A program made the position numbers and the translations under genes. Under the pieces are notes generated by a model. It did not search any database. It saw only the letters and a program-made list of their open reading frames with translations, and was not told the origin of the DNA. From Sphingobacteriaceae bacterium (GTDB lineage: Bacteria; Bacteroidota; Bacteroidia; B-17B0; Aurantibacillaceae): a stretch of 64,000 bases of DNA. The stretch covers positions 17,578 to 81,577 of the forward strand of contig JAHEYG010000002.1 of assembly GCA_023251725.1 (NCBI GenBank). Direction: 5' to 3'. Below, one piece after another: positions 1-64,000 of this stretch (positions within the stretch are counted from its first letter, which is position 1; each line of letters starts with the position of its first letter).

Positions 1-1
1 A

Positions 2-358
2 AAAAAGGCGGCTACTGATTCAATCAAAAATCAGGAAGAAATCAGAGTGCAGGATGCGAAACTAATTGCACAGGAAGCAAAATTAAAACAAGAGAAAACA
101 CAGTTCTGGTTTCTGGTTACAGGTTTCGGGTTTCTGGTTGCAGGTTTAATTTTCGTAATCAACCGTTTCCGACTTACTCAAAAACAGAAAAAAATAATTG
201 AAGAACAAAAAATTATTGTGGATGATGCTTTTGAGAAGTTACACGAAAAAAATAAAGAAGTACTGGATTCGATACAATATGCAAAAAGAATTCAAACGGC
301 TTTGATTACTAATGAGAAATATATTGAGAGGAAGTTGAATTTGTTGAATGAAAATTAA
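2..358 (+). CDS. TPR-family membrane protein, C-terminal part only (5' end outside window)
   Basis: The frame is open from base 2, so only the last ~118 codons are visible; the N-terminal TPR region lies upstream of the window. It shows a basic/acidic stretch rich in K, Q and E, one hydrophobic helix (FWFLVTGFGFLVAGLIFVI), then a coiled coil (KQKKIIEEQK) and the helix motif DSIQYAKRIQTALI, ending about 18 residues later. This is the same C-terminal module as in the three following genes, so it is the first of four tandem paralogues. An internal GTG at 47 is not a credible start because homology continues upstream of it. The function is unknown; a membrane-anchored signalling adaptor is my inference. 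Confidence 0.8.
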   Translation, partial: KKAATDSIKNQEEIRVQDAKLIAQEAKLKQEKTQFWFLVTGFGFLVAGLIFVINRFRLTQKQKKIIEEQKIIVDDAFEKLHEKNKEVLDSIQYAKRIQTALITNEKYIERKLNLLNEN

Positions 359-373
359 GTTGTTAGAGAATTT

Positions 374-419
374 TGGCAGTAGCTGTTGGCAGTTGGCTGT
401 AGCAGTTGGCAGTTGTAGG
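374..419. repeat. Simple repeat of the cagttggcag(tag) type
   Basis: Imperfect copies of gttggcag/gtagcag lie between the first two TPR genes. The reverse complement of this pattern recurs inside the signal-peptide codons of the next gene (about 481-532), so the two form an imperfect inverted pair around the start codon. Confidence 0.75.
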
Positions 420-456
420 ATTTAGAAAAAATTAATTATGATTCGAAAATTTGAAG

Positions 457-2106
457 ATGTTTATTAAATATTTATTTGTTGCCGACTGCCGCCGCCTACT
501 GCTTACTGCCTACTGCTTACTGCTACTGCCTACTTTTTCATTTTCCCAGAATAAAATAATTGATTCCTTAAAACTCGCTGTTAAAAACGCAAAGCACGAT
601 ACAACTCGATGTAATATTTTATCGCAGCTCGCCGAAACGTCTTCTGATGAAGAGTGGCCGAAGTTTAATGAGAATTTAAAAACTCTTGCCGAAACCAATC
701 TAAAAACCTGCATAGCTTCACACCCGCTTCATATAATCTTTTTAAAACACTTGGCATCTGCTTTTAACAATGTTGGATATCTCGCAGAACAAAATGGCGA
801 TATTCCAAAAGCTTTAAATTATTACAACCAAAGCATGAAAATTCAGGAAGAGATTGGAGATAAATCCGGTATCGCTACTTCTCTTAACAACATCGGGTTT
901 GTTTATCAGAACCGTGGCGACATTAAAAACAGTTTAAATTATTATGAACGTAGTTTAAAAATTAGTGAAGATATTGGCGATAAAATTCATGTCGCCTTTT
1001 CGCTAGTCAACATTGGGCTAGTATATCAAAACTATGGTGACATCCAAAAGGCTTTAAATAGGTATCAACGCGGAATGAAAATTAGTGAAGATATTGGGAA
1101 TAAAAAAGGGATGGCAACTTCGCTTCACAACATTGGAAGTATTTATAAAAATCAAGGCGATATTCAAATGGCTCTAAATTACGACGAAAGAAGTCTGAAA
1201 ATTAGAGAAGATATTGGAGATAAATCTGATATAGCTAATTCGCTCAACTCAATCGGCATTATATATAGGGAGAATGGCGACATTCAAAAAGCATTAAATT
1301 ACTGTGAACGTAGTTTGAAAATTTGGGAAGAAATTGGGCATAAAGATGGTATCGCAACCGCACTAAACAGCCTGGGATATATTTTTGAGAATCAAGGCGA
1401 CAATAATATAGCTTTAAGTTATTATGAACGCAGTTTGAAAATAAGGGAAGAAATTGATGAGAAAGAAGGCATTGCTTTTTCGCTTAACAACATCGGGGCT
1501 ATTTATTTAAAGCTCAAAAACTATAATAAAGCTTTAGAATTTTCAAAAAAGTCTTTGAATGTCAGCAAAGAAATACGATATCCTCAAAACATTAGGAATG
1601 CAGCAAAGCAGTTAAGCAATATTTACAAAGAAATGGGTAATCACGAACTAGCTTTAGAAAACTACGAGCTTTTTATTTTAATGCGAGACAGCATCAGTAA
1701 TACAGAAACAAAAAAAGCAAGTATTAAATCTCAACTTAAATACGAGTACGAAAAAAAGGCCGCTACCGACTCCATAAAAAATCAGGAAGAAATAAGAGTG
1801 CAGGATGCAAAACTAATTGCGCAGGAAGCAAAATTAAAACAAGAAAAAACACAATTCTGGTTTCTTATTACGGGTTTCGCGTTTCTGGTTTCGGGTTTTA
1901 TATTTGTCATTAATCGTTTTCGTGTAACTCAAAAGCAGAAAAAAATTATTGAAGAGCAAAAAATAAAAGTGGATGAAGCTTTTGAAAAACTGAACGAAAA
2001 AAATAAAGAAGTAATGGATTCGATAACGTATGCAAAAAGAATTCAAACGGCTTTAATTACGAGTGAGAAATATATTGAGAGGAAATTGAATCAGTTGAAT
2101 GGTTAA
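457..2106 (+). CDS. TPR / transmembrane / coiled-coil protein, paralogue 2 of 4
   Basis: I take ATG 457 as start; an in-frame TTG at 451 is possible because paralogue 4 has TTG-AAG-GTG at the matching place. A signal peptide (to about residue 30, ending SFSQ) is followed by eight tetratricopeptide repeats with an exact 40-residue (120-bp) period, of the kinesin-light-chain/TPR_12 type (NNIGxxYxxxGDIxKALxYYxxSLKI), about residues 98-420. Then come a charged helix, a single membrane helix (about 467-488), a coiled coil (QKKIIEEQK) and the motif KNKEVMDSITYAKRIQTALI. In Bacteroidota that motif normally leads into a SpoIIE/PP2C phosphatase domain, but this protein ends about 17 residues later. 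TPRs outside and a short coiled coil inside suggest a sensor or scaffold; no enzymatic domain is visible. Confidence 0.85.
   Translation: MFIKYLFVADCRRLLLTAYCLLLLPTFSFSQNKIIDSLKLAVKNAKHDTTRCNILSQLAETSSDEEWPKFNENLKTLAETNLKTCIASHPLHIIFLKHLASAFNNVGYLAEQNGDIPKALNYYNQSMKIQEEIGDKSGIATSLNNIGFVYQNRGDIKNSLNYYERSLKISEDIGDKIHVAFSLVNIGLVYQNYGDIQKALNRYQRGMKISEDIGNKKGMATSLHNIGSIYKNQGDIQMALNYDERSLKIREDIGDKSDIANSLNSIGIIYRENGDIQKALNYCERSLKIWEEIGHKDGIATALNSLGYIFENQGDNNIALSYYERSLKIREEIDEKEGIAFSLNNIGAIYLKLKNYNKALEFSKKSLNVSKEIRYPQNIRNAAKQLSNIYKEMGNHELALENYELFILMRDSISNTETKKASIKSQLKYEYEKKAATDSIKNQEEIRVQDAKLIAQEAKLKQEKTQFWFLITGFAFLVSGFIFVINRFRVTQKQKKIIEEQKIKVDEAFEKLNEKNKEVMDSITYAKRIQTALITSEKYIERKLNQLNG
481..532 (+). 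repeat. Simple repeat (tactgcctactgct) encoding a signal peptide
   Basis: Degenerate tactgc/ctactgc units lie within the 5' coding region and encode the hydrophobic core LLLTAYCLLLLP. The same kind of repeat is at 2199-2252 and 4052-4105 in the next two paralogues, and inverted in the spacers at 374-419 and 3858-3927. Confidence 0.75.
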
Positions 2107-2170
2107 ATGGTTGAATGGTTAAGTGGTTAAATGGTTAAGTGGTTAAATGGTTAAATGGCTAAATGATTAA
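2099..2170 (+). repeat. 8-bp tandem repeat atggttaa joining a stop and a start codon
   Basis: Nine units of atggttaa (variants atggttga, gtggttaa, atggctaa, atgattaa) run without interruption from 2099. The stop codon TAA of the upstream gene (2104-2106) is in unit one, and the ATG of the downstream gene (2163) is the start of unit nine. Since 8 is not a multiple of 3, changes in copy number move start and stop triplets between frames. Confidence 0.85.
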
Positions 2171-3851
2171 ATTGATAAAAATAAATACATACTCTTTTAC
2201 TGCCAACTGCCTCTGCCAACTGCTTACTGTCTGCATACTGCTACTGCCTACTTTTTATTTTTCCCAAAACAAAAGCATTGATTCATTAAAACTGGAGCTT
2301 AAAAAACTTCCAGCCGGAAGCGCCGAGGCTGTCGCGAAGTATGATACCTTACACTGCAATATTTTATCTTATTTAACGGAAATAGTTTCAAATGAAGAAT
2401 TGCCAAAGTTTAATGATGAATTAAAAAATATCGCTGAAAAAAATAGCATCCTGTATCCACTTTCGCATCCTTTGCATAAGGTGTTTTTAATTCATCTCTC
2501 AACCTCATATAATAATAAAGGAATTCTGGCAAAGTGGGAAGGAAATTTTGAAATAGCTTTAGAATTTTTCCTTAAAAGTTTGAAGATATCTGAAGAATTA
2601 ATGTATAAAAAAGGCTTGGTTGGTAGCCTGATCAATATTGGAGAATTGTATCTTGATAAGGGCAATGCCCTTAAATCATTAGAATATTATGATAAAGCAC
2701 TCAAAATTGAAATTGAGGCCGGCTATGTTAGCAGGCTTGCGGATATATTTAACGGAATGGCAATTTTACAGGGCAACCTAGGTAATTTTGAGAAATCATT
2801 AGAGTATTTAATAAAAGGATTGAAAATTTCTGAAGAAGCGGGGAATAAACCTGGAATTGCAAATTCGCTAAGGTTCATAAGCACTATTTATAAAATACAG
2901 GGCGAATTGAAAGCCTCTTTAGAATACCTTAATAAAAGCCTGAAAATATCGGAAGAATTAAATGATAAAAGCGCCATTTCAAGTTGCTTTCACAATATCG
3001 GAGACCTATATTTTTTTCAAGGCGATTTTGGGAAAGCGCTTGAATACAATATGAAAGCTTATAAAATAAGAGAAGCTATAGGAGATAAAACAGGTATTTC
3101 AATTACTCTTAATAATTTAGGAAGTATTTATAAAAAACTTGGAGATTTAAAAAAAGCATTAGAATTTTATAACAAAAGTTTACTAATCCACCTAGAAGTT
3201 GGCTATAAAAAAGGAATCACTTATTCCTATAATAATATTGGAAGCATTTATTTAGCACAAAAAGATTATAACAAGGCCTTAAAATACACATTAAAATCGT
3301 TGTTAATTAGTAAGGAAATAGGTTTTCCCGAAAGTATTCGAAACGCGGCTATCCAGTTAAATACGGTTTACAAAATAAGGGGAGATTATAAAAACGCATT
3401 AGCCAATTATGAACTTTATATTTTAATGCGCGATAGTATTTCCAACGAAGTCACAAAAAAAGCCGCTATAAAATCCCAACTAAAATACGAATACGAAAAA
3501 AAGGCGGCTACCGACTCCATAAAAAATCAGGAAGAAATTAGAGTGCAGGATGCCAAATTAATTGCGCAGGATGCGAAATTGAAACAAGAGAAAACACAAT
3601 TCTGGTTTCTTATTTCGGGTTTCGGGTTTCTGGTTTCGGGTTTTATATTTGTGGTTAATCGTTTCAGACTTACTCAGAAGCAGAAAAAAATAATTGAAGA
3701 ACAAAAAATTATTGTGGATGATGCTTTCGAGAAACTGCACGAAAAAAATAAAGAAGTAATGGATTCGATACAATATGCAAAAAGAATTCAAACGGCTTTA
3801 ATTACGAGTGAGAAATATATTGAGAGGAAATTGAATGCTTTGATAAGTTGA
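2163..3851 (+). CDS. TPR / transmembrane / coiled-coil protein, paralogue 3 of 4
   Basis: The 562-residue product has the same architecture as its neighbours: a signal peptide encoded by tactgc repeats (to about residue 36, YFSQ), eight TPRs of about 40 residues (GxIYxxxGDxxKALEYxxKSLKI, roughly residues 115-435), a charged helix, one membrane helix (FWFLISGFGFLVSGFIFVV, about 480-500), a coiled coil and DSIQYAKRIQTALI near the end. The TPR part has diverged strongly from paralogues 2 and 4, whereas the last ~115 codons are nearly identical at DNA level, which suggests gene conversion. The ATG at 2163 sits on the last unit of an 8-bp repeat, 56 bp after the previous stop, so the genes may be co-transcribed. 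Partner and function are unknown. Confidence 0.85.
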   Translation: MIKLIKINTYSFTANCLCQLLTVCILLLPTFYFSQNKSIDSLKLELKKLPAGSAEAVAKYDTLHCNILSYLTEIVSNEELPKFNDELKNIAEKNSILYPLSHPLHKVFLIHLSTSYNNKGILAKWEGNFEIALEFFLKSLKISEELMYKKGLVGSLINIGELYLDKGNALKSLEYYDKALKIEIEAGYVSRLADIFNGMAILQGNLGNFEKSLEYLIKGLKISEEAGNKPGIANSLRFISTIYKIQGELKASLEYLNKSLKISEELNDKSAISSCFHNIGDLYFFQGDFGKALEYNMKAYKIREAIGDKTGISITLNNLGSIYKKLGDLKKALEFYNKSLLIHLEVGYKKGITYSYNNIGSIYLAQKDYNKALKYTLKSLLISKEIGFPESIRNAAIQLNTVYKIRGDYKNALANYELYILMRDSISNEVTKKAAIKSQLKYEYEKKAATDSIKNQEEIRVQDAKLIAQDAKLKQEKTQFWFLISGFGFLVSGFIFVVNRFRLTQKQKKIIEEQKIIVDDAFEKLHEKNKEVMDSIQYAKRIQTALITSEKYIERKLNALIS

Positions 3852-3857
3852 TAAAGA

Positions 3858-3927
3858 ACAGTTGGCAGAAGCAGGAAGCAGTTGGCAGTAGCAGGAAGCA
3901 GTTGGCAGTAGCAGGGAACAGTTGGCA
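3858..3927. repeat. Simple repeat (cagttggcagtagcagg) between TPR genes
   Basis: About four degenerate copies of cagttggcagtagcaggaag follow the stop codon of paralogue 3. This is the inverse of the tactgc repeat in the signal-peptide codons of paralogue 4 (4052-4105). Confidence 0.8.
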
Positions 3928-3930
3928 ATT

Positions 3931-3984
3931 TTAGGATTTAGGATTTAGGATTTAGGATTTAGGATTTAGGATTTAGGATTTAGG
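3931..3984. repeat. 7-bp tandem repeat ttaggat, ~7.7 copies
   Basis: A perfect heptamer array lies directly upstream of paralogue 4. A single degenerate copy (tagg atttag) is found at the same relative place, about 417-426, upstream of paralogue 2, so the array probably expanded in this spacer by slippage. Confidence 0.9.
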
Positions 3985-4028
3985 AAAAAATTAAATCCTT
4001 TAATAAATAATGATTTGAAAATTTGAAG

Positions 4029-5681
4029 GTGTTTATTAAATATTTATTTGTTGCCGATTGCAGCCGCCTACTGCATATTGCCTACTGCCTACTGCTACTG
4101 CCTACTTTTTTATTTTCTCAAGATAGAACCATCGATTCCTTAAAACTCGCTCTTAAAAATGCTAAACACGATACCACCCGTTGCACTATTTTAAACGCGA
4201 TGATAGAAGCGGAAGGCGATGATGCAGTTTGGCCAATTTACAACGATGAATTGAAAAAACTTTCTGAAAAAAATAACCAATCAAAAGAAATATCTCAATC
4301 CTTACATAAATTCTATTTAAAATATCTGGCATCTTCATTAAACAACATCGGCTTTCTCGCCGTACAGAAAAGCGATTTAAAAAAAGCTTTAGAATATTAT
4401 GATAAAAGTTTAAAAATACAGGAAGATATTGGAGATAAACTTGGAATCTCCACCAGCCTTAACAACATTGGGCTTGTTTACAATAAACAAGGCGACATAT
4501 TTAAATCATTAGAGTTTTATAATAAAAGTTTGAAAATATACGAGGAGATTGGTGATAAACAAGGAACCGCTATTTCCCTTAATAACATCGCACTTATTTA
4601 TTACAGTCGCGGCGACATACCCAAAGCTTTAGAATGTCATGCCAAAAGTCTTAAAATACGCGAAGCAATTGGTGATAAGAAAGGTATTGCGGGTTCGCTG
4701 AACAACATCGGATTTATTTATCAAAAACAAAACGAATTAGTAAAAGCGCTCGAATACTACAACAAAAGTTTGAAAATACAGGAAGGGGTAGGTGATAAAA
4801 ACGGAATGGCTTATTTACTTAACAATATTGGAGGTATTTATTATCTCATTGGAGATACAATTAAAACTTTAGAGTATTACCGAAAAAGTTTGAAGATTAA
4901 AGAAATGATTGGTGATAAAAATGGGATCGCCAATACACTTAACAACATCGGACTTATTTATTTCAACAGGGGCAACCTTGTAATTGCCTTGGAATATTAT
5001 CGAGAAAGCCTGAAGATTAAAGAAATTATCGGAGATAAAAAAGGCATTACTTATTCATTAAACAATATTGGAAGTGTTTTTTTTATGCAGAAAAATTACG
5101 ATAAGGCCTTAGAGTATACATTAAAAGCTTTAGCTCTTAGCAAAAGCCTTGGTTTTCCCGAAAACATAGAAGATGCGGCTTTTTATCTTAACAAGATATA
5201 CAAAATAAAAAAAGACTACAAAAACGCTTTGCAAAATTATGAGCTATACGTTTTAATGCGAGATAGCATTGCCAATGAAGCCACAAAAAAAGCCAGCATC
5301 AAATCTCAACTCAAATACGAATACGAAAAAAAGGCTGCCACTGATTCTATTAAAAATCAGGAAGAAATAAGAGTGCAGGATGCAAAACTAATTGCGCAGG
5401 AAGCAAAATTGAAACAGGAGAAAACTCAGTTTTGGTTTCTGGTTACCGGTTTCGGGTTTCTAGTTCTGGGTTTTATTTTTGTGGTTAATCGTTTTCGAGT
5501 AACTCAAAAACAGAAAAAAATAATTGAAGAACAAAAAATAATTGTGGACGATGCTTTTGAAAAGTTACATGAGAAAAACAAGGAAGTAATGGATTCGATT
5601 CGTTACGCGCAAAAGATTCAGACGGCTTTGATTACGAGTGAAAAATATATTGAGAGGAAATTGAATGAGTTGAATGGTTAG
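4029..5681 (+). CDS. TPR / transmembrane / coiled-coil protein, paralogue 4 of 4
   Basis: Start is GTG 4029 (or TTG 4023); no ATG is available before the signal peptide, which the sequence clearly encodes (ends FLFSQD). Eight TPRs of 40 residues occupy about residues 100-415 (for example GLVYNKQGDIFKSLEFYNKSLKI). They are followed by the shared C-terminal module: charged helix, membrane helix (FWFLVTGFGFLVLGFIFVV), coiled coil and DSIRYAQKIQTALI, then only about 18 further residues. The 5' flank and N-terminus closely match paralogue 2. The stop codon TAG lies in the first unit of an atggttag repeat. Converges on rpoD. Same open question about function as the other copies. Confidence 0.85.
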   Translation: MFIKYLFVADCSRLLHIAYCLLLLPTFLFSQDRTIDSLKLALKNAKHDTTRCTILNAMIEAEGDDAVWPIYNDELKKLSEKNNQSKEISQSLHKFYLKYLASSLNNIGFLAVQKSDLKKALEYYDKSLKIQEDIGDKLGISTSLNNIGLVYNKQGDIFKSLEFYNKSLKIYEEIGDKQGTAISLNNIALIYYSRGDIPKALECHAKSLKIREAIGDKKGIAGSLNNIGFIYQKQNELVKALEYYNKSLKIQEGVGDKNGMAYLLNNIGGIYYLIGDTIKTLEYYRKSLKIKEMIGDKNGIANTLNNIGLIYFNRGNLVIALEYYRESLKIKEIIGDKKGITYSLNNIGSVFFMQKNYDKALEYTLKALALSKSLGFPENIEDAAFYLNKIYKIKKDYKNALQNYELYVLMRDSIANEATKKASIKSQLKYEYEKKAATDSIKNQEEIRVQDAKLIAQEAKLKQEKTQFWFLVTGFGFLVLGFIFVVNRFRVTQKQKKIIEEQKIIVDDAFEKLHEKNKEVMDSIRYAQKIQTALITSEKYIERKLNELNG

Positions 5682-5705
5682 ATGGTTAGATGGTTAGATG
5701 GTTGG
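5674..5705 (+). repeat. 8-bp tandem repeat atggttag, four units
   Basis: Units at 5674, 5682, 5690 and 5698 (the last reads atggttgg). Same family and same position (overlapping the gene's stop codon) as the repeat at 2099-2170. Confidence 0.85.
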
Positions 5706-5725
5706 AAAAAAAAGATAGCAAAAAA

Positions 5726-6592
5726 TTATCCTAAGTACGCTTTCAACAACTTACTTCTCGAACCGTGTTTCAATCTTCGAACACCTTTTTCTTTTATTTG
5801 ACGCACCCGCTCTCGTGTTAAATCAAATTTTTCGCCAATTTCCTCTAACGAATGAGCGTGTCCTCCGCTTAATCCAAAATATAATCTTACCACGTCCGCT
5901 TCCCTTCCCGTTAAGGTCGATAATGAGCGCTCTATTTCTAATCTTAAACTATCGGTGAGTAATTCTCTATCCGGACTAATAACATCTTTGTTCTCTAACA
6001 AATCGTACATGTTACCGCCTTCTTCGCTCGTAGATAAAGGTGCATCCATACTAACGTGACGATTATTATTTTTAAGTGTGTCTGAAATATCTTCCGGCAA
6101 AACATCCAGGGCATCGGCTAACTCATCATAGCTTGGTTCGCGCTCTAAAAATTGCTCGAGTTTCGAAAATGTTTTATTTATTTTATTGATGGCACCAATT
6201 TTATTTAAAGGTAAACGCACAATACGCGATTGCTCAGCTAATGCTTGTAAAATACTCTGCCGAATCCACCACACAGCGTACGAAATAAATTTAAATCCGC
6301 GCGTTTCATCAAAACGTTGCGCCGCTTTTATTAAACCTAAATTTCCTTCATTAATTAAATCGGGTAAACTTAAACCCTGATTTTGGTATTGCTTTGAAAC
6401 CGAAACCACAAAACGTAAATTAGATTTTACCAATTTATCCAACGCACGTTGATCACCCGTTTTTATTTTACGAGCCAAATCAACTTCCTCTTCGGCGTTA
6501 ATCAATTCAACTTTACCAATATCTTGAAGATACATGTCTAACGATGCGGTTTCGCGATTGGTAATTTGTTTGGTTATTTTTAGCTGGCGCAT
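5726..6592 (-). CDS. rpoD: RNA polymerase primary sigma factor (sigma-70 family)
   Basis: The 288-residue protein directs RNA polymerase to housekeeping promoters. It begins almost at region 1.2 ([15 protein letters not shown]) and lacks the acidic region 1.1, as is usual for Bacteroidota primary sigma factors. Region 2 (about residues 52-125) contains [33 protein letters not shown] and the WWIRQSI melting helix. Region 3 follows, and region 4 (about 217-288) has the helix-turn-helix [19 protein letters not shown] that reads the -33 element. It is divergently arranged from recN, with 180 bp between them. Identification is firm from length and full region order; whether another primary sigma gene exists cannot be seen here. 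Confidence 0.96.
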
Positions 6593-6772
6593 AATGTAAG
6601 TTTTAATCTATATATTACGTTAAAAGCCATGATCGGTTACAGACTTTAGGGTAGGTTTTAAATATTTTGAGTGAAATGGCTTAACAAATGAGTGAATGAA
6701 TAACACTTTGTTGAAAATTTACAAAATAAAGAGGCATTTTAAGTCGACAATTATTCTGAAATTAGGCGGTAG

Positions 6773-8431
6773 ATGTTAAAACGTTTGCATATAAATAATT
6801 ACGCCCTTATTGAGCAGGTTAATGTTGGTTTTCCGGCTAAACTTACCGTTGTAACGGGAGAAACCGGTGCGGGCAAATCTATTTTTTTAGAAGCCTTATC
6901 CTTGGTTTTGGGAGCCAGAGCCGATTCGAATACTTTACAGGATAAAACCAAAAAATGTATTGTTGAGGCCGAATTTAATTTGAAGAATTATGGATTGAAA
7001 GATTTTTTTACCGAGAATGAATTGGATTTTGAAGACCATACTATTTTAAGAAGAGAAATTAATCCGGAAGGTAAATCGCGGGCATTTATAAATGATTCGC
7101 CCGTGGGATTAACGGTTTTAAAAAATTTGGGAGAAAAATTGGTGGATATTCATTCGCAACACGAAACATTAATGCTTAACGAAACTGCATTTCAGTTTGA
7201 TATTTTAGATTCTTATGCCGGAACACAAATTTTATTTTCGCATTACAAAAAACAATTTGCATTATTTAATTTAAAGAAAAAAGAATTAGCAGAATTACTG
7301 GCGCAGGAATTGCAGGCAAAAAAAGATTTAGACTACTATCAGTTTTTATTTAGTGAATTGGAAGAAGCTAATTTAAAACCGGGGGAATTAAAACAATTAG
7401 AAGAAGAAAGCGCCACTTTAGAAAATTCCGGATTTATAAAATCTAATTTATTGGGATCGGCCAATTTAATTCATGATGGAGAAATGAATTTATTATCGAA
7501 TCTAACAAAAATAAAACAACAGTTACAAACCTTAATTAAGTTTGGCGACTCATACAAAACTTTTTCTGAACGCGCCAACGCTTTATATATTGAAGCGAAA
7601 GATTTAGCCAACGAACTCGAAGATGCCGAAACAAAAATAATTGCTGAGCCGCATCGTCTCGAAGAAATTAATTCGCAGTTCGATCGTATTAACCGCCTCT
7701 TAAAAAAACATAATGTAAAAAGCGAAGAAGAATTGCAAATTATTAAATCGGATATTGAAAATAAACTCAGTCAATTTGGTTCGCTCGAAAACCAAATTGA
7801 AAAATTAAATAAAGAAATTTTAAACGCTACTAAAGAATTATCACAAACTGCAAACGATTTAAGCACAAAAAGAAAAGCAAACGCTTCTAAAATTGAAAAA
7901 GAAGTAGAACAAATGCTTACCGATTTGTCAATGCCCAACGCCCATTTTAAAATTGCGCTTTCTAATTTAACAGAATTAAGTTCAACAGGATTTGATACCA
8001 TTAAATTTTTATTTTCTCCTAACAAGGGCAACGATTTTAAAGAACTGCATAAAATTGCTTCGGGCGGCGAGTTATCGCGACTCATGCTGAGTTTAAAATC
8101 GCTCTTAGCAGCTAAAAAATCATTGCCCACAATTATTTTTGATGAAATTGATACGGGCGTAAGCGGCGAAGTAGCCAACAAAATCGGACAAATCTTATTG
8201 CGCATGGGCGAAAAAATGCAAGTGATAAGCATTACTCATTTACCCCAAATTGCCTGCAAAGGACAATTTCATTTATTTGTTTACAAACAAGACAACAAAA
8301 GCAAAACTATTTCTCACATTAAAGAATTAAATGCCGACGAGCGCGTAGTTGAAATTGCAAAAATGCTCAGCACCGGAAGTCCTACTCCATCGGCCATTAA
8401 AAATGCAGAAGATTTATTAAGCCGTAATTAA
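6773..8431 (+). CDS. recN: DNA repair protein RecN
   Basis: SMC-like ATPase acting early in double-strand break repair. Visible are the Walker A motif GETGAGKS (residues 29-36), a long coiled-coil middle (about 150-390), the ABC signature ASGGELSRLML (about 428-438) and Walker B IIFDEIDTGVSG (about 455-466), followed by the H-loop region ISITHLPQIA. The length of 552 residues is normal. ATG 6773 puts the conserved start LKRLHINNYALIE right at the N-terminus. The next gene starts 3 bp after its stop, so they are probably one transcript, although the two functions are unrelated. Confidence 0.96.
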   Translation: MLKRLHINNYALIEQVNVGFPAKLTVVTGETGAGKSIFLEALSLVLGARADSNTLQDKTKKCIVEAEFNLKNYGLKDFFTENELDFEDHTILRREINPEGKSRAFINDSPVGLTVLKNLGEKLVDIHSQHETLMLNETAFQFDILDSYAGTQILFSHYKKQFALFNLKKKELAELLAQELQAKKDLDYYQFLFSELEEANLKPGELKQLEEESATLENSGFIKSNLLGSANLIHDGEMNLLSNLTKIKQQLQTLIKFGDSYKTFSERANALYIEAKDLANELEDAETKIIAEPHRLEEINSQFDRINRLLKKHNVKSEEELQIIKSDIENKLSQFGSLENQIEKLNKEILNATKELSQTANDLSTKRKANASKIEKEVEQMLTDLSMPNAHFKIALSNLTELSSTGFDTIKFLFSPNKGNDFKELHKIASGGELSRLMLSLKSLLAAKKSLPTIIFDEIDTGVSGEVANKIGQILLRMGEKMQVISITHLPQIACKGQFHLFVYKQDNKSKTISHIKELNADERVVEIAKMLSTGSPTPSAIKNAEDLLSRN

Positions 8432-8434
8432 TTT

Positions 8435-10378
8435 ATGCAGTTTATAAATTATCTCTTACAATCGCCCTTAAAATTTTTATTTAAAGTTTGGCTCTACCAT
8501 TTAATTTTATTTTTTATTTTACGATGCGTTTTTTATTTCGTAAACAACTCAGCGATAAACTCAGATGAAGCTTCGTTTAGTACCGAAGCATTTTTTATCG
8601 GCTTCAGGTTTGATAATGTAATTATTTGTTATTCGTTATTTATTCCGTTTATTTTATTAAGCGCAGGTACATTTTTAAAAACCCGAAAAAAATTAATCAC
8701 CTTAAGTTTCGTCATTTTCTGCGCAGAGTTTGCCATTGTAGAACTTATTATTTGCTCTAACATTCCGTACTTTCATCAATTTGGTGCTATTATTTCTAAA
8801 AACGCATTTTTATGGGGACAATCGCCCGGTTTAATGTTCGGACTAATTTTTTCGAGTTTCAGCTATTGGGGTTATTTGATTTTATTTTTTGGATTTTATT
8901 TTATCTCGTTTGTACTTCTTAAAAAATTATTTCGACAGGCTAAAGAAGATCTTGAGGAAGACAAACCTGTAAAATTGGGTTTTAAAATAGGCGCTTTTAT
9001 TATTGTGGGGGGATTTATTTTTTTGGGAATTAGAGGAACCGCTTCACGCAAAACAACCATTCATCAGGGCTTCGCAAGTATTTCAAACAGTAAATTCATA
9101 AACAGTTTAGGATTAAATCCGTGTTTTGTTTTTATAAAAAGTTTTGTGGAAGAAAATCCTGCTTACAATTATAAAATACCTTTTGTTATAACCGAATATT
9201 TTAAAAACGTCAAAAATTATTTAGGAATTACAAATCCGCAACCATTATCCATTGATAGAAACATAAGTTTCGGAAATGAACCGCCAACTAAACAAAATGT
9301 AGTGATTGTAGTAATGGAGAGCATGGCCATGTATAAATTGGGTTATTTGCAGGGAAAAAATCTTTGTCCCAATTTTAATTCACTAATTAAAGAATCCGTT
9401 TTTTTCGATCGTTTTTATTCTTCGGGAATGCACACGTTTAATGGTTTGTTCTCCACCGAAACGGGTTTCCCTGCCATTTACACCGAAAACAGTTTACATA
9501 ATTACACCGCGCAATCCTTTAACAGCATCGGTTCTATTCTCAATAAAAATAATTACGAAAATTATTTTTTTACTTCTCACGACCCTAATTACGATAACAT
9601 GGCAGGCTTTTTTAAACTAAACGGATACCAACATATCATAGGAGAAAGTGATTTTCCCCTTTCAGATATTGTGAGTACACTCGGTGTGCCCGATCATGTT
9701 TTATTCGACAAAGTCATCAAACAAATAAACAAAGATCATCTTACAAAACCATTTCACGCAATGGTTTTAACTTCGAGCGATCATGGTCCATGGTTTGTGC
9801 CGGATAATATTTCTTTTAAACCAACAGCCTCCGACCAAAAAGACAGATCCACACAATACGCCGATTGGTGTATTGGAGAATTCATGAAAAAAGCAAAACA
9901 ACAAACCTGGTACAACAATACTATATTTATTTTTTTAGGAGACCATGGGGTGTATTCAGAACACACCTACGAATTGCCTTTAAGTTTTCATAATATACCA
10001 TTGGTAATTCATCAGCCTTCCAAATTAAACCCCGATACTATTTCTAATCCTTCTTACCAACCCGATATCCCGGCAACGGTAATGAGTTTATTAAAAATTA
10101 ATTATGTAAACAATGGTTTTGGTGTAGATATTTTAAACCAAAAACATTCTTACATTTTTTTTAGCAGCGATGAAGAATATGGTATTATGCATGCTAACGG
10201 AAATTATTATTTTAAAGTGGTTGCTACCGACGAAAAACATTTAAAAAATGGAATTGTATTGGATAAAACTGAGTTTTATGAAACTAAAAAAAGTTTTTCC
10301 GACAGTATGGATTACAACGCCAATGCCATTATTGAAGCAGCGAGATTTTTAATACATAAGAATTATTACAATAAATAA
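8435..10378 (+). CDS. LtaS/MdoB-type membrane sulfatase-fold phosphoglycerol transferase
   Basis: Five N-terminal membrane helices (about residues 12-215) precede an extracytoplasmic alkaline-phosphatase/sulfatase domain (about 285-600). Candidate catalytic residues are the metal-binding Glu in VVMESM (about 295), the nucleophile Thr in SSGMHTFNG (about 333), and the metal ligands in SSDHG (about 447) and FLGDHG (about 502). Enzymes of this family move phosphoglycerol or phosphoethanolamine onto envelope polymers; Bacteroidota lack lipoteichoic acid, so the true acceptor here is unknown. It follows recN by 3 bp. Family membership is sure; the specific reaction is inferred only at the level of the family. 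Confidence 0.85.
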   Translation: MQFINYLLQSPLKFLFKVWLYHLILFFILRCVFYFVNNSAINSDEASFSTEAFFIGFRFDNVIICYSLFIPFILLSAGTFLKTRKKLITLSFVIFCAEFAIVELIICSNIPYFHQFGAIISKNAFLWGQSPGLMFGLIFSSFSYWGYLILFFGFYFISFVLLKKLFRQAKEDLEEDKPVKLGFKIGAFIIVGGFIFLGIRGTASRKTTIHQGFASISNSKFINSLGLNPCFVFIKSFVEENPAYNYKIPFVITEYFKNVKNYLGITNPQPLSIDRNISFGNEPPTKQNVVIVVMESMAMYKLGYLQGKNLCPNFNSLIKESVFFDRFYSSGMHTFNGLFSTETGFPAIYTENSLHNYTAQSFNSIGSILNKNNYENYFFTSHDPNYDNMAGFFKLNGYQHIIGESDFPLSDIVSTLGVPDHVLFDKVIKQINKDHLTKPFHAMVLTSSDHGPWFVPDNISFKPTASDQKDRSTQYADWCIGEFMKKAKQQTWYNNTIFIFLGDHGVYSEHTYELPLSFHNIPLVIHQPSKLNPDTISNPSYQPDIPATVMSLLKINYVNNGFGVDILNQKHSYIFFSSDEEYGIMHANGNYYFKVVATDEKHLKNGIVLDKTEFYETKKSFSDSMDYNANAIIEAARFLIHKNYYNK

Positions 10379-10380
10379 AT

Positions 10381-10388
10381 TATATTTG
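10381..10388 (+). promoter_or_regulatory. Candidate -7 box TATATTTG upstream of fabI
   Basis: A perfect match to the Bacteroidota -7 consensus TAnnTTTG lies 62 bp before the fabI ATG. No TTTG is visible at the expected -33 distance. If used, transcription would start just before the hairpin at 10399-10436. Confidence 0.35.
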
Positions 10389-10398
10389 TATACTTATC

Positions 10399-10436
10399 CC
10401 GAAGGTCCAAAGGACTCCCTTGGAGGAAGCCTTCGG
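10399..10436 (+). promoter_or_regulatory. Hairpin in the fabI leader
   Basis: Outer arms ccgaagg (10399-10405) and ccttcgg (10430-10436) enclose inner arms tccaaagg and ccttgga with a small bulge. No T-run follows, so it is unlikely to be an intrinsic terminator for the upstream gene. It may be a dispersed palindromic repeat or a leader structure. Confidence 0.5.
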
Positions 10437-10450
10437 CTAAAACAAACAAT

Positions 10451-11257
10451 ATGTCGTATCAGTTATTAAAAGGAAAACGCGGAATAATTACCGGTGCATT
10501 GGATGAACATTCTATTGCGTGGAAAGTAGCGCAAAAATGTCACGAAGAAGGCGCCACTTTTACGCTCACAAATGCGCCGATAGCCTTGCGCATGGGCGAA
10601 ATAAAAAAACTGGCTGAGCAAACCGGTTCTACAATTATTCCTGCCGACGCCACTTTAGTTGATGATCTCACTAAACTTTATACCGAGAGCATGGATGTGA
10701 TGGGCGGTAAAATTGATTTTGTTTTACATTCGATTGGCATGAGTGTAAACATTCGTAAAAACATTCCTTATACCGCTTTGAATTACGATTTTTATAATAA
10801 AGGAATTGATATTTCGGCTTTGTCGTTTCATAAAATGCTGGCCACTGCTCACAAATTAGATGCTTTAAATGAACATGCTTCTGTTGTTGCCTTAAGTTAC
10901 ATTGCGGCGCAACGTGCTTATCCGTTTTATACCGACATGGCCGATATAAAAGCGATGTTAGAAAGTATTGCCCGTACATTTGGTTACCATTATGGGAAAT
11001 CAAAAAAAGTTCGGATTAATACCATTTCACAATCGCCAACAAAAACAAGCGCGGGCGGTGGTATAAAAGGCTTTGCCGAATTTTATGAATTTGCTCAATT
11101 GCAATCACCCTTGGGAAATGCAAGCGCCGATGATTGCGCAAATTTTTGCGTAGCCATGTTTTCTGATTTAACTAAAATGGTTACCATGCAAAATTTGTAT
11201 CACGACGGCGGTTACAGCACAACGGGAATAAGTCAGGAATTGATTGAGAAAATTTAA
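10451..11257 (+). CDS. fabI: Enoyl-[acyl-carrier-protein] reductase (NADH) FabI
   Basis: Catalyses the last reduction of each fatty-acid elongation cycle. A short-chain dehydrogenase fold is visible: the FabI-type nucleotide loop GIITGALDEHSIAWKVA near the start, LHSIGM (about 92-97) replacing the classical NAG motif, and the catalytic pair Tyr160/Lys167 in FYTDMADIKAML, with the extra Tyr150 in LSYIAAQRA. The 268 residues are standard. The C-terminal YHDGGYSTTGIS is typical of the family. It stands alone on the plus strand, downstream of a hairpin-bearing leader. Confidence 0.92.
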   Translation: MSYQLLKGKRGIITGALDEHSIAWKVAQKCHEEGATFTLTNAPIALRMGEIKKLAEQTGSTIIPADATLVDDLTKLYTESMDVMGGKIDFVLHSIGMSVNIRKNIPYTALNYDFYNKGIDISALSFHKMLATAHKLDALNEHASVVALSYIAAQRAYPFYTDMADIKAMLESIARTFGYHYGKSKKVRINTISQSPTKTSAGGGIKGFAEFYEFAQLQSPLGNASADDCANFCVAMFSDLTKMVTMQNLYHDGGYSTTGISQELIEKI

Positions 11258-11282
11258 AGCAGGTTACTCCGCTCAACAAAAT

Positions 11283-11312
11283 AGAACGCGGATTTTGCGG
11301 ATTTACGCAGAT
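11283..11312. repeat. Short simple repeat (gcggatttngcggatttacgcagattt)
   Basis: Two to three degenerate gcggattt units lie in the 73-bp spacer between fabI and the epimerase gene. Such units often fill Bacteroidota spacers; no function is evident. Confidence 0.4.
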
Positions 11313-11330
11313 TTCATTGGTGGAAAATAA

Positions 11331-12359
11331 ATGATTTTAACTTTCAAACCTTTTCAATTAGAATTTAAATATCCATTCGGAGTTTCTTCCAATACACGAA
11401 CTCATACACCTGCCGTTTTTACGAAATTACAACACAATGGTTTTGTTGGATACGGAGAAGCTTGTTTGCCAAAATATTTAGGTGAAACACAGGGAGAAAC
11501 TATTTTATTTTTAGAAAAAGCAAAAATAATTTTACAAAATATTTCCTATCCCACAATCAACATTTTATATGAAATTGACAAAATCTCTAATGGAAATAAC
11601 GCCGCCAAAGCTTCCATAGATATTGCGCTGCACGATTTAATTGCAAAATCTCAAAATAAAACTGTTGCTCAATTACTCGGGTTCAAAAACCCATCGTCAC
11701 AAATAACTTCCTACACAATTGGAATCGACGACGAAAAACAAACCGCAAAAAAAATTGAAGAAGCAAAACAGTTTTCTGTTCTAAAAATAAAAGCAGGAAC
11801 GGCCGATGATAAAAAATTAATTACAGAGATTAGAAAATATTCTGATAAACCAATTTACATTGATGTAAACCAGGGATGGAAAGATAAATTTTTTGTGCTG
11901 GATATGTTACACTGGATGAAAGAACAAAATGTTATTTTAGTGGAACAGCCCATGCCAATTACAATGTTAGAAGAAATGGCTTGGGTTACGGCGCAAAGTC
12001 CGTTGCCAACAATAGCCGACGAAAACATAAAACGTTTTACTGATATTGATAAAATTGCAGGATGTTTTTCGGGAATAAATATTAAGTTGATGAAATGCAC
12101 AGGAATGCAGGAAGCTTTTAAAATGATTACTTACGCGAAACAAAAAGGATTAAAAATTTTATTGGGTTGTATGGCCGAAAGTTCCTGCGCTGCTTCAGCA
12201 ATGGTGCAATTTATGGATTACGGCGATTATGTAGATTTAGACGCGCCTACCCTTTTAAAATACGATCCTTTTAGCGGAATTAGTTATGAAAACGGCAAAG
12301 TAATGGTAAATAACGGTTACGGTACAGGGGCAGTACCAAAATCGGATTTTTATATTTAA
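11331..12359 (+). CDS. Dipeptide epimerase (L-Ala-D/L-Glu type), enolase superfamily
   Basis: A muconate-lactonizing subgroup enzyme that likely epimerises L-Ala-D-Glu-type dipeptides released from peptidoglycan. All active-site elements can be placed: the KxK pair at Lys152/Lys154 (LKIKAG), metal ligands Asp178 (YIDVNQ), Glu205 (VEQPMP) and Asp230 (IADEN), and the second base Lys252 (INIKLMK). The capping-domain start LTFKPFQLEFKYPFGVSS and the 342-residue length fit. Substrate specificity cannot be fixed from motifs alone; a related cycloisomerase is the alternative. Confidence 0.82.
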   Translation: MILTFKPFQLEFKYPFGVSSNTRTHTPAVFTKLQHNGFVGYGEACLPKYLGETQGETILFLEKAKIILQNISYPTINILYEIDKISNGNNAAKASIDIALHDLIAKSQNKTVAQLLGFKNPSSQITSYTIGIDDEKQTAKKIEEAKQFSVLKIKAGTADDKKLITEIRKYSDKPIYIDVNQGWKDKFFVLDMLHWMKEQNVILVEQPMPITMLEEMAWVTAQSPLPTIADENIKRFTDIDKIAGCFSGINIKLMKCTGMQEAFKMITYAKQKGLKILLGCMAESSCAASAMVQFMDYGDYVDLDAPTLLKYDPFSGISYENGKVMVNNGYGTGAVPKSDFYI

Positions 12360-12416
12360 ATTGCATTGTAAAATATTATTTAATTTTTTACGTTTAATAA
12401 ATAAGCAATTATAAAG

Positions 12417-13928
12417 GTGAACATCTACTCAAAAAAACAGCAATGGAAATGGGCTTTATTTATTATTGCCATTCTCATTATTATTACTTCGCTGTGGTAC
12501 ACCAATAATTTAGTAAAGCGAATTGCCAACGATGAACGTACCAAAGCCAAATTGTGGGCCGAAGCGGTTCAGAACAAAGCGAAGCTTATAAAATTTACCA
12601 ATGTATTATTTACCAAAATAAAAATTGAAGAGCGTAAAAAGGCCGAGCTCTACGCCGAAGCTGCCAAACAATTTGCTAACCTAAGTAACGATGCAGATAT
12701 AAGCTTTGTTTTAAAAGTTTTGCAAGACAATACCACTGTGCCGGTAATTCTTACCAATCAAAAAGGCGAAATAACTGCCAACCGTAATTTAGACTCGCTT
12801 AAATCGAAAGACACGGTTTATTTGCGGGAAGAGTTAAATATCATGAAAGAAAAATATGCCCCGGTTGTAATTAAGGGGTATAAAAATTTCAATAATTTTT
12901 TATATTATAAAGACAGCAAAGTTTTTACCGACATAAAATTAGTATTTGATAGTTTAACAAAACAATTTATGAATGATGTTGCCATAAACACAGCCGCCGT
13001 TCCGGTAATTTATACCGATTCGAGTAAAACAAAAATAATTGAACGCAGTAATAAAATTGATACATCAAAAGTTGGTAGTCAGGAAAAATTACAAAAAGAA
13101 TTATCGCGTTTGGCACAGCAAAATACGCCGATAGAAATTGATTTGGGCGAAGGAAGTAAAGGATATATTTTTTATGAGGAATCGACCCTACTCTCGCAAT
13201 TAAAATATTATCCCTACGTACAATTTGGTGTAATTGGATTATTTTTATTGATTGCGTATATTTTATTCAGCACCGCGCGCAAAGCAGAACAAGATCAGGT
13301 TTGGGTGGGAATGAGCAAAGAAACCGCACATCAATTAGGCACGCCGCTATCTTCTTTAATGGGATGGAACGAACATTTGCGTTCAATTAACGTGGATGAA
13401 AGTGTAGTGGATGAAATGACACGAGATATAAAACGATTGCAAACTATTACCGAACGTTTTTCTAAAATTGGTTCGCAACCCACTTTGCTGGATGAAGATG
13501 TTTGCGCAGTTATAAATAATTCGGTGGACTATTTAAAAAAACGTACTTCAAAAAATGTGGCCTACGAATTAATTCTTCCCATGAAAGAAGTTCATGTGCA
13601 AATGTCGATTGCTTTATTTGAATGGGTGATAGAAAATTTATGTAAGAATGCTGTGGATGCCATGGATGGAAAAGGCATGCTTAAAATAAAAGTAATGGAA
13701 GTACCGGAAGGAATTGCAGTGGATATAAGCGATACCGGAAAAGGAATTCCAAAATCAAAATTTAAAACTGTTTTTGAACCGGGCTTCACCACCAAACAAC
13801 GCGGCTGGGGATTAGGTTTATCCTTATGCAAACGCATCATCGAAAATTATCACAAAGGAAAAATATTTGTTTTAAGCAGCGAAACAAATAAAGGAACAAC
13901 GTTTAGAATTTTATTGAATAGATTTTGA
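12417..13928 (+). CDS. Membrane-bound sensor histidine kinase
   Basis: Start is GTG 12417, just before the first membrane helix (WALFIIAILIIITSLWY, about residues 12-28). An uncharacterised periplasmic part (about 30-260) follows, then a second helix (about 265-285) and the kinase core. The phosphorylatable residue is His305 in ETAHQLGTPLSSLMGW, a Bacteroidota variant of the usual HELRTPL box. The ATPase domain shows the N-box ENLCKNAVDAM, the G1 box DISDTGKGIP and the G2 box GWGLGLSLCKRI. No response regulator is adjacent, so it is an orphan kinase; the signal is unknown. Confidence 0.88.
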   Translation: MNIYSKKQQWKWALFIIAILIIITSLWYTNNLVKRIANDERTKAKLWAEAVQNKAKLIKFTNVLFTKIKIEERKKAELYAEAAKQFANLSNDADISFVLKVLQDNTTVPVILTNQKGEITANRNLDSLKSKDTVYLREELNIMKEKYAPVVIKGYKNFNNFLYYKDSKVFTDIKLVFDSLTKQFMNDVAINTAAVPVIYTDSSKTKIIERSNKIDTSKVGSQEKLQKELSRLAQQNTPIEIDLGEGSKGYIFYEESTLLSQLKYYPYVQFGVIGLFLLIAYILFSTARKAEQDQVWVGMSKETAHQLGTPLSSLMGWNEHLRSINVDESVVDEMTRDIKRLQTITERFSKIGSQPTLLDEDVCAVINNSVDYLKKRTSKNVAYELILPMKEVHVQMSIALFEWVIENLCKNAVDAMDGKGMLKIKVMEVPEGIAVDISDTGKGIPKSKFKTVFEPGFTTKQRGWGLGLSLCKRIIENYHKGKIFVLSSETNKGTTFRILLNRF

Positions 13929-14008
13929 ATCACTCCAAAGATTGCAGATTTCCGAAATGGTACGCCCTCGTTCTGCTTCTCTAATTCTTCATTTTTAATT
14001 CTACATTC

Positions 14009-14758
14009 TTAATTTATTTTATACAACACCGGCTTACTCGGACTCGCATCATTTTCGAAACTGGCAATTTGCAGGTTTAAAAAATAAGTTCCATCTGTAA
14101 TTTCGTTGGCAACGTAAATTAATTCGGTAATTGTTTTTTGAAATTGTGTGTTGTGCGGATATTGCCAAAACATATGATGCGCTGCTAAAATCCCGCCATC
14201 AATTTCTTTATCTACGCTTGGCATGTCGAACAATAAATGTTCGACTTTTGTTTTATTTAAAAACGCCATCGCCTCTTCGGTAATATATATAGGGTTTGAA
14301 TTGGAATATTGATGACTTAATTTATCGCCAGTATTATCAAGTGTTCTTATAATTAAAGCTTCTGCGTTATCATGCGTTAAAGCCAATTCAATTTGTTTTT
14401 TAGAAATTACAAAATCACCATTTGCCAATTGCTCAGGTCTTATAGAGATGAGTTCTGCTAAAAACATAAAACGTTTAAGGCAATGATTAATGGTGATGAA
14501 TTCTTTGCTGATGTGTCCAACACATTCGGTATGCGTTCCGTTGCCATGCGGATTAAATAAAATATTTCTAAAATTTACTGAGCCGCCTTTACTTACATCG
14601 CCAATCCAATCGCCGTTACGAACCGGTTCTAAACTCATTGGCTTTACGTACCACGCACTTACGCAGTTGGTATGACTATGCAAAGGAATTGAAATATCAA
14701 TGGGTTTAGAAAAATCAACCTGAAACTCATTTTCTTTGTGAAAAATATTTGCAATCAT
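14009..14758 (-). CDS. Cyclase-family hydrolase (kynurenine formamidase-like)
   Basis: The 249-residue protein belongs to the metal-dependent cyclase/KynB fold. The diagnostic metal-binding motif appears as HGNGTHTE at residues 71-78 (consensus HxGTHxD, with Glu in place of the usual Asp). DISIPL near the N-terminus and LLFDMPSVD later match the family. Members act on formylkynurenine, arylformamides and other amides or lactones; there are no kynurenine-pathway genes nearby, so the substrate is open. It starts 11 bp after murF on the same strand, suggesting co-transcription. Confidence 0.78.
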   Translation of the reverse strand: MIANIFHKENEFQVDFSKPIDISIPLHSHTNCVSAWYVKPMSLEPVRNGDWIGDVSKGGSVNFRNILFNPHGNGTHTECVGHISKEFITINHCLKRFMFLAELISIRPEQLANGDFVISKKQIELALTHDNAEALIIRTLDNTGDKLSHQYSNSNPIYITEEAMAFLNKTKVEHLLFDMPSVDKEIDGGILAAHHMFWQYPHNTQFQKTITELIYVANEITDGTYFLNLQIASFENDASPSKPVLYKIN

Positions 14759-14769
14759 TTATTTTTATT

Positions 14770-16089
14770 TTATAATGCTTCTTTTAATATTTCCAGTTTC
14801 ATGCCGCGCGAACCTTTAATGAGAATGGTTTTGTTTTTTATTTTTTGCTCTTTTAAATAATTCAAACACTCATTTGTATTAGAAAATGTTTTGTATTTGG
14901 GAACGTTTGCTTTTATAAATTCAGAGCCAATTAAAATAACTTCGTTTAATTTATTTTCTGTAAGAAACGATATTACTTTTTTATGTTCTTCGTTCGAATA
15001 TTCGCCCAGTTCAAACATATCTCCCAAAATAATTAATTTATTATCCGCCATAAGCCCGGCAAAATTTTCAATTGCTACTTTCATACTCGACGGATTAGCA
15101 TTATAAGCATCCAGTATTAAAGTGTTATGTTCCGTTTTTTCTAACTGCGAACGATTCATTGCCGGAACATATTCGCTAAGCGCTTCATTAATCAATTTAT
15201 CTTCCACCTTAAAATAATTTCCAATACAAACGGCGCATAATAAATTAATAAAATTATAATGGCCTATAATTTTAGTTTTTATAACAGGTAATTTATTCCA
15301 GTCGTTTTCATTGTTACCGGTCGTCCATTTAAAACTTACAAATTCATTATCATTAAACTCTTTTCCAACGCAACTGCACGATTCTGAAATTCCGTAACTA
15401 ATTTTATTATTTGCTTTCGCCAATTCATTTAGCACCTCATCATCGCCATTCACGAAAATTTTCCCGGTTTTCTTTTCAATGAAACGATACATTTCGCTTT
15501 TGCCTTTTTTCACACCTTCTATCCCTCCAAAACCTTCGAGATGGGCTTTTCCAATATTGGTAATTAATCCGAAATCAGGTTCAGCAATTTTACAAAGCAT
15601 TTCAATTTCTCCCTGATGATTCGCGCCCATTTCAATAACCGCCATCTGGTGTTGTTTGGTAATGGATAATAAAGTTAAAGGAACGCCGATGTGATTATTT
15701 AAATTTCCAACGGTAGCTAAAGTTTTATATTTTTTGGAAAGCACCGCGTTAATTAATTCTTTGTTGGTCGTTTTGCCATTGCTTCCGGTAATAGCAAGAA
15801 TGGGAATTTTTAATTGCCTGCGATGATGATTACTTAAATCCTGAAGCGCCTGTAATACATCCTTTACCAAAAAAATATTATTATTCACTAAAAACTTTTC
15901 TTCATCCACAATCGCATAAGCACAACCACCTTCAATTGCTTTTGGTGCAAATTCATTCGCATTAAAATTATCTCCGCTTAACGAAAAAAATAAAGAACCT
16001 TTAATTAATTTTCGTGTATCGGTACAAACTTTTTGTTCGCACTCAATAAATAAAGCGTAAAGTTTTTCAGTTGAAGTGAAATCAGACAT
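14770..16089 (-). CDS. murF: UDP-N-acetylmuramoyl-tripeptide--D-alanyl-D-alanine ligase
   Basis: Cytoplasmic Mur ligase adding D-Ala-D-Ala to the peptidoglycan precursor. The ATP-binding P-loop is ITGSNGKTT (residues 100-108); MGANHQGEIEML and ITNIGKAHLEGFGG mark the central domain; the C-terminal part contains LDAYNANPSSM and LGDMFELG, both characteristic of MurF rather than the other Mur ligases. The length of 439 residues is normal. It lies downstream of gldJ with an intrinsic terminator between them, so it is likely to have its own promoter. Next downstream is the cyclase-family gene. Confidence 0.95.
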   Translation of the reverse strand: MSDFTSTEKLYALFIECEQKVCTDTRKLIKGSLFFSLSGDNFNANEFAPKAIEGGCAYAIVDEEKFLVNNNIFLVKDVLQALQDLSNHHRRQLKIPILAITGSNGKTTNKELINAVLSKKYKTLATVGNLNNHIGVPLTLLSITKQHQMAVIEMGANHQGEIEMLCKIAEPDFGLITNIGKAHLEGFGGIEGVKKGKSEMYRFIEKKTGKIFVNGDDEVLNELAKANNKISYGISESCSCVGKEFNDNEFVSFKWTTGNNENDWNKLPVIKTKIIGHYNFINLLCAVCIGNYFKVEDKLINEALSEYVPAMNRSQLEKTEHNTLILDAYNANPSSMKVAIENFAGLMADNKLIILGDMFELGEYSNEEHKKVISFLTENKLNEVILIGSEFIKANVPKYKTFSNTNECLNYLKEQKIKNKTILIKGSRGMKLEILKEAL

Positions 16090-16103
16090 ACTGCAAAATA
16101 AAA

Positions 16104-16130
16104 AACCCTCCCCGAATATTGGGGAGGGTT
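16104..16130 (-). terminator. Intrinsic terminator after gldJ
   Basis: A perfect 10-bp inverted repeat, aaccctcccc and ggggagggtt around a 7-nt loop, is followed on the minus strand by a T-run. It sits between gldJ and murF and would end gldJ transcription. Confidence 0.9.
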
Positions 16131-16152
16131 TGAATATTATTTATGAACACTA

Positions 16153-17823
16153 TTATTTACCACCTAATCCAACAGGACTACCAACTCTTACCATTGCACA
16201 ACGGAAACCGATATGAGCAGTAGCTTGCCTTTGGTCTAAGAAACGACGAGTACCCGGATTTAAGAAATAGGCACGATCTCTCCAGCTTCCCCCTTTATAA
16301 ACCCGCGATTTATCATTAATTAAAGATGTTTTTGCGTATTCATACATTAATTTATCTGATTTATCCGCATAAGCGTCTTCGCCCTGATCGTAATAAATAC
16401 TGGAAGTTACATCACCATCAAGGTAACTGATATAATCTGCCGATTTATAATTTCTTCTCTCATCTAAATTATCAGCAGCAACAGCCGAAGAAACTTCTCT
16501 CCATTGAACACGGCCCGGAATATCTGATTTACCCTCAGAACCTGCGTTATTATTACCGTTGGCATCAACCGTTAAAATAGTAAGTACACTATCTGTTGAT
16601 TCAGCAGTTTCACCGCTTACACCATGTGGCGAAGGAGGGTTAACTTTATGTTTAAATTTCTGATATAGCGGTCCGTCTACGTTGGTTAAAATTTCGCCGC
16701 CTAATCCGCCTATTAAAGTTGTACTATCGCGTTTTTGTGTAGTGAAAACGTTACCACGGAAAGGACGGAACTCATCAGCATCGGTAACTGTATTAGGACG
16801 ATAAACATCCATACACCATTCCGACACGTTACCTGCCATATTGTATAAACCATAATCGTTAGGCCAATAAGAATATACAGGGGAAGTTACATCAGCATTA
16901 TCATTTAAGAACCCTGCAGTACCCATGTAATCACCAGCACCGCGCACAAAGTTGGCATTGATTTGTCCGATATATTTATCAGTAGCGTTACGAACACCAT
17001 GCCCGTTCCAAGGATAAATTCTACGATCTGTAATTCGCTCACCAATTGTGTTACCAATTAAACCGTAAGAGGCGTATTCCCACTCGGCTTCAGTTGGCAA
17101 ACGGTATTTAGGTAAAAAGATACCATCTTCCATGCGAACATCACGCTCGGGGTTTTGTTCATCAAAAGAAGGTAATTTTTGTTTTAATTGACCTTGCCAT
17201 TTTCCGGCTAAATACGCTTCTGTGCTAAAATAATCTTGGTCGGAAGGATTTGGAACGTGGTCAATTAAACCTTCACGAATTAAAATAAATTCGTTTACCC
17301 TATCGGTTCTCCAGGCACAAAAATCATTTGCCTGTAACCAGTTTACGCCTACAACCGGATAATCGCGGTAAGCAGGGTGACGCAAATAATACTCAACATA
17401 AGGTTCATTATAAGCTAATTTTTCGCGCCAAACCAATGTATCCGGTAAAGCCTTATAAAATATATCCGGGAAAGTGGGACCGAAAACTCTTCCGGTCCAA
17501 AATAAATATTCTAAATAAGAGAAATTGCTAACTTCCGTCTCATCCATATAAAATGAAGAAATAGTAACACGGCGCGGAACATTGTTCCACTCATAAGTTA
17601 CATCGTGTTCAATACGGCCCATGGTAAAGGTACCACCTTCAATTAAAACAAGTCCAGGTCCGGTTTCTTGCTCCTCATAAGGTACTTTTTCAAAACCACC
17701 GTTTTCAGACATGTTATAGGCCCAACCTGAAACAGGCGAACGCTCATTTATACATGAAACCATAAAAAGCGACACAATTGCAGCTGTTAAGGTTTTGCGG
17801 TTCTTTATCGGATTTATTCTCAT
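16153..17823 (-). CDS. gldJ: Gliding motility / T9SS lipoprotein GldJ
   Basis: GldJ is an outer-membrane lipoprotein of the type IX secretion and gliding apparatus, related to GldK. The N-terminus has a lipoprotein signal with lipobox FMVSC (Cys24). The rest is a formylglycine-generating-enzyme (sulfatase-modifying factor) fold beginning GPGLVLIEGGTFTMG and containing FYMDETEVSN, YPVVGVNWLQANDFCAWRT, LPTEAEWEYAS, YNMAGNVSEWCMD and the final YKGGSWRD...GFRCAM. The catalytic cysteines of true FGE enzymes are not expected in GldJ, which is structural. Length of 556 residues fits. The neighbouring porP, porU and porV support the assignment. Confidence 0.92.
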   Translation of the reverse strand: MRINPIKNRKTLTAAIVSLFMVSCINERSPVSGWAYNMSENGGFEKVPYEEQETGPGLVLIEGGTFTMGRIEHDVTYEWNNVPRRVTISSFYMDETEVSNFSYLEYLFWTGRVFGPTFPDIFYKALPDTLVWREKLAYNEPYVEYYLRHPAYRDYPVVGVNWLQANDFCAWRTDRVNEFILIREGLIDHVPNPSDQDYFSTEAYLAGKWQGQLKQKLPSFDEQNPERDVRMEDGIFLPKYRLPTEAEWEYASYGLIGNTIGERITDRRIYPWNGHGVRNATDKYIGQINANFVRGAGDYMGTAGFLNDNADVTSPVYSYWPNDYGLYNMAGNVSEWCMDVYRPNTVTDADEFRPFRGNVFTTQKRDSTTLIGGLGGEILTNVDGPLYQKFKHKVNPPSPHGVSGETAESTDSVLTILTVDANGNNNAGSEGKSDIPGRVQWREVSSAVAADNLDERRNYKSADYISYLDGDVTSSIYYDQGEDAYADKSDKLMYEYAKTSLINDKSRVYKGGSWRDRAYFLNPGTRRFLDQRQATAHIGFRCAMVRVGSPVGLGGK

Positions 17824-17883
17824 AATTACTAAGAGTTAATTATCGCTATAACGTAAATATTATATAAAGGTTACAATAAAAAT

Positions 17884-18831
17884 TTAGAAAGATGGGCAAC
17901 TAATGGTTCTGTATTTCTTTTTCTTAGGTTTACATTCGAACTGAACTTGTAATGAAATTTCGTGCGAACCTGCAGTGTTACCTGCTAATTTTGAAATAGT
18001 TACATCATAACTGTAACCAAATTTAAAGCTTCTTGTTTGAATTCCTATTAATGCAATTACGGCATCACTGTTACGATACCATAAACCTGCGACAAAAGCG
18101 TCCTTAACAAAATAAAGACCTAAATTAAGTTGCAAAAATTGCTGTTGTGCCTGAAATAAGATATTAGGCGAAAGGTAGGTAGCCCCGCCTTTTTCCAATT
18201 CAATTATAGCCCCACCATGAACAGTAAATTTTGCCGGTAATTTTGATACTCCCAACAACCCTTCGTCAGGCTGAGTGATATGGTTGGCGGCAAAACCAAA
18301 GAAATAACGTTTACTATATCCAATGATTCCGGCCGAAAAGTCAGCATTTTGCTTAAATTGATTAGGTACAATTTCGTTTGTATTCCAAACGAAACCGCGT
18401 CTGGGATCAATCATATCGCCAAAATTAAGTTTTGTTCGATCTAAGGTCTTTTGGAAATAGGTGGCCTGCAAACCCAGTTTTAATGAAAATTCGCGGTTAA
18501 CAGGTAAATGATAAGAATATATGAAACTGGCCGTAGTTGTTTTAAGAGTTCCTTTTGCCTGATCATCAGTAGTTATTAGAATCCCGATTCCTCCTGCCAA
18601 AGCATCAAAATGCTGGTCGTAAGAGGCACTGTAAGTTACATACGTACCAGATAAGTTGGGCCATTGATTTCGGTAATTTAAGCAGATTCGCGGACAACGA
18701 GCGGTACCGGCAAACGCAGGGTTCAAGTAAGTAGGGTTAGCGTAAAATTGCGTAAATTGAGGATCCTGCCCTTTTACATCAATAGCAATGCCCAACACAA
18801 CAATAAAAAATAAGCCTAATTTTTTAGCCAT
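17884..18831 (-). CDS. porP: PorP/SprF-family type IX secretion membrane protein
   Basis: I start at ATG 18831, where a proper signal peptide begins (MAKKLGLFFIVVLGIAIDVKGQ); the longer frame adds 39 residues without any such feature. After cleavage comes the family hallmark DPQFTQFYANPTYLNPAFAGT, then a long amphipathic beta-strand pattern expected of an outer-membrane barrel, for a total of 315 residues. PorP/SprF proteins are associated with T9SS function and with particular cargo such as type B adhesins. A good promoter lies 31 bp upstream, divergent from porU. Downstream gldJ is on the same strand after 60 bp. A second member of the family is at 31.5 kb. Confidence 0.9.
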   Translation of the reverse strand: MAKKLGLFFIVVLGIAIDVKGQDPQFTQFYANPTYLNPAFAGTARCPRICLNYRNQWPNLSGTYVTYSASYDQHFDALAGGIGILITTDDQAKGTLKTTTASFIYSYHLPVNREFSLKLGLQATYFQKTLDRTKLNFGDMIDPRRGFVWNTNEIVPNQFKQNADFSAGIIGYSKRYFFGFAANHITQPDEGLLGVSKLPAKFTVHGGAIIELEKGGATYLSPNILFQAQQQFLQLNLGLYFVKDAFVAGLWYRNSDAVIALIGIQTRSFKFGYSYDVTISKLAGNTAGSHEISLQVQFECKPKKKKYRTISCPSF

Positions 18832-18861
18832 AAACAAGATTAGAGTAACCTTATGATTATA

Positions 18862-18891
18862 CAAATTTAATAATCTATTTTTAATAACAAA
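18862..18891 (-). promoter_or_regulatory. Promoter of porP (TTTG-N18-TAAATTTG on the minus strand)
   Basis: On the minus strand, TTTG (18891-18888) is separated by 18 nt from TAAATTTG (18869-18862), fitting the Bacteroidota -33/-7 pattern. The predicted start of transcription is about 25 nt before the porP ATG. Confidence 0.55.
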
Positions 18892-18946
18892 AAAATTATT
18901 TGAACAATATTTTTGTTTATCAATCGTTATTTTTGTGATGATATCC

Positions 18947-21900
18947 ATGAAAATAAATAAAAAACTATACCTTGTTACGTTGACTTTTACCTTTGGGTTG
19001 CTATTTAGTCAGAAAAACAAGGAAATTCTCAATCAAAACAACTCAATAATTGGTGTAAATCCGGTTTCTAAAACCGTTTTTAACGAAACTCCACAAGTTC
19101 CGTTAAATTTAGAAGGCGCTCAATACGATGTTGATAAAAACAATTTCCCCTATTTTTTAACATCTAAATCTATTTCTAAAAATAATTTTGTAAAAGCGAA
19201 TTTAAAAAACGTTCAAACGGTTGTCCTATCTCCTGATATTTCAAAAAAAATTACCGGCTTTTTCAAAACACAAATTAGTAACGAATTTAATCTTGATATT
19301 CAATACGCACAAAATGGTAATGTTCAAATAGCTTATCTCAAAATAACTCCATACCGTTTAAACGATCAAAATAATATTGAAGAACTGATTACTTATGATG
19401 TGGATTGGGAAGTTATGGCAAACGAGGCCTCACTTAAACAAAAAAACCCAATCACTAATTTTAAAAACACTTCCGTTTTAGCCAGTGGAAACTGGTATAA
19501 AATTGGCATTGCAAAAACAGGTATCTATAAACTGGATAAAACATTTTTAAAAAACATTGGCCTTGATGTTAATACAATAAATCCTAAAGATATTCGAATA
19601 TACGGTAACGGCGGGCACATGGTTCCGGAAGCAAATTATGTTTTCAGATACGATGATTTGGAAGAAAATTCGATTGAAGTACTTGGCGAAGCAGATAATG
19701 TTTTAGATAATACTGATTATGTACTTTTTTACGGAGTGGGGACAGACGAATGGAAACAAGATCAAAATCATTATTTGTCATGTCTTAACTTTCATCACCA
19801 ACTAAATTACTATTCTGATACCAGTTATTATTATATCACAACTGATTTGGGTGCGGGGAAAAGAATTAATACTGTTGCTTCACTGGGAGTTGCTCCAACC
19901 AATGTGTGTTCATCTTACGATTATTACGATTTTCATGAACAAAACGGTACCAACTTTATTAAATCGGGAAGGCAATTTTATGGAGAATATTTTGACCTAG
20001 TTCCTTCTTTTAGTTTTTCCTATCCTATCAATAACCTAGTTATAGGCGACAGTGTTAGTGCCTTAGTAAGTGTTGCAGCACGGGGTGCCACTGCTACAAA
20101 TTATAATTTATCATATAGTGGCAGTTCAGTTAACTTTAGCACTACAGCTGTTAATATTAATGATTACTTGGGTGATTTTGTTTCTATCACCACCAACTGT
20201 TCAAAAACCCTTTGCAACAGTTCGTTCATTTTAAATTTTACCATTACCAAACAAACTGCTTCTTGTATTGGATGGCTCGATTACATTATGTTTAATGCCC
20301 GAAGAAATCTGGTGTTTAATAATTCTCAATTTTTCTTTAGAGATCTTCGTACATCAGGACATTTAAACATTAAAGGAATTGGTACACCTGATGCTGATCC
20401 ATTGCTTACAACTACCAAATTTATGATGAGTACAAATAATTATTCCAATATTAGCGTGTGGAATGTTAGTGATCCGTTAAATGTGAAGAATCAGGCTTAC
20501 AATTTAACAGGGTCGCAATTAGATTTTACTATTAATAACGATTCTCTAAATGAATTCGCCACATTTAGCGGAACCGATTTTTTAATTCCTGTCTTTGTAT
20601 CAAAAGTGGCCAACCAAAACCTTCACTCGGTTACACAAGCCGATTTTATTATTGTTACTCACCCCGAATTTTTATCTCAAGCACAACAAGTAGCACAGAT
20701 TCATCAGCAACACGATTCGTTAAATGTAACTGTAGTTACTACCGAACAAGTGTATAATGAATTTTCGAGTGGTAAACCTGACATAAGCGGAATAAGAGAT
20801 TTTGAAAGAATGATTTATAACCGCAATTTAAATTCAGCAAAACCACTTAAGTACGTACTTCTTATAGGTGATGGTTCATACAAAGTGAAAGACCGTAACA
20901 TTTCTTCTAACACCTCTTTTATTCCCGTTTACGAAAATGAAAATTCTTATTCTCCAACACTTTCTACAGTAAGTGACGATTTTTTTGGATGGTTAGACCC
21001 CAGTGAGGGCGCAGATTGGAGTTCGAGTTTAGTAGACGTTGGAGTGGGTCGTTTTCCGGTGAAGAATTCTTCAGAAGCATCTGCAGCAGTTGCAAAAGTA
21101 GAAGCTTATTACAAAAAAAATTATTCGTTTTCGGCTACCGATAATGAAAATTTATGTACCAGCGCTGTTAGTTTTCCTTTGGGAGATTGGCGTACTTGGG
21201 TTTGTTTTATAGCCGACGATGAAGATTATCAAACCCACATGAACGATGCCGATAACCTCGCTAAAAAAGTAAAAACCGCGCATCCCGAAATAAATATTGA
21301 TAAAATTTATGCCGATTCCTATATACAATATACGACCCCGGGAGGAGACCGTTACCCGGATGCAAATTCGGCTATTGATCACAGAGTAGATAAAGGAAGT
21401 TTAATTTTAAATTATACCGGTCATGGTGGTGAAGTTGGACTTGGTCATGAAAGATATCTCGAAAACTCCCAGATACAAGCTTATAAAAACATTAATAACA
21501 TGCCGCTTTTTATTACAGCCACTTGTGAATTTAGTCGTTTTGATGACCCGGAAAGAACTTCGGCAGGCGAATTATGTTTCTTAAACCCCGAAGGGGCTGC
21601 AATTGGTTTGTTAACCACAGTTAGATTGGCATTTTCTAATACCAATTTTGTTTTAAACAGTAATTTGTATGATGTAGCTTTTGAACCAATGAATGATGGT
21701 AAAATGCCGTCTTTGGGCGATATTTCAAAACTTACCAAGCAAAAAGCCGGCTTAAGTTTTTATTATTTAAATTTTCATTTATTGGGAGACCCTGCGTTAC
21801 GATTGGCTTATCCGCAAAAGCAGGTTTTTACAACAGAAATTAATGGGAAGTTGGTGGATCCGAGTAAAACAGATACTCTTCGAGCTTTATCAAAAGTTAC

Positions 21901-22921
21901 CATTAAAGGATTTGTTGGAAGTACGGAAGGTACTAAGACAAAAAAAATGGTGGATTTTAACGGCATTTTATATCCCACGGTATTTGATAAAGAACAAAAA
22001 ATTACTTGCCTCGGTAATGATGCTGCTTCCCTAACAGCTTCGGGTCCGTTTCAATTTTTACTTCAAAAAAACATTATTTATAAAGGAAAAGTACAAGTTG
22101 TTAATGGTGACTTTAGTTTTAGTTTTATCGTACCGAAAGACATTGCCTATAATTATGATTTTGGAAAAATAAGTTATTACTCCCATAACGGACAAACAGA
22201 TGCTATCGGTTATAATAAAAATTTTTATATAGGAGGTGCTTCCAATAATATTGTTTCTGATAATGTTGGGCCTTCAATAGCAATGTATTTAAATGATAAA
22301 AAATTTGTTTCGGGTGGTACAACCAATCAAAAACCTAATTTATATGCCGAGGTAGCCGACTCAAGCGGTATTAATACAGTAGGTACCGGAATTGGTCACG
22401 ATATAAATGCCATTTTAGATGGTAACTCGGGCAAACCAATTATTTTAAATGATTATTACGAGGCCGATTTAAATAATTATCAAAAAGGAAAAATAAAATA
22501 TCCATTTGATCAGTTAACGGAGGGAAATCATCGATTAAGTTTGAAAGTATGGGATGTTCAAAATAACTCGAATATTGTTTATACCGATTTTGTAGTAGCT
22601 CAATCAGCCGAAATGGCTCTAACACATGTATTAAATTATCCCAATCCATTTACAACGCATACTAAATTTTATTTTGAAAATAATCAGTGCTGTACAACCA
22701 TAAAAGTAAACGTTCAGATATATACTATAACCGGCAAAGCGGTTAAAACAATAAGTTTAACTTTAAAAAACGAAGGCTTCCGATCGGATGGAATTGATTG
22801 GGATGGTAAAGACGACTTTGGTGATAAATTGGCTAAAGGAGTTTACATTTATAAATTAAGCATCAGCGATCCGGAAAATAAAAAAGCCGAGAAAACCGAA
22901 AAATTAGTAATATTAAATTAG
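18947..22921 (+). CDS. porU: Type IX secretion system sortase PorU (peptidase C25 family)
   Basis: PorU removes the C-terminal sorting domain of T9SS cargo at the cell surface and links it to an anchor. I choose ATG 18947, which starts the signal peptide (ends LLFSQ); GTG 18935 and ATG 18938 are upstream alternatives. The gingipain-like domain starts near ADFIIVTHPEFL (about residue 565) and holds the catalytic dyad His826 (NYTGHGGEVGLGH) and Cys860 (TATCEFSRFDDP). The C-terminus (LNYPNPFTTHTKFYF to KLVILN) is itself a T9SS-type sorting domain, as known for PorU. It is followed by porV after 36 bp. Confidence 0.94.
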   Translation: MKINKKLYLVTLTFTFGLLFSQKNKEILNQNNSIIGVNPVSKTVFNETPQVPLNLEGAQYDVDKNNFPYFLTSKSISKNNFVKANLKNVQTVVLSPDISKKITGFFKTQISNEFNLDIQYAQNGNVQIAYLKITPYRLNDQNNIEELITYDVDWEVMANEASLKQKNPITNFKNTSVLASGNWYKIGIAKTGIYKLDKTFLKNIGLDVNTINPKDIRIYGNGGHMVPEANYVFRYDDLEENSIEVLGEADNVLDNTDYVLFYGVGTDEWKQDQNHYLSCLNFHHQLNYYSDTSYYYITTDLGAGKRINTVASLGVAPTNVCSSYDYYDFHEQNGTNFIKSGRQFYGEYFDLVPSFSFSYPINNLVIGDSVSALVSVAARGATATNYNLSYSGSSVNFSTTAVNINDYLGDFVSITTNCSKTLCNSSFILNFTITKQTASCIGWLDYIMFNARRNLVFNNSQFFFRDLRTSGHLNIKGIGTPDADPLLTTTKFMMSTNNYSNISVWNVSDPLNVKNQAYNLTGSQLDFTINNDSLNEFATFSGTDFLIPVFVSKVANQNLHSVTQADFIIVTHPEFLSQAQQVAQIHQQHDSLNVTVVTTEQVYNEFSSGKPDISGIRDFERMIYNRNLNSAKPLKYVLLIGDGSYKVKDRNISSNTSFIPVYENENSYSPTLSTVSDDFFGWLDPSEGADWSSSLVDVGVGRFPVKNSSEASAAVAKVEAYYKKNYSFSATDNENLCTSAVSFPLGDWRTWVCFIADDEDYQTHMNDADNLAKKVKTAHPEINIDKIYADSYIQYTTPGGDRYPDANSAIDHRVDKGSLILNYTGHGGEVGLGHERYLENSQIQAYKNINNMPLFITATCEFSRFDDPERTSAGELCFLNPEGAAIGLLTTVRLAFSNTNFVLNSNLYDVAFEPMNDGKMPSLGDISKLTKQKAGLSFYYLNFHLLGDPALRLAYPQKQVFTTEINGKLVDPSKTDTLRALSKVTIKGFVGSTEGTKTKKMVDFNGILYPTVFDKEQKITCLGNDAASLTASGPFQFLLQKNIIYKGKVQVVNGDFSFSFIVPKDIAYNYDFGKISYYSHNGQTDAIGYNKNFYIGGASNNIVSDNVGPSIAMYLNDKKFVSGGTTNQKPNLYAEVADSSGINTVGTGIGHDINAILDGNSGKPIILNDYYEADLNNYQKGKIKYPFDQLTEGNHRLSLKVWDVQNNSNIVYTDFVVAQSAEMALTHVLNYPNPFTTHTKFYFENNQCCTTIKVNVQIYTITGKAVKTISLTLKNEGFRSDGIDWDGKDDFGDKLAKGVYIYKLSISDPENKKAEKTEKLVILN

Positions 22922-22957
22922 TACATTTGGAACTCATTTTTTGTGAGCGATTTTTAT

Positions 22958-24205
22958 ATGAGCAAAAAAGTTTTAGTATATAGTTTTGTTTTTAGTACTC
23001 TATTTTATGTTGTTGGGAAGGCTCAAATAAATACCGGCCAATTATCAGGCGCTATCAATCCTATTACAACTTCTGTACCTTTTCTTTTAATTGCTCCTGA
23101 CTCGCGTTCGGGAGGAATGGGAGAAGTAGGTGCCGCAACTATGCCCGATGTTAATTCTATCCATTGGAATGGCTCTAAACTGGCATTTTCAGATAAAACT
23201 ATGGGTATTGGAATTTCTTATACCCCTTGGCTCCGGCAACTAGTACCGGATATAAGTCTTATGTATGTTAGCGGATATCGTAAGATTACTAAAACCAGCG
23301 TTGTGGGAGCATCGTTGAGGTATTTCTCTTTGGGAAATATTACTTTTACAGATATTCTTGGTAATACCACCGGACAATTCAAACCAAATGAATTTGCAAT
23401 TGATGTTGCCTTTTCTCAAAAATTATCTGAAACAGTTTCTGCCGGAATTGCCGTTCGTTACATAAATTCTAATTTAACCGGCGGCGTTTCGTTAAGTAGC
23501 GGTCAGCCTACAAGAGCCGGAGAAGCTGTGGCGGTTGATATTTCGATGTTTTACAAAAGCAAAAAAAACAAGATTCAAATTGCCGGTAAAAAATCAACTG
23601 TTACATTTGGTTTAGCCTTTACTAATATTGGTACTAAAATTTCTTATACAACCGTTCAAAATTTTATTCCAATTAATCTTCGGCTAGGAGGAGGTTTAAA
23701 AGTTGATATAGATGATTTTAATACATTTGGTTTATATGCCGATTTAAACAAACTTTTAGTGCCTACCCCACCTATATATTTAAAAACTTCAACCGGAAAT
23801 GACTCTATTAATTTTTCAACCGGCTCAAAAATTATTAGCTCGGGTCGCGATCCTAATGTGCCGGTGGCGCAAGGAATTTTTCAATCTTTTGGAGATGCGC
23901 CCGGTGGGTTTGGCGAAGAGTTAAAAGAAATAAATATTGCCGCAGGTCTCGAATATTGGTACGCCAAGCAATTTGGTGTAAGAGCAGGTTATTTTTATGA
24001 AAATGAAACTAAAGGGGGCCGCCAGTTTTTTACTGTGGGATTAGGAGTAAGATACAGCGTTTTTGGTTTAGATATGGCTTACCTTATTCCCACCACTTTA
24101 AGAAACCCTCTTCAAAACACACTTCGTTTTACTTTAACGTTCGACTTCGATGCCTTTAAGAGTCAAAATAAAGAATCTAAAACAGAAACAGTTCCTAATC
24201 CTTAA
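22958..24205 (+). CDS. porV: Type IX secretion outer-membrane protein PorV (LptO)
   Basis: PorV is an FadL-like outer-membrane barrel that shuttles cargo from the translocon to PorU. Start ATG 22958 gives a signal peptide ending VVGKAQ; a GTG at 22943 only adds five residues. Family signatures are TTSVPFLLIAPDSRSGGMGEVGAAT, with NSIHWNGSKLAF soon after, and the barrel end AYLIPTTLRNPLQNTLRFTL. About 415 residues, the usual length. It lies directly behind porU in an apparent operon. Its last 11 bp overlap the end of the convergent nuclease gene. Confidence 0.94.
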   Translation: MSKKVLVYSFVFSTLFYVVGKAQINTGQLSGAINPITTSVPFLLIAPDSRSGGMGEVGAATMPDVNSIHWNGSKLAFSDKTMGIGISYTPWLRQLVPDISLMYVSGYRKITKTSVVGASLRYFSLGNITFTDILGNTTGQFKPNEFAIDVAFSQKLSETVSAGIAVRYINSNLTGGVSLSSGQPTRAGEAVAVDISMFYKSKKNKIQIAGKKSTVTFGLAFTNIGTKISYTTVQNFIPINLRLGGGLKVDIDDFNTFGLYADLNKLLVPTPPIYLKTSTGNDSINFSTGSKIISSGRDPNVPVAQGIFQSFGDAPGGFGEELKEINIAAGLEYWYAKQFGVRAGYFYENETKGGRQFFTVGLGVRYSVFGLDMAYLIPTTLRNPLQNTLRFTLTFDFDAFKSQNKESKTETVPNP

Positions 24206-25679
24206 CTTTTTGTTTAAGCAGGTTGAAAAATTTTAAACTGATTAAAGTATCCATATTACAATAACTTTTTAATTGATCATAAATTGTTTCTTTAATTATT
24301 GGATTAGATTCGTTCCACAACGATTCGTAAACATTCATTGCCACAAGGCCGCTCGAAATAGCTTCGTTATTATAATTTGAATCCTCACTCACTATTTCAG
24401 CAATAGCTTTTAACGAAAAATTACTTTTCAACTTCGGATGATAATAATAAAAGTTCTGAATGATAATTGATAAATCGGTAAGTTTAAAAATTAATTCCTG
24501 TGCTTTCGCGGAATACTCCGGAAAAAGTTTTTTCAAATTATTTAAAATATTTACTTCCAGATTTTTATCATATACAATTATGGTTTCAAACTTAGCTGTA
24601 CTCAGTAAAATCTGTTTTAAAAACATTTCACGGTTATCGCTTTCAATTGGCTTCAAATAATTTTCAAACACTATTTCGTTATTTATTTCATAACACATTG
24701 AATATAAAAACGGAATTTGTTCAAATGGTTTTGTATTATAATATTTTGGAATGGCAGCCTGCCACACTTCCATATCTAAAAAACAATATTGCGTTTTTAC
24801 CGAATTAATAAAATTTTTAATGTTAGTCTCATCTACATATTCTTTTTCTTTGCTAATACTTTCGATTTGAATTTGAATGTTTTTATGCAATCCCATTTGT
24901 TCAGGAATTTTATCAACCGTGGTAATTCCATTGTTGTACCAATTAAATAATTGTTCTCTGTCGGTTTTACCGATATTAAAAATTGATTTTTTATGGACTG
25001 TGTTTTCCCAACAAGTTCCTAAAAAGTCGCAACTGTAAGGCGAGAAACAATGTTTTCCAATAGGTAAATTCGGAACTTTATTTTCTTCCAATGTAAGTAA
25101 GGCTTTTTCTATTTTAGATTCGCAAAATATCAAATTCTTTTCAGCGTCCTTCCTAATGCTTCTTTTTTTAAATAATTCCATCACATTTAATTCTTCCTTT
25201 AATTCATAATCTGCGTTTAATGTTACCAGGTAAAAATCATTAAATTCGGCTAACGAATTCTTTAAAACATAATACTGAAGGCAGGCATCTTTTATATAAA
25301 CATCACTAATTTTAAGAGAACTTTTTACTTCGTAGGCCTCCCAAAATTTTCCATTAAAATTTAAGATATCAACCATTACAAGGGTTTGTTTAAATACAAA
25401 CGTGGCTTCATAAATTACAGATTGTTTTTTTTCGATAAGTTGTTGCGTTAAATAATACGCTTCTTCCAAATTTTTTGTTTCCAAAGAAACATTTATTCCG
25501 CCCGGAAAAAGATGTTGCGCCAAATTACCCACTTCGTGGCCCCTTTTAAATGTCATTTGTTTTTCTTTTGAAATAGGATCTTTTAATTGGGGCGATTTTT
25601 TATGTAGGAAAAAAGCTTTTGGGCATTGATCAAACTTTAAAAAAGAAGTTTTATTTATCGAGTAAAAAGTGGTTTTCAT
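24195..25679 (-). CDS. DUF2779 protein: Cas4-like PD-(D/E)XK nuclease joined to a DEDD exonuclease-like domain
   Basis: The N-terminal half resembles Cas4/RecB-type nucleases: Cys19 in FDQCPKAFFLHKK, the active-site pattern Asp104 (VDIL) with Glu117-x-Lys119 (YEVKSS), and a C-terminal cluster Cys211, Cys217, Cys223, which with Cys19 could hold a 4Fe-4S centre. The second half (from about 298) has DUF2779 features: Asp302 and Glu304 in CFLDMEVWQAAIP, IPFLYSMCYEI, a middle YDKNLE and a final YCNMDT, the layout of an RNase H-like 3'-5' exonuclease. A nucleic-acid processing role is likely; no CRISPR genes are nearby. No recognised partner gene is adjacent. Confidence 0.75.
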   Translation of the reverse strand: MKTTFYSINKTSFLKFDQCPKAFFLHKKSPQLKDPISKEKQMTFKRGHEVGNLAQHLFPGGINVSLETKNLEEAYYLTQQLIEKKQSVIYEATFVFKQTLVMVDILNFNGKFWEAYEVKSSLKISDVYIKDACLQYYVLKNSLAEFNDFYLVTLNADYELKEELNVMELFKKRSIRKDAEKNLIFCESKIEKALLTLEENKVPNLPIGKHCFSPYSCDFLGTCWENTVHKKSIFNIGKTDREQLFNWYNNGITTVDKIPEQMGLHKNIQIQIESISKEKEYVDETNIKNFINSVKTQYCFLDMEVWQAAIPKYYNTKPFEQIPFLYSMCYEINNEIVFENYLKPIESDNREMFLKQILLSTAKFETIIVYDKNLEVNILNNLKKLFPEYSAKAQELIFKLTDLSIIIQNFYYYHPKLKSNFSLKAIAEIVSEDSNYNNEAISSGLVAMNVYESLWNESNPIIKETIYDQLKSYCNMDTLISLKFFNLLKQKVKD

Positions 25680-25757
25680 CTAAAAATAAAGCGTTTTTCT
25701 AAAAACTGCATTTCGTTTGTTTTTTAATAATTATTCCATAAATTTACGGTAACAAAA

Positions 25758-25853
25758 ATGGGCTTACTAATTTTAAATGTATGTTCCTTCATTTTAATAA
25801 GTTTAGTGATTGTTTTTAACAAAGTAAGTATTAAATCGTTTAAAATTTTTTAG
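25758..25853 (+). CDS. Possible small membrane peptide (31 residues)
   Basis: ATG 25758 opens a 31-codon frame ending TAG at 25851-25853, one base before the ATG of the next gene. The peptide (MGLLILNVCSFILISLVIVF, then a basic tail) would be a single hydrophobic helix. The close coupling to the following gene supports translation; small size and AT-rich context leave real doubt. Confidence 0.35.
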   Translation: MGLLILNVCSFILISLVIVFNKVSIKSFKIF

Positions 25854-25854
25854 A

Positions 25855-26265
25855 ATGAAAAAAAAATTACTTTTAGTTTTATTAATTTTATCCATAAAAT
25901 TAGTTTCAGTTAATTCCACTTGTTTACAAAATAAACTCATTTCCCCGTCATTTGATTCTTTAGAACTTTTTGTTTCCATTAGCGGGCACGATTACGATGC
26001 TTACGTTTCCATCAAAACAATTATCAAATCTTTAAGCGGCACTATCTATCTTTCTTACTGTACAAACCACGCTGTTTTTATGGTTTATATTGATAGAAAT
26101 GTGTATCTTACAAAAAACGATTTCTTATTGGCTTTGCAAAAAGCAACACCTACTTACTCTTCCAGAATTATTTTGAAAGACGGGCCTTTAATAAACTTAA
26201 TCCCATTTTGTGATGCCACTGACCCGAGCGATAACACTTCCATTAAAAATAGTTTAGGAAAATAA
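25855..26265 (+). CDS. Small secreted protein of unknown function, paired with a T9SS cargo gene
   Basis: I do not recognise a named family. The 136-residue product has a signal peptide (to about residue 21) and then about 110 residues with a beta-alpha-beta-beta-alpha-beta-like pattern (SIKTIIKSLSGTIYLSYCTNHAVFMVYID followed by LTKNDFLLALQKA), reminiscent of the ferredoxin-like fold of heavy-metal-associated domains but without a CxxC motif. It ends 7 bp before the large T9SS cargo gene, so both are probably made together. A gene of similar size and position precedes the giant adhesin at 59.3 kb. Role as a chaperone, processing factor or inhibitor would be guesswork. Confidence 0.7.
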   Translation: MKKKLLLVLLILSIKLVSVNSTCLQNKLISPSFDSLELFVSISGHDYDAYVSIKTIIKSLSGTIYLSYCTNHAVFMVYIDRNVYLTKNDFLLALQKATPTYSSRIILKDGPLINLIPFCDATDPSDNTSIKNSLGK

Positions 26266-26272
26266 TTTTATT

Positions 26273-28921
26273 ATGAAACACATTTATAAAATCATTGTTA
26301 TACTTTTTTTAGCAGCCAATTGGTGTCAAGCTCAAATTGGATATAATTTTACCCCTGTTGCAGGTGCTTTTGTTACAGTTTCAGGCGCCGCCACCACTTT
26401 ACACGGATCTCTTATTGATGACGCTATCGCTGTTTCTACACCCATAGGATTTACTTTTCAATTCGGCTGTGTAAATTATACTTCTTTTCAAGCGAGTTCA
26501 AATGGAGTTTTGTTTTTAGGAACCGCTGGTGCCTTTTCAAATGCTTTTAATAATCTTAACACCAGTAGCGACCGGCCTGCAATTGCGCCTTTATGGGATG
26601 ATTTAAAAACCTCCGGTACCGGTAATGTAAGATACGAACTTACTGGAGTTAATCCAAACCGAGTTCTTAAGGTTGAATGGTTAAATATGCTCTGGGCTTA
26701 TACTGCAGCTAGCCCTGCAATTTCATTTCAAGCAATTCTTTACGAAACCAGTAACAGGATTGAATTCGTTTATCGTCAGGAGCCGGGAGCAATCGTTGTT
26801 AACGGCGCTTCCATAGGAATTTCAGGAACAGCTTCCGGCGATTTTTATTCGCTTAACGGAACCGGCGGAGCGCCTTCTGCCTCAAAACTTGTTGAAACTA
26901 CTAGCTTGGTAACAAAACCTGCTACCGGACAAATTTATCGTTGGGATCCCATTTTATGTGCCGGTGCGCCAACACCAGGTACTGCAGTAGCATCTCCTAC
27001 AATAAGGTGTACAACTTATACAACATCGTTGTCATTAGTTGGTACGACTTCTGCTTGTGGATTAACTTACCAGTGGCAATCCGGTCCGTCGGGGGTAGGG
27101 CCATGGACTAATATAGGCGGAGCAACCTCTAATACTGCTGCCCCTACAGTTACCGCCACAACGTATTACCGGTGTGTCCTCGCTTGTGGGGCTTCTACTG
27201 CTGCCAGTACTCCTGCCACAGCAAGTTTAACTTCTGTAGGGGCATGCGGAATATGTAACGTAATTGGGGTCACTCTACCTTACTCCAATACAGGGCAAAC
27301 CACTTGTGGTTCTATAGATGATGTAACCTCGCTTAATGTTACTAATGTTTGCGGTAGTGGTTCTTATTACGGAGGCGAAGATGCTGTTTATTCTTTCACA
27401 CCGAGTACTACCGGTCAAATCTCTATCACCTATTCCACAAGCGGAAGTTCGGCTGGGATTATGTTATATCAGGGTTGCCCCATTTCAGGAGGAACTTGTG
27501 TAGCGAATTTACAGGGTATATCTAGTTTTTCGGGAAATCAAACCTTATGCGCTTCTGTAACAACGGGCTTACCATATTATTTAGTAATTGATTCTTGGCC
27601 TGCTCCTACTTGCAACGGGTACGATGTTTCTATTTCAGCCCCTATTGCCACTCCAACCTGTAACCTAATATATAGTGCTTCTTCCATAGTTTACAATTTT
27701 GAAGTTTTTGTAGGAACTTCTATTGGTGTGGTTGGTGACGATGCTGTTTCTGCAGCGGCCGCAACTATTGGTTTCCCTTTTTGTTTTGACGGGATGCAGT
27801 ACTCTCAGGGATACATTGCTTCTAATGGCGCGTACATTTTTGATGCCATACCATGTAATCCTAACATTATGACAAATACTTATGTTGGACCAGGAATCGC
27901 CACAGGTTGGTCAATAACAAACCCTGCCCCAACCGCAACTACAACTATACCACGAAATGCGATTTTAGCGCCTTGGCACGATGTGTATCCTCCGGGCGGA
28001 GGTTTAATTCAATATACAACACTTGGTATTGCGCCAAACAGAAGGTTCATTGTATCTTATGAAAGTGTTCCTATGTTTTCGTGCAATACGAGCAGTCCAT
28101 CTATTTATTATTCGGCTCAAATAAAAATATTTGAAACCAGTAATACCATTGAAATTCACGTTAAAAACAAAGGTGTTTGTCCGGGTTGGAACAATGGTCA
28201 GGCAGTTTTAGGTTTACATAATTACAATGGTACAATTTATACTCCTGCCGTAAATGCAATAATACATAATGCGGTGGCTTCTCCGGGACCTTATAACCAG
28301 TGGAACATGACAAACACAGCGTATAGATTTACCACAACATGTGGTGCCGGTGCTACGTGTTTGGTTTTACCAATTAATTTCACTGCTTTTTATGCGCAGA
28401 GAATCGATAGAGTAAATCATTTGTTTTGGGAAACAGGATTAGAAGAAAACATTCAATCGTTTAGGGTGGAGCGGTCAACTGACGCAATTCATTTTTCAGA
28501 AATTGCAATTATTAAACCTAACAATACGCCTTCTAAATATCAATTTGCCGATAAAACTTCTATGCCCGGTGTAATTAATTATTATCGTATTACTTCCGTT
28601 GAAAAAAACAATCAGCGAACCAGTACTTTTATTTATCCTTTGGGAGCTAATGAAGGTGAAGTAACTGTTTTCGGAATTTATCCCAACCCAACAAATAATT
28701 CTTTTATAGTTGCCGTCGATTCAAAAATAGTAACCTCTGCCACAATTAATATTTACGATTCGTTTGGAAAAATGGTAAAATCGCTTTCGCAGGATATAGG
28801 AAAAGGAGTTAGTCAGATTACATTTAATATTAACGAACTAAGCCCCGGGGTTTATATGGTTGAAGTAACCAACACCAATAAAGAAATGATTTCGAAACAA
28901 AAATTACTGAAAATAGATTAA
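26273..28921 (+). CDS. Large secreted T9SS type A cargo protein with nidogen-like beta domains
   Basis: The 882-residue product has a signal peptide (ends CQAQ) and then two similar beta domains, about residues 20-225 and 465-700. Each carries a GF(T/P)F.F core, an SNGxxxF strand and an IAPLWDDL/ILAPWHDV strand, recalling nidogen-type modules. Between them are a cysteine-rich Ig-like segment (YQWQSGPSG) and a CUB/PPC-like segment. A fibronectin-like region (LFWETGLEENIQSFRVERS) leads to the type A sorting domain beginning IYPNPTNNSF and ending KQKLLKID. Likely a surface adhesin or exported structural protein. Its last four bases overlap the convergent rpe gene. Confidence 0.85.
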   Translation: MKHIYKIIVILFLAANWCQAQIGYNFTPVAGAFVTVSGAATTLHGSLIDDAIAVSTPIGFTFQFGCVNYTSFQASSNGVLFLGTAGAFSNAFNNLNTSSDRPAIAPLWDDLKTSGTGNVRYELTGVNPNRVLKVEWLNMLWAYTAASPAISFQAILYETSNRIEFVYRQEPGAIVVNGASIGISGTASGDFYSLNGTGGAPSASKLVETTSLVTKPATGQIYRWDPILCAGAPTPGTAVASPTIRCTTYTTSLSLVGTTSACGLTYQWQSGPSGVGPWTNIGGATSNTAAPTVTATTYYRCVLACGASTAASTPATASLTSVGACGICNVIGVTLPYSNTGQTTCGSIDDVTSLNVTNVCGSGSYYGGEDAVYSFTPSTTGQISITYSTSGSSAGIMLYQGCPISGGTCVANLQGISSFSGNQTLCASVTTGLPYYLVIDSWPAPTCNGYDVSISAPIATPTCNLIYSASSIVYNFEVFVGTSIGVVGDDAVSAAAATIGFPFCFDGMQYSQGYIASNGAYIFDAIPCNPNIMTNTYVGPGIATGWSITNPAPTATTTIPRNAILAPWHDVYPPGGGLIQYTTLGIAPNRRFIVSYESVPMFSCNTSSPSIYYSAQIKIFETSNTIEIHVKNKGVCPGWNNGQAVLGLHNYNGTIYTPAVNAIIHNAVASPGPYNQWNMTNTAYRFTTTCGAGATCLVLPINFTAFYAQRIDRVNHLFWETGLEENIQSFRVERSTDAIHFSEIAIIKPNNTPSKYQFADKTSMPGVINYYRITSVEKNNQRTSTFIYPLGANEGEVTVFGIYPNPTNNSFIVAVDSKIVTSATINIYDSFGKMVKSLSQDIGKGVSQITFNINELSPGVYMVEVTNTNKEMISKQKLLKID

Positions 28922-29568
28922 ATTACTTTTAATTTTTTTATAGTGTCAATTGGATTATCACTCGAAAAAACGGTGTTTCCTGCCACCAAAACATCTGCCC
29001 CGCTCTGCAATAATTTTTTGTAATTATTTAAATCTACTCCTCCGTCAATTTCAATTAATGCTTTTGAATTTTTGGATTTTATTAATTGTTTTAAGAGCGA
29101 AACTTTGTGGTAGGTATTTTCAATAAATTTTTGTCCACCAAATCCCGGGTTCACGCTCATCACACACACCAAATCAATATCGTGAATCGTATCTTCCAAT
29201 AAATTAATTGACGTGTGAGGATTTATTGCTACGCCAGCTTTCATCCCACAATTTTTAATGTTCTGAATACTTCTGTGTAAATGTGTACAAGCTTCGTAAT
29301 GCACAGTTAAAATTTCGGCACCAACATCTTTAAAAGCTTGCGTGTATCTATCCGGATCAACAATCATTAAATGAACGTCCAAAGGTTTTTTGGCGTGTTT
29401 TTGAATGGTTTTTAAAACCGGAAATCCAAAAGAAATATTCGGAACAAAAACACCATCCATAATATCTATATGAAACCAATCGGCACTGCTTTGATTAATC
29501 ATTTCAATATCGCGCTGTAAATTTCCGAAATCGGCTGATAAAATGGAGGGGGCAATTAAATACGACAT
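28918..29568 (-). CDS. rpe: Ribulose-phosphate 3-epimerase
   Basis: Pentose-phosphate pathway enzyme interconverting ribulose 5-phosphate and xylulose 5-phosphate. The TIM-barrel signatures are clear: APSILSADFGNL at the start, WFHIDIMDGVFVPNISFG with metal ligands His and Asp, DVHLMI, VMSVNPGFGGQKF and ALIEIDGGVD near the end, plus the phosphate-binding VAGNTVF. The 216 residues are normal. It lies last in a minus-strand group after the lipoprotein gene (60 bp gap) and the acyl-CoA dehydrogenase. Confidence 0.95.
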   Translation of the reverse strand: MSYLIAPSILSADFGNLQRDIEMINQSSADWFHIDIMDGVFVPNISFGFPVLKTIQKHAKKPLDVHLMIVDPDRYTQAFKDVGAEILTVHYEACTHLHRSIQNIKNCGMKAGVAINPHTSINLLEDTIHDIDLVCVMSVNPGFGGQKFIENTYHKVSLLKQLIKSKNSKALIEIDGGVDLNNYKKLLQSGADVLVAGNTVFSSDNPIDTIKKLKVI

Positions 29569-29628
29569 GTTTTTATATTTGGATTAATTAGCAAACAAAT
29601 TTCATAAAAAATAAATAAAATCATACGC

Positions 29629-30069
29629 TTAGTTTTCACTACTTTTCAATTTCCGCCATTCTTCCACCGAAATAACTGAATCGGTAATAATGTTTAATAT
29701 TTTAATTTGAAAATTTTTCGGGTCAACATAAAAGAAATAATATACTTCAAATCGCTCATCTCCATTATACCCTACTCTTACGCCATAATCGGTTTCCCCG
29801 TTTTCGGGTTCATTTATTATTGCTGCAATTCCTTTTTTGTGCTTTGAAATGGAATCAATGTACGCATTTGCTTTTTTTACCTCCGGCAAACTCATCACCA
29901 CGTTCATTATTTTATCTTCCAGGGTTGGAATTACTGAATCGTTTTTCTTCCCGGCAACGGAATCTTGTAATCTTATTTTTTCTTCTATAGTTTCGAGATT
30001 CTGCGAACAATTACAAAATAAAAAAAGCAGAACGAAAAAAATAATTCCGATCTGCTTTTTTATTTTCAT
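29629..30069 (-). CDS. Hypothetical lipoprotein
   Basis: The 146-residue protein has a short basic start, a hydrophobic stretch and a lipobox-like LFCNC (Cys21, or Cys19), so it is probably a lipoprotein. The mature part is hydrophilic, with a helix (LEDKIMNVVMSLPEVKKANAYID) followed by beta-rich sequence (YGVRVGYNGDERFEVYYFFYVD) similar in pattern to small PepSY-like or lipoprotein modules, but I do not recognise a family. It begins 6 bp after the acyl-CoA dehydrogenase stop, so the two are likely co-transcribed; a functional link is not evident. Confidence 0.75.
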   Translation of the reverse strand: MKIKKQIGIIFFVLLFLFCNCSQNLETIEEKIRLQDSVAGKKNDSVIPTLEDKIMNVVMSLPEVKKANAYIDSISKHKKGIAAIINEPENGETDYGVRVGYNGDERFEVYYFFYVDPKNFQIKILNIITDSVISVEEWRKLKSSEN

Positions 30070-30075
30070 GTTTAT

Positions 30076-31254
30076 TTAATTAAAAGCATTAATTCCGGTT
30101 ACATCCATTCCGGTAATTAATAAATGTATATCGTTAGTGCCTTCATAAGTAATAACCGATTCTAAATTCATCATGTGGCGCATAATTGGATACTCTCCAG
30201 TAATGCCCATCGCGCCGTGTATCTGCCGCGCTTCTCTTGCAATTTGCAAAGCCATGTTTACATTGTTACGTTTTGCCATCGAAATTTGTGAAGGATTTGC
30301 ACGTCCCTCGTTTTTCAAAACTCCCAAACGCCATGTTAATAATTGTGCTTTGGTAATTTCAGTAATCATTTCCGCTAATTTTTTTTGCGTTAACTGAAAT
30401 CCGCCAATAGGCTTACCAAACTGAATACGCTCTTTACTGTAACGCAAAGCGCTGTCGTAACAATCCATGGCCGCACCAATGGCACCCCAGGCAATTCCGT
30501 AGCGCGCACTGTTTAAACAACCAAGCGGGCCCTTTAATCCTTTTACATTCGGAAAAATATTTTGCTTGGGAATTTTTACATTATCAAAAACTAACTCCCC
30601 CGTTGCACTGGCACGCAAGCTCCATTTACCATGAGTTTCGGGTGTAGTAAATCCGGCCATCCCGCGCTCAACAACCAATCCTTTAATTTCTCCGGATTCA
30701 TCTTTGGCCCACACTACAGCAATATCCGCAAAGGGCGAATTACTAATCCACATTTTAGCACCATTCAATAAATAGTGGTCGCCTTTATCTTTTATGTTCG
30801 TAATCATTCCACTGGGATTAGAACCAAAATCAGGTTCTGTTAATCCAAAACATCCCATTAAATCGCCGGAAGCTAATTTTGGTAAATACTTTTTCTTTTG
30901 TTCTTCACTCCCATAAGTAAAAATAGGAAACATCACCAAAGAACTTTGTACGGAAGCCGTAGAACGCAATCCGCTATCACCACGTTCTAACTCCTGCATT
31001 ATAATACCGTATGATATCTGATCTAAACCGGCACCGCCATATTCTACCGGTATATACGGACCAAATGCGCCCACCTCAGCCAAACCTTTAATCCATTGTT
31101 TAGGGAATTTTGCGTTTTGACAAGCCTCTTCTACAATAGGCGAAACTTCTTTTTTTACCCAAGCCCTTGTAGTTTCGCGTATTAATTTATGTTCGTCCGA
31201 CAATAATTCATCCATTTGAAAATAGTCGTGCGCCTGAAAATTATCTGTTGCCAT
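30076..31254 (-). CDS. Acyl-CoA dehydrogenase, glutaryl-CoA dehydrogenase type
   Basis: FAD-dependent enzyme of 392 residues. GLRSTASVQSSLVM (around residue 95) contains the arginine typical of glutaryl-CoA dehydrogenases, the FAD-contacting FGLTEPDFGSNPSGM and WISNSPFADI follow, and the catalytic base is the Glu in VITYEGTNDIH near the C-terminus. The family dehydrogenates and decarboxylates glutaryl-CoA to crotonyl-CoA in lysine and tryptophan breakdown, feeding electrons to ETF. Other short-chain acyl-CoA dehydrogenases are the alternative. It heads a minus-strand group with a lipoprotein gene 6 bp downstream. Confidence 0.85.
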   Translation of the reverse strand: MATDNFQAHDYFQMDELLSDEHKLIRETTRAWVKKEVSPIVEEACQNAKFPKQWIKGLAEVGAFGPYIPVEYGGAGLDQISYGIIMQELERGDSGLRSTASVQSSLVMFPIFTYGSEEQKKKYLPKLASGDLMGCFGLTEPDFGSNPSGMITNIKDKGDHYLLNGAKMWISNSPFADIAVVWAKDESGEIKGLVVERGMAGFTTPETHGKWSLRASATGELVFDNVKIPKQNIFPNVKGLKGPLGCLNSARYGIAWGAIGAAMDCYDSALRYSKERIQFGKPIGGFQLTQKKLAEMITEITKAQLLTWRLGVLKNEGRANPSQISMAKRNNVNMALQIAREARQIHGAMGITGEYPIMRHMMNLESVITYEGTNDIHLLITGMDVTGINAFN

Positions 31255-31261
31255 TTTTTTA

Positions 31262-31352
31262 AGGGTTATCGGTTATACGTTATAAAGTTATCGGTTATCG
31301 GTTATTTTTAAACCATTAACGTTATAACGGATAACGGATAACGGATAACGTT
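31262..31352. repeat. Inverted array of ggttatc / gataacg units
   Basis: Units of ggttatc(g) run from 31266 to about 31305, and units of (g)gataacg from about 31320 to 31350, forming an imperfect long palindrome between two divergent genes. It could fold as a cruciform or as a leader hairpin; no coding content. Confidence 0.7.
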
Positions 31353-31451
31353 TATAGTTTAAAATTTTAGCAAATGTACTAATTTAACAATTTACACCGT
31401 TGAAAAATCATTTAATCATTTAATCATAGTATAAATTCGGTTGTAAATAAT

Positions 31452-31459
31452 TATATTTG
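31452..31459 (+). promoter_or_regulatory. -7 box TATATTTG just upstream of the second porP/sprF
   Basis: An exact TAnnTTTG match ends 6 bp before ATG 31466. If active, the transcript would be nearly leaderless; no convincing -33 TTTG is seen. Confidence 0.3.
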
Positions 31460-31465
31460 TTATGG

Positions 31466-32488
31466 ATGATTTTTAAGAAAACATACTTTCTTTTTTTATT
31501 TTTGGTTTCCGGTCTTTTTACTTCGGTTAAAAGTCAGGATATACATTTTTCGCAATACAATGGTTCAGTATTAAATATGAGTCCTGCCTTCACCGGTTTT
31601 TTTGACGGCGATTACCGAATCGGCGCAATTTACCGAAGCCAATGGCAAAATGTACCTGTACCTTATAAAACTTTTTCAATTGCAGGTGATGCGCGGTTTA
31701 AACCTAAAACTATGAAAAGCGATTGCATTGGCGCTGGAATTTTATTTAACAACGATGTGGCAGGTGACGCAGCTTACTCTATTAATCAGGTTTATCTTAG
31801 CGGTTCATTTATTCATAAAATTCTTAAAGATTCCAGTTTACTCATTAGCGCCGGTTTAACAATGGGAATTAGCAGTTTGGGATTTAATTATAATAAAATG
31901 ACTTTTGATAATCAGTACGACGGGTACGCTTATAATAGTTCATTCGGAACCGGCGAAAATTTTTCTCAAACTCAAACAACTTACTTCGATTTTAGTATTG
32001 GATTAGCTGCCCAGTATTCTTTTTCTCAATTTACAAAAATCGTTTATGGTTTTTCTTATAGTCATTTTGCGAATCCCACAATATCTTACCAAAATAATTC
32101 AAACAGCAAACTCGATTCAAAATCGGTTAACTTCATTAGTTTTTCGACTCCGCTCGGCAAAAAATTTTACGTCATCCCCGAATTAATTTTCTTGAATCAG
32201 GGAAAGTATAATGAGTTTGTTCCGGGTGCCAATTTAAAATTTGTTATGGATGGTGATAAAAACCATACTGTATCGCTTGGTATTTATTATCGAACCGATG
32301 ATGCGGTTATTAGCCGATTGGGATATACCTTTAAATCAACAACTGCAGGAGTAAGTTACGACATAAATACCAGTAAATTTATGGCGGCTACCAACAACAG
32401 AGGTGCGTTCGAAATTTACGTAACACACATCATCAAAAGAATCCGTCCTTTTATTCCTAAGAAACGGGTTTGTCCGGTCTTTATGTAA
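31466..32488 (+). CDS. PorP/SprF-family type IX secretion membrane protein
   Basis: ATG 31466 starts a signal peptide (MIFKKTYFLFLFLVSGLFTS to KSQ); the open frame reaches 9 bp further to a TTG. The mature start DIHFSQYNGSVLNMSPAFTG is the family signature, and the rest (about 340 residues in total) alternates hydrophobic residues as in a beta-barrel. It differs clearly from the porP at 18 kb (longer loops, other C-terminus). The PorE-like gene follows 6 bp later. In Bacteroidota, porP/sprF-PorE-like pairs are often linked to one secreted adhesin; here the nearest downstream cargo genes are the three paralogues from 34.6 kb. Confidence 0.88.
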   Translation: MIFKKTYFLFLFLVSGLFTSVKSQDIHFSQYNGSVLNMSPAFTGFFDGDYRIGAIYRSQWQNVPVPYKTFSIAGDARFKPKTMKSDCIGAGILFNNDVAGDAAYSINQVYLSGSFIHKILKDSSLLISAGLTMGISSLGFNYNKMTFDNQYDGYAYNSSFGTGENFSQTQTTYFDFSIGLAAQYSFSQFTKIVYGFSYSHFANPTISYQNNSNSKLDSKSVNFISFSTPLGKKFYVIPELIFLNQGKYNEFVPGANLKFVMDGDKNHTVSLGIYYRTDDAVISRLGYTFKSTTAGVSYDINTSKFMAATNNRGAFEIYVTHIIKRIRPFIPKKRVCPVFM

Positions 32489-32494
32489 TTATTT

Positions 32495-34477
32495 GTGAAC
32501 ACCAAAACTGCGCTACATATTTTTTTTATAATTGTTGGATTATTAATTCTTCCCAATAAACTTTCTTCTCAATCCAAAAAAACACTTTATGCCGATGGCC
32601 AAAAAAGCATCGATGCTAAAGATTATTTTGCGGCCGCCCAATATTTTAGTCAATTAATTTTACTCGATTCAAGTCAGATTATTTATCAATACAAATACGC
32701 CGAAGCGTCGCGCTTAAATTATGATTTTGATATTTCTTATTATTGGTACGATAAGGTAATGAAAGAAGATAACGCAAAAATGTATCCCGAAACTCCTTTT
32801 TGGATGGCCACTATTTTAAAAAGCAAAGCCCAATATAAGGAGGCGAAAAAATTATTTGATAAGTTTTATAAGAAACAAAAAATAAATAAAGACAAGCAAA
32901 GAGTTCAACTAACCAATAAAGCAAAACAGGAAATTGATGCCTGCGATCTTTCTCTTATTCTCATTAGCAATCCTGTAAACGTAATCGTAAATCATCTCGA
33001 CAGCAACATTAATAGCAAGGTAAGTGAATATGCGCCCTTTGAATTAGATACCGTTTTGTTTTTTTCTTCGCTGCGCAACACCGGCAAAAAAAAACGCGAT
33101 ATCAATAATGTAGGATTTAATAAATTATTTTCGTCGAGTAAAAAAGAAGAATTATGGCAAAAAGCAAAAGCTTTGGATAGTTTGTTTAACTCGAGCAATA
33201 TTCATAATGCCAACACCTCTTTCAATGAAGATTTTACAAAAATATTTGTTTCGCGATGCACCGCTGTTAATTCTGTGGATTATACCTGTCAGATTTTTTA
33301 TTCGGAATATAAAAATAAAAACTGGTCGGTTTTAAAAGCATTGCCACCGCCTATTAATCTTTACAATTCAAATACCACCCAACCTTGCGCCACCAAATTA
33401 AATGGTAAAGATGTTTTATTTTTCAGTAGTAATCGTGGGGGAGGCCTGGGCGGTATGGATATTTGGTATTGTTTTTTCGACAGCCTATTAAAATTTGAAA
33501 TGCCGGTTAATGCCGGGAAAAATGTGAACACTTCCGAAAATGAAATTACACCTTGGTTTGTAAAAGAAACCAATTCGCTATTTTTTAGCAGTACCTGGCA
33601 CAAAGGATTAGGTGGTTTCGACATTTTTAAAAGTGAGTTAAAAGACCATCAATTTGCCGAGCCGCAAAATTTAGGTTATCCCATTAACAGCAGCTACAAT
33701 GATATTTATTACAGTGTAAATTCTAAAAAAAATAAAGCCTACATTTCTTCCAACCGAATTGGTTCTTACTTCGAGGAAAAACAAAGTTGCTGTAACGACA
33801 TTTACAGTTTCGCTATTGAACCTTTAACTGAACCTCAAAAACCTGTAACCATTGATACTACAAAATTTATAATGGACCAATTAAAAGTATTGGTGCCTCT
33901 TACACTGTATTTTCATAACGATGAGCCCGAGCCTCGTTCAAAAGTTATAGTTACAAAAAAGAATTATAAAAAAACATATGAAGATTATACAATTCTTAAA
34001 CCAAAGTATTTATTAGAATATCCGGGCGGATTAAAAGACAAAGAAAAAGAACAAGCAGAAAACCGAATTAATAATTTTTTTGAAGACAGCGTTGATGCCG
34101 GAATGCATGACCTGGATAAATTTGCCGTTTTATTGGAAGAAGTTTTATTACGTGGCGAAAAAGTAAAAATTACCATGAAGGGATATTGTAGCCCATTGGC
34201 CAGTACCGATTACAATGTTAATTTGGCAAAACGCCGAATAAGCAGTTTGCGAAATTATTTTTTAGAATATAAAGCCGGGATATTTGTAAAATACGTAGAA
34301 AACCCGGATTCAACTCAAGGTAAAATTGTTTTTACGGATGAAGATATTGGAGAGTTACCCATAAGTAAAGTGAGCGATAATGTGAAGGATGTAAAAAATT
34401 CGGTGTACAGTCCTTTTGCAGCAGCCGAACGTAAAATTCAAATTATTGCAGTAAGTAGTTTTAGTGAGATAAAATAA
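32495..34477 (+). CDS. PorE-like protein: TPR, beta-propeller and OmpA-like end
   Basis: GTG 32495 starts a signal peptide ending KLSSQ. A TPR-like helical region (about residues 30-150), a PD40/WD40-like propeller (VLFFSSNRGGGLGGMDIWYC, LFFSSTWHKGLGGFDIF, KAYISSNRIG; about 165-440) and an OmpA_C-like domain (about 540-655) follow in order, as in PorE-type proteins that link T9SS parts to peptidoglycan. In the OmpA part the usual GHTDxxG is replaced by KGYCSPLASTDYN, and NxxLSxxRA by NVNLAKRRI, so the aspartate that binds diaminopimelate is absent at its usual position. Probable operon with porP/sprF (6 bp gap). Confidence 0.82.
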   Translation: MNTKTALHIFFIIVGLLILPNKLSSQSKKTLYADGQKSIDAKDYFAAAQYFSQLILLDSSQIIYQYKYAEASRLNYDFDISYYWYDKVMKEDNAKMYPETPFWMATILKSKAQYKEAKKLFDKFYKKQKINKDKQRVQLTNKAKQEIDACDLSLILISNPVNVIVNHLDSNINSKVSEYAPFELDTVLFFSSLRNTGKKKRDINNVGFNKLFSSSKKEELWQKAKALDSLFNSSNIHNANTSFNEDFTKIFVSRCTAVNSVDYTCQIFYSEYKNKNWSVLKALPPPINLYNSNTTQPCATKLNGKDVLFFSSNRGGGLGGMDIWYCFFDSLLKFEMPVNAGKNVNTSENEITPWFVKETNSLFFSSTWHKGLGGFDIFKSELKDHQFAEPQNLGYPINSSYNDIYYSVNSKKNKAYISSNRIGSYFEEKQSCCNDIYSFAIEPLTEPQKPVTIDTTKFIMDQLKVLVPLTLYFHNDEPEPRSKVIVTKKNYKKTYEDYTILKPKYLLEYPGGLKDKEKEQAENRINNFFEDSVDAGMHDLDKFAVLLEEVLLRGEKVKITMKGYCSPLASTDYNVNLAKRRISSLRNYFLEYKAGIFVKYVENPDSTQGKIVFTDEDIGELPISKVSDNVKDVKNSVYSPFAAAERKIQIIAVSSFSEIK

Positions 34478-34483
34478 TTTTAT

Positions 34484-34491
34484 TATCTTTG
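34484..34491 (+). promoter_or_regulatory. Candidate -7 box TATCTTTG before cargo paralogue 1
   Basis: A TAnnTTTG match lies 136 bp upstream of ATG 34628; a TTTTA about 20 nt earlier could be a weak -33 element. This would give a long leader, as also proposed for paralogue 2. Confidence 0.35.
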
Positions 34492-34627
34492 TTCCACTTC
34501 CCCGTATTTTTTCATTTTATTATTAATTAAAGTGTTTTCTATAATAAATATACACTTCGATAAAATAAATTGACGAATTGTTCTTAAATAATTTATTTTA
34601 TTAATTTTACAAAAAAAAAATTAAAAC

Positions 34628-36742
34628 ATGAAAAAACATTTATTACTTGGAACCGCACTTTTAGTAGCTATAAGCGCCTTTCCGCAAAACAACAAACAAT
34701 CAATTCCTACTGGTGTGGTTAAACAGCAATTCAGAAAAAACATTATTGCTGAAAAAGAAGTTCAAAACACTTTACCAACAACAGTTTCTCCAATTAATAA
34801 AATTAAACCTTTTTCAAAAAGTAATCTCAATGCCAAGGTGGCGGCTATTACAGTTACGCGTTTATCAGGCTCAATAAATGCGTTTGGCGTTTTAACAGAC
34901 GAATCCAATTCACTTTGTTATAGTCCGGGTCCAAATATTGTATCCTTTATACATCGCAAAAGTAGTACCTACACCCCTGCAGCCAATGGAAATTCAGGTA
35001 CCATGGTAGCCATGCTTTCAACTAATATCGGTACTACATGGGATTCAACTTGTTTGTGGACAAGTGCCGCTAGCTTCGCACGTTATCCTCAGGGGGGGAT
35101 TTATAATCCCATCGGAAACACAACTTATACAAACGCTACTGTTGTAGGAATGGGACCTTTTCATAATGGAGGCCCTTGGGCAGGTAACTGGTATGCGAGT
35201 AAAAAAATTACTTTACCGGGCACTAATGCCTCCGGAACGGATTGTCAGGCTATTGATAATGCAGCTTTACCACCGGGAGTTAATGTGCATCACCTTTCTA
35301 GTAACGCTTTCAGCTCAATTGACGGTGGTTATGTTAGATCAATGTCATTAATTTGTAACGACGATGCTGGAGCTACCAATGTAGCATTTGGCCCGAGAGG
35401 TGCAATGATGACAAAAGGTTTATATACTGCAGGATCGTTTTCTTGGACTACTGACTCTTTTGCCCCTCCAACAACATTAAGAACAGATGGATCGAAACAA
35501 ATTAATATTAACGCTCCTTTAACTGCATGGAACGAAGCGGGAACCATCGGATATGTTGTAATGTATGGCAGCCGACTTGGTGCACCAACAGCTCAAAAAG
35601 GTTATCAGCCCATAGTTTATAAAACTACTAACAGCGGCGCCAGTTGGGTATTATTGCCTAATAATGATTTTACCACACCTGCGTTTAAAGGATTGAAGGA
35701 TCGTATTAAAGGAATTAACACTAACAGCAATGTAGTTATCCCAATGTTTACAACGCTTGAGGGTTACGATGCCGCAGTAGACGTTAATGGTAATTTACAT
35801 ATAGTTACCACTGTTCTTGGCACCTCTAGTGCAGACGTAGATTCTTTAGATTATAATTACCAGTTTACAGTTGGAGGAGAAATCTATAATTACGATTTTG
35901 CAAAATATTATGGTAAACCAACTATTTATGATTTTTATACTTTGAGTGGTGGTGGATGGAATTATTTTATTGTGGATACTATGGGAAGTGTTGGTCCTTC
36001 AGGTAATGCCGGCCAACCCGGAGTTGCAGCAAATCCTTGGGCAGCCGCAGCTCAATTATCAATTGATGCACGAATTCAAATCAGCAGAACTGCTGACGGT
36101 AAAAAAATATATTATAGCTGGACCAGTACAGATCCGGCAGTTGCAGGTAATAATTGGAATATTTTTCCAAATATTCGGGTTAAAGGATTTGATGTTCTTA
36201 CAGATAAAGTAACACCTACTTATTCAGTTACTGATGGCAGTGTTACAACTCCTCTGGGTTTATATGGGGTGGATGGTTCAGCTTTTTTTCATTATATGTG
36301 TGATAAAGCTGTTGGTTCAGGTACCGCATGTGTTGATATGTTATTTACTTCAACTAATAATGCTGCTGCTGACGGTAACGTTGATGTTGATCATTATTTT
36401 ATTAAAGGGCAATCTATTTGCGCAACTGCTTTTACACTTACACCTTGGAGACCACTTGGAGTTACAGAAGTTGCTAATTCTGAAACCTCAACAGAAGTTA
36501 ATATTTATCCTAATCCTGCCAGCGAGGCAGCAACAATATCGGTTGGTTTAAAAGATGTGAAAGATTTCGAAATAAGTCTTTATAATTCGATTGGGCAACA
36601 AGTGATTACTACAATGAAAATTAACGGTAAGCCGGGAGTTAATGATGTATTTGTTGATTTAAGCAAATTAAATTCGGGATTATATTTTTATTCTGTAAAA
36701 ACAGATAATTCAGTAGTTACAAAAAAATTAATTATCGAATAA
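34628..36742 (+). CDS. T9SS type A cargo protein, sialidase/BNR-like propeller, paralogue 1 of 3
   Basis: The 704-residue product has a signal peptide (MKKHLLLGTALLVAISAFPQ), a poorly conserved spacer, then a large beta-rich region (about residues 75-610) with BNR-like motifs such as VYKTTNSGASWVLLP and SRTADGKKIYYSWTST, which suggest a sialidase-like propeller fold. No complete set of sialidase catalytic residues is evident, so an enzymatic role is uncertain. The last ~80 residues are a type A sorting domain (NIYPNPASEAATISV to KKLIIE). It is the first of three tandem paralogues and ends in its own terminator, so it is a separate transcript. Confidence 0.85.
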   Translation: MKKHLLLGTALLVAISAFPQNNKQSIPTGVVKQQFRKNIIAEKEVQNTLPTTVSPINKIKPFSKSNLNAKVAAITVTRLSGSINAFGVLTDESNSLCYSPGPNIVSFIHRKSSTYTPAANGNSGTMVAMLSTNIGTTWDSTCLWTSAASFARYPQGGIYNPIGNTTYTNATVVGMGPFHNGGPWAGNWYASKKITLPGTNASGTDCQAIDNAALPPGVNVHHLSSNAFSSIDGGYVRSMSLICNDDAGATNVAFGPRGAMMTKGLYTAGSFSWTTDSFAPPTTLRTDGSKQININAPLTAWNEAGTIGYVVMYGSRLGAPTAQKGYQPIVYKTTNSGASWVLLPNNDFTTPAFKGLKDRIKGINTNSNVVIPMFTTLEGYDAAVDVNGNLHIVTTVLGTSSADVDSLDYNYQFTVGGEIYNYDFAKYYGKPTIYDFYTLSGGGWNYFIVDTMGSVGPSGNAGQPGVAANPWAAAAQLSIDARIQISRTADGKKIYYSWTSTDPAVAGNNWNIFPNIRVKGFDVLTDKVTPTYSVTDGSVTTPLGLYGVDGSAFFHYMCDKAVGSGTACVDMLFTSTNNAAADGNVDVDHYFIKGQSICATAFTLTPWRPLGVTEVANSETSTEVNIYPNPASEAATISVGLKDVKDFEISLYNSIGQQVITTMKINGKPGVNDVFVDLSKLNSGLYFYSVKTDNSVVTKKLIIE

Positions 36743-36761
36743 AAATCTTTTAATAATGTAT

Positions 36762-36796
36762 AAAAAGTCCCGCCTCGAAAAAAAGCGGGACTTTTT
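36762..36796 (+). terminator. Intrinsic terminator after cargo paralogue 1
   Basis: Stem aaaaagtcccgc / gcgggacttttt with an 11-nt A-rich loop and a T-run, 20 bp after the stop codon. Confidence 0.92.
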
Positions 36797-36810
36797 GCTT
36801 TTAAAAAAAA

Positions 36811-36842
36811 TTTGGAAGATTGCTTTTTTTTTACTAGCTTTG
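36811..36842 (+). promoter_or_regulatory. Promoter of cargo paralogue 2 (TTTG-N20-TAGCTTTG)
   Basis: TTTG at 36811-36814 and TAGCTTTG at 36835-36842 with 20 nt between them match the Bacteroidota -33/-7 consensus in sequence and spacing. The leader to ATG 37000 would be about 150 nt. Confidence 0.6.
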
Positions 36843-36999
36843 ATTTATCATTCCCGTGATAGTTACTTAGATGTTATCCCCTCCATCTTATTTAATTGTT
36901 AAAACCCCAATTTTGTTAAAATGTTTTTGTTACTATATGTGATTTTTTACTACTTTTATGTGCTTAATTAAAAAAATAACAATTAAACCAAATAATAAA

Positions 37000-39111
37000 A
37001 TGAATAAACATCTACTCCTAGGATCAGCGCTTTTAGTAGCTATCAGCGCGTATCCGCAAGCCGGCAAACAGGTAAAGCCTACCGGAATTATTAATGAACA
37101 AGCCAGGAAATACTCAGATTTTGAGAAAGAAGTACAAAATAGTACTACTATTTCAACAACAGCGCCTGTTAAACACGCTTCAAAAGCTAATCCAAATGCG
37201 AAAGCAAATGCTAATACTTGTATGCGTTTTACAGGTTCAATGAACGTTTTTGGTTTATTGATTTCTGAAGCAAATTCGCTTTGTTATAGTAAAGGACCAA
37301 ACATTGTATCTTTTGCTCACCGCAAAAGCCCTACTTATACTCCTGCGGCAAATGGCAATTCGGGCTCACAAGTGACTATGCTTTCTAGTAACGCTAATAG
37401 CGTAACCACTACTTGGGATTCGACCTGTACTTGGACTAATGCTACCGATTTAGCACGTTATCCTCAGGGTGGAGTTTATAATCCGCTTGGTAATACAACT
37501 TATACCAACGCCTACGTTGTAAGTATGGGGCCTATTACCAATGGTACAAACTGGACAGGTAACTGGTATTGTAGTAAAAAAATTACCTTGCCGGGTACCA
37601 ATGCTTCAGGTGTTGATCAGCAATCAATGAACAACGCCGCTTTACCTGCAGGAGTTAAAGTTCACCATTTTTCTCGTTACTCTTTTTCTTCTATCGATGG
37701 TAGTTATGTTAGATCAATGTCTACTGTATTAAACGACCCTGCCGGTGCAACAAACGTGGCTTATGGTCCTCGTGGAGCAATGATGACTAAAGGTTTATTT
37801 ACAGCCGGAACATTTAGCTGGACAACTGATTCCTTTATTCCTCCTGTTATTGCAAGAGGTGATGGTTCAAAACAAATTAATGCTAATTCGCCATTATGTG
37901 TTTGGAGTCCTACCCCATCAATTGGATATGTAGTTATGAATGGTTGCCGCTCGGGTGCCCCAACTGCTCAAAAAGGATATCAGCCTATTGTTTATAAAAC
38001 TACTACCGGCGGTGCCAGTTGGGTTTTATTACCAAGCAACGATTTTACAACACCTAATTTTAAGGGTTTAACAGATCGTATTTATGGAATTAATACTAAT
38101 AGTAATATACTTATCCCTCAATTTTCACAATCTGAAGGTTATGATGCTGCTGTTGACGTTAATGGAAATTTACATATTGCAATCACTGTTGTTGGTTCTT
38201 CTAGTCAAAATAACGACTCATTAGAATATGCTTTCCAGTTTGCGATCGGTGGTGAGAATTACGGTTTCGATTACTCTCCATTATATGGCAAACCAATAGT
38301 TTATGACTTTTTTACAATGTCTGGCGGTGGTTGGGATTACTTTCTAGTTGATTCAATGGCAGGTGAAGGTCCTTCAGGAACAACCGGACAACCCGGCTTT
38401 GCAGCTAATCCTTGGTCTAATCCGGGAGCGGTTGGAATTGACTCACGTATTCAAATGAGCCGTACTGATGATGGAAAAAAATTATATTACAGTTGGACTT
38501 CTTCTGACCCGGCAATTGCAGGTAACAATTGGAACATTTATCCGAATATCCGTGTTAAAGGTTTGGATGTTGTTATGAATAAAGTAACTCCTACTTATTC
38601 TGTTACTGATGGTCTTTTGTGTCCTGGGTTTACAGGTGTTGACGGATTAGCTTATTGGCATTATATGAGTGATAGAGCTATTGGTTCAAGTACAGCTTGT
38701 GTTGATATGCCATTTACTGCATCAAATAATGCTACTAATAACGGTAATATTGCAGTTGACCATTATTATATTAAAGGTCAACAAATTTGTGCTGCAGCAT
38801 TTACTTTAACTCCATGGAAACCGTTAGGTGTTGCTTCAATCAGCAATACTACTCCTTCTACGGATGTTAATATTTATCCTAATCCTGCGAGCCAAGCGGC
38901 AACAATTTCGGTTGGTTTAAAAGATGTTAAAGATTTTGAAATAAGTCTTTATAATTCTATCGGACAACAAGTTCTTTCAACCGTAAAAATTAATGGTAAA
39001 CCAGGACTTAATGATGTATTTGTTGATTTAAGTAAATTAAATTCAGGTGTGTATTTTTACTCGGTTAAAACTGATAACTCAGTGGTAACTAAAAAATTAA
39101 TTATTGAATAA
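37000..39111 (+). CDS. T9SS type A cargo protein, sialidase/BNR-like propeller, paralogue 2 of 3
   Basis: Start is ATG 37000 (signal peptide MNKHLLLGSALLVAISAYPQ); 14 upstream in-frame codons from 36958 have no signal character. The beta-rich core runs from CMRFTGSMNVFGLL (about residue 78) to about 610 and matches its two neighbours along its whole length, including HRKSPTYTPAANGNSGSQV, DLARYPQGGVYNP and VYKTTTGGASWVLLP. The type A sorting domain ends KKLIIE. Codon choice is regular and the gene has a good promoter and terminator, pointing to strong expression. A surface-layer-like or matrix protein is one possibility; a glycan-binding protein is another. Confidence 0.85.
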   Translation: MNKHLLLGSALLVAISAYPQAGKQVKPTGIINEQARKYSDFEKEVQNSTTISTTAPVKHASKANPNAKANANTCMRFTGSMNVFGLLISEANSLCYSKGPNIVSFAHRKSPTYTPAANGNSGSQVTMLSSNANSVTTTWDSTCTWTNATDLARYPQGGVYNPLGNTTYTNAYVVSMGPITNGTNWTGNWYCSKKITLPGTNASGVDQQSMNNAALPAGVKVHHFSRYSFSSIDGSYVRSMSTVLNDPAGATNVAYGPRGAMMTKGLFTAGTFSWTTDSFIPPVIARGDGSKQINANSPLCVWSPTPSIGYVVMNGCRSGAPTAQKGYQPIVYKTTTGGASWVLLPSNDFTTPNFKGLTDRIYGINTNSNILIPQFSQSEGYDAAVDVNGNLHIAITVVGSSSQNNDSLEYAFQFAIGGENYGFDYSPLYGKPIVYDFFTMSGGGWDYFLVDSMAGEGPSGTTGQPGFAANPWSNPGAVGIDSRIQMSRTDDGKKLYYSWTSSDPAIAGNNWNIYPNIRVKGLDVVMNKVTPTYSVTDGLLCPGFTGVDGLAYWHYMSDRAIGSSTACVDMPFTASNNATNNGNIAVDHYYIKGQQICAAAFTLTPWKPLGVASISNTTPSTDVNIYPNPASQAATISVGLKDVKDFEISLYNSIGQQVLSTVKINGKPGLNDVFVDLSKLNSGVYFYSVKTDNSVVTKKLIIE

Positions 39112-39131
39112 TTAATTTCTAAATTAAACTT

Positions 39132-39163
39132 AAACGTCCCACCCTAAAAAAGTGGGACGTTTT
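39132..39163 (+). terminator. Intrinsic terminator after cargo paralogue 2
   Basis: Stem aaacgtcccac / gtgggacgttt with a short A-rich loop and a T-run, 20 bp after the stop codon. Confidence 0.92.
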
Positions 39164-39314
39164 GTTTAAAAAATTTAATGTTTAAAAAAATGTTTCTTAT
39201 TAGGCCTTAAAATATTCCGGTTTTTATCTTACAATTATTTTTTGTTTCTACACATTTAAATTGTATTTTTATATTAAATTAATAATTATTAAAAAACTTA
39301 AACCATAAAAAAAA

Positions 39315-41408
39315 ATGAATAAACTTCTACTCTTAGGGTCTGCGTTTATAGTAACTATAGGCGCCTATTCACAAAACGGAAAACAAACCAAACCTTCCGG
39401 TTTTATTAATAAACAAATTGAAAGAGAAATTGCGATTGAAAAGGAAGTACAAAACAATCCCCTTTCAATAACCATCGCTCGTTCTAAAAAAAATACAATT
39501 AAATCTAATGCAAAAACAACAGCCATTACTTGTATGCGTTTTACAGGATCAATGAATGCAATTGGTTTATTAGTTTCTGCTGCCAATTCGCTTTGTTATA
39601 ATCCCGGGCCAAACATTATTTCGTTTGCACACCGTAAAAGTCCTACTTACACACCTGCTGCAAACGGTAACTCCGGTTCACAAGTATTTATGCTTTCGAA
39701 TAACCTCGGTGCCACTTGGGATTCAACTTGTCATTGGGCAAATGCAACCGATTGGGCACGTTATCCGCAAGGTGGCGTGTACAATCCTGCAGGAAATACA
39801 ACTTATACTAACGCTTATGTTGTAGGTATGGGGCCTTATACACAAACAGCCGGTGGTTGGTTTGGTAACTGGTACGCCAGTAAAAAAATTACTTCACCGG
39901 GTAATAACACACCGGGTACCGATCAGCAATCGATGTTAAACACAAGTTTACCGGGTGGCGTAAAAGTTCATCATTTTTCACGGTATGCTTTTTCTTCTAT
40001 TGATGGCGGTTATGTTAGATCAATGGCCGGATTACTTAATGATCCTGCCGGTGGAGCAGCTTATGGTGCACGCGGTGGCATGATGGCAAAAGGTTTATTT
40101 ACTGCAGGAAGTTTTACATGGACCACAGATTCTTTTGCACCTCCGGTATCAGTTACTACTGCCGGTGTAAAAAATGTTCAAGCTACTCCTTTACAAGCCT
40201 GGGATGCAAACGGTGTTACCGGTTATGTTATTCTTTACGGTTGCAGAGCAGGTGTTCCTACTTCTCAAAAAGGATATCAACCTATAGTTTATAAAACTAC
40301 TAATAGCGGAGCCAGCTGGGCATTGTTGCCTAGTCAAGATTTTACGGGCCCTTCGTTTAGAGGTTTAACAGATAGAATCTATCCAACGGCCAGCAATACT
40401 AATGTAATTGTTCCTCAATTTTCGAATGGAGAAGGATGGGATGCAACTGTTGATGTTAACGGTAATCTTCATATTGTTACAACTGTTGTTGGAAGTTATA
40501 GCAGCGATACCGATTCTTTAGGTTATGCTTTTCAGTTTGCTATTGGCGGAGAAAATTATAGTTACGATTACGCTACTTATGGTTATCCAACTATTTATGA
40601 TTTTTATACAATGTCGGGTGGTGGATGGAATTATATGATTGTTGATTCTATGTTGAGTGAAGGACCTTCCGGAGCATCTGGACAACCCGGTTACGCTGCT
40701 AATCCATGGACAAGTGGTACAGCAAAACTTTATTTAGATGCGCGAATTCAAATTAGCCGTACAGCAGATGCTAAAAAAATATATTATAGCTGGACTGCTT
40801 CTGAACCTTCGGTTGCCGGTAATAACTGGAACGTTTTTCCTAATATTCGCGTTAGAGGTTATGATGTGCTTATTGATAAAGTAACTCCAACCTATTCTGT
40901 AACCGACGGAAGTACTTGTCCGGGCTTTACCGGAGTTGACGGGTTGGCTTTTTGGCATTACATGTGCGACAGAGCTATTGGCTCGAGCACTGCTTGTGTT
41001 GATATGCCATTTACAGCCTCTAATAATGTTACAAATAATGGTGATATTCCAGTTGATCATTATTATTTAAAAGGACAAACCATTTGTGCAAATGCTTTCA
41101 CCATAACACCATTCAGACCAACTGGAGTTACAGCAATTAGTAATACTTCGCCTTCAACCGAAGTTAATATTTATCCTAACCCAGCCAGCCATGCCGCTAC
41201 CATTTCGGTTGGTTTAAAAGATGCTAAAGATTTTGATATAAGTCTTTATAATTCTATCGGGCAACAAGTTATTGCCACCATCAAAATTAATGGTAAGCCT
41301 GGACTTAATGATGTATTTGTGGATTTAAGCAAATTAAATTCGGGTATGTATTTTTACTTGGTTAAAACTGATAACTCAGTGGTAACTAAAAAATTAATTA
41401 TTGAATAA
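39315..41408 (+). CDS. T9SS type A cargo protein, sialidase/BNR-like propeller, paralogue 3 of 3
   Basis: The 697-residue product starts with a signal peptide (MNKLLLLGSAFIVTIGAYSQ) and has the same core as paralogue 2: CMRFTGSMNAIGLL, HRKSPTYTPAANGNSGSQV, DWARYPQGGVYNP and VYKTTNSGASWALLP. The type A sorting domain (NIYPNPASHAATISV to KKLIIE) is nearly identical to those of the other copies, and the last 56 bp across the stop codon (41360-41415) are identical to paralogue 2 (39063-39118). It is closer to paralogue 2 than to 1, so it probably arose in a second duplication. Own terminator downstream; function as for the other copies. Confidence 0.85.
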   Translation: MNKLLLLGSAFIVTIGAYSQNGKQTKPSGFINKQIEREIAIEKEVQNNPLSITIARSKKNTIKSNAKTTAITCMRFTGSMNAIGLLVSAANSLCYNPGPNIISFAHRKSPTYTPAANGNSGSQVFMLSNNLGATWDSTCHWANATDWARYPQGGVYNPAGNTTYTNAYVVGMGPYTQTAGGWFGNWYASKKITSPGNNTPGTDQQSMLNTSLPGGVKVHHFSRYAFSSIDGGYVRSMAGLLNDPAGGAAYGARGGMMAKGLFTAGSFTWTTDSFAPPVSVTTAGVKNVQATPLQAWDANGVTGYVILYGCRAGVPTSQKGYQPIVYKTTNSGASWALLPSQDFTGPSFRGLTDRIYPTASNTNVIVPQFSNGEGWDATVDVNGNLHIVTTVVGSYSSDTDSLGYAFQFAIGGENYSYDYATYGYPTIYDFYTMSGGGWNYMIVDSMLSEGPSGASGQPGYAANPWTSGTAKLYLDARIQISRTADAKKIYYSWTASEPSVAGNNWNVFPNIRVRGYDVLIDKVTPTYSVTDGSTCPGFTGVDGLAFWHYMCDRAIGSSTACVDMPFTASNNVTNNGDIPVDHYYLKGQTICANAFTITPFRPTGVTAISNTSPSTEVNIYPNPASHAATISVGLKDAKDFDISLYNSIGQQVIATIKINGKPGLNDVFVDLSKLNSGMYFYLVKTDNSVVTKKLIIE

Positions 41409-41423
41409 TTAATTTTAAACAAT

Positions 41424-41461
41424 AAAAAAAACCCGTTACGAGTAATTGTAACGGGTTTTTT
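41424..41461 (+). terminator. Intrinsic terminator after cargo paralogue 3
   Basis: Stem aaaaaacccgttac / gtaacgggtttttt around a loop of about 9 nt, with A-run and T-run on either side, so it may act in both directions. Confidence 0.92.
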
Positions 41462-41567
41462 GTTAAAATGATATTTGACTGTTTAATTAACAAAAAACAC
41501 TTAATTATTAACAGAAGTTTTTTACTGCTAATTTTTTATCAATATTTGTTGAGATAAAATAGAAATT

Positions 41568-41909
41568 ATGGGAGAAGAATCAGAAAAGTATGAAAGAAAT
41601 GACAGAGACGATTTGTTTTCAAAAGCAGTAAGAGCGGGAAAGCGTACTTATTTTTTTGATGTGAAATCAACACGCGGTAACGATTACTATTTAACCATTA
41701 CTGAAAGTAAGAAACGGTTTGGGGAAGACGGTAAATTTACTTATGAAAAACACAAAATATTTTTATATAAAGAAGATTTTGATAAATTTTTAGACGGTAT
41801 GAATGAAGCGGTGGCTAATATTCGCGAAACCGCTCCCGTAATTTCAAATACTGAACCTGAGGAGAGCGGTAATAATGAAGATGTAAATTTTGAAGATTTA
41901 GGAAAATAA
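41568..41909 (+). CDS. DUF3276 family protein (Pur-alpha-like nucleic-acid-binding)
   Basis: A 113-residue protein conserved in Bacteroidota and related to the PUR domain of Borrelia and eukaryotic Pur-alpha proteins, which bind single-stranded DNA and RNA. The core VRAGKRTYFFDVKSTRGNDYYLTITESKKRF and YEKHKIFLYKEDFDKFLDGM (about residues 21-85) gives the typical beta-beta-beta-beta-alpha unit; the tail is acidic. One PUR repeat is present, so it would act as a dimer. It stands alone between a terminator and the convergent purL. The biological role in Bacteroidota is not settled as far as I know. Confidence 0.88.
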   Translation: MGEESEKYERNDRDDLFSKAVRAGKRTYFFDVKSTRGNDYYLTITESKKRFGEDGKFTYEKHKIFLYKEDFDKFLDGMNEAVANIRETAPVISNTEPEESGNNEDVNFEDLGK

Positions 41910-41941
41910 TTTTCTGCCTCAGTGGCTAAGGCTGTTGCAGC

Positions 41942-44173
41942 CTAATTTAATTTTTGTTCGATACTTGTGTTGTAAAGATTAGCGTATTCATTTACTTTGC
42001 CGTAATTAATCGAATCTATTATTAACGAATCGCCTTTTACTGATCCCAAATTAAAGTAGCTTACACCTTCTGCTTTAAGAAGCGTTTCCAATTTTTCGGC
42101 ATTAACATTGCTAACGCTAACAACAATTCTACTTTGAGATTCCCCAAACAAAAACGCATCTTTTCTTATTAAATTATCGGAAGTAATTTCGAAGCCCATA
42201 TTATTATAGATAGCCGATTCGAGCAAAGTAATAAACAACCCGCCTTCGCTTACATCGTGCGCACTGTTTAATAATCCTTTTTTGATTAAAGATTTTGTGG
42301 CATGTTGTAAATTAAATTCTTCCTCTAAATTAAAACAGGGCGCCGGCGAATTTTTAATTTTTTGAAAAGAAAATAAATATTCGGAGGAGGCGATATCATT
42401 TTGTGATTTTCCCAATAAATAAATAACATCTCCTTCATTCTTAAAATTTAAGGTGGTCTGAAATTTTTTATCCTCCACAATTCCAATCATACCAATTGTG
42501 GGAGTAGGAAAAACCGGACCTTCATAACTCGATTGATTATAAAAACTAACATTACCTCCCGTAACAGGCGTTTTAAATTTAGTACAGGCACTGCTCATTC
42601 CTTTAATAGCTCCCACAAACTGCCAATACACTTCAGGATTATAAGGATTTCCAAAATTTAAACAATTGGTTACAGCACTTGGCTCACCTCCGCTGCAAAC
42701 AATATTCCGGGCCGCTTCGCTCACCGCAATGGCACAACCTATTTCTGGATCAGCATTAACGTAACGACTGTTGCAGTCGACCGTTAGAGCCAATGCTTTT
42801 TTAGAGCCTTTAATATTTACAATAGCTGCATCGCTGGGTTGGTTGGTACTCATATTAATTGTGCCCACCATACTATCGTATTGATTAAATACCCATCGTT
42901 TGGAAGCAATGTTGGGATGACTAGCCAAATGCTGCATTACCGCTTTATAATCTTTTGGTTCTGACACCTGCTCAATTTTAAATTTCTTATTTTCGGCGTA
43001 ATAAGCGGGCTCTTTATATTCGCGCTGATACACCGGGGCGTCTCCTCCCAATACTAACGATGGCGCCGGAACATCGGCCACTAACTCATTATTAAAAAAA
43101 TATTTTATTCGATCGCCTTTTGTTACAACACCAATTTGTACACAATTTAAATCCCACTTATCAAACACTTTTAAAATTTTATCTTCTTGTCCTTTTTTAA
43201 CCACCACCAACATCCGCTCTTGTGATTCGCTCAATAAAATTTCGAAAGGATGCATACCGCTTTGTCGGGTAGGCACTTTATCTAACCAAATTTCCATTCC
43301 GTGTTCGCCCTTAGCACTCATTTCGCTGGTGCTGCAGGTGATTCCGGCCGCGCCCATATCCTGCATTCCAATAACGGCACCGGTAGTAATAATTTCTAAA
43401 GAAGCTTCCAATAATAATTTTTCCTGAAACGGATCGCCCACTTGAACCGCCGGCAAATCTTTTGCTGAATCTTCGGTTAAATCTTTGGAGGCAAAAGCCG
43501 CGCCGTGAATACCGTCTTTACCGGTAGATGATCCCACAATAAACACAGGGTTGCCTTCGCCATAAGAGGTGGCACTAACGGTCTCGCCCTTATGTACAAT
43601 TCCTACGCTCATAGCATTTACCAAAGGATTTACATTATAACAGTCGTCAAAAAAAACTTCACCTCCAACGGTTGGAATTCCGAAAGCATTACCGTAATCA
43701 CCAATACCTTTTACAACCCCTTTAATAAGCCATTTTGTTTTTTCGGAATTGATATCGCCAAAGCGTAACGAATTTAATTGTGCAATTGGCCTTGCTCCCA
43801 TAGTGAAAATATCTCTGTTAATTCCTCCCACCCCGGTGGCCGCTCCCTGATAAGGTTCCAATGCGCTCGGATGATTGTGCGATTCTATTTTAAAACAACA
43901 AGCTAATCCATCACCAATATCCACTAATCCTGCATTTTCTTCTCCGGCTTTGGCCAGCATGTGCGGACCATCCTTAGGTAATTTTTTTAGCCAGATAATT
44001 GAATTTTTGTACGAACAATGTTCGCTCCACATCACCGAATAAATGGATAATTCTGTAAAATTGGGAACTCGACCCAACATTGATTTTACTTTTTCAAACT
44101 CTTCGGGCAACAAACCTAATTGCTTGGCGGTTTCAATTGTTGTAAGCTGATCTTTATAGGAAATTGGTGACAT
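41942..44173 (-). CDS. purL: Phosphoribosylformylglycinamidine synthase subunit PurL
   Basis: Purine biosynthesis enzyme converting FGAR to FGAM with ATP and ammonia. The 743 residues and start (YSVMWSEHCSYKNSIIWLK) mark the short PurL type, which needs separate PurQ and PurS proteins; neither is in the window. Motifs include the conserved HNHPSALEPYQGAATGVGGI, GDYGNAFGIPTVGGEV, MQDMGAAGITCSTSEM and NCLNFGNPYNPEV. The gene is monocistronic as far as can be seen, convergent with DUF3276 and divergent from the cupredoxin gene. Confidence 0.95.
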   Translation of the reverse strand: MSPISYKDQLTTIETAKQLGLLPEEFEKVKSMLGRVPNFTELSIYSVMWSEHCSYKNSIIWLKKLPKDGPHMLAKAGEENAGLVDIGDGLACCFKIESHNHPSALEPYQGAATGVGGINRDIFTMGARPIAQLNSLRFGDINSEKTKWLIKGVVKGIGDYGNAFGIPTVGGEVFFDDCYNVNPLVNAMSVGIVHKGETVSATSYGEGNPVFIVGSSTGKDGIHGAAFASKDLTEDSAKDLPAVQVGDPFQEKLLLEASLEIITTGAVIGMQDMGAAGITCSTSEMSAKGEHGMEIWLDKVPTRQSGMHPFEILLSESQERMLVVVKKGQEDKILKVFDKWDLNCVQIGVVTKGDRIKYFFNNELVADVPAPSLVLGGDAPVYQREYKEPAYYAENKKFKIEQVSEPKDYKAVMQHLASHPNIASKRWVFNQYDSMVGTINMSTNQPSDAAIVNIKGSKKALALTVDCNSRYVNADPEIGCAIAVSEAARNIVCSGGEPSAVTNCLNFGNPYNPEVYWQFVGAIKGMSSACTKFKTPVTGGNVSFYNQSSYEGPVFPTPTIGMIGIVEDKKFQTTLNFKNEGDVIYLLGKSQNDIASSEYLFSFQKIKNSPAPCFNLEEEFNLQHATKSLIKKGLLNSAHDVSEGGLFITLLESAIYNNMGFEITSDNLIRKDAFLFGESQSRIVVSVSNVNAEKLETLLKAEGVSYFNLGSVKGDSLIIDSINYGKVNEYANLYNTSIEQKLN

Positions 44174-44301
44174 AAGTTTATGGGTAAAATGAAGGTTTAA
44201 ATTTACTAAATAAGAAGGCTTTTGTTTTGTTATTTAATGAACAAAATATAAGTTATTACAAGCCCTTAAAATATTTTAGCGCTTTCTTTTAAGAAAAAGA
44301 T

Positions 44302-44309
44302 TATTTTTG
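44302..44309 (+). promoter_or_regulatory. Candidate -7 box TATTTTTG before the cupredoxin gene
   Basis: An exact TAnnTTTG match 44 bp before ATG 44353; a TTTTA at about 44274 is the only candidate -33 element. Confidence 0.35.
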
Positions 44310-44352
44310 TACAAACTATTCCGTGGCTTTGCTTCGGCTAAACTATAAACTC

Positions 44353-44976
44353 ATGAAAAAAATTTACTTTATTTTATTTGCTTGTGTTGCTTTTTTAAAT
44401 TCAAAAGCAACTTCCTTTACTGTTAACATTGCAGGTTTCTCTTATTCTCCATCAAGTTTAACAGTAACTGTTGGAGATGTAATCACTATCGGAGCCAGCG
44501 GAATCCATCCTCTTGTTCAGGTCGATGCCGCTGCATATGCTGCTCCCTCTAATACCGCAATGGCCGGTGGTTGGGGAGTTCAAACTTCAACCTACACTTT
44601 TACTGTTGCTACTGTTGGTACCATTTATTATTTATGCCAAAATCATTATCTCTCGGGTATGAAAGGTTCAATTACAGTTAACGCCGCCGGTGTAGTTGAA
44701 AACACTGCATTTATTAATCAGTTTAATTTGTATCCTAATCCTGCGCAAAATAATGTGCAAGTTGGCTTCAACTTAACTAATTCTTCTAACGTAAGTGTAA
44801 AATTATTTAATTTGTTAGGACAAGAAGTTTCTATTCTTTCGCCCAACACTTTTTTAGCAGAGGGAAATTATAATTTCAATTACGAATTGCCTTCCAACAT
44901 TAGCAACGGAAGTTATTTTATGGAAGTATCTTCCAACGATAAAAAATCTACCAAAAAACTAATTGTAAATAAATAG
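44353..44976 (+). CDS. Secreted cupredoxin (plastocyanin-like) with T9SS type A sorting domain
   Basis: ATG 44353 gives a signal peptide (MKKIYFILFACVAFLNSKAT). The first domain (about residues 21-112) is a single cupredoxin: NIAGFSYSPSSLTVTVGDVI, then the type 1 copper ligands His52 (SGIHPLVQV), Cys95, His98 and Met103 (CQNHYLSGMKG). The second (about 124-207) is a type A sorting domain (LYPNPAQNNVQVGF to KKLIVNK). So it is probably a copper electron carrier exported and attached at the cell surface, an unusual place for one. A terminator follows. Start at GTG 44323 is possible but adds no signal features. Confidence 0.85.
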   Translation: MKKIYFILFACVAFLNSKATSFTVNIAGFSYSPSSLTVTVGDVITIGASGIHPLVQVDAAAYAAPSNTAMAGGWGVQTSTYTFTVATVGTIYYLCQNHYLSGMKGSITVNAAGVVENTAFINQFNLYPNPAQNNVQVGFNLTNSSNVSVKLFNLLGQEVSILSPNTFLAEGNYNFNYELPSNISNGSYFMEVSSNDKKSTKKLIVNK

Positions 44977-45034
44977 TTTCTGCAAGTTCAGCTACCATTT
45001 TCTTTCGAAAGAAATTATAAACTATAATAAAATT

Positions 45035-45070
45035 AAAAAGCCGCTCCAGCTAACAGAGCGGCTTTTTTTT
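45035..45070. terminator. Intrinsic terminator between convergent genes
   Basis: Stem aaaaagccgctc / gagcggcttttt with a 9-nt loop and flanking A- and T-runs; it can serve the cupredoxin gene on plus and the SPOR gene on minus. Confidence 0.9.
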
Positions 45071-45077
45071 GTAACCA

Positions 45078-45122
45078 ACCTACCTTCCGTTACGCCAGCT
45101 AATGCTACGGCAGGCAGGCAAC
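45078..45122. repeat. Possible dispersed repeat (ccgttacgccagctaatgctacggcagg)
   Basis: A GC-richer stretch with partial self-complementarity (cctaccttccgttacg, ctacggcaggcagg) stands out from its AT-rich surroundings. It looks like the short palindromic spacers common in Bacteroidota; only one copy is in the window. Confidence 0.35.
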
Positions 45123-45133
45123 CAACACTATTT

Positions 45134-47311
45134 TTAATTTACTGACTTACCAAAAAAGTCAACCATAATTAATTCTTCTAAAGTATAACGTTTGCCATCA
45201 ATGAATCCTACAATCCAGGCATCCGTTTGTCCTTTTGCAATTGCTTTTTGTCTTTGCACCTCGGCGTCTTTAATAGTTTTAAATTCTAATTGTGTAAATC
45301 GTGTAATTCCATCGGGATAATCAACCACTTCGGGTTTACCATACTGAATTAAATGATTGTATTTATAATTTTCGGGGTGACGATAGGCTGCAATCTGAAC
45401 TTTAAAAATCATTTTACCCGCACAATAATTTCCGCCAATGGCCAATAATTTTTTATAAATGGCCGGATCGTTAAGTGACTTTCCTTTTAAAGCGGTAAAA
45501 TCCGGCAATGGTCCGCCCGGATCGCAAGGTTCATTTGTTACAGGATTGTCGGGATTATTCGGGTTGTTGGGATTATTTGGATTGTTTGGATTATTTGGGT
45601 TGTTGGGATTGTTTGGATTATTTGGGTTGTTGGGATTGTTTGGATTATTTGTTGCAACAGTTTCTGAAGTTGTTGTTGTAGTTTTTGTTGGATTTGAAAC
45701 TACATCGGTTGGTGTTTTACCCGAATACAAATAAATATCTTTTTTTACTTCTAAAAATTTAGCAAGACCTTCCACATCAAATTCTTCTTCTACCGGATCG
45801 TAACCGTTAGCAGTTACTTTTATTTTATATACCGAGCCCGGACTCAAAGCCAAAAGATATTTTCCGGTGGAAGAGTTAGAATAATACGGTCCAATTAAAG
45901 TAGAGGTACTCATTTTAAAAACTTCAATTTTACTTTCTATAGGTTTATCATCACCATAAATAGTACCTTTTAGCATAGCAACAATTGGTCGGTCGCCCAA
46001 AATACCGGGCGTTACCATATAAATATCTTGTTTACCTTTTCCGCCCGCCGAACCTCTGTCGGAAGAAAAGAAACCTTTATCGCCACGTGCATTAATTACG
46101 TAATAACGGTCGGCTTCCGTAGTATTGAGCGGTATGCCCATATTTTTTGGCTCTGTCCAATCGTTATCTCTTCTTACCGAAAACATAATATCATAATCTC
46201 CAATACTGGTATGACCTTTAGAACTAAAAAACATGGTGATGCCATCCGGGTGAATAAATGGCGCATCTTCGTCGTAAATTGTATTAATAGAAGGACCTAA
46301 ATTTGTAGCCGGCGCCCAATCGCCATTTATTTTTTCTGAAATCCAAATATCTCGTCCTCCTATTCCGCCCGGACGTTCGCTGGCGAAATATAAATAATGG
46401 CCGTCGGCCGATAGTGAGCAGCTTCCTTCCCAGGCATCGGTATTAATGTTTTTATTTAAATGAACCGGCGACGACCATTCGGTACCATTTAAAGTGCACA
46501 TGTATATATCACCCTTGTCTTTATCGGTACTATTAAACGTAAATAAAAATTGTCCGTCGGGCGAAATAGCAATGGCACCATCGTTACCCTTGGTATTTAT
46601 TGATTTTATTCCAATAGGTTCGCCCCATGTGGAGTCGGAAGTTTTTAAACTCATATAAACATCTTCATGAAAATAACCTTCTTCTTCATCCGGCTTCAAA
46701 TCGTCATTTTCTTTTCCCCCCATACTTTTTTTGCCAACGTAAGTAAAAATAAGCATCGATTCATCAGCTGTAATAATAGGAACGTATTCTGATTCTTCGG
46801 TATTAACAGCACCACTTATATTACTGATATCGGCTTCTACTTTTTTATCGAGTAACTCTTTACCATTTTTACAGTTTTTAAGGGCGAGATTCGCGTCAGC
46901 TATTAACGGTTTATCATCTTCATTTATTTTAGTTCCTTTTCCTGCAATAAAAGCTTCGAAGCTTCTAACGGCCTCGTCGAACCGATAATTTATATGATAT
47001 GCTTTTCCTAAATAATAATCTACTACTTTATCATGGTCCTGATTACCGCGTTTAAGATCTTCAAAGATTTCGATGGCACGCAATTTTTTTTCGGGATAAA
47101 ACAGGCAACAGTATCCTAATTTAAATTTGAAATCAAGGTTTTTAGGGTTTTTAGCAAAAAGTTTATCAAATAAAACGTAAGCTTTACTGAATTCTTTATT
47201 GTTAAACAAGAAAGTGGCCTGCTCTTCGAGGTCTTTGTTAGATTGCGACCGCACACTAAACGCCAATAAGAACAGCATTAATACCAATGAAACCGTAAAC
47301 TTATTTTGCAT
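45134..47311 (-). CDS. PorE-like protein: TPR, beta-propeller, carboxypeptidase-regulatory-like and SPOR-like domains
   Basis: A 725-residue secreted or periplasmic protein: signal peptide (ends SVRSQS), TPR-like helices (about residues 25-165), a PD40 propeller (about 175-430) with blades such as ISPDGQFLFTF, YLYFASERPGGIGGRDIW, TMFFSSKGHTSIGDYDI and KGFFSSDRGS, a carboxypeptidase-regulatory-like beta domain (KGTIYGDDKPIESKIEVF), a linker of about eleven NNP tripeptides, and a C-terminal SPOR-like domain (FKVQIAAYRHPENY, then RFTQLEFKTIKDAE). In PorE-type proteins the last domain is OmpA-like; here SPOR would provide peptidoglycan contact instead. It stands alone on its strand. Confidence 0.82.
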   Translation of the reverse strand: MQNKFTVSLVLMLFLLAFSVRSQSNKDLEEQATFLFNNKEFSKAYVLFDKLFAKNPKNLDFKFKLGYCCLFYPEKKLRAIEIFEDLKRGNQDHDKVVDYYLGKAYHINYRFDEAVRSFEAFIAGKGTKINEDDKPLIADANLALKNCKNGKELLDKKVEADISNISGAVNTEESEYVPIITADESMLIFTYVGKKSMGGKENDDLKPDEEEGYFHEDVYMSLKTSDSTWGEPIGIKSINTKGNDGAIAISPDGQFLFTFNSTDKDKGDIYMCTLNGTEWSSPVHLNKNINTDAWEGSCSLSADGHYLYFASERPGGIGGRDIWISEKINGDWAPATNLGPSINTIYDEDAPFIHPDGITMFFSSKGHTSIGDYDIMFSVRRDNDWTEPKNMGIPLNTTEADRYYVINARGDKGFFSSDRGSAGGKGKQDIYMVTPGILGDRPIVAMLKGTIYGDDKPIESKIEVFKMSTSTLIGPYYSNSSTGKYLLALSPGSVYKIKVTANGYDPVEEEFDVEGLAKFLEVKKDIYLYSGKTPTDVVSNPTKTTTTTSETVATNNPNNPNNPNNPNNPNNPNNPNNPNNPNNPNNPDNPVTNEPCDPGGPLPDFTALKGKSLNDPAIYKKLLAIGGNYCAGKMIFKVQIAAYRHPENYKYNHLIQYGKPEVVDYPDGITRFTQLEFKTIKDAEVQRQKAIAKGQTDAWIVGFIDGKRYTLEELIMVDFFGKSVN
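45547..45651 (-). repeat. Tandem 9-bp repeat encoding (Asn-Asn-Pro)n
   Basis: Inside the SPOR-protein gene, about eleven nearly identical 9-bp units (aataatcca-type on the coding strand) encode an NNP linker. Alternating synonymous variants in a longer 27-bp-like order point to duplication of larger blocks. Confidence 0.9.
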
Positions 47312-47522
47312 AATAAAGGGTTAATAACACGAAACTAAAGTTCTGTTTTTTACACGCGGTATATCACAGCAACTCAAGAACTTATTAAAAAGGGAGTCTT
47401 AATAACTCTGAGTGCCGATAATTATCAAGCTTAAATAACTTTTTACTCTTAATAATTAATTTTTTACTTACAAGTTGCCATTATTAATTTATTTAGATTA
47501 GCCTTTTTGAGGAATTATTTTT

Positions 47523-50500
47523 TTGATTAAAAATTGTATTTATATTTTCCTGATTTTTTGTGCCCTTTATAATAACAGGGCAGCTGCTTTTATTTCAGAA
47601 TCTTCAATTTTAAAATTTTCTCATCCGGTTAAAAAGCATATTAAAAAAACCAAACCTGCAATTACCGATACGCTTAAAATTTTAACAGATACAATACCTA
47701 CTAAACCGGTTTCTCAAATTAAATCAGAATCCAACAAAATACTTAATGAGGAAACTGCTTTTAAATGGGAAATAAAATTACTGGGTTTTTTATTTTTGAT
47801 GATTACTATTTTGGCGTTTGCGTTTTTTTTAAGAAAGAATCGAATTGTCAAAAACAATTTAAACAACTCTTCCAATTCTATTTTTATTAATCTTAAATCG
47901 GCCCGTTTACTTCTTTTTTTCGGAACTCTAATAATTCCAATAGCAGCTCTTTCGTTTTCGGTAATTCATAAAGACTACGATATTAAATTAAAATTATCTT
48001 TTATTTTAGGAGCCATAACATTTGTTGCAGTAGCATTTACTTATTTATCTAGAAAAAGCAGAGAACATATTTCGTTAATTTTAATGTGTGTTTACGGCTC
48101 AGTAGTGTGTTACTATATGTTTCTGGTTTATTATTCATCCCTTCATCCGTTTTTTATTCTGGCACAAATTATTTCAATTAGTTTGGGAACGGTGCTTTTT
48201 GATAAAACAAAACACCATCTTTTTTTCTCGCTTGCCGTAACATTTATCTCTTTAATAATTTCGATTGCGGTAAACCAACCGGCTTTCAGCAATATTTTAT
48301 ATTTGCTGGCTATAGTTTGTATTTTATTTGTTTCTATAATTTCTACTTACATCCGATTAAGTTTATCCGATAAATTAATTTTTGCGGATACGGTGATTAA
48401 CGACGGAAGCTCGCTGGTAATGGCGGCCAATGAAACCGGCGATGTTATTTATATCAATAAAACATTTACAAAAGTATTGGGATTTACTGAAGAAGACGCC
48501 TTAGGAAAAGGCTGGTGGAAAGTGAGAAAAGTTATTTCGAACGATAATAATCCGTACGACAAAATTAAACGGGGCGAAATTGAAAGCACCGCTACCGTTT
48601 TATTAGAAACTAAAAATAAAAGTCACCGCTGGATACAATGGAACAATACAAAATTATCTAATGGTGTGTTTGTTGGGATAGGAACTGATATTACCGAACG
48701 CCGCGAGTACGAGCAACGTTTCAGGCAATTGGTTGAAACCGCCAACGACATTATTTACACCACCGATGAGAAAGGAAAAATTAATTATATTAATGAAGTG
48801 GGAACAAGATTTACCGGTTTTAGTAAAGAAGAATTAATGAGCCAAAGTTATATGATGCTCGTTGATGAAGTTTACAAAAACAAAGTGGCCGACTTTTATA
48901 AACTTCAAATTAAAAATAAAAGTGCCGAATCGTATTTTGAATTTCCATGCAAAACAAAATCGGGTAAAATTCTTTGGGTGGGACAATCGGTGTTAAACAA
49001 ATTTAGCGAAGTTACCGGCGAGTTTACCAGCGCACAGGTAATTTGCAGAGATATTACTGAACGGGTATTTGTTGAACAAAAATTAAAACAGCACAATGCC
49101 GATTTAAATGTAATTAATCAGGTAAAAGAAATTATTTTGGGAGCCAATGATGCGGCCACTATGTACAGGGATATTTTAAAACTTTTGGGTGCTAATTCCG
49201 ACAAAAGCAGTTTTTTCAGCCTCGGCATTTTTTCGATGAATAGCAATACTTTAAAAACTATTTTTTTGGATACGTATGATAAAAACATTACCGAAAATTC
49301 CTTTCCTGTTAAAGCTGCTCACGTAAATTTTGTTGCCGAAAACAAAACTTTTATTTTAAATGTTAGCAGTAATAACGAAGCCATTAAAATATATAGTGAA
49401 TTACAACAGCCTTTTGGGAAATATAAATCGGCTGTATTAATGCCCATTGTTAATTCTAAAAAAACCTATGGCTTCGTAGGTTTCTTTTCGCTGGCCGAAA
49501 ATGTGTATCAGATGGATCATTATAATTTAGTAAAAGATATTTGCACCAGCTTAGCCGGGTTTTTTGTACAGTACGAACAGCTACAGATTATTGAAGAAAC
49601 CAATAGGCGCATACAAAATTATTCGGAGCAACTCGAAATTTTAAACGAATCAAAAGCTTTACTTATTACTTATAATAATCTCAACGATTTATATTACGGT
49701 ATGATTGGTTTGCTTTATGATAAAATTCAAAATATTTATCGTGTAAGTATTTTGGTTCATGAATTAGATAAAGGTTTAGGCACTTTGTTTTTTAGGGATG
49801 AAGAATCAAAAGAAATTGGAAGTAAAATAATTCTCACCAAAGATGTACCCAACATACCGCATCATTTAAAGGGTCGCATTTACGAAAAACAAAATTTTGA
49901 AGCCGAAGAGTTAAGCAACGAAGATAAATTTTGGCAAGCCAAAGATGTTAAATCCATTATTAGTTTACCGATAATGATTAACCGAAATTTATTTGCTTCG
50001 GTAAATTTATTGTCAAAAATTCCCAACAATTTTACTGATCGTCAAAAATTAATTATTTGCGAAATAAACGAATCGGCCGCCACCGTAATCGAACAAATTC
50101 AATTTAAAGATATTATCTCCCAAAAAAATAAAGACATCTCCGACAATATTAATTACGCTAAACGCATTCAAAGCGCCCTAATGCCCAGCGAAGATTTACT
50201 CAATAAATTATTGCCCGAATCGTTTTTAATTTTTAGTCAGCGCGACTCATTGGGCGGCGATTTTTATTGGTTCGAACAGCGCGATGATAATATTTTTATA
50301 GCCGCGGGCGATTGTACTGGCCACGGCATATCAGGCTCGCTGCTTACCATTTTAGCTTCCGATTATATTAAACAAGCCGTGGAAGTAAAAAATTTAATTG
50401 ACCCAGGATTAATTTTAGAATATTTAAATGAATCGCTGCAAGGCACTTTAAATAAATACAGCGAAGAAGATGAAATTTTAGACGGACTTGATATTTCGTT

Positions 50501-50894
50501 TGGAGTGTATAATATTAAAACCAATTTATTTTTATTTGCTTCGGCCATGCATAATTTTTATCTGGCGCGCAATAACGAATTAATCGAATACAAAGGCAAC
50601 CGCAAACCCATTGGACGAGTAAATGAAATGAGCGCTCAGGACCTTAATTTTACAACTCACGTTATTACCCTCGAAAAAAACGATGTGGTGTATTTTACTA
50701 CCGATGGTTATACCGATCAGTTTCATTTTAAAACCGAAAAACGTTTTACCCGAATTAGATTAAAACAATTACTGCTTCAAATAAATGATAAATCGGTTAA
50801 AGAACAAAAAGAAATTTTGTTGGCCGAGCATCACAAATGGCGCGGCGATTTAAGTCAAACCGACGATATTTGTTTTATTGGATTTAAAATTTAA
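47523..50894 (+). CDS. Membrane PAS-GAF sensor with C-terminal SpoIIE/PP2C phosphatase
   Basis: The likely start is TTG 47523, preceded by a gaggaa sequence, because it opens a signal-peptide-like segment and the next ATG lies about 78 codons in. Then come about six or seven membrane helices (residues 80-285), two PAS domains (about 295-400 and 400-520, separated by DITERREYEQRFRQLV), two GAF-like domains (about 530-690 and 715-860), the linker KNKDISDNINYAKRIQSALMP and a SpoIIE phosphatase domain with GGDFYW (~911), GDCTGHG (~929), TTDGYTDQF (~1059) and TDD near the end. It would dephosphorylate a partner such as an anti-sigma antagonist; none is encoded nearby. Confidence 0.88.
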   Translation: MIKNCIYIFLIFCALYNNRAAAFISESSILKFSHPVKKHIKKTKPAITDTLKILTDTIPTKPVSQIKSESNKILNEETAFKWEIKLLGFLFLMITILAFAFFLRKNRIVKNNLNNSSNSIFINLKSARLLLFFGTLIIPIAALSFSVIHKDYDIKLKLSFILGAITFVAVAFTYLSRKSREHISLILMCVYGSVVCYYMFLVYYSSLHPFFILAQIISISLGTVLFDKTKHHLFFSLAVTFISLIISIAVNQPAFSNILYLLAIVCILFVSIISTYIRLSLSDKLIFADTVINDGSSLVMAANETGDVIYINKTFTKVLGFTEEDALGKGWWKVRKVISNDNNPYDKIKRGEIESTATVLLETKNKSHRWIQWNNTKLSNGVFVGIGTDITERREYEQRFRQLVETANDIIYTTDEKGKINYINEVGTRFTGFSKEELMSQSYMMLVDEVYKNKVADFYKLQIKNKSAESYFEFPCKTKSGKILWVGQSVLNKFSEVTGEFTSAQVICRDITERVFVEQKLKQHNADLNVINQVKEIILGANDAATMYRDILKLLGANSDKSSFFSLGIFSMNSNTLKTIFLDTYDKNITENSFPVKAAHVNFVAENKTFILNVSSNNEAIKIYSELQQPFGKYKSAVLMPIVNSKKTYGFVGFFSLAENVYQMDHYNLVKDICTSLAGFFVQYEQLQIIEETNRRIQNYSEQLEILNESKALLITYNNLNDLYYGMIGLLYDKIQNIYRVSILVHELDKGLGTLFFRDEESKEIGSKIILTKDVPNIPHHLKGRIYEKQNFEAEELSNEDKFWQAKDVKSIISLPIMINRNLFASVNLLSKIPNNFTDRQKLIICEINESAATVIEQIQFKDIISQKNKDISDNINYAKRIQSALMPSEDLLNKLLPESFLIFSQRDSLGGDFYWFEQRDDNIFIAAGDCTGHGISGSLLTILASDYIKQAVEVKNLIDPGLILEYLNESLQGTLNKYSEEDEILDGLDISFGVYNIKTNLFLFASAMHNFYLARNNELIEYKGNRKPIGRVNEMSAQDLNFTTHVITLEKNDVVYFTTDGYTDQFHFKTEKRFTRIRLKQLLLQINDKSVKEQKEILLAEHHKWRGDLSQTDDICFIGFKI

Positions 50895-50896
50895 AA

Positions 50897-53710
50897 TTAT
50901 TCCAGAATAATTTTTGAACTTGTGGTTCCTTCCTCATTAAATAATTTTAAAAAATAAATTCCTCTGCTCCAATTAGAAGAATTGATGATGGTAGAACCAC
51001 TCAGCTTATTTTCGTAAACCAACTTTCCGGTAGCATCGTAAATAAAAATTTGGTTACTTAATTTATTATTGATATTAATGTGAAGCTGATTAGTGGCAGG
51101 ATTGGGAAATACCAAAACTTTATTATTGGCCAAACTTATTTGTTTAACTCCCACCGTTGAAGCTACCGTATTGTATTTTATTTGCGCGTTAACGGCACTC
51201 AATTGCAAATCGGCTAAATCATCACCCCCAATTAAAGCATAGGCGGTTACAATAGTCTGCCCTGGCGCCAGTGTAAACGGACCGTTACTCATCACATTAC
51301 ACACATCATTACCCATACCTGCACCGCCGGCGTTGAACCTGTTATTTTTTAAAGTTTTATATTTTAAAATGGTGCTGTATCCTGCGGCTAAACTTATATC
51401 GTAACCTCCTCCGCCACCCGCCAAATTATCAATGGCGTAAAATGATGGAGTACTGTAATGCGTTAATAATTTTATTCCGGCATATTTGCCACCCGCATCC
51501 GTACACCAGCTGTATCCCATTGAATCGGGTGCAGAATAAGCCGATTTATTATTGGCATAATTATTTATATCCCAATCCGCAAAAATTCCCACACGTAAAC
51601 CTGTTAAACTAACTGTATTGGTATTTGTAATTTCGTATTCCCAAATAACATATTTTCTGTTGGGCGCCGTGTTCCATGCATAATTACGCTGAACAACATC
51701 CACTCCAATTATTGTAGTTGACACCGCATCGTCAAATTCAGTGTAGGTATCAAAATCACTTTTTGGGGCCACTAAAACTTTATTAATAGCATTTTGTATT
51801 CCAAAATCTGCATCATTAGTAGCACCCACTGCACGTATCACATCCGAAACCTTAGTGGTATCTGTACCAATCATTAAACCGCCATCATACAAAATACTGT
51901 TTCCATTGTAAACAAATCCTAATCCCTGAATCTGTCCATCCTGATTATAGCCAATTTTTCCTTTACTGGTAGAAGTGGTTAAAATATCGTTGATGGTAAT
52001 ATTAATATAATCGGCATTTACATAAATGGTAAAAAATTGTGAAGCTGTGTAACTTCCGTCTTTAAAATCTAATCTGAAATCAATTGGAGCATTAGAAGCA
52101 AACACACCGCTTAATTTAAATGCAAAAGGTGTAGCTGTATTGGTTTTAGTTCCCAACATATTTATTACTCCCAAATTAATGGTATTGGAAACAATTTGTG
52201 CTTGTGCCGATAAAGCCACCATCGTTGCGTTTAACGCAGAAGTTGGCGCCAGATAATTAGTAAATAACCCTCCGATAAAAATGGTATCGCCCGCCACAAA
52301 AATTCCATCGTTATGATCAACAATATTAAGGTTACTATAAACAATTGCAGGGGAAACAGGATCGGTTAGTGCACGAAATAAATTTATTCTTCCGGTTCCT
52401 AATTTATTTGGCACCGTTGCATTGGCCGCAATTCCATAAATATTATCAGCGGTTTGTTTTAATCTTTCTCCCACTTGCAAAGCCGAGTACGCAGGATAAA
52501 AACTTCTTACAATGGCCGCCGCTCCCGCAACAACAGGAGAGGCCATTGAAGTTCCTGTTTGTAAACTATACCCTGTTCCAGTCCAGGTCGAATTAATATT
52601 TGTTCCGGGCGCGCACACATCAATAAAATATCCATAATTAGAAGTAAAATTTCTGGCATCAGTATTTAATGTGTTCGCTACTGCTGTTACATATTGGTAC
52701 GCCGCCGGAAAAAATTCCTGATCCAAACCATTGTTACCGGCCGCACAAACTACTAAAACATCTTTGTTAATTGTGGCGTAGGTACAAATATCCTGACCAT
52801 ACTGTCCGCCACCAATGCCACCCCACGAACAATTAATTACTTTGCAACCATGGTCGGCAGCGTATTTAATTCCTTCATAAGCCGCCACTAAACTTCCGGC
52901 AGCGTCAGCAATTTTAACCGGTAAAAATTTACATTTAAAACCAATTCCGGCGCCGCCAATATTATTATCGGTACTTGCTGCAGCAATACCGCAAACATGA
53001 ATTCCGTGCGGACCTTGACCTGCAGCCGGAGGCCATGTTGGATCATTATCGTTGCTTCCTAAATCCCAACCGCTAAAATTATCAATGTAACCGTCACCGT
53101 CATTATCTGCTAAATCAATCGGGTCGGCATAATTATGTTTTATGTTTCCTTGTAAATCGGGGTGGGTGGGCTCCGTTCCAGTATCGGTAATTCCAATTAT
53201 TGTATTAGAATCGCCCTTACTGATATTCCAGCCGTTATAAGCATCAATTCTTCCAATGTGATATTGCGACAAGGGTGTTGACATAGGATCATTAGGAGAA
53301 TAACAGGTTTTAGGAATGAAATGCGGTTCTGCATAAACTAAAACTCCCGTTGAAAGTAAAAGGTTTATGTTTTTTTCTATTGGAGAATTGGCTGAAAATT
53401 TAATTTCATAAATTAAAGATAAATCGGCGTAAGCATATCCATCCTTATTAAATTTTTGATTAGGCGCCAATTCATATTTAAACTTTTTTGCTATTGAAAC
53501 AGATCCTAAGCTGTTTAATTTATTTTGCAAATTGGATATATTGATTCCTGTTTCATTGCAAAACGAACGGTAATTGTCTTTCACTTTAAAAATAATAGTG
53601 TTGCTTATATAATCGGAAGGGCTTATTCCTTTCGGTAATTTATAAGACGATTGTGCATTGGCCGAAAAACAAAATGCAATAATTAAACTAAGAAAATAAA
53701 AATTTTTCAT
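50897..53710 (-). CDS. Secreted subtilisin-family serine protease with T9SS type A sorting domain
   Basis: The 937-residue product has a signal peptide (ends CFSANAQ), an inhibitor-like propeptide (about residues 31-133) and a complete S8 catalytic domain: Asp176 (GITDTGTEP), His235 (GPHGIHVCG), oxyanion Asn326 (AAGNNG) and Ser388 (GTSMASPVV). After it come about 450 residues of beta-rich sequence, including an Ig-like region and a domain with AYNWNTAP-like repeats of the type seen in surface proteases, and a type A sorting domain (VFPNPATNQLHININ to SSKIILE). Extracellular protein breakdown is the likely role. It converges on the SpoIIE gene, with only 2 bp between stop codons. Confidence 0.92.
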   Translation of the reverse strand: MKNFYFLSLIIAFCFSANAQSSYKLPKGISPSDYISNTIIFKVKDNYRSFCNETGINISNLQNKLNSLGSVSIAKKFKYELAPNQKFNKDGYAYADLSLIYEIKFSANSPIEKNINLLLSTGVLVYAEPHFIPKTCYSPNDPMSTPLSQYHIGRIDAYNGWNISKGDSNTIIGITDTGTEPTHPDLQGNIKHNYADPIDLADNDGDGYIDNFSGWDLGSNDNDPTWPPAAGQGPHGIHVCGIAAASTDNNIGGAGIGFKCKFLPVKIADAAGSLVAAYEGIKYAADHGCKVINCSWGGIGGGQYGQDICTYATINKDVLVVCAAGNNGLDQEFFPAAYQYVTAVANTLNTDARNFTSNYGYFIDVCAPGTNINSTWTGTGYSLQTGTSMASPVVAGAAAIVRSFYPAYSALQVGERLKQTADNIYGIAANATVPNKLGTGRINLFRALTDPVSPAIVYSNLNIVDHNDGIFVAGDTIFIGGLFTNYLAPTSALNATMVALSAQAQIVSNTINLGVINMLGTKTNTATPFAFKLSGVFASNAPIDFRLDFKDGSYTASQFFTIYVNADYINITINDILTTSTSKGKIGYNQDGQIQGLGFVYNGNSILYDGGLMIGTDTTKVSDVIRAVGATNDADFGIQNAINKVLVAPKSDFDTYTEFDDAVSTTIIGVDVVQRNYAWNTAPNRKYVIWEYEITNTNTVSLTGLRVGIFADWDINNYANNKSAYSAPDSMGYSWCTDAGGKYAGIKLLTHYSTPSFYAIDNLAGGGGGYDISLAAGYSTILKYKTLKNNRFNAGGAGMGNDVCNVMSNGPFTLAPGQTIVTAYALIGGDDLADLQLSAVNAQIKYNTVASTVGVKQISLANNKVLVFPNPATNQLHININNKLSNQIFIYDATGKLVYENKLSGSTIINSSNWSRGIYFLKLFNEEGTTSSKIILE

Positions 53711-53732
53711 GGGTATGGATTTGTAATATAAA

Positions 53733-53811
53733 CTTACGGATTAAATTCCTATAAAAAAAATTACCACTTGCATTTGCAGGAAGGTGAGAAGAAAATTTTT
53801 GCCTTTGGCAT
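53733..53811 (-). pseudogene. Duplicated 3' end of the leucine-rich-repeat gene (remnant)
   Basis: These 79 bp match 54561-54639, the 3' end of the LRR gene and its downstream flank, with 72 of 79 positions identical and no gaps by hand alignment. On the minus strand it still encodes MPKAKIFFSPSCKCKW followed by a stop. It marks the far border of the PIN module. Confidence 0.85.
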
Positions 53812-53883
53812 AAATAAAAAACTTAGAGTCCACCCGCAATGCACAACTGCCCCGTGTTACCGGCTTTGCTTTACTGTCTGCAG

Positions 53884-54027
53884 CTAAGCAATTTTTATTT
53901 TTCCGTCCCGAACTTGTTTTAAGAAGTCTTTTTGTTGCTCTAAAGTCATACCAACCATTTTAGCGGCTAATTTTTCTTTAATGGCTCTAAAAAAAGCTAC
54001 GGTGTCGAAAGATTTTTTAGTCTTCAT
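53884..54027 (-). CDS. Small protein (47 residues) coupled to PIN toxin, possible antitoxin
   Basis: ATG 54027 lies inside the end of the PIN gene (overlap 11 bp) and the frame ends TAG at 53886-53884. The peptide starts MKTKKSFDTVAFFRAIKEKL and contains MTLEQQKDFLKQVRDG, a charged, helical pattern of the kind seen in small partners of PIN genes. The order toxin first, partner second is reversed relative to most vapBC pairs. Translation is supported by the overlap and charge pattern; the antitoxin role is inferred from position only. Confidence 0.6.
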   Translation of the reverse strand: MKTKKSFDTVAFFRAIKEKLAAKMVGMTLEQQKDFLKQVRDGKIKIA

Positions 54028-54478
54028 GTTTTAAAAATTCTAAAGGTGTCCTAATGTCAATGAGTGGATAACCCAATTTTAAATTTATTGAGTTAAACAA
54101 TTTAATTTTGTCAAAATTTACAATGTGCTTAAAGTTCCAGCTTACTAAACAGTCAAGTCTATTGACTGACGCAAGTGCAATGTGAAAAGCGTCGTTCATA
54201 CTTGATTGTCCTAACGCTTTTTCATTAACATAGGTTTCAGCAAGTTTTTTTGCTTCGGCATTAAGTTCAAGATATTTATAACAGTCTATAGGAATTAATG
54301 ATTTAAGGTCTTGAACGTGCGGAGGAGCTAAGCTTAATTCGGTTTCGTTTACTTCGGAAAAATAAATCTCAAAGTCCTTGTTTTTAATTCGGTCAAAAAG
54401 TTGCCTTGTCACTACTTCAAACTCTTCGTCAAAATAGCCGCCAATTACAGAAGTGTCTATATATATTCGTTGTCTCAT
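54017..54478 (-). CDS. PIN-domain protein, probable VapC-type toxin
   Basis: A 153-residue single-domain protein with the acidic PIN residues: Asp8 (YIDTSV), a Glu in SEVNETELS (45 or 47), Asp96 (NDAFHIALA) and Asp109 (RLDCLVSWNF), followed by FKHIVNFDKI. Proteins of this type are Mg-dependent RNases, usually toxins. The 47-codon gene overlapping its 3' end is the likely partner. The pair sits in a ~750-bp segment bounded by direct repeats of the LRR gene's end, which points to insertion as a unit. Whether it is active as a toxin cannot be told from sequence. Confidence 0.82.
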   Translation of the reverse strand: MRQRIYIDTSVIGGYFDEEFEVVTRQLFDRIKNKDFEIYFSEVNETELSLAPPHVQDLKSLIPIDCYKYLELNAEAKKLAETYVNEKALGQSSMNDAFHIALASVNRLDCLVSWNFKHIVNFDKIKLFNSINLKLGYPLIDIRTPLEFLKHED

Positions 54479-54588
54479 TCGTTAATGTTACTCAAATATA
54501 AGAAATTTTTTCATAGGTAAAATGTCATAAAAAAGGCGGGGGACCAAGCATTGCCGATATCTTACGGATTAATTTCTGATAAAAAAAA

Positions 54589-55221
54589 TTACCACTTACA
54601 TTTGCAAGAAGGCGAGAAGAAAATTTTTGCTTTTGGCATTAGTTCCTGTAAATGATTTTGCTGCTCATCGCTCAATAAAATATTTCTTAAATCTAATACT
54701 TTTAAAGCTTTTAAATTAATCAGCGTTTCCGGAAAATCTGCTAAATTATTGCTCCACATATCCGCAATTTCTAAACTTGCTAAATTTCCGAATTGCGGCG
54801 GCAAACCCTCTAATTCGTTTTGATTGATGTTGATGTATCTTAAATTTTTTAATAATCCTATTTCTTTGGGAAGGCGCTCGAGTCCGGTTTTATTACAGGT
54901 AAAATATTGCAGTTGTATTAATTCGCCTATGCCTTCCGGAATTTCCTTAATGCTGTTTTTACTCACATCTAAATACTGCAGATTTTTAAATTTAAAAATT
55001 TCGGGCGGGAAAGTTTTTAAATGTTTTCGTTTTAAATTTAATTTAATCACCTTATCGGGATTTTTTAAAGCCGAATCCAAATTAGTAAATGCTTCCATTT
55101 TCCAAATGGTAACCGAATCCAATAATTGTGCATCTAATTGTTTTGAAAAAACAAAAGATAAAAAGCAAATCAAAACTGATCTGCTAAAAACTCTTAAAAT
55201 TATTTTATTAAACTTTTGCAA
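54589..55221 (-). CDS. Secreted leucine-rich-repeat protein
   Basis: The 210-residue product has a signal peptide (ends SKQLDAQ) and then five or six leucine-rich repeats of about 23 residues (about 57-185), for example LKTFPPEIFKFKNLQYLDVS, IKEIPEGIGELIQLQYF and LERLPKEIGLLKNLRYINI. The C-terminus, FFSPSCKCKW, is cysteine-containing. Its start overlaps the end of ribF by 22 bp, so it is probably translated from the ribF transcript. LRR proteins bind other proteins; the partner is unknown. Its 3' end is duplicated beyond the adjacent PIN module. Confidence 0.85.
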   Translation of the reverse strand: MQKFNKIILRVFSRSVLICFLSFVFSKQLDAQLLDSVTIWKMEAFTNLDSALKNPDKVIKLNLKRKHLKTFPPEIFKFKNLQYLDVSKNSIKEIPEGIGELIQLQYFTCNKTGLERLPKEIGLLKNLRYININQNELEGLPPQFGNLASLEIADMWSNNLADFPETLINLKALKVLDLRNILLSDEQQNHLQELMPKAKIFFSPSCKCKW

Positions 55222-56129
55222 AATTTTTCGTCGTTTTTAATGGCTTCAATTAATTCTTCAATCGAGTTAAATTTTTTCTCGTCTCTTACTCTTTCTATAA
55301 ACTCAATTTTTACGTTTTTATTATAAATATCCTGTTCAAAGTTAAAAATATTTACTTCTAATTTTAATTCGGGCGTATTATCTGTTGTGGGATTTGTGCC
55401 GATGTTCATCATACCATGCCCATTAAACCCATTCACCTCAACTTTTACAAAGTAAACACCCTTGGAGGGAATTAGTTTATCGGGGTTTTCAACTTTTAAA
55501 TTAGCGGTAGGAATTCCAATGGTTCTTCCCAGCTTTTTACCGTGCACAACCAATCCGCTTAAAAAATAATTATATCCTAAAAATTGCGCGGCCGTTTTTA
55601 CATCGCCTTCAAAAAGCGCTTTTCGTATTTTAGTGGAGCTGATATTTATTTCGTTAATTTCCTGAGCGGGAATTTCTTCAACTTCAAATCCAAATAATGT
55701 AGAAGCATTTTTAAACGTTTCAATATTTCCGCTCCTGTTTTTCCCGAATTTATGATCGTATCCTATCACCAAAATTTTTGTATTTAATTTTTCAACTAAA
55801 ATTTCCTTAATAAATTTTTCAGGCTCAATCTGCGAAAATTCATTGGTAAAAGGATAAACAACCGTAAAATCAACTCCCGCCTTTCTTAATAATTCGGTTT
55901 TTTCATTTAAATCACTTAATAATTGTAAATCGTTTTGATTAGGAAATAATATTTTTCGCGGATGCGGATCAAAAGTAAACGCTATGGTTTTTCCCCCTTT
56001 CTTTTCTTTGACTTCAGCTAATCTCTTTAAAATTTTTTGATGCCCCAAATGCACCCCGTCAAAAGTACCAATGGTAACAATTCCTTGCCCTTCAAAATGC
56101 AAGTCTTTAAAATCAGTAATTATTTCCAT
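55200..56129 (-). CDS. ribF: Bifunctional riboflavin kinase / FAD synthetase
   Basis: Makes FMN from riboflavin and FAD from FMN. I start at ATG 56129 (MEIITDFKDLHFEGQG) rather than five codons upstream. The adenylyltransferase domain (about residues 1-180) has the nucleotide-binding GTFDGVHLGHQKIL and FTFDPHPRKIL; the flavokinase domain (about 185-305) has GRTIGIPTANL, GVYFVKVEVNG and MMNIGTNPTT. Length of 309 residues is normal. Upstream atpD is divergent. The LRR gene follows with a 22-bp overlap. Confidence 0.94.
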   Translation of the reverse strand: MEIITDFKDLHFEGQGIVTIGTFDGVHLGHQKILKRLAEVKEKKGGKTIAFTFDPHPRKILFPNQNDLQLLSDLNEKTELLRKAGVDFTVVYPFTNEFSQIEPEKFIKEILVEKLNTKILVIGYDHKFGKNRSGNIETFKNASTLFGFEVEEIPAQEINEINISSTKIRKALFEGDVKTAAQFLGYNYFLSGLVVHGKKLGRTIGIPTANLKVENPDKLIPSKGVYFVKVEVNGFNGHGMMNIGTNPTTDNTPELKLEVNIFNFEQDIYNKNVKIEFIERVRDEKKFNSIEELIEAIKNDEKFCKSLIK

Positions 56130-56172
56130 AAAAAATTCAAACAAAAGTAAATAAACAGTTGATATATTTTAA

Positions 56173-57819
<1,647 letters not shown>

Positions 57820-57821
57820 GT

Positions 57822-57898
57822 TGATGGTTTATAGTCAATAGTTGATGGCAAAACACCGTATGTAAACTATAAACAATAAACAATAAACTATAAACTTT
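57822..57898. repeat. Simple-repeat spacer between atpD and atpC
   Basis: gatggtttatagtcaatag units on one side and aaactataaacaataaac units on the other form an imperfect inverted repeat filling the 83-bp spacer. Confidence 0.7.
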
Positions 57899-57902
57899 CA
57901 CT

Positions 57903-58139
57903 ATGAAACTGGAAATAATCACTCCCGATAAAAAACTTTACAGCGGAAATGTAAAATCTGCAACATTTCCGGGAAGTGAGGGTTCATTTGGCGTTTTAAA
58001 TAATCATGCGCCAATGATTTCAACTTTAATAGCAGGAACGATTGAACTTACAGATGATTCCAACACAAAACATAATTTCGAAATTAAAGGCGGTGTTGTT
58101 GAGGTATTAAAAAATAATGTGATTGTATTATCTGAATAA
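57903..58139 (+). CDS. atpC: F-type ATP synthase subunit epsilon, short form
   Basis: The 78-residue product (MKLEIITPDKKLYSGNVKSA to NNVIVLSE) comprises only the N-terminal beta-sandwich of the epsilon subunit, with the conserved FPGSEGSFGVLNNHAPMI. The C-terminal two-helix arm found in the ~139-residue E. coli protein, which inhibits ATP hydrolysis, is absent; short epsilons like this are common in Bacteroidota. It follows atpD on the same strand and is ended by a terminator 24 bp downstream. Confidence 0.93.
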   Translation: MKLEIITPDKKLYSGNVKSATFPGSEGSFGVLNNHAPMISTLIAGTIELTDDSNTKHNFEIKGGVVEVLKNNVIVLSE

Positions 58140-58162
58140 TTTTTAAAAAAAACATTTCATAA

Positions 58163-58195
58163 AAAAAGGAGTTAAAAATTTAACTCCTTTTTTTT
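58163..58195. terminator. Intrinsic terminator after atpC, possibly bidirectional
   Basis: Stem aaaaaggagttaaa / tttaactccttttt with A-run and T-run. It lies between atpC (plus) and the bacilliredoxin gene (minus) and can serve both. Confidence 0.9.
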
Positions 58196-58215
58196 ATTTT
58201 AAGATATTTTATTCA

Positions 58216-58626
58216 TTAACAGAATTCGTCATACACCATTTTCAAATGCTCAGAAATCATTTGTGCGGTTCTTCCTTCAATGTTATGGCGCTCCACAAAA
58301 TGAACCAATTCTCCGTTTTTAAATAATGCAATTGCCGGCGAAGATGGCGGATAAGGCGCAAAATGTTTTCTTGCCTGATTTACCGCATCAGTATCAAAAC
58401 CGGCAAAAACAGCCGTTAATTTCGACGGTTTTTTAGTATTGCTTAAACTCATTTTAATTCCCGGTCGGGCTGCCCCGGCCGCACATCCGCAAACCGAATT
58501 TACAACCACCAAAACAGTTCCCTGTTGTTTAATAGCCGCCTCAACCGAATCTGTACTGATTAAATCTTCAAAACCTACAGCTGTTAATTCAGCTTTCATC
58601 GGTTTTACTAACGCTTCTGGATACAT
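58216..58626 (-). CDS. Bacilliredoxin (BrxA/BrxB family)
   Basis: The 136-residue thioredoxin-fold protein contains the family's CGC motif (Cys46-Gly-Cys48 in NSVCGCAAGAARPG) and the start MYPEALVKPMKAELTAVGF, which fixes ATG 58626; the open frame reaches 15 codons further without homology. Members reduce mixed disulfides with bacillithiol in Firmicutes and some Bacteroidota. Whether this organism makes bacillithiol cannot be judged from the window. The gene is single and converges on atpC. Confidence 0.92.
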   Translation of the reverse strand: MYPEALVKPMKAELTAVGFEDLISTDSVEAAIKQQGTVLVVVNSVCGCAAGAARPGIKMSLSNTKKPSKLTAVFAGFDTDAVNQARKHFAPYPPSSPAIALFKNGELVHFVERHNIEGRTAQMISEHLKMVYDEFC

Positions 58627-58894
58627 AGTATTATTTTTATTTAACACAAAGTTAAAACAATTTAATGACAATTTTGGTTATTAATTTCGGTTCAAATTAT
58701 TTAAAAAAATAAAAATCCTTCGTCAAAATACAACCTAAATGCATTAGATTTTTATGTAAATAATCATTGTAGAAGTATTGTTGAAAAATATGAGCCAAAC
58801 GCGCCTAATATTGAGTGAGTAATTTTGCATTCTAAATTATATAGGATAGATTTGAACGATACTTTTTAATTTAATCTGTGTACAATCTAAAATC

Positions 58895-59296
58895 ATGAAA
58901 AAAACATTCCCATTACGCATTTCATTTTTGGTGTACTTGTTTATTTTAGGTTTCAATTTTGCAAATGCGCAAGCTGCTAAAACACTTCCCAATAGTTTTG
59001 TAATTCACGGAAAACTAAGTGATGAACAATTAACTTTTTATACCAAAAGTATTGAAGCTGCAGATTTTGAACAATACCGTTTAAAAACCGTTTCATTAAT
59101 ATTGAAATTTAAAAATGGTTTTGTTTTAGAATTACTTTCTGCAAAAGATTTAATGGTAAAAAATAAAATTCAGAATATTGATTATAACGGTTATCCCGAA
59201 AATGTAAAAGCAATTAATTATAAATATCCACTATTTGAAATAAATAAGTCAGGATGGATAACTGCCGAAGCTGTAACCGCTACCGATACAAAATAA
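58895..59296 (+). CDS. Small secreted protein of unknown function, paired with giant adhesin gene
   Basis: A 133-residue product with a signal peptide (ends FANAQ). The mature part has a helix (LSDEQLTFYTKSIEAADFEQYRL) and beta strands (TVSLILKFKNGFVLELLSAKDLMV). I recognise no family; sequence similarity to the small protein at 25.9 kb is not evident, but size, secretion signal and place (6 bp before a large T9SS cargo gene) are the same. Co-transcription with the adhesin is likely. No function can be assigned. Confidence 0.75.
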   Translation: MKKTFPLRISFLVYLFILGFNFANAQAAKTLPNSFVIHGKLSDEQLTFYTKSIEAADFEQYRLKTVSLILKFKNGFVLELLSAKDLMVKNKIQNIDYNGYPENVKAINYKYPLFEINKSGWITAEAVTATDTK

Positions 59297-59302
59297 AATT
59301 GA

Positions 59303-62300
59303 ATGAAAATTAAATCACTATATTATAATTTATTTTTCGTTGGATTTTTATTGTTTTCCAATTCATTTTTTTCTCAAGCGCCCCTAAATGACAATTGTGC
59401 CGGCGCAATTAATATTCCTTTAGCAACTCCGCCACCATGTGGTGTAGGAAACCAAGTTGGTGCAAATACTGTTGTTAACGGAACAAATGTAAACGCCACT
59501 CCTGGAAATCCCTATATATATCAAACCGGTTGTACTGGCGCAGCCGCTACTATGAATTTTCCTGCTAATGATGTTTGGTATTCATTTGTTGCTACGGGCT
59601 ATCAATGTAACATTACTATTAATTCCACCTTCTCTACTCCAAACGTTGCTTTTTATTCGGGCAATTGTGCCGCACTCGGTGGAGGAATTGGAGGATGTGC
59701 CGTTGGAGCAGGCGGTGTAGTTACGTTAACAGTAACTCAATTGGTGCCGGGCACAACTTATTATTTACAAATAAGCGGCGCAACAGGACAATCCGGAACT
59801 TTTACAATGAATATTAATAATAGTATCAATTGCAATAACTGTTTGGTCAATTCAAATATCACAGTTAGTCCATTGCCCGTGGCAGGCGCTTACCCTCCTA
59901 ATACAACTGTACAATTTTGTTTTCACGTTGGACAATACAATACAATTAATACAAATTGGTTACATGGCGTACAACTTTCTTTCGGTTCCTGTTGGAATCC
60001 GGCTTCACTCGTTACAAATATTCCTACACCTGCAGGTGCCGCCGGAACTTGGGCTTATTATCCCGCAGGAATAGGTGTGCAAAATGCCGTTAACTGGACC
60101 GCCGGTTGGTATTTCGATTTTAATCCGCCCGACGGCAATCCTAAAAATAATTTTGGCGATTTGCCTAGCGGAGTTGTTACTGCAGGTATGTGGAATTTCT
60201 GCGCCACTCTAACATCAAAAGCTGTTTGTACCCCCGGATGTAATTTATCTGTAACTTTTAATACAAGCGGTGATGGAGAATCCGGTTCCTGGGCAAATAA
60301 TGGTTGTACCAATGATCCTCCTGCCGTTTTTCAAGCTATAGGTGCTTGTTGTCCACCAATTATGTCTTCAATTCCTGTAAAATGTTTTGGAACTGCTACC
60401 GGAACTGCTATTGCCACTCCTGTCGGTGCTGCGGGACCGTATACTTATAACTGGACCGGCCCAGCAGGTTACACCGCTACAACTGTTGGTGCTGTTGGAG
60501 CGAATACCATTACAAATGTTGTAGCCGGAATTTATACAGTTCAGGTAATTGATATAAACTTATGTTCAACTACAAACACGGTACAAGTAACACAACCTCC
60601 TGTAATTGTTTTAGTGCCTGCTTCAGTAAATGCAAGTTGTTTACTTAACGGTTCTGCTTCAGTGGTGGCTGCCGGCGGAACACCAGGATACACTTATACC
60701 TGGTCGCCCATTGGAGGAAATGCTGCTAACGCTCCTAATTTAACTCCCGGAACTTATACTGTAACAGTCGCTGATTCTAAAAATTGTTTGCAAACTGCAA
60801 CGGTAAACGTAATTTTAGTTGGGGCTGTTTCTCCTGCATTTACCACTCCAACATATACACAATGTTTAACCGGAAATAGTTTTGTGTTTACTGCGTTAAC
60901 AGCTGCCGGAACACACACTTTCAGTTTTAATCCTATTGCAGGTTCGCCCGCAAGTGGTTTTGTTACACCTTACGGACCAGTTAGTTTTACCGCACCCGGA
61001 ACTTACACTGTTACACATACTGTTTCAACCGGAAGTTGTGCCTCAACTACCAATTCAGTTATTGTTATTAATCCACAACCAACCGTTACGGCTAATAACA
61101 ATGGTCCTTTATGCATTGGTTCAAATATTGTTCTAACAGGTGGTGGCGGTACCACTTATTCATGGACCGGTCCTGCCGGATTTGTTTCTGCTTTACAAAG
61201 TCCAACAATTGTTGCAGCTACCGTAGTTAACGCCGGCGTGTATACGGTTACGGCAACACTCAATGGTTGTACGGGAACAAATACAACGCTTGTTTCATTA
61301 ACTACACCAACAGCTTCGGCAAGTAATACCGGTCCGTATTGCGCAGGAACCACTATTCAATTAAATACCCCTGCTGCCACTTCTTATACATGGTCAGGGC
61401 CAAATGTTTTCAATTCGAATTTGCAAAATCCAACCTTAACAAATTGTACAATTGCAATGGCTGGAACTTATACAGTATTGGTTACTTCAGGTGTTTGTAC
61501 TTCATCAGCAACAACAAATGTAGTTGTTAACGCCCTCCCAACACCGACAGCTAATAGTAACAGTCCGATTTGTGTTGGGCAAGCAATTAATTTTACCGGT
61601 TTGGGAGGATTAAATTATTCCTGGAGTGGTCCTTCAGGTTTTATTTCAGCCATCGCAAACCCAAATATTCCAATTGCAGCTGTTACTAATTCCGGGCCGT
61701 ACACACTAACGGTTACCGATATTAATCTTTGTAAGAACACGGTGGTAACAATTGTGGTGGTAAATCCTTTACCAATAATTATTGTAAATAATCCTACTGT
61801 TTGCGTCAATCAAACTATTAATTTAACCGCAAATGGCGGAGCCGGTTATTTATGGAATGGCCCCTTAGCTTTTACTTCCATTCTGCAAAATCCAAATATT
61901 GCAAATGCAGTGGTGGGTATGACAGGAGTTTATAATTTAACCGTAACAAGCGCTGTAGGCTGTACCAACACCGCTGTATCCAATGTATCCGTATTTCCAT
62001 TACCAAATCCTGCAATAACTTCAAATACACCTTGTGTTGGAAATACATTAAATCTTACTGGGAGCGGCGGTGCTGTTTATGGATGGTTGGGACCCAATAA
62101 TTTTATTAGTCAATCTCAAAATCCGAATATTAATTTAGTTACTTTGGCTGCTGCCGGTGTTTACACACTGTTAGTAAGTTCTGGAAGTTGTACAGCCAGT
62201 ATTACCGGCGTAATTTCAATTAACCCATTGCCAAGCCCTTTAATTGTTAGTAACAGTCCTGTTTGTATTGGGATGCCAATTAATTTTACAGGTAGTGGTG

Positions 62301-63700
62301 GTGTTTCTTATTCATGGAGCGGACCGGCAGGTTTTACTGACGCTACTCAAAATCCAACCATTGCAATTTCGGCTTTAAATAATTCAGGACAATATACTTT
62401 AACCGTTACTGATGCAAATAATTGCGTTAATTCAATTTCTTCAGGAGTTGTTGTTAATCCGCAACCTAACGTTTCCGCAACGGGGACAACTGTGTGCGAA
62501 AATGCTAATGCCAACTTAAGCGCTAATGGCGGTGTAACTTATAATTGGAGTGGCCCTGGTGGATATATTTCTATTTCACAAAATCCGATTATTATTGGTG
62601 CAACAATGGCTGCTACTGGGCAGTATACTGTTTTGGTTACTGATGTAAATACATGTACAAACTCTGCGGTTGCAAATATTATTATTAATCCTGCTCCTAC
62701 GCCAAGTATTATTACTAATAGTCCAATTTGTATTAATGACATTTTAAATTTAGCTGTCAGTGGAGGTGTTTCTTATTCTTGGACCGGACCTGGCGGGTTT
62801 ACATCAACTTCACCAAATCCAACAATTACTGCTACTTCTGTTTCTGTTGGTGGAATTTATGCAGTTACAGCAACTGGAATTGGTGGTTGCATTGGTAGTA
62901 TAAATATTAATACAATTGTTAATCCTAATCCATCTGCAAACATTATTGCTGGTCCCAATAAGGGATGTGCGCCGTTGTGCGTTACGTTTACATGTATTAG
63001 TTCAGCTTCTTTGCAAAGTTGCGATTGGAATTTTGGAAACGGTTTAACATCAACAGGGCCTTCCAACGCCGGTACTTGTTTTAATTCAACAGGAATTTAT
63101 AGTATTACTGCTTCTATTGTTGATGTTAATGGTTGTAGAAACTCTGCTACTTATACTGCGCAGGTATATCCTAAACCTATTGCTGATTTTAATTATCATC
63201 CTTATCATCCCATTGTAAACGATGGAATAACTTTTACTGATGCTTCTTTTAATGCTGCAATTACAGGATGGAATTGGTATTTTATAAGCAACGCTCAGTA
63301 TCAGTCAAATTTACAAAATCCAACTTTTATTTATACAGAAGCCGGCGAATACCCAATTACTTTAGTGGTGATAAGCGATCACGGCTGTAAGGATACAGCG
63401 ATAAAATTAATTATTGTTGGAGAAGATTTTGGGATTTTTGTTCCGAATGCATTTACGCCAAACGGTGATGGTTTAAACGATGTGTTTCAACCAAAAGGAT
63501 TTGGAATTATTAAATATGCATTAAGGATGTTTAACCGTTGGGGGGAAGAATTATTTTATACTGAAGATTTTTTCCATCCTTGGGATGGAGTCTACCAGGG
63601 CAGATTATCGCAAGACGATATTTATATTTGGAAAATTAACGTAGTAGATGTATTCAGTAAAGCTCATGAATATACAGGGCATGTAACTCTTATAAAATAA
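59303..63700 (+). CDS. Giant secreted adhesin with Ig-like repeats, PKD domains and gliding-type (type B) C-terminus
   Basis: A 1465-residue surface protein: signal peptide (ends NSFFSQ), a PPC-like domain (APLNDNCAGAINIPL, about residues 25-175), a beta domain with cysteines (about 180-345), SprB-like repeats (about 350-500; GGTPGYTYTWSP, GTYTVTVADSKNC), eight Ig-like repeats of about 77 residues (593-1210), two PKD-like domains (about 1211-1375) and a CHU_C domain (FVPNAFTPNGDGLNDVFQPK to HVTLIK) that directs export by T9SS as a type B substrate. Such adhesins serve attachment or gliding. Type B cargo usually needs a PorP/SprF partner; two are in the window, neither adjacent. Confidence 0.88.
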   Translation: MKIKSLYYNLFFVGFLLFSNSFFSQAPLNDNCAGAINIPLATPPPCGVGNQVGANTVVNGTNVNATPGNPYIYQTGCTGAAATMNFPANDVWYSFVATGYQCNITINSTFSTPNVAFYSGNCAALGGGIGGCAVGAGGVVTLTVTQLVPGTTYYLQISGATGQSGTFTMNINNSINCNNCLVNSNITVSPLPVAGAYPPNTTVQFCFHVGQYNTINTNWLHGVQLSFGSCWNPASLVTNIPTPAGAAGTWAYYPAGIGVQNAVNWTAGWYFDFNPPDGNPKNNFGDLPSGVVTAGMWNFCATLTSKAVCTPGCNLSVTFNTSGDGESGSWANNGCTNDPPAVFQAIGACCPPIMSSIPVKCFGTATGTAIATPVGAAGPYTYNWTGPAGYTATTVGAVGANTITNVVAGIYTVQVIDINLCSTTNTVQVTQPPVIVLVPASVNASCLLNGSASVVAAGGTPGYTYTWSPIGGNAANAPNLTPGTYTVTVADSKNCLQTATVNVILVGAVSPAFTTPTYTQCLTGNSFVFTALTAAGTHTFSFNPIAGSPASGFVTPYGPVSFTAPGTYTVTHTVSTGSCASTTNSVIVINPQPTVTANNNGPLCIGSNIVLTGGGGTTYSWTGPAGFVSALQSPTIVAATVVNAGVYTVTATLNGCTGTNTTLVSLTTPTASASNTGPYCAGTTIQLNTPAATSYTWSGPNVFNSNLQNPTLTNCTIAMAGTYTVLVTSGVCTSSATTNVVVNALPTPTANSNSPICVGQAINFTGLGGLNYSWSGPSGFISAIANPNIPIAAVTNSGPYTLTVTDINLCKNTVVTIVVVNPLPIIIVNNPTVCVNQTINLTANGGAGYLWNGPLAFTSILQNPNIANAVVGMTGVYNLTVTSAVGCTNTAVSNVSVFPLPNPAITSNTPCVGNTLNLTGSGGAVYGWLGPNNFISQSQNPNINLVTLAAAGVYTLLVSSGSCTASITGVISINPLPSPLIVSNSPVCIGMPINFTGSGGVSYSWSGPAGFTDATQNPTIAISALNNSGQYTLTVTDANNCVNSISSGVVVNPQPNVSATGTTVCENANANLSANGGVTYNWSGPGGYISISQNPIIIGATMAATGQYTVLVTDVNTCTNSAVANIIINPAPTPSIITNSPICINDILNLAVSGGVSYSWTGPGGFTSTSPNPTITATSVSVGGIYAVTATGIGGCIGSININTIVNPNPSANIIAGPNKGCAPLCVTFTCISSASLQSCDWNFGNGLTSTGPSNAGTCFNSTGIYSITASIVDVNGCRNSATYTAQVYPKPIADFNYHPYHPIVNDGITFTDASFNAAITGWNWYFISNAQYQSNLQNPTFIYTEAGEYPITLVVISDHGCKDTAIKLIIVGEDFGIFVPNAFTPNGDGLNDVFQPKGFGIIKYALRMFNRWGEELFYTEDFFHPWDGVYQGRLSQDDIYIWKINVVDVFSKAHEYTGHVTLIK
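61079..62932 (+). repeat. Eight Ig-like repeats of about 232 bp within the giant adhesin
   Basis: Each unit carries SNSPICVG-, SYSWSGPxGF, QNPxI and YTLTVTxxxxC-type anchors and ends NPLP or NPxP. Copies are diverged at DNA level, so expansion is not recent. Confidence 0.85.
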
Positions 63701-64000
63701 AATTTTCCCCCATTTTATTTCCTATTTGTAAAATCTATATACTTTTCGCGAAAAGTTTTCACAAAAATCGAAGTTCTTTTTTATTGAGAATTAATTTGCG
63801 TGTATTTTGAAGCTCTATTCAAATCCAAATTAATTCCTAAATCATTACAGTGTATGAATTTATATTTATTCATTAATACTAAATAGTCGAACCTCATATT
63901 CTCTATAAGCATTGATAACATTACGTTTGTTCAAAAACTGTGTGATAAAAATCTGCCGAAAAAGCTAAAAAAAGGTTTAAAAAGCGGCAGATTTGTATAT
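63701..64000. other. Non-coding end of window with a stem-loop
   Basis: No gene seen. A 10-bp inverted repeat aaatctgccg (63949-63958) and cggcagattt (63985-63994) encloses an A-rich 26-nt loop. It may be a terminator or attenuator-type element for a gene outside the window, but the loop is long and no T-run follows within view. Confidence 0.4.

Follow-up and report, generated by a model that had tools for sequence, protein, structure and literature searches.

OmpA_C domains bind the stem peptide of peptidoglycan. A domain of this kind forms the C-terminal end of PorE, a protein of the type IX secretion system (T9SS) of Porphyromonas gingivalis (NCBIfam NF052230), and PorE-like proteins are invoked to account for the attachment of the type IX machinery and of surface adhesins to the cell wall. 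The published boundaries of PorE are a TPR region at residues 25-149, a propeller at 167-435, a carboxypeptidase-regulatory-like domain (CRD) at 441-527 and the OmpA domain at 534-668 (PMC7192894). PorE binds a barrel, PorP, and F. johnsoniae has six porP-like genes that adjoin porE-like genes (PMC9143113). The CHU_0125 family of Cytophaga hutchinsonii (NCBIfam NF053607) likewise combines a TPR-PD40 body with an OmpA end (PMC5891637).

SPOR domains are another group of wall-binding modules: the characterised members bind glycan that lacks peptides and is enriched at septa (PMC6895207). RlpA holds the glycan via Q270, helped by F274 four residues further on and by a patch of Arg; R285 of FtsN is homologous to R309 of RlpA, while DamX employs a Trp in strand b4 (PMC6895207).

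Here we describe a gene in which such a module stands at the end of a PorE-like body. It lies in a 64,000-nucleotide stretch of the genome of a Sphingobacteriaceae bacterium (the window), is an intact open reading frame with an ATG start and no internal stops, and encodes in order a TPR region, a PD40 propeller, a CRD, a linker and a SPOR domain, see Table 1.

Table 1. Position of the gene and of the parts of its product; coordinates refer to the window.
Feature	Coordinates	Strand	Length and evidence
Whole gene, TPR-PD40 propeller-CRD-linker-SPOR protein	45134..47311, stop included	-	725 aa; ORF, Pfam, AlphaFold
N-terminal signal peptide, residues 1-22	47246..47311	-	Hydrophobic stretch, sequence inspection
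TPR region, residues 23-150	46862..47245	-	Pfam (weak TPR), AlphaFold helices
Five-bladed PD40/TolB-like beta-propeller, residues about 165-435	46007..46819	-	Pfam PD40 repeats 9.5e-19; model strands; Foldseek
Carboxypeptidase-regulatory-like beta-sandwich (CRD), residues about 436-520	45752..46006	-	Seven model strands 445-528; Pfam CarboxypepD_reg below threshold (0.12)
Low-complexity linker, residues 530-594	45530..45724	-	TRF; pLDDT <50 over 532-595; ortholog linkers
C-terminal domain, residues 596-725: extension, then SPOR fold	45137..45526	-	Alignment A1, model
SPOR core, residues 634-705	45197..45412	-	Profile, fold and conservation evidence; Q639 and Y643 (b1), R671 (b3), W699 (b4)

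In the full-length AlphaFold model (21 orthologs) the TPR helices extend up to residue 156, and fifteen strands between residues 162 and 433 form five three-stranded blades. The beta-sandwich and the disordered segment are followed by a domain of the order beta-alpha-beta-beta-alpha-beta at residues 634-704. TolB is the top match of the propeller among solved structures in Foldseek. The first three domains coincide with those of PorE, since their boundaries are nearly identical. No lipobox is present at the N-terminus, where the first Cys is residue 68, and Pfam gives no OmpA match in the protein. The layout given in the preliminary description, that of PorE with SPOR at the position of OmpA, agrees with Pfam, with the AlphaFold model and with the profile-profile comparison below.

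Pfam by itself does not recognise the C-terminal domain. The bare SPOR model (PF05036) has no match in the protein at E up to 1 and stays below its gathering score; the isolated domain gives no SPOR in Pfam and no match in NCBIfam. Only weak SPOR matches are found in relatives (7 of 22, the best at 0.0078), and DUF7353 outscores SPOR for this domain, yet is itself sub-threshold. An hmmsearch of the PDB sequences with A1, a profile built from 22 C-terminal domains, finds only CwlC, at an E-value of 1.4 that is not usable alone.

The relation becomes clear when profiles are compared with each other. A1 was aligned by hhalign with A2, which consists of 18 SPOR domains from loci picked up with Pfam's SPOR model, and the match has a probability of 95.3% (E 2.4e-8). 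The controls remain low: no more than 3.2% in 60 column shuffles, 0.1% with an OmpA profile and 0.0% with the reversed profile. Further, three bridging sequences (G030:C8, G020:C20 and G026:C35) score above the Pfam cut-off for SPOR, and A1 matches the same stretch in each of them with 87-91 bits.

The AlphaFold model of the isolated domain (pLDDT 86) has the beta-alpha-beta-beta-alpha-beta order of the RNP-like SPOR topology. Its first-ranked Foldseek match in the PDB is the SPOR domain of CwlC (1x60; probability 1.00, TMt 0.67, E 4e-3), and lower matches include the SPOR domain of RlpA with denuded glycan (6i09, probability 0.94) and DedD (6ztg among the matches). Taken alone the fold is a moderate line, because its E-value is only 4e-3.

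It could be argued that the SPOR call is spurious and that the domain has an unrelated alpha/beta fold: Pfam's SPOR model is silent on the sequence, DUF7353 scores better although below threshold, and every Foldseek E-value is above 0.001. Against this stand the shuffle-controlled profile match, the bridging sequences that pass the Pfam cut-off and the first rank of a SPOR structure in the fold comparison, so that this explanation is already disfavoured and we consider it very improbable. Profile-profile comparison, Pfam-passing relatives and fold are three independent lines, and they agree in showing that the domain is SPOR. The SPOR relation proposed in the preliminary description is therefore missed by a bare Pfam search, but it is found by these more sensitive comparisons.

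Q639, Y643, R671 and W699 are invariant among 21 orthologs. The first three appear to correspond to Q270, F274 and R309 of RlpA, a mapping made by motif and strand position rather than by superposed coordinates, and in the basic patch only one Arg is clearly assigned. From the sequence, it is a well supported prediction that the protein would be anchored to the wall through glycan. Alternatively, the SPOR fold may have been kept while the ligand is a protein or another surface glycan and not peptidoglycan. The domain does have an N-terminal extension of its own, with a largely conserved Cys pair (C596 and C630, in A1); the motifs GKSLND, located in this extension, DAWI and RYTLEEL are outside the SPOR consensus, and the sequence similarity to SPOR is remote. 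However, the glycan-contact positions are invariant, and in one relative described below the domain is swapped at the same place with OmpA, itself a peptidoglycan binder. We therefore regard another ligand as quite unlikely.

The linker ahead of the C-terminal domain contains about 11 Asn-Asn-Pro units at residues 553-588, encoded by an array of tandem 9-bp-based units at about 45543-45655 (TRF periods of 18, 27 and 36 bp). An NNP linker had been noted at this place before; it is there, though it is not conserved in relatives. It is present in the source species alone, while the linkers of the relatives differ in length and are Thr/Asn-rich or unrelated. The repeat as a functional hallmark was thus rejected, and the stretch is best read as a species-specific form of a variable linker that acts as a flexible spacer.

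Full-length orthologs with the same C-terminal end occur throughout the source family, as seen in a search of 60 genomes. In the survey of TPR-PD40-SPOR architectures that the preliminary description had called for, the architecture turned out to be clade-wide: the best 80 loci in a species-level genome collection all have an end of the same kind, and PD40 motifs are found wherever enough of the reading frame is available. Members of the source family usually have a single SPOR module. Orthologs from other families measure about 950 aa and contain two or three SPOR modules, of which the last has the same Cys-bounded extension. In a sample of 295 Bacteroidia genomes A1 is matched in 204 (E up to 0.001), a number in which other SPOR proteins are counted.

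The architecture has further variants. In the same genome, L122:2110-8556 (contig C69) encodes a TPR-PD40 protein of 2149 aa. It contains long helical repeats rich in Asn and Thr and terminates in several SPOR-like modules; many related genomes have giants of about this size that match the SPOR profile. In genome G059, L134:1391-4750 combines PD40, OmpA and two SPOR modules in one protein, and two more PD40-SPOR genes adjoin it. In general, the TPR-PD40-SPOR proteins are a clade of their own that spans many families of Bacteroidia, and its members often have SPOR modules in tandem. In a search of open-access papers we found no description of this class; the family is apparently both large and undescribed.

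The preliminary description assumed that SPOR had replaced OmpA in this protein. To a tree built on the TPR-PD40-CRD core, with the C-terminal domain excluded, this assumption does not conform. The SPOR-bearing rows form one group (67 rows, SH-aLRT 96) that is separate from the PorE-like OmpA rows, and a recent replacement of OmpA by SPOR in the source species is ruled out by the tree and by the SPOR-bearing relatives. SPOR is the state of the whole clade, and the lone swap goes in the opposite direction.

This swap is found in genome G036. There L067:3418-5592 is the positional ortholog of our gene with OmpA (PF00691, 58.5 bits) instead of SPOR, and it is nested with support of 98-100 among SPOR-bearing members of its own genus. 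Upstream of it lie bamA-ompH-ompH, as in several of the SPOR-bearing relatives, while the downstream synteny is gone. The protein can be aligned through the linker motif ILDSLL...ND and then continues with OmpA sequence, placing the breakpoint in the linker. We sought a second, SPOR-bearing copy of the ortholog in G036 and found none, and the search gave no SPOR/OmpA exchange in further genomes of the genus.

The nesting in the tree, the synteny, the missing second copy and the fact that G036 stands alone indicate that the SPOR end is ancestral and that OmpA entered once, through a break in the linker. The one swap visible in the tree is thus from SPOR to OmpA, in G036, and one assembled genome is behind it; an assembly artefact at the junction is unlikely. 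Since SPOR was exchanged for OmpA at the same place and in a positional ortholog, the two ends would have an equivalent role, wall anchoring.

Given the layout, the protein might belong to the T9SS as an equivalent of PorE, which binds PorP (PMC9143113), and link a barrel in the outer membrane to the wall. The window contains T9SS genes (a PorU-like peptidase, PorV and PorP/SprF), none of them adjoining the gene, and GldM_4th is present in most genomes that carry the TPR-PD40-SPOR family. However, the protein scores 172 bits against the NCBIfam T9SS_PorE model, which has a cut-off of 600, and another paralog in the genome has the highest score, 485 bits; the gene was rejected as the PorE of this genome on these numbers. 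None of the 38 genomes of the family has a protein that passes the 600-bit cut-off.

The neighbourhood, too, points away from T9SS. When a PorP/SprF neighbour is defined as one on the same strand within 400 bp, it is found for 8 of 15 OmpA-type paralogs and for 0 of 109 SPOR-type genes (Fisher p 6e-9, with rows that are related and some flanks that are short). Restricting the comparison to G000 and G007 gives 10 of 18 against 0 of 7 (p 0.02). We found no general conserved neighbour or operon partner of the gene within its family. The co-occurrence with GldM says little, since almost the whole class has GldM (GldM_4th in 258 of 295 Bacteroidia genomes): many genomes have GldM without the family, such as G057, G066, G072 and G073, where A1 has no match, and G096 has the TPR-PD40-SPOR architecture without a match to GldM_4th. 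The missing lipobox also argues against a PorE equivalent. The T9SS link suggested earlier has therefore gained no support; it is weakened, and we hold a role in this system to be unlikely.

Some other genes of the window deserve mention. A Peptidase_C25 gene for a PorU-like protein at 18935-22921 (+, 344 bits) is directly followed by PorV at 22943-24205 (+, 208 bits), which together make a T9SS sortase/shuttle pair. PorP/SprF at 31457-32488 (+) lies a few bases ahead of the gene for a second TPR-PD40 protein (32495-34477, +), whose tail is divergent and OmpA-like; this one belongs to the type that is paired with PorP and contrasts with the SPOR type. Three successive genes at 34628-36742, 36958-39111 and 39315-41408 (+) encode proteins of about 700 aa that carry T9SS type A sorting tails and otherwise lack clear Pfam domains. 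Perfect or near-perfect repeats of 7-8 bp, (GTTAAATG)10, (TTTAGGA)8 and ATGGTTAG, are located at 2094-2172, 3930-3985 and 5674-5703, where TPR-rich genes end or in the gaps between them, and are possibly phase-variable.

We propose, with a probability of roughly 0.7, that the gene encodes a periplasmic scaffold tethered to peptidoglycan through its glycan strands rather than its stem peptides. The protein would be exported to the periplasm by Sec without lipidation. The TPR region and the propeller would bind protein partners, as has been proposed for the same domains of PorE; the role of the disordered linker would be that of a spacer, and attachment to the glycan strands of the peptidoglycan would be through the C-terminal SPOR domain. 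The architecture itself is observed; that the protein binds wall glycan, that it acts as a scaffold and that it has a partner is what we infer.

A more specific possibility is that SPOR brings the protein to the division site by way of denuded glycan, which would make it an outer-envelope scaffold linked to division or daughter-cell separation. The preference of characterised SPOR domains for septum-enriched, peptide-free glycan (PMC6895207) and the conserved contact residues are consistent with such a recruitment. On the other hand, no division gene is consistently adjacent, the tandem SPOR arrays and the many paralogs per genome look more like general wall attachment, and G036 uses OmpA, which is not expected to favour septal glycan. 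A septal location is thus possible but doubtful, and general tethering to glycan is the reading that we prefer.

It is rather speculative that Bacteroidia have two parallel PorE-like sets: an OmpA-type that binds the stem peptide and is often paired with PorP, and a SPOR-type that binds glycan, is never paired with PorP and would be located at sites of amidase action, for example the septum. If this were true, the outer envelope would gain a division-site scaffold not known before. With its distinct neighbourhoods and a natural exchange, the SPOR sister set allows one to test directly if the location of such a scaffold is determined by its anchor domain.

Compared with the described systems, the protein shares with PorE the order of TPR, five-bladed propeller, CRD and peptidoglycan-binding domain. 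It differs in having SPOR and a long disordered linker where PorE has OmpA_C, in lacking the lipobox of PorE, in belonging to a separate clade and in having no PorP neighbour. With the CHU_0125 family it shares the TPR-PD40 body, at 195 bits over residues 7-515 against a cut-off of 620 bits; the match stops at residue 515, before the C-terminal domain, which in CHU_0125 is OmpA. With the SPOR proteins CwlC, FtsN, DamX, DedD and RlpA it shares the fold, the Gln and the aromatic residue in b1, the Arg in b3 and a preceding disordered linker. In those proteins the domain is joined to a transmembrane segment, a lipidated transglycosylase or an amidase, while here it is joined to a TPR-propeller-CRD scaffold, has a Cys-bounded extension and falls below the Pfam cut-off for PF05036. 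The annotation 'PorE-like' in Bacteroidia thus spans at least two classes of proteins.
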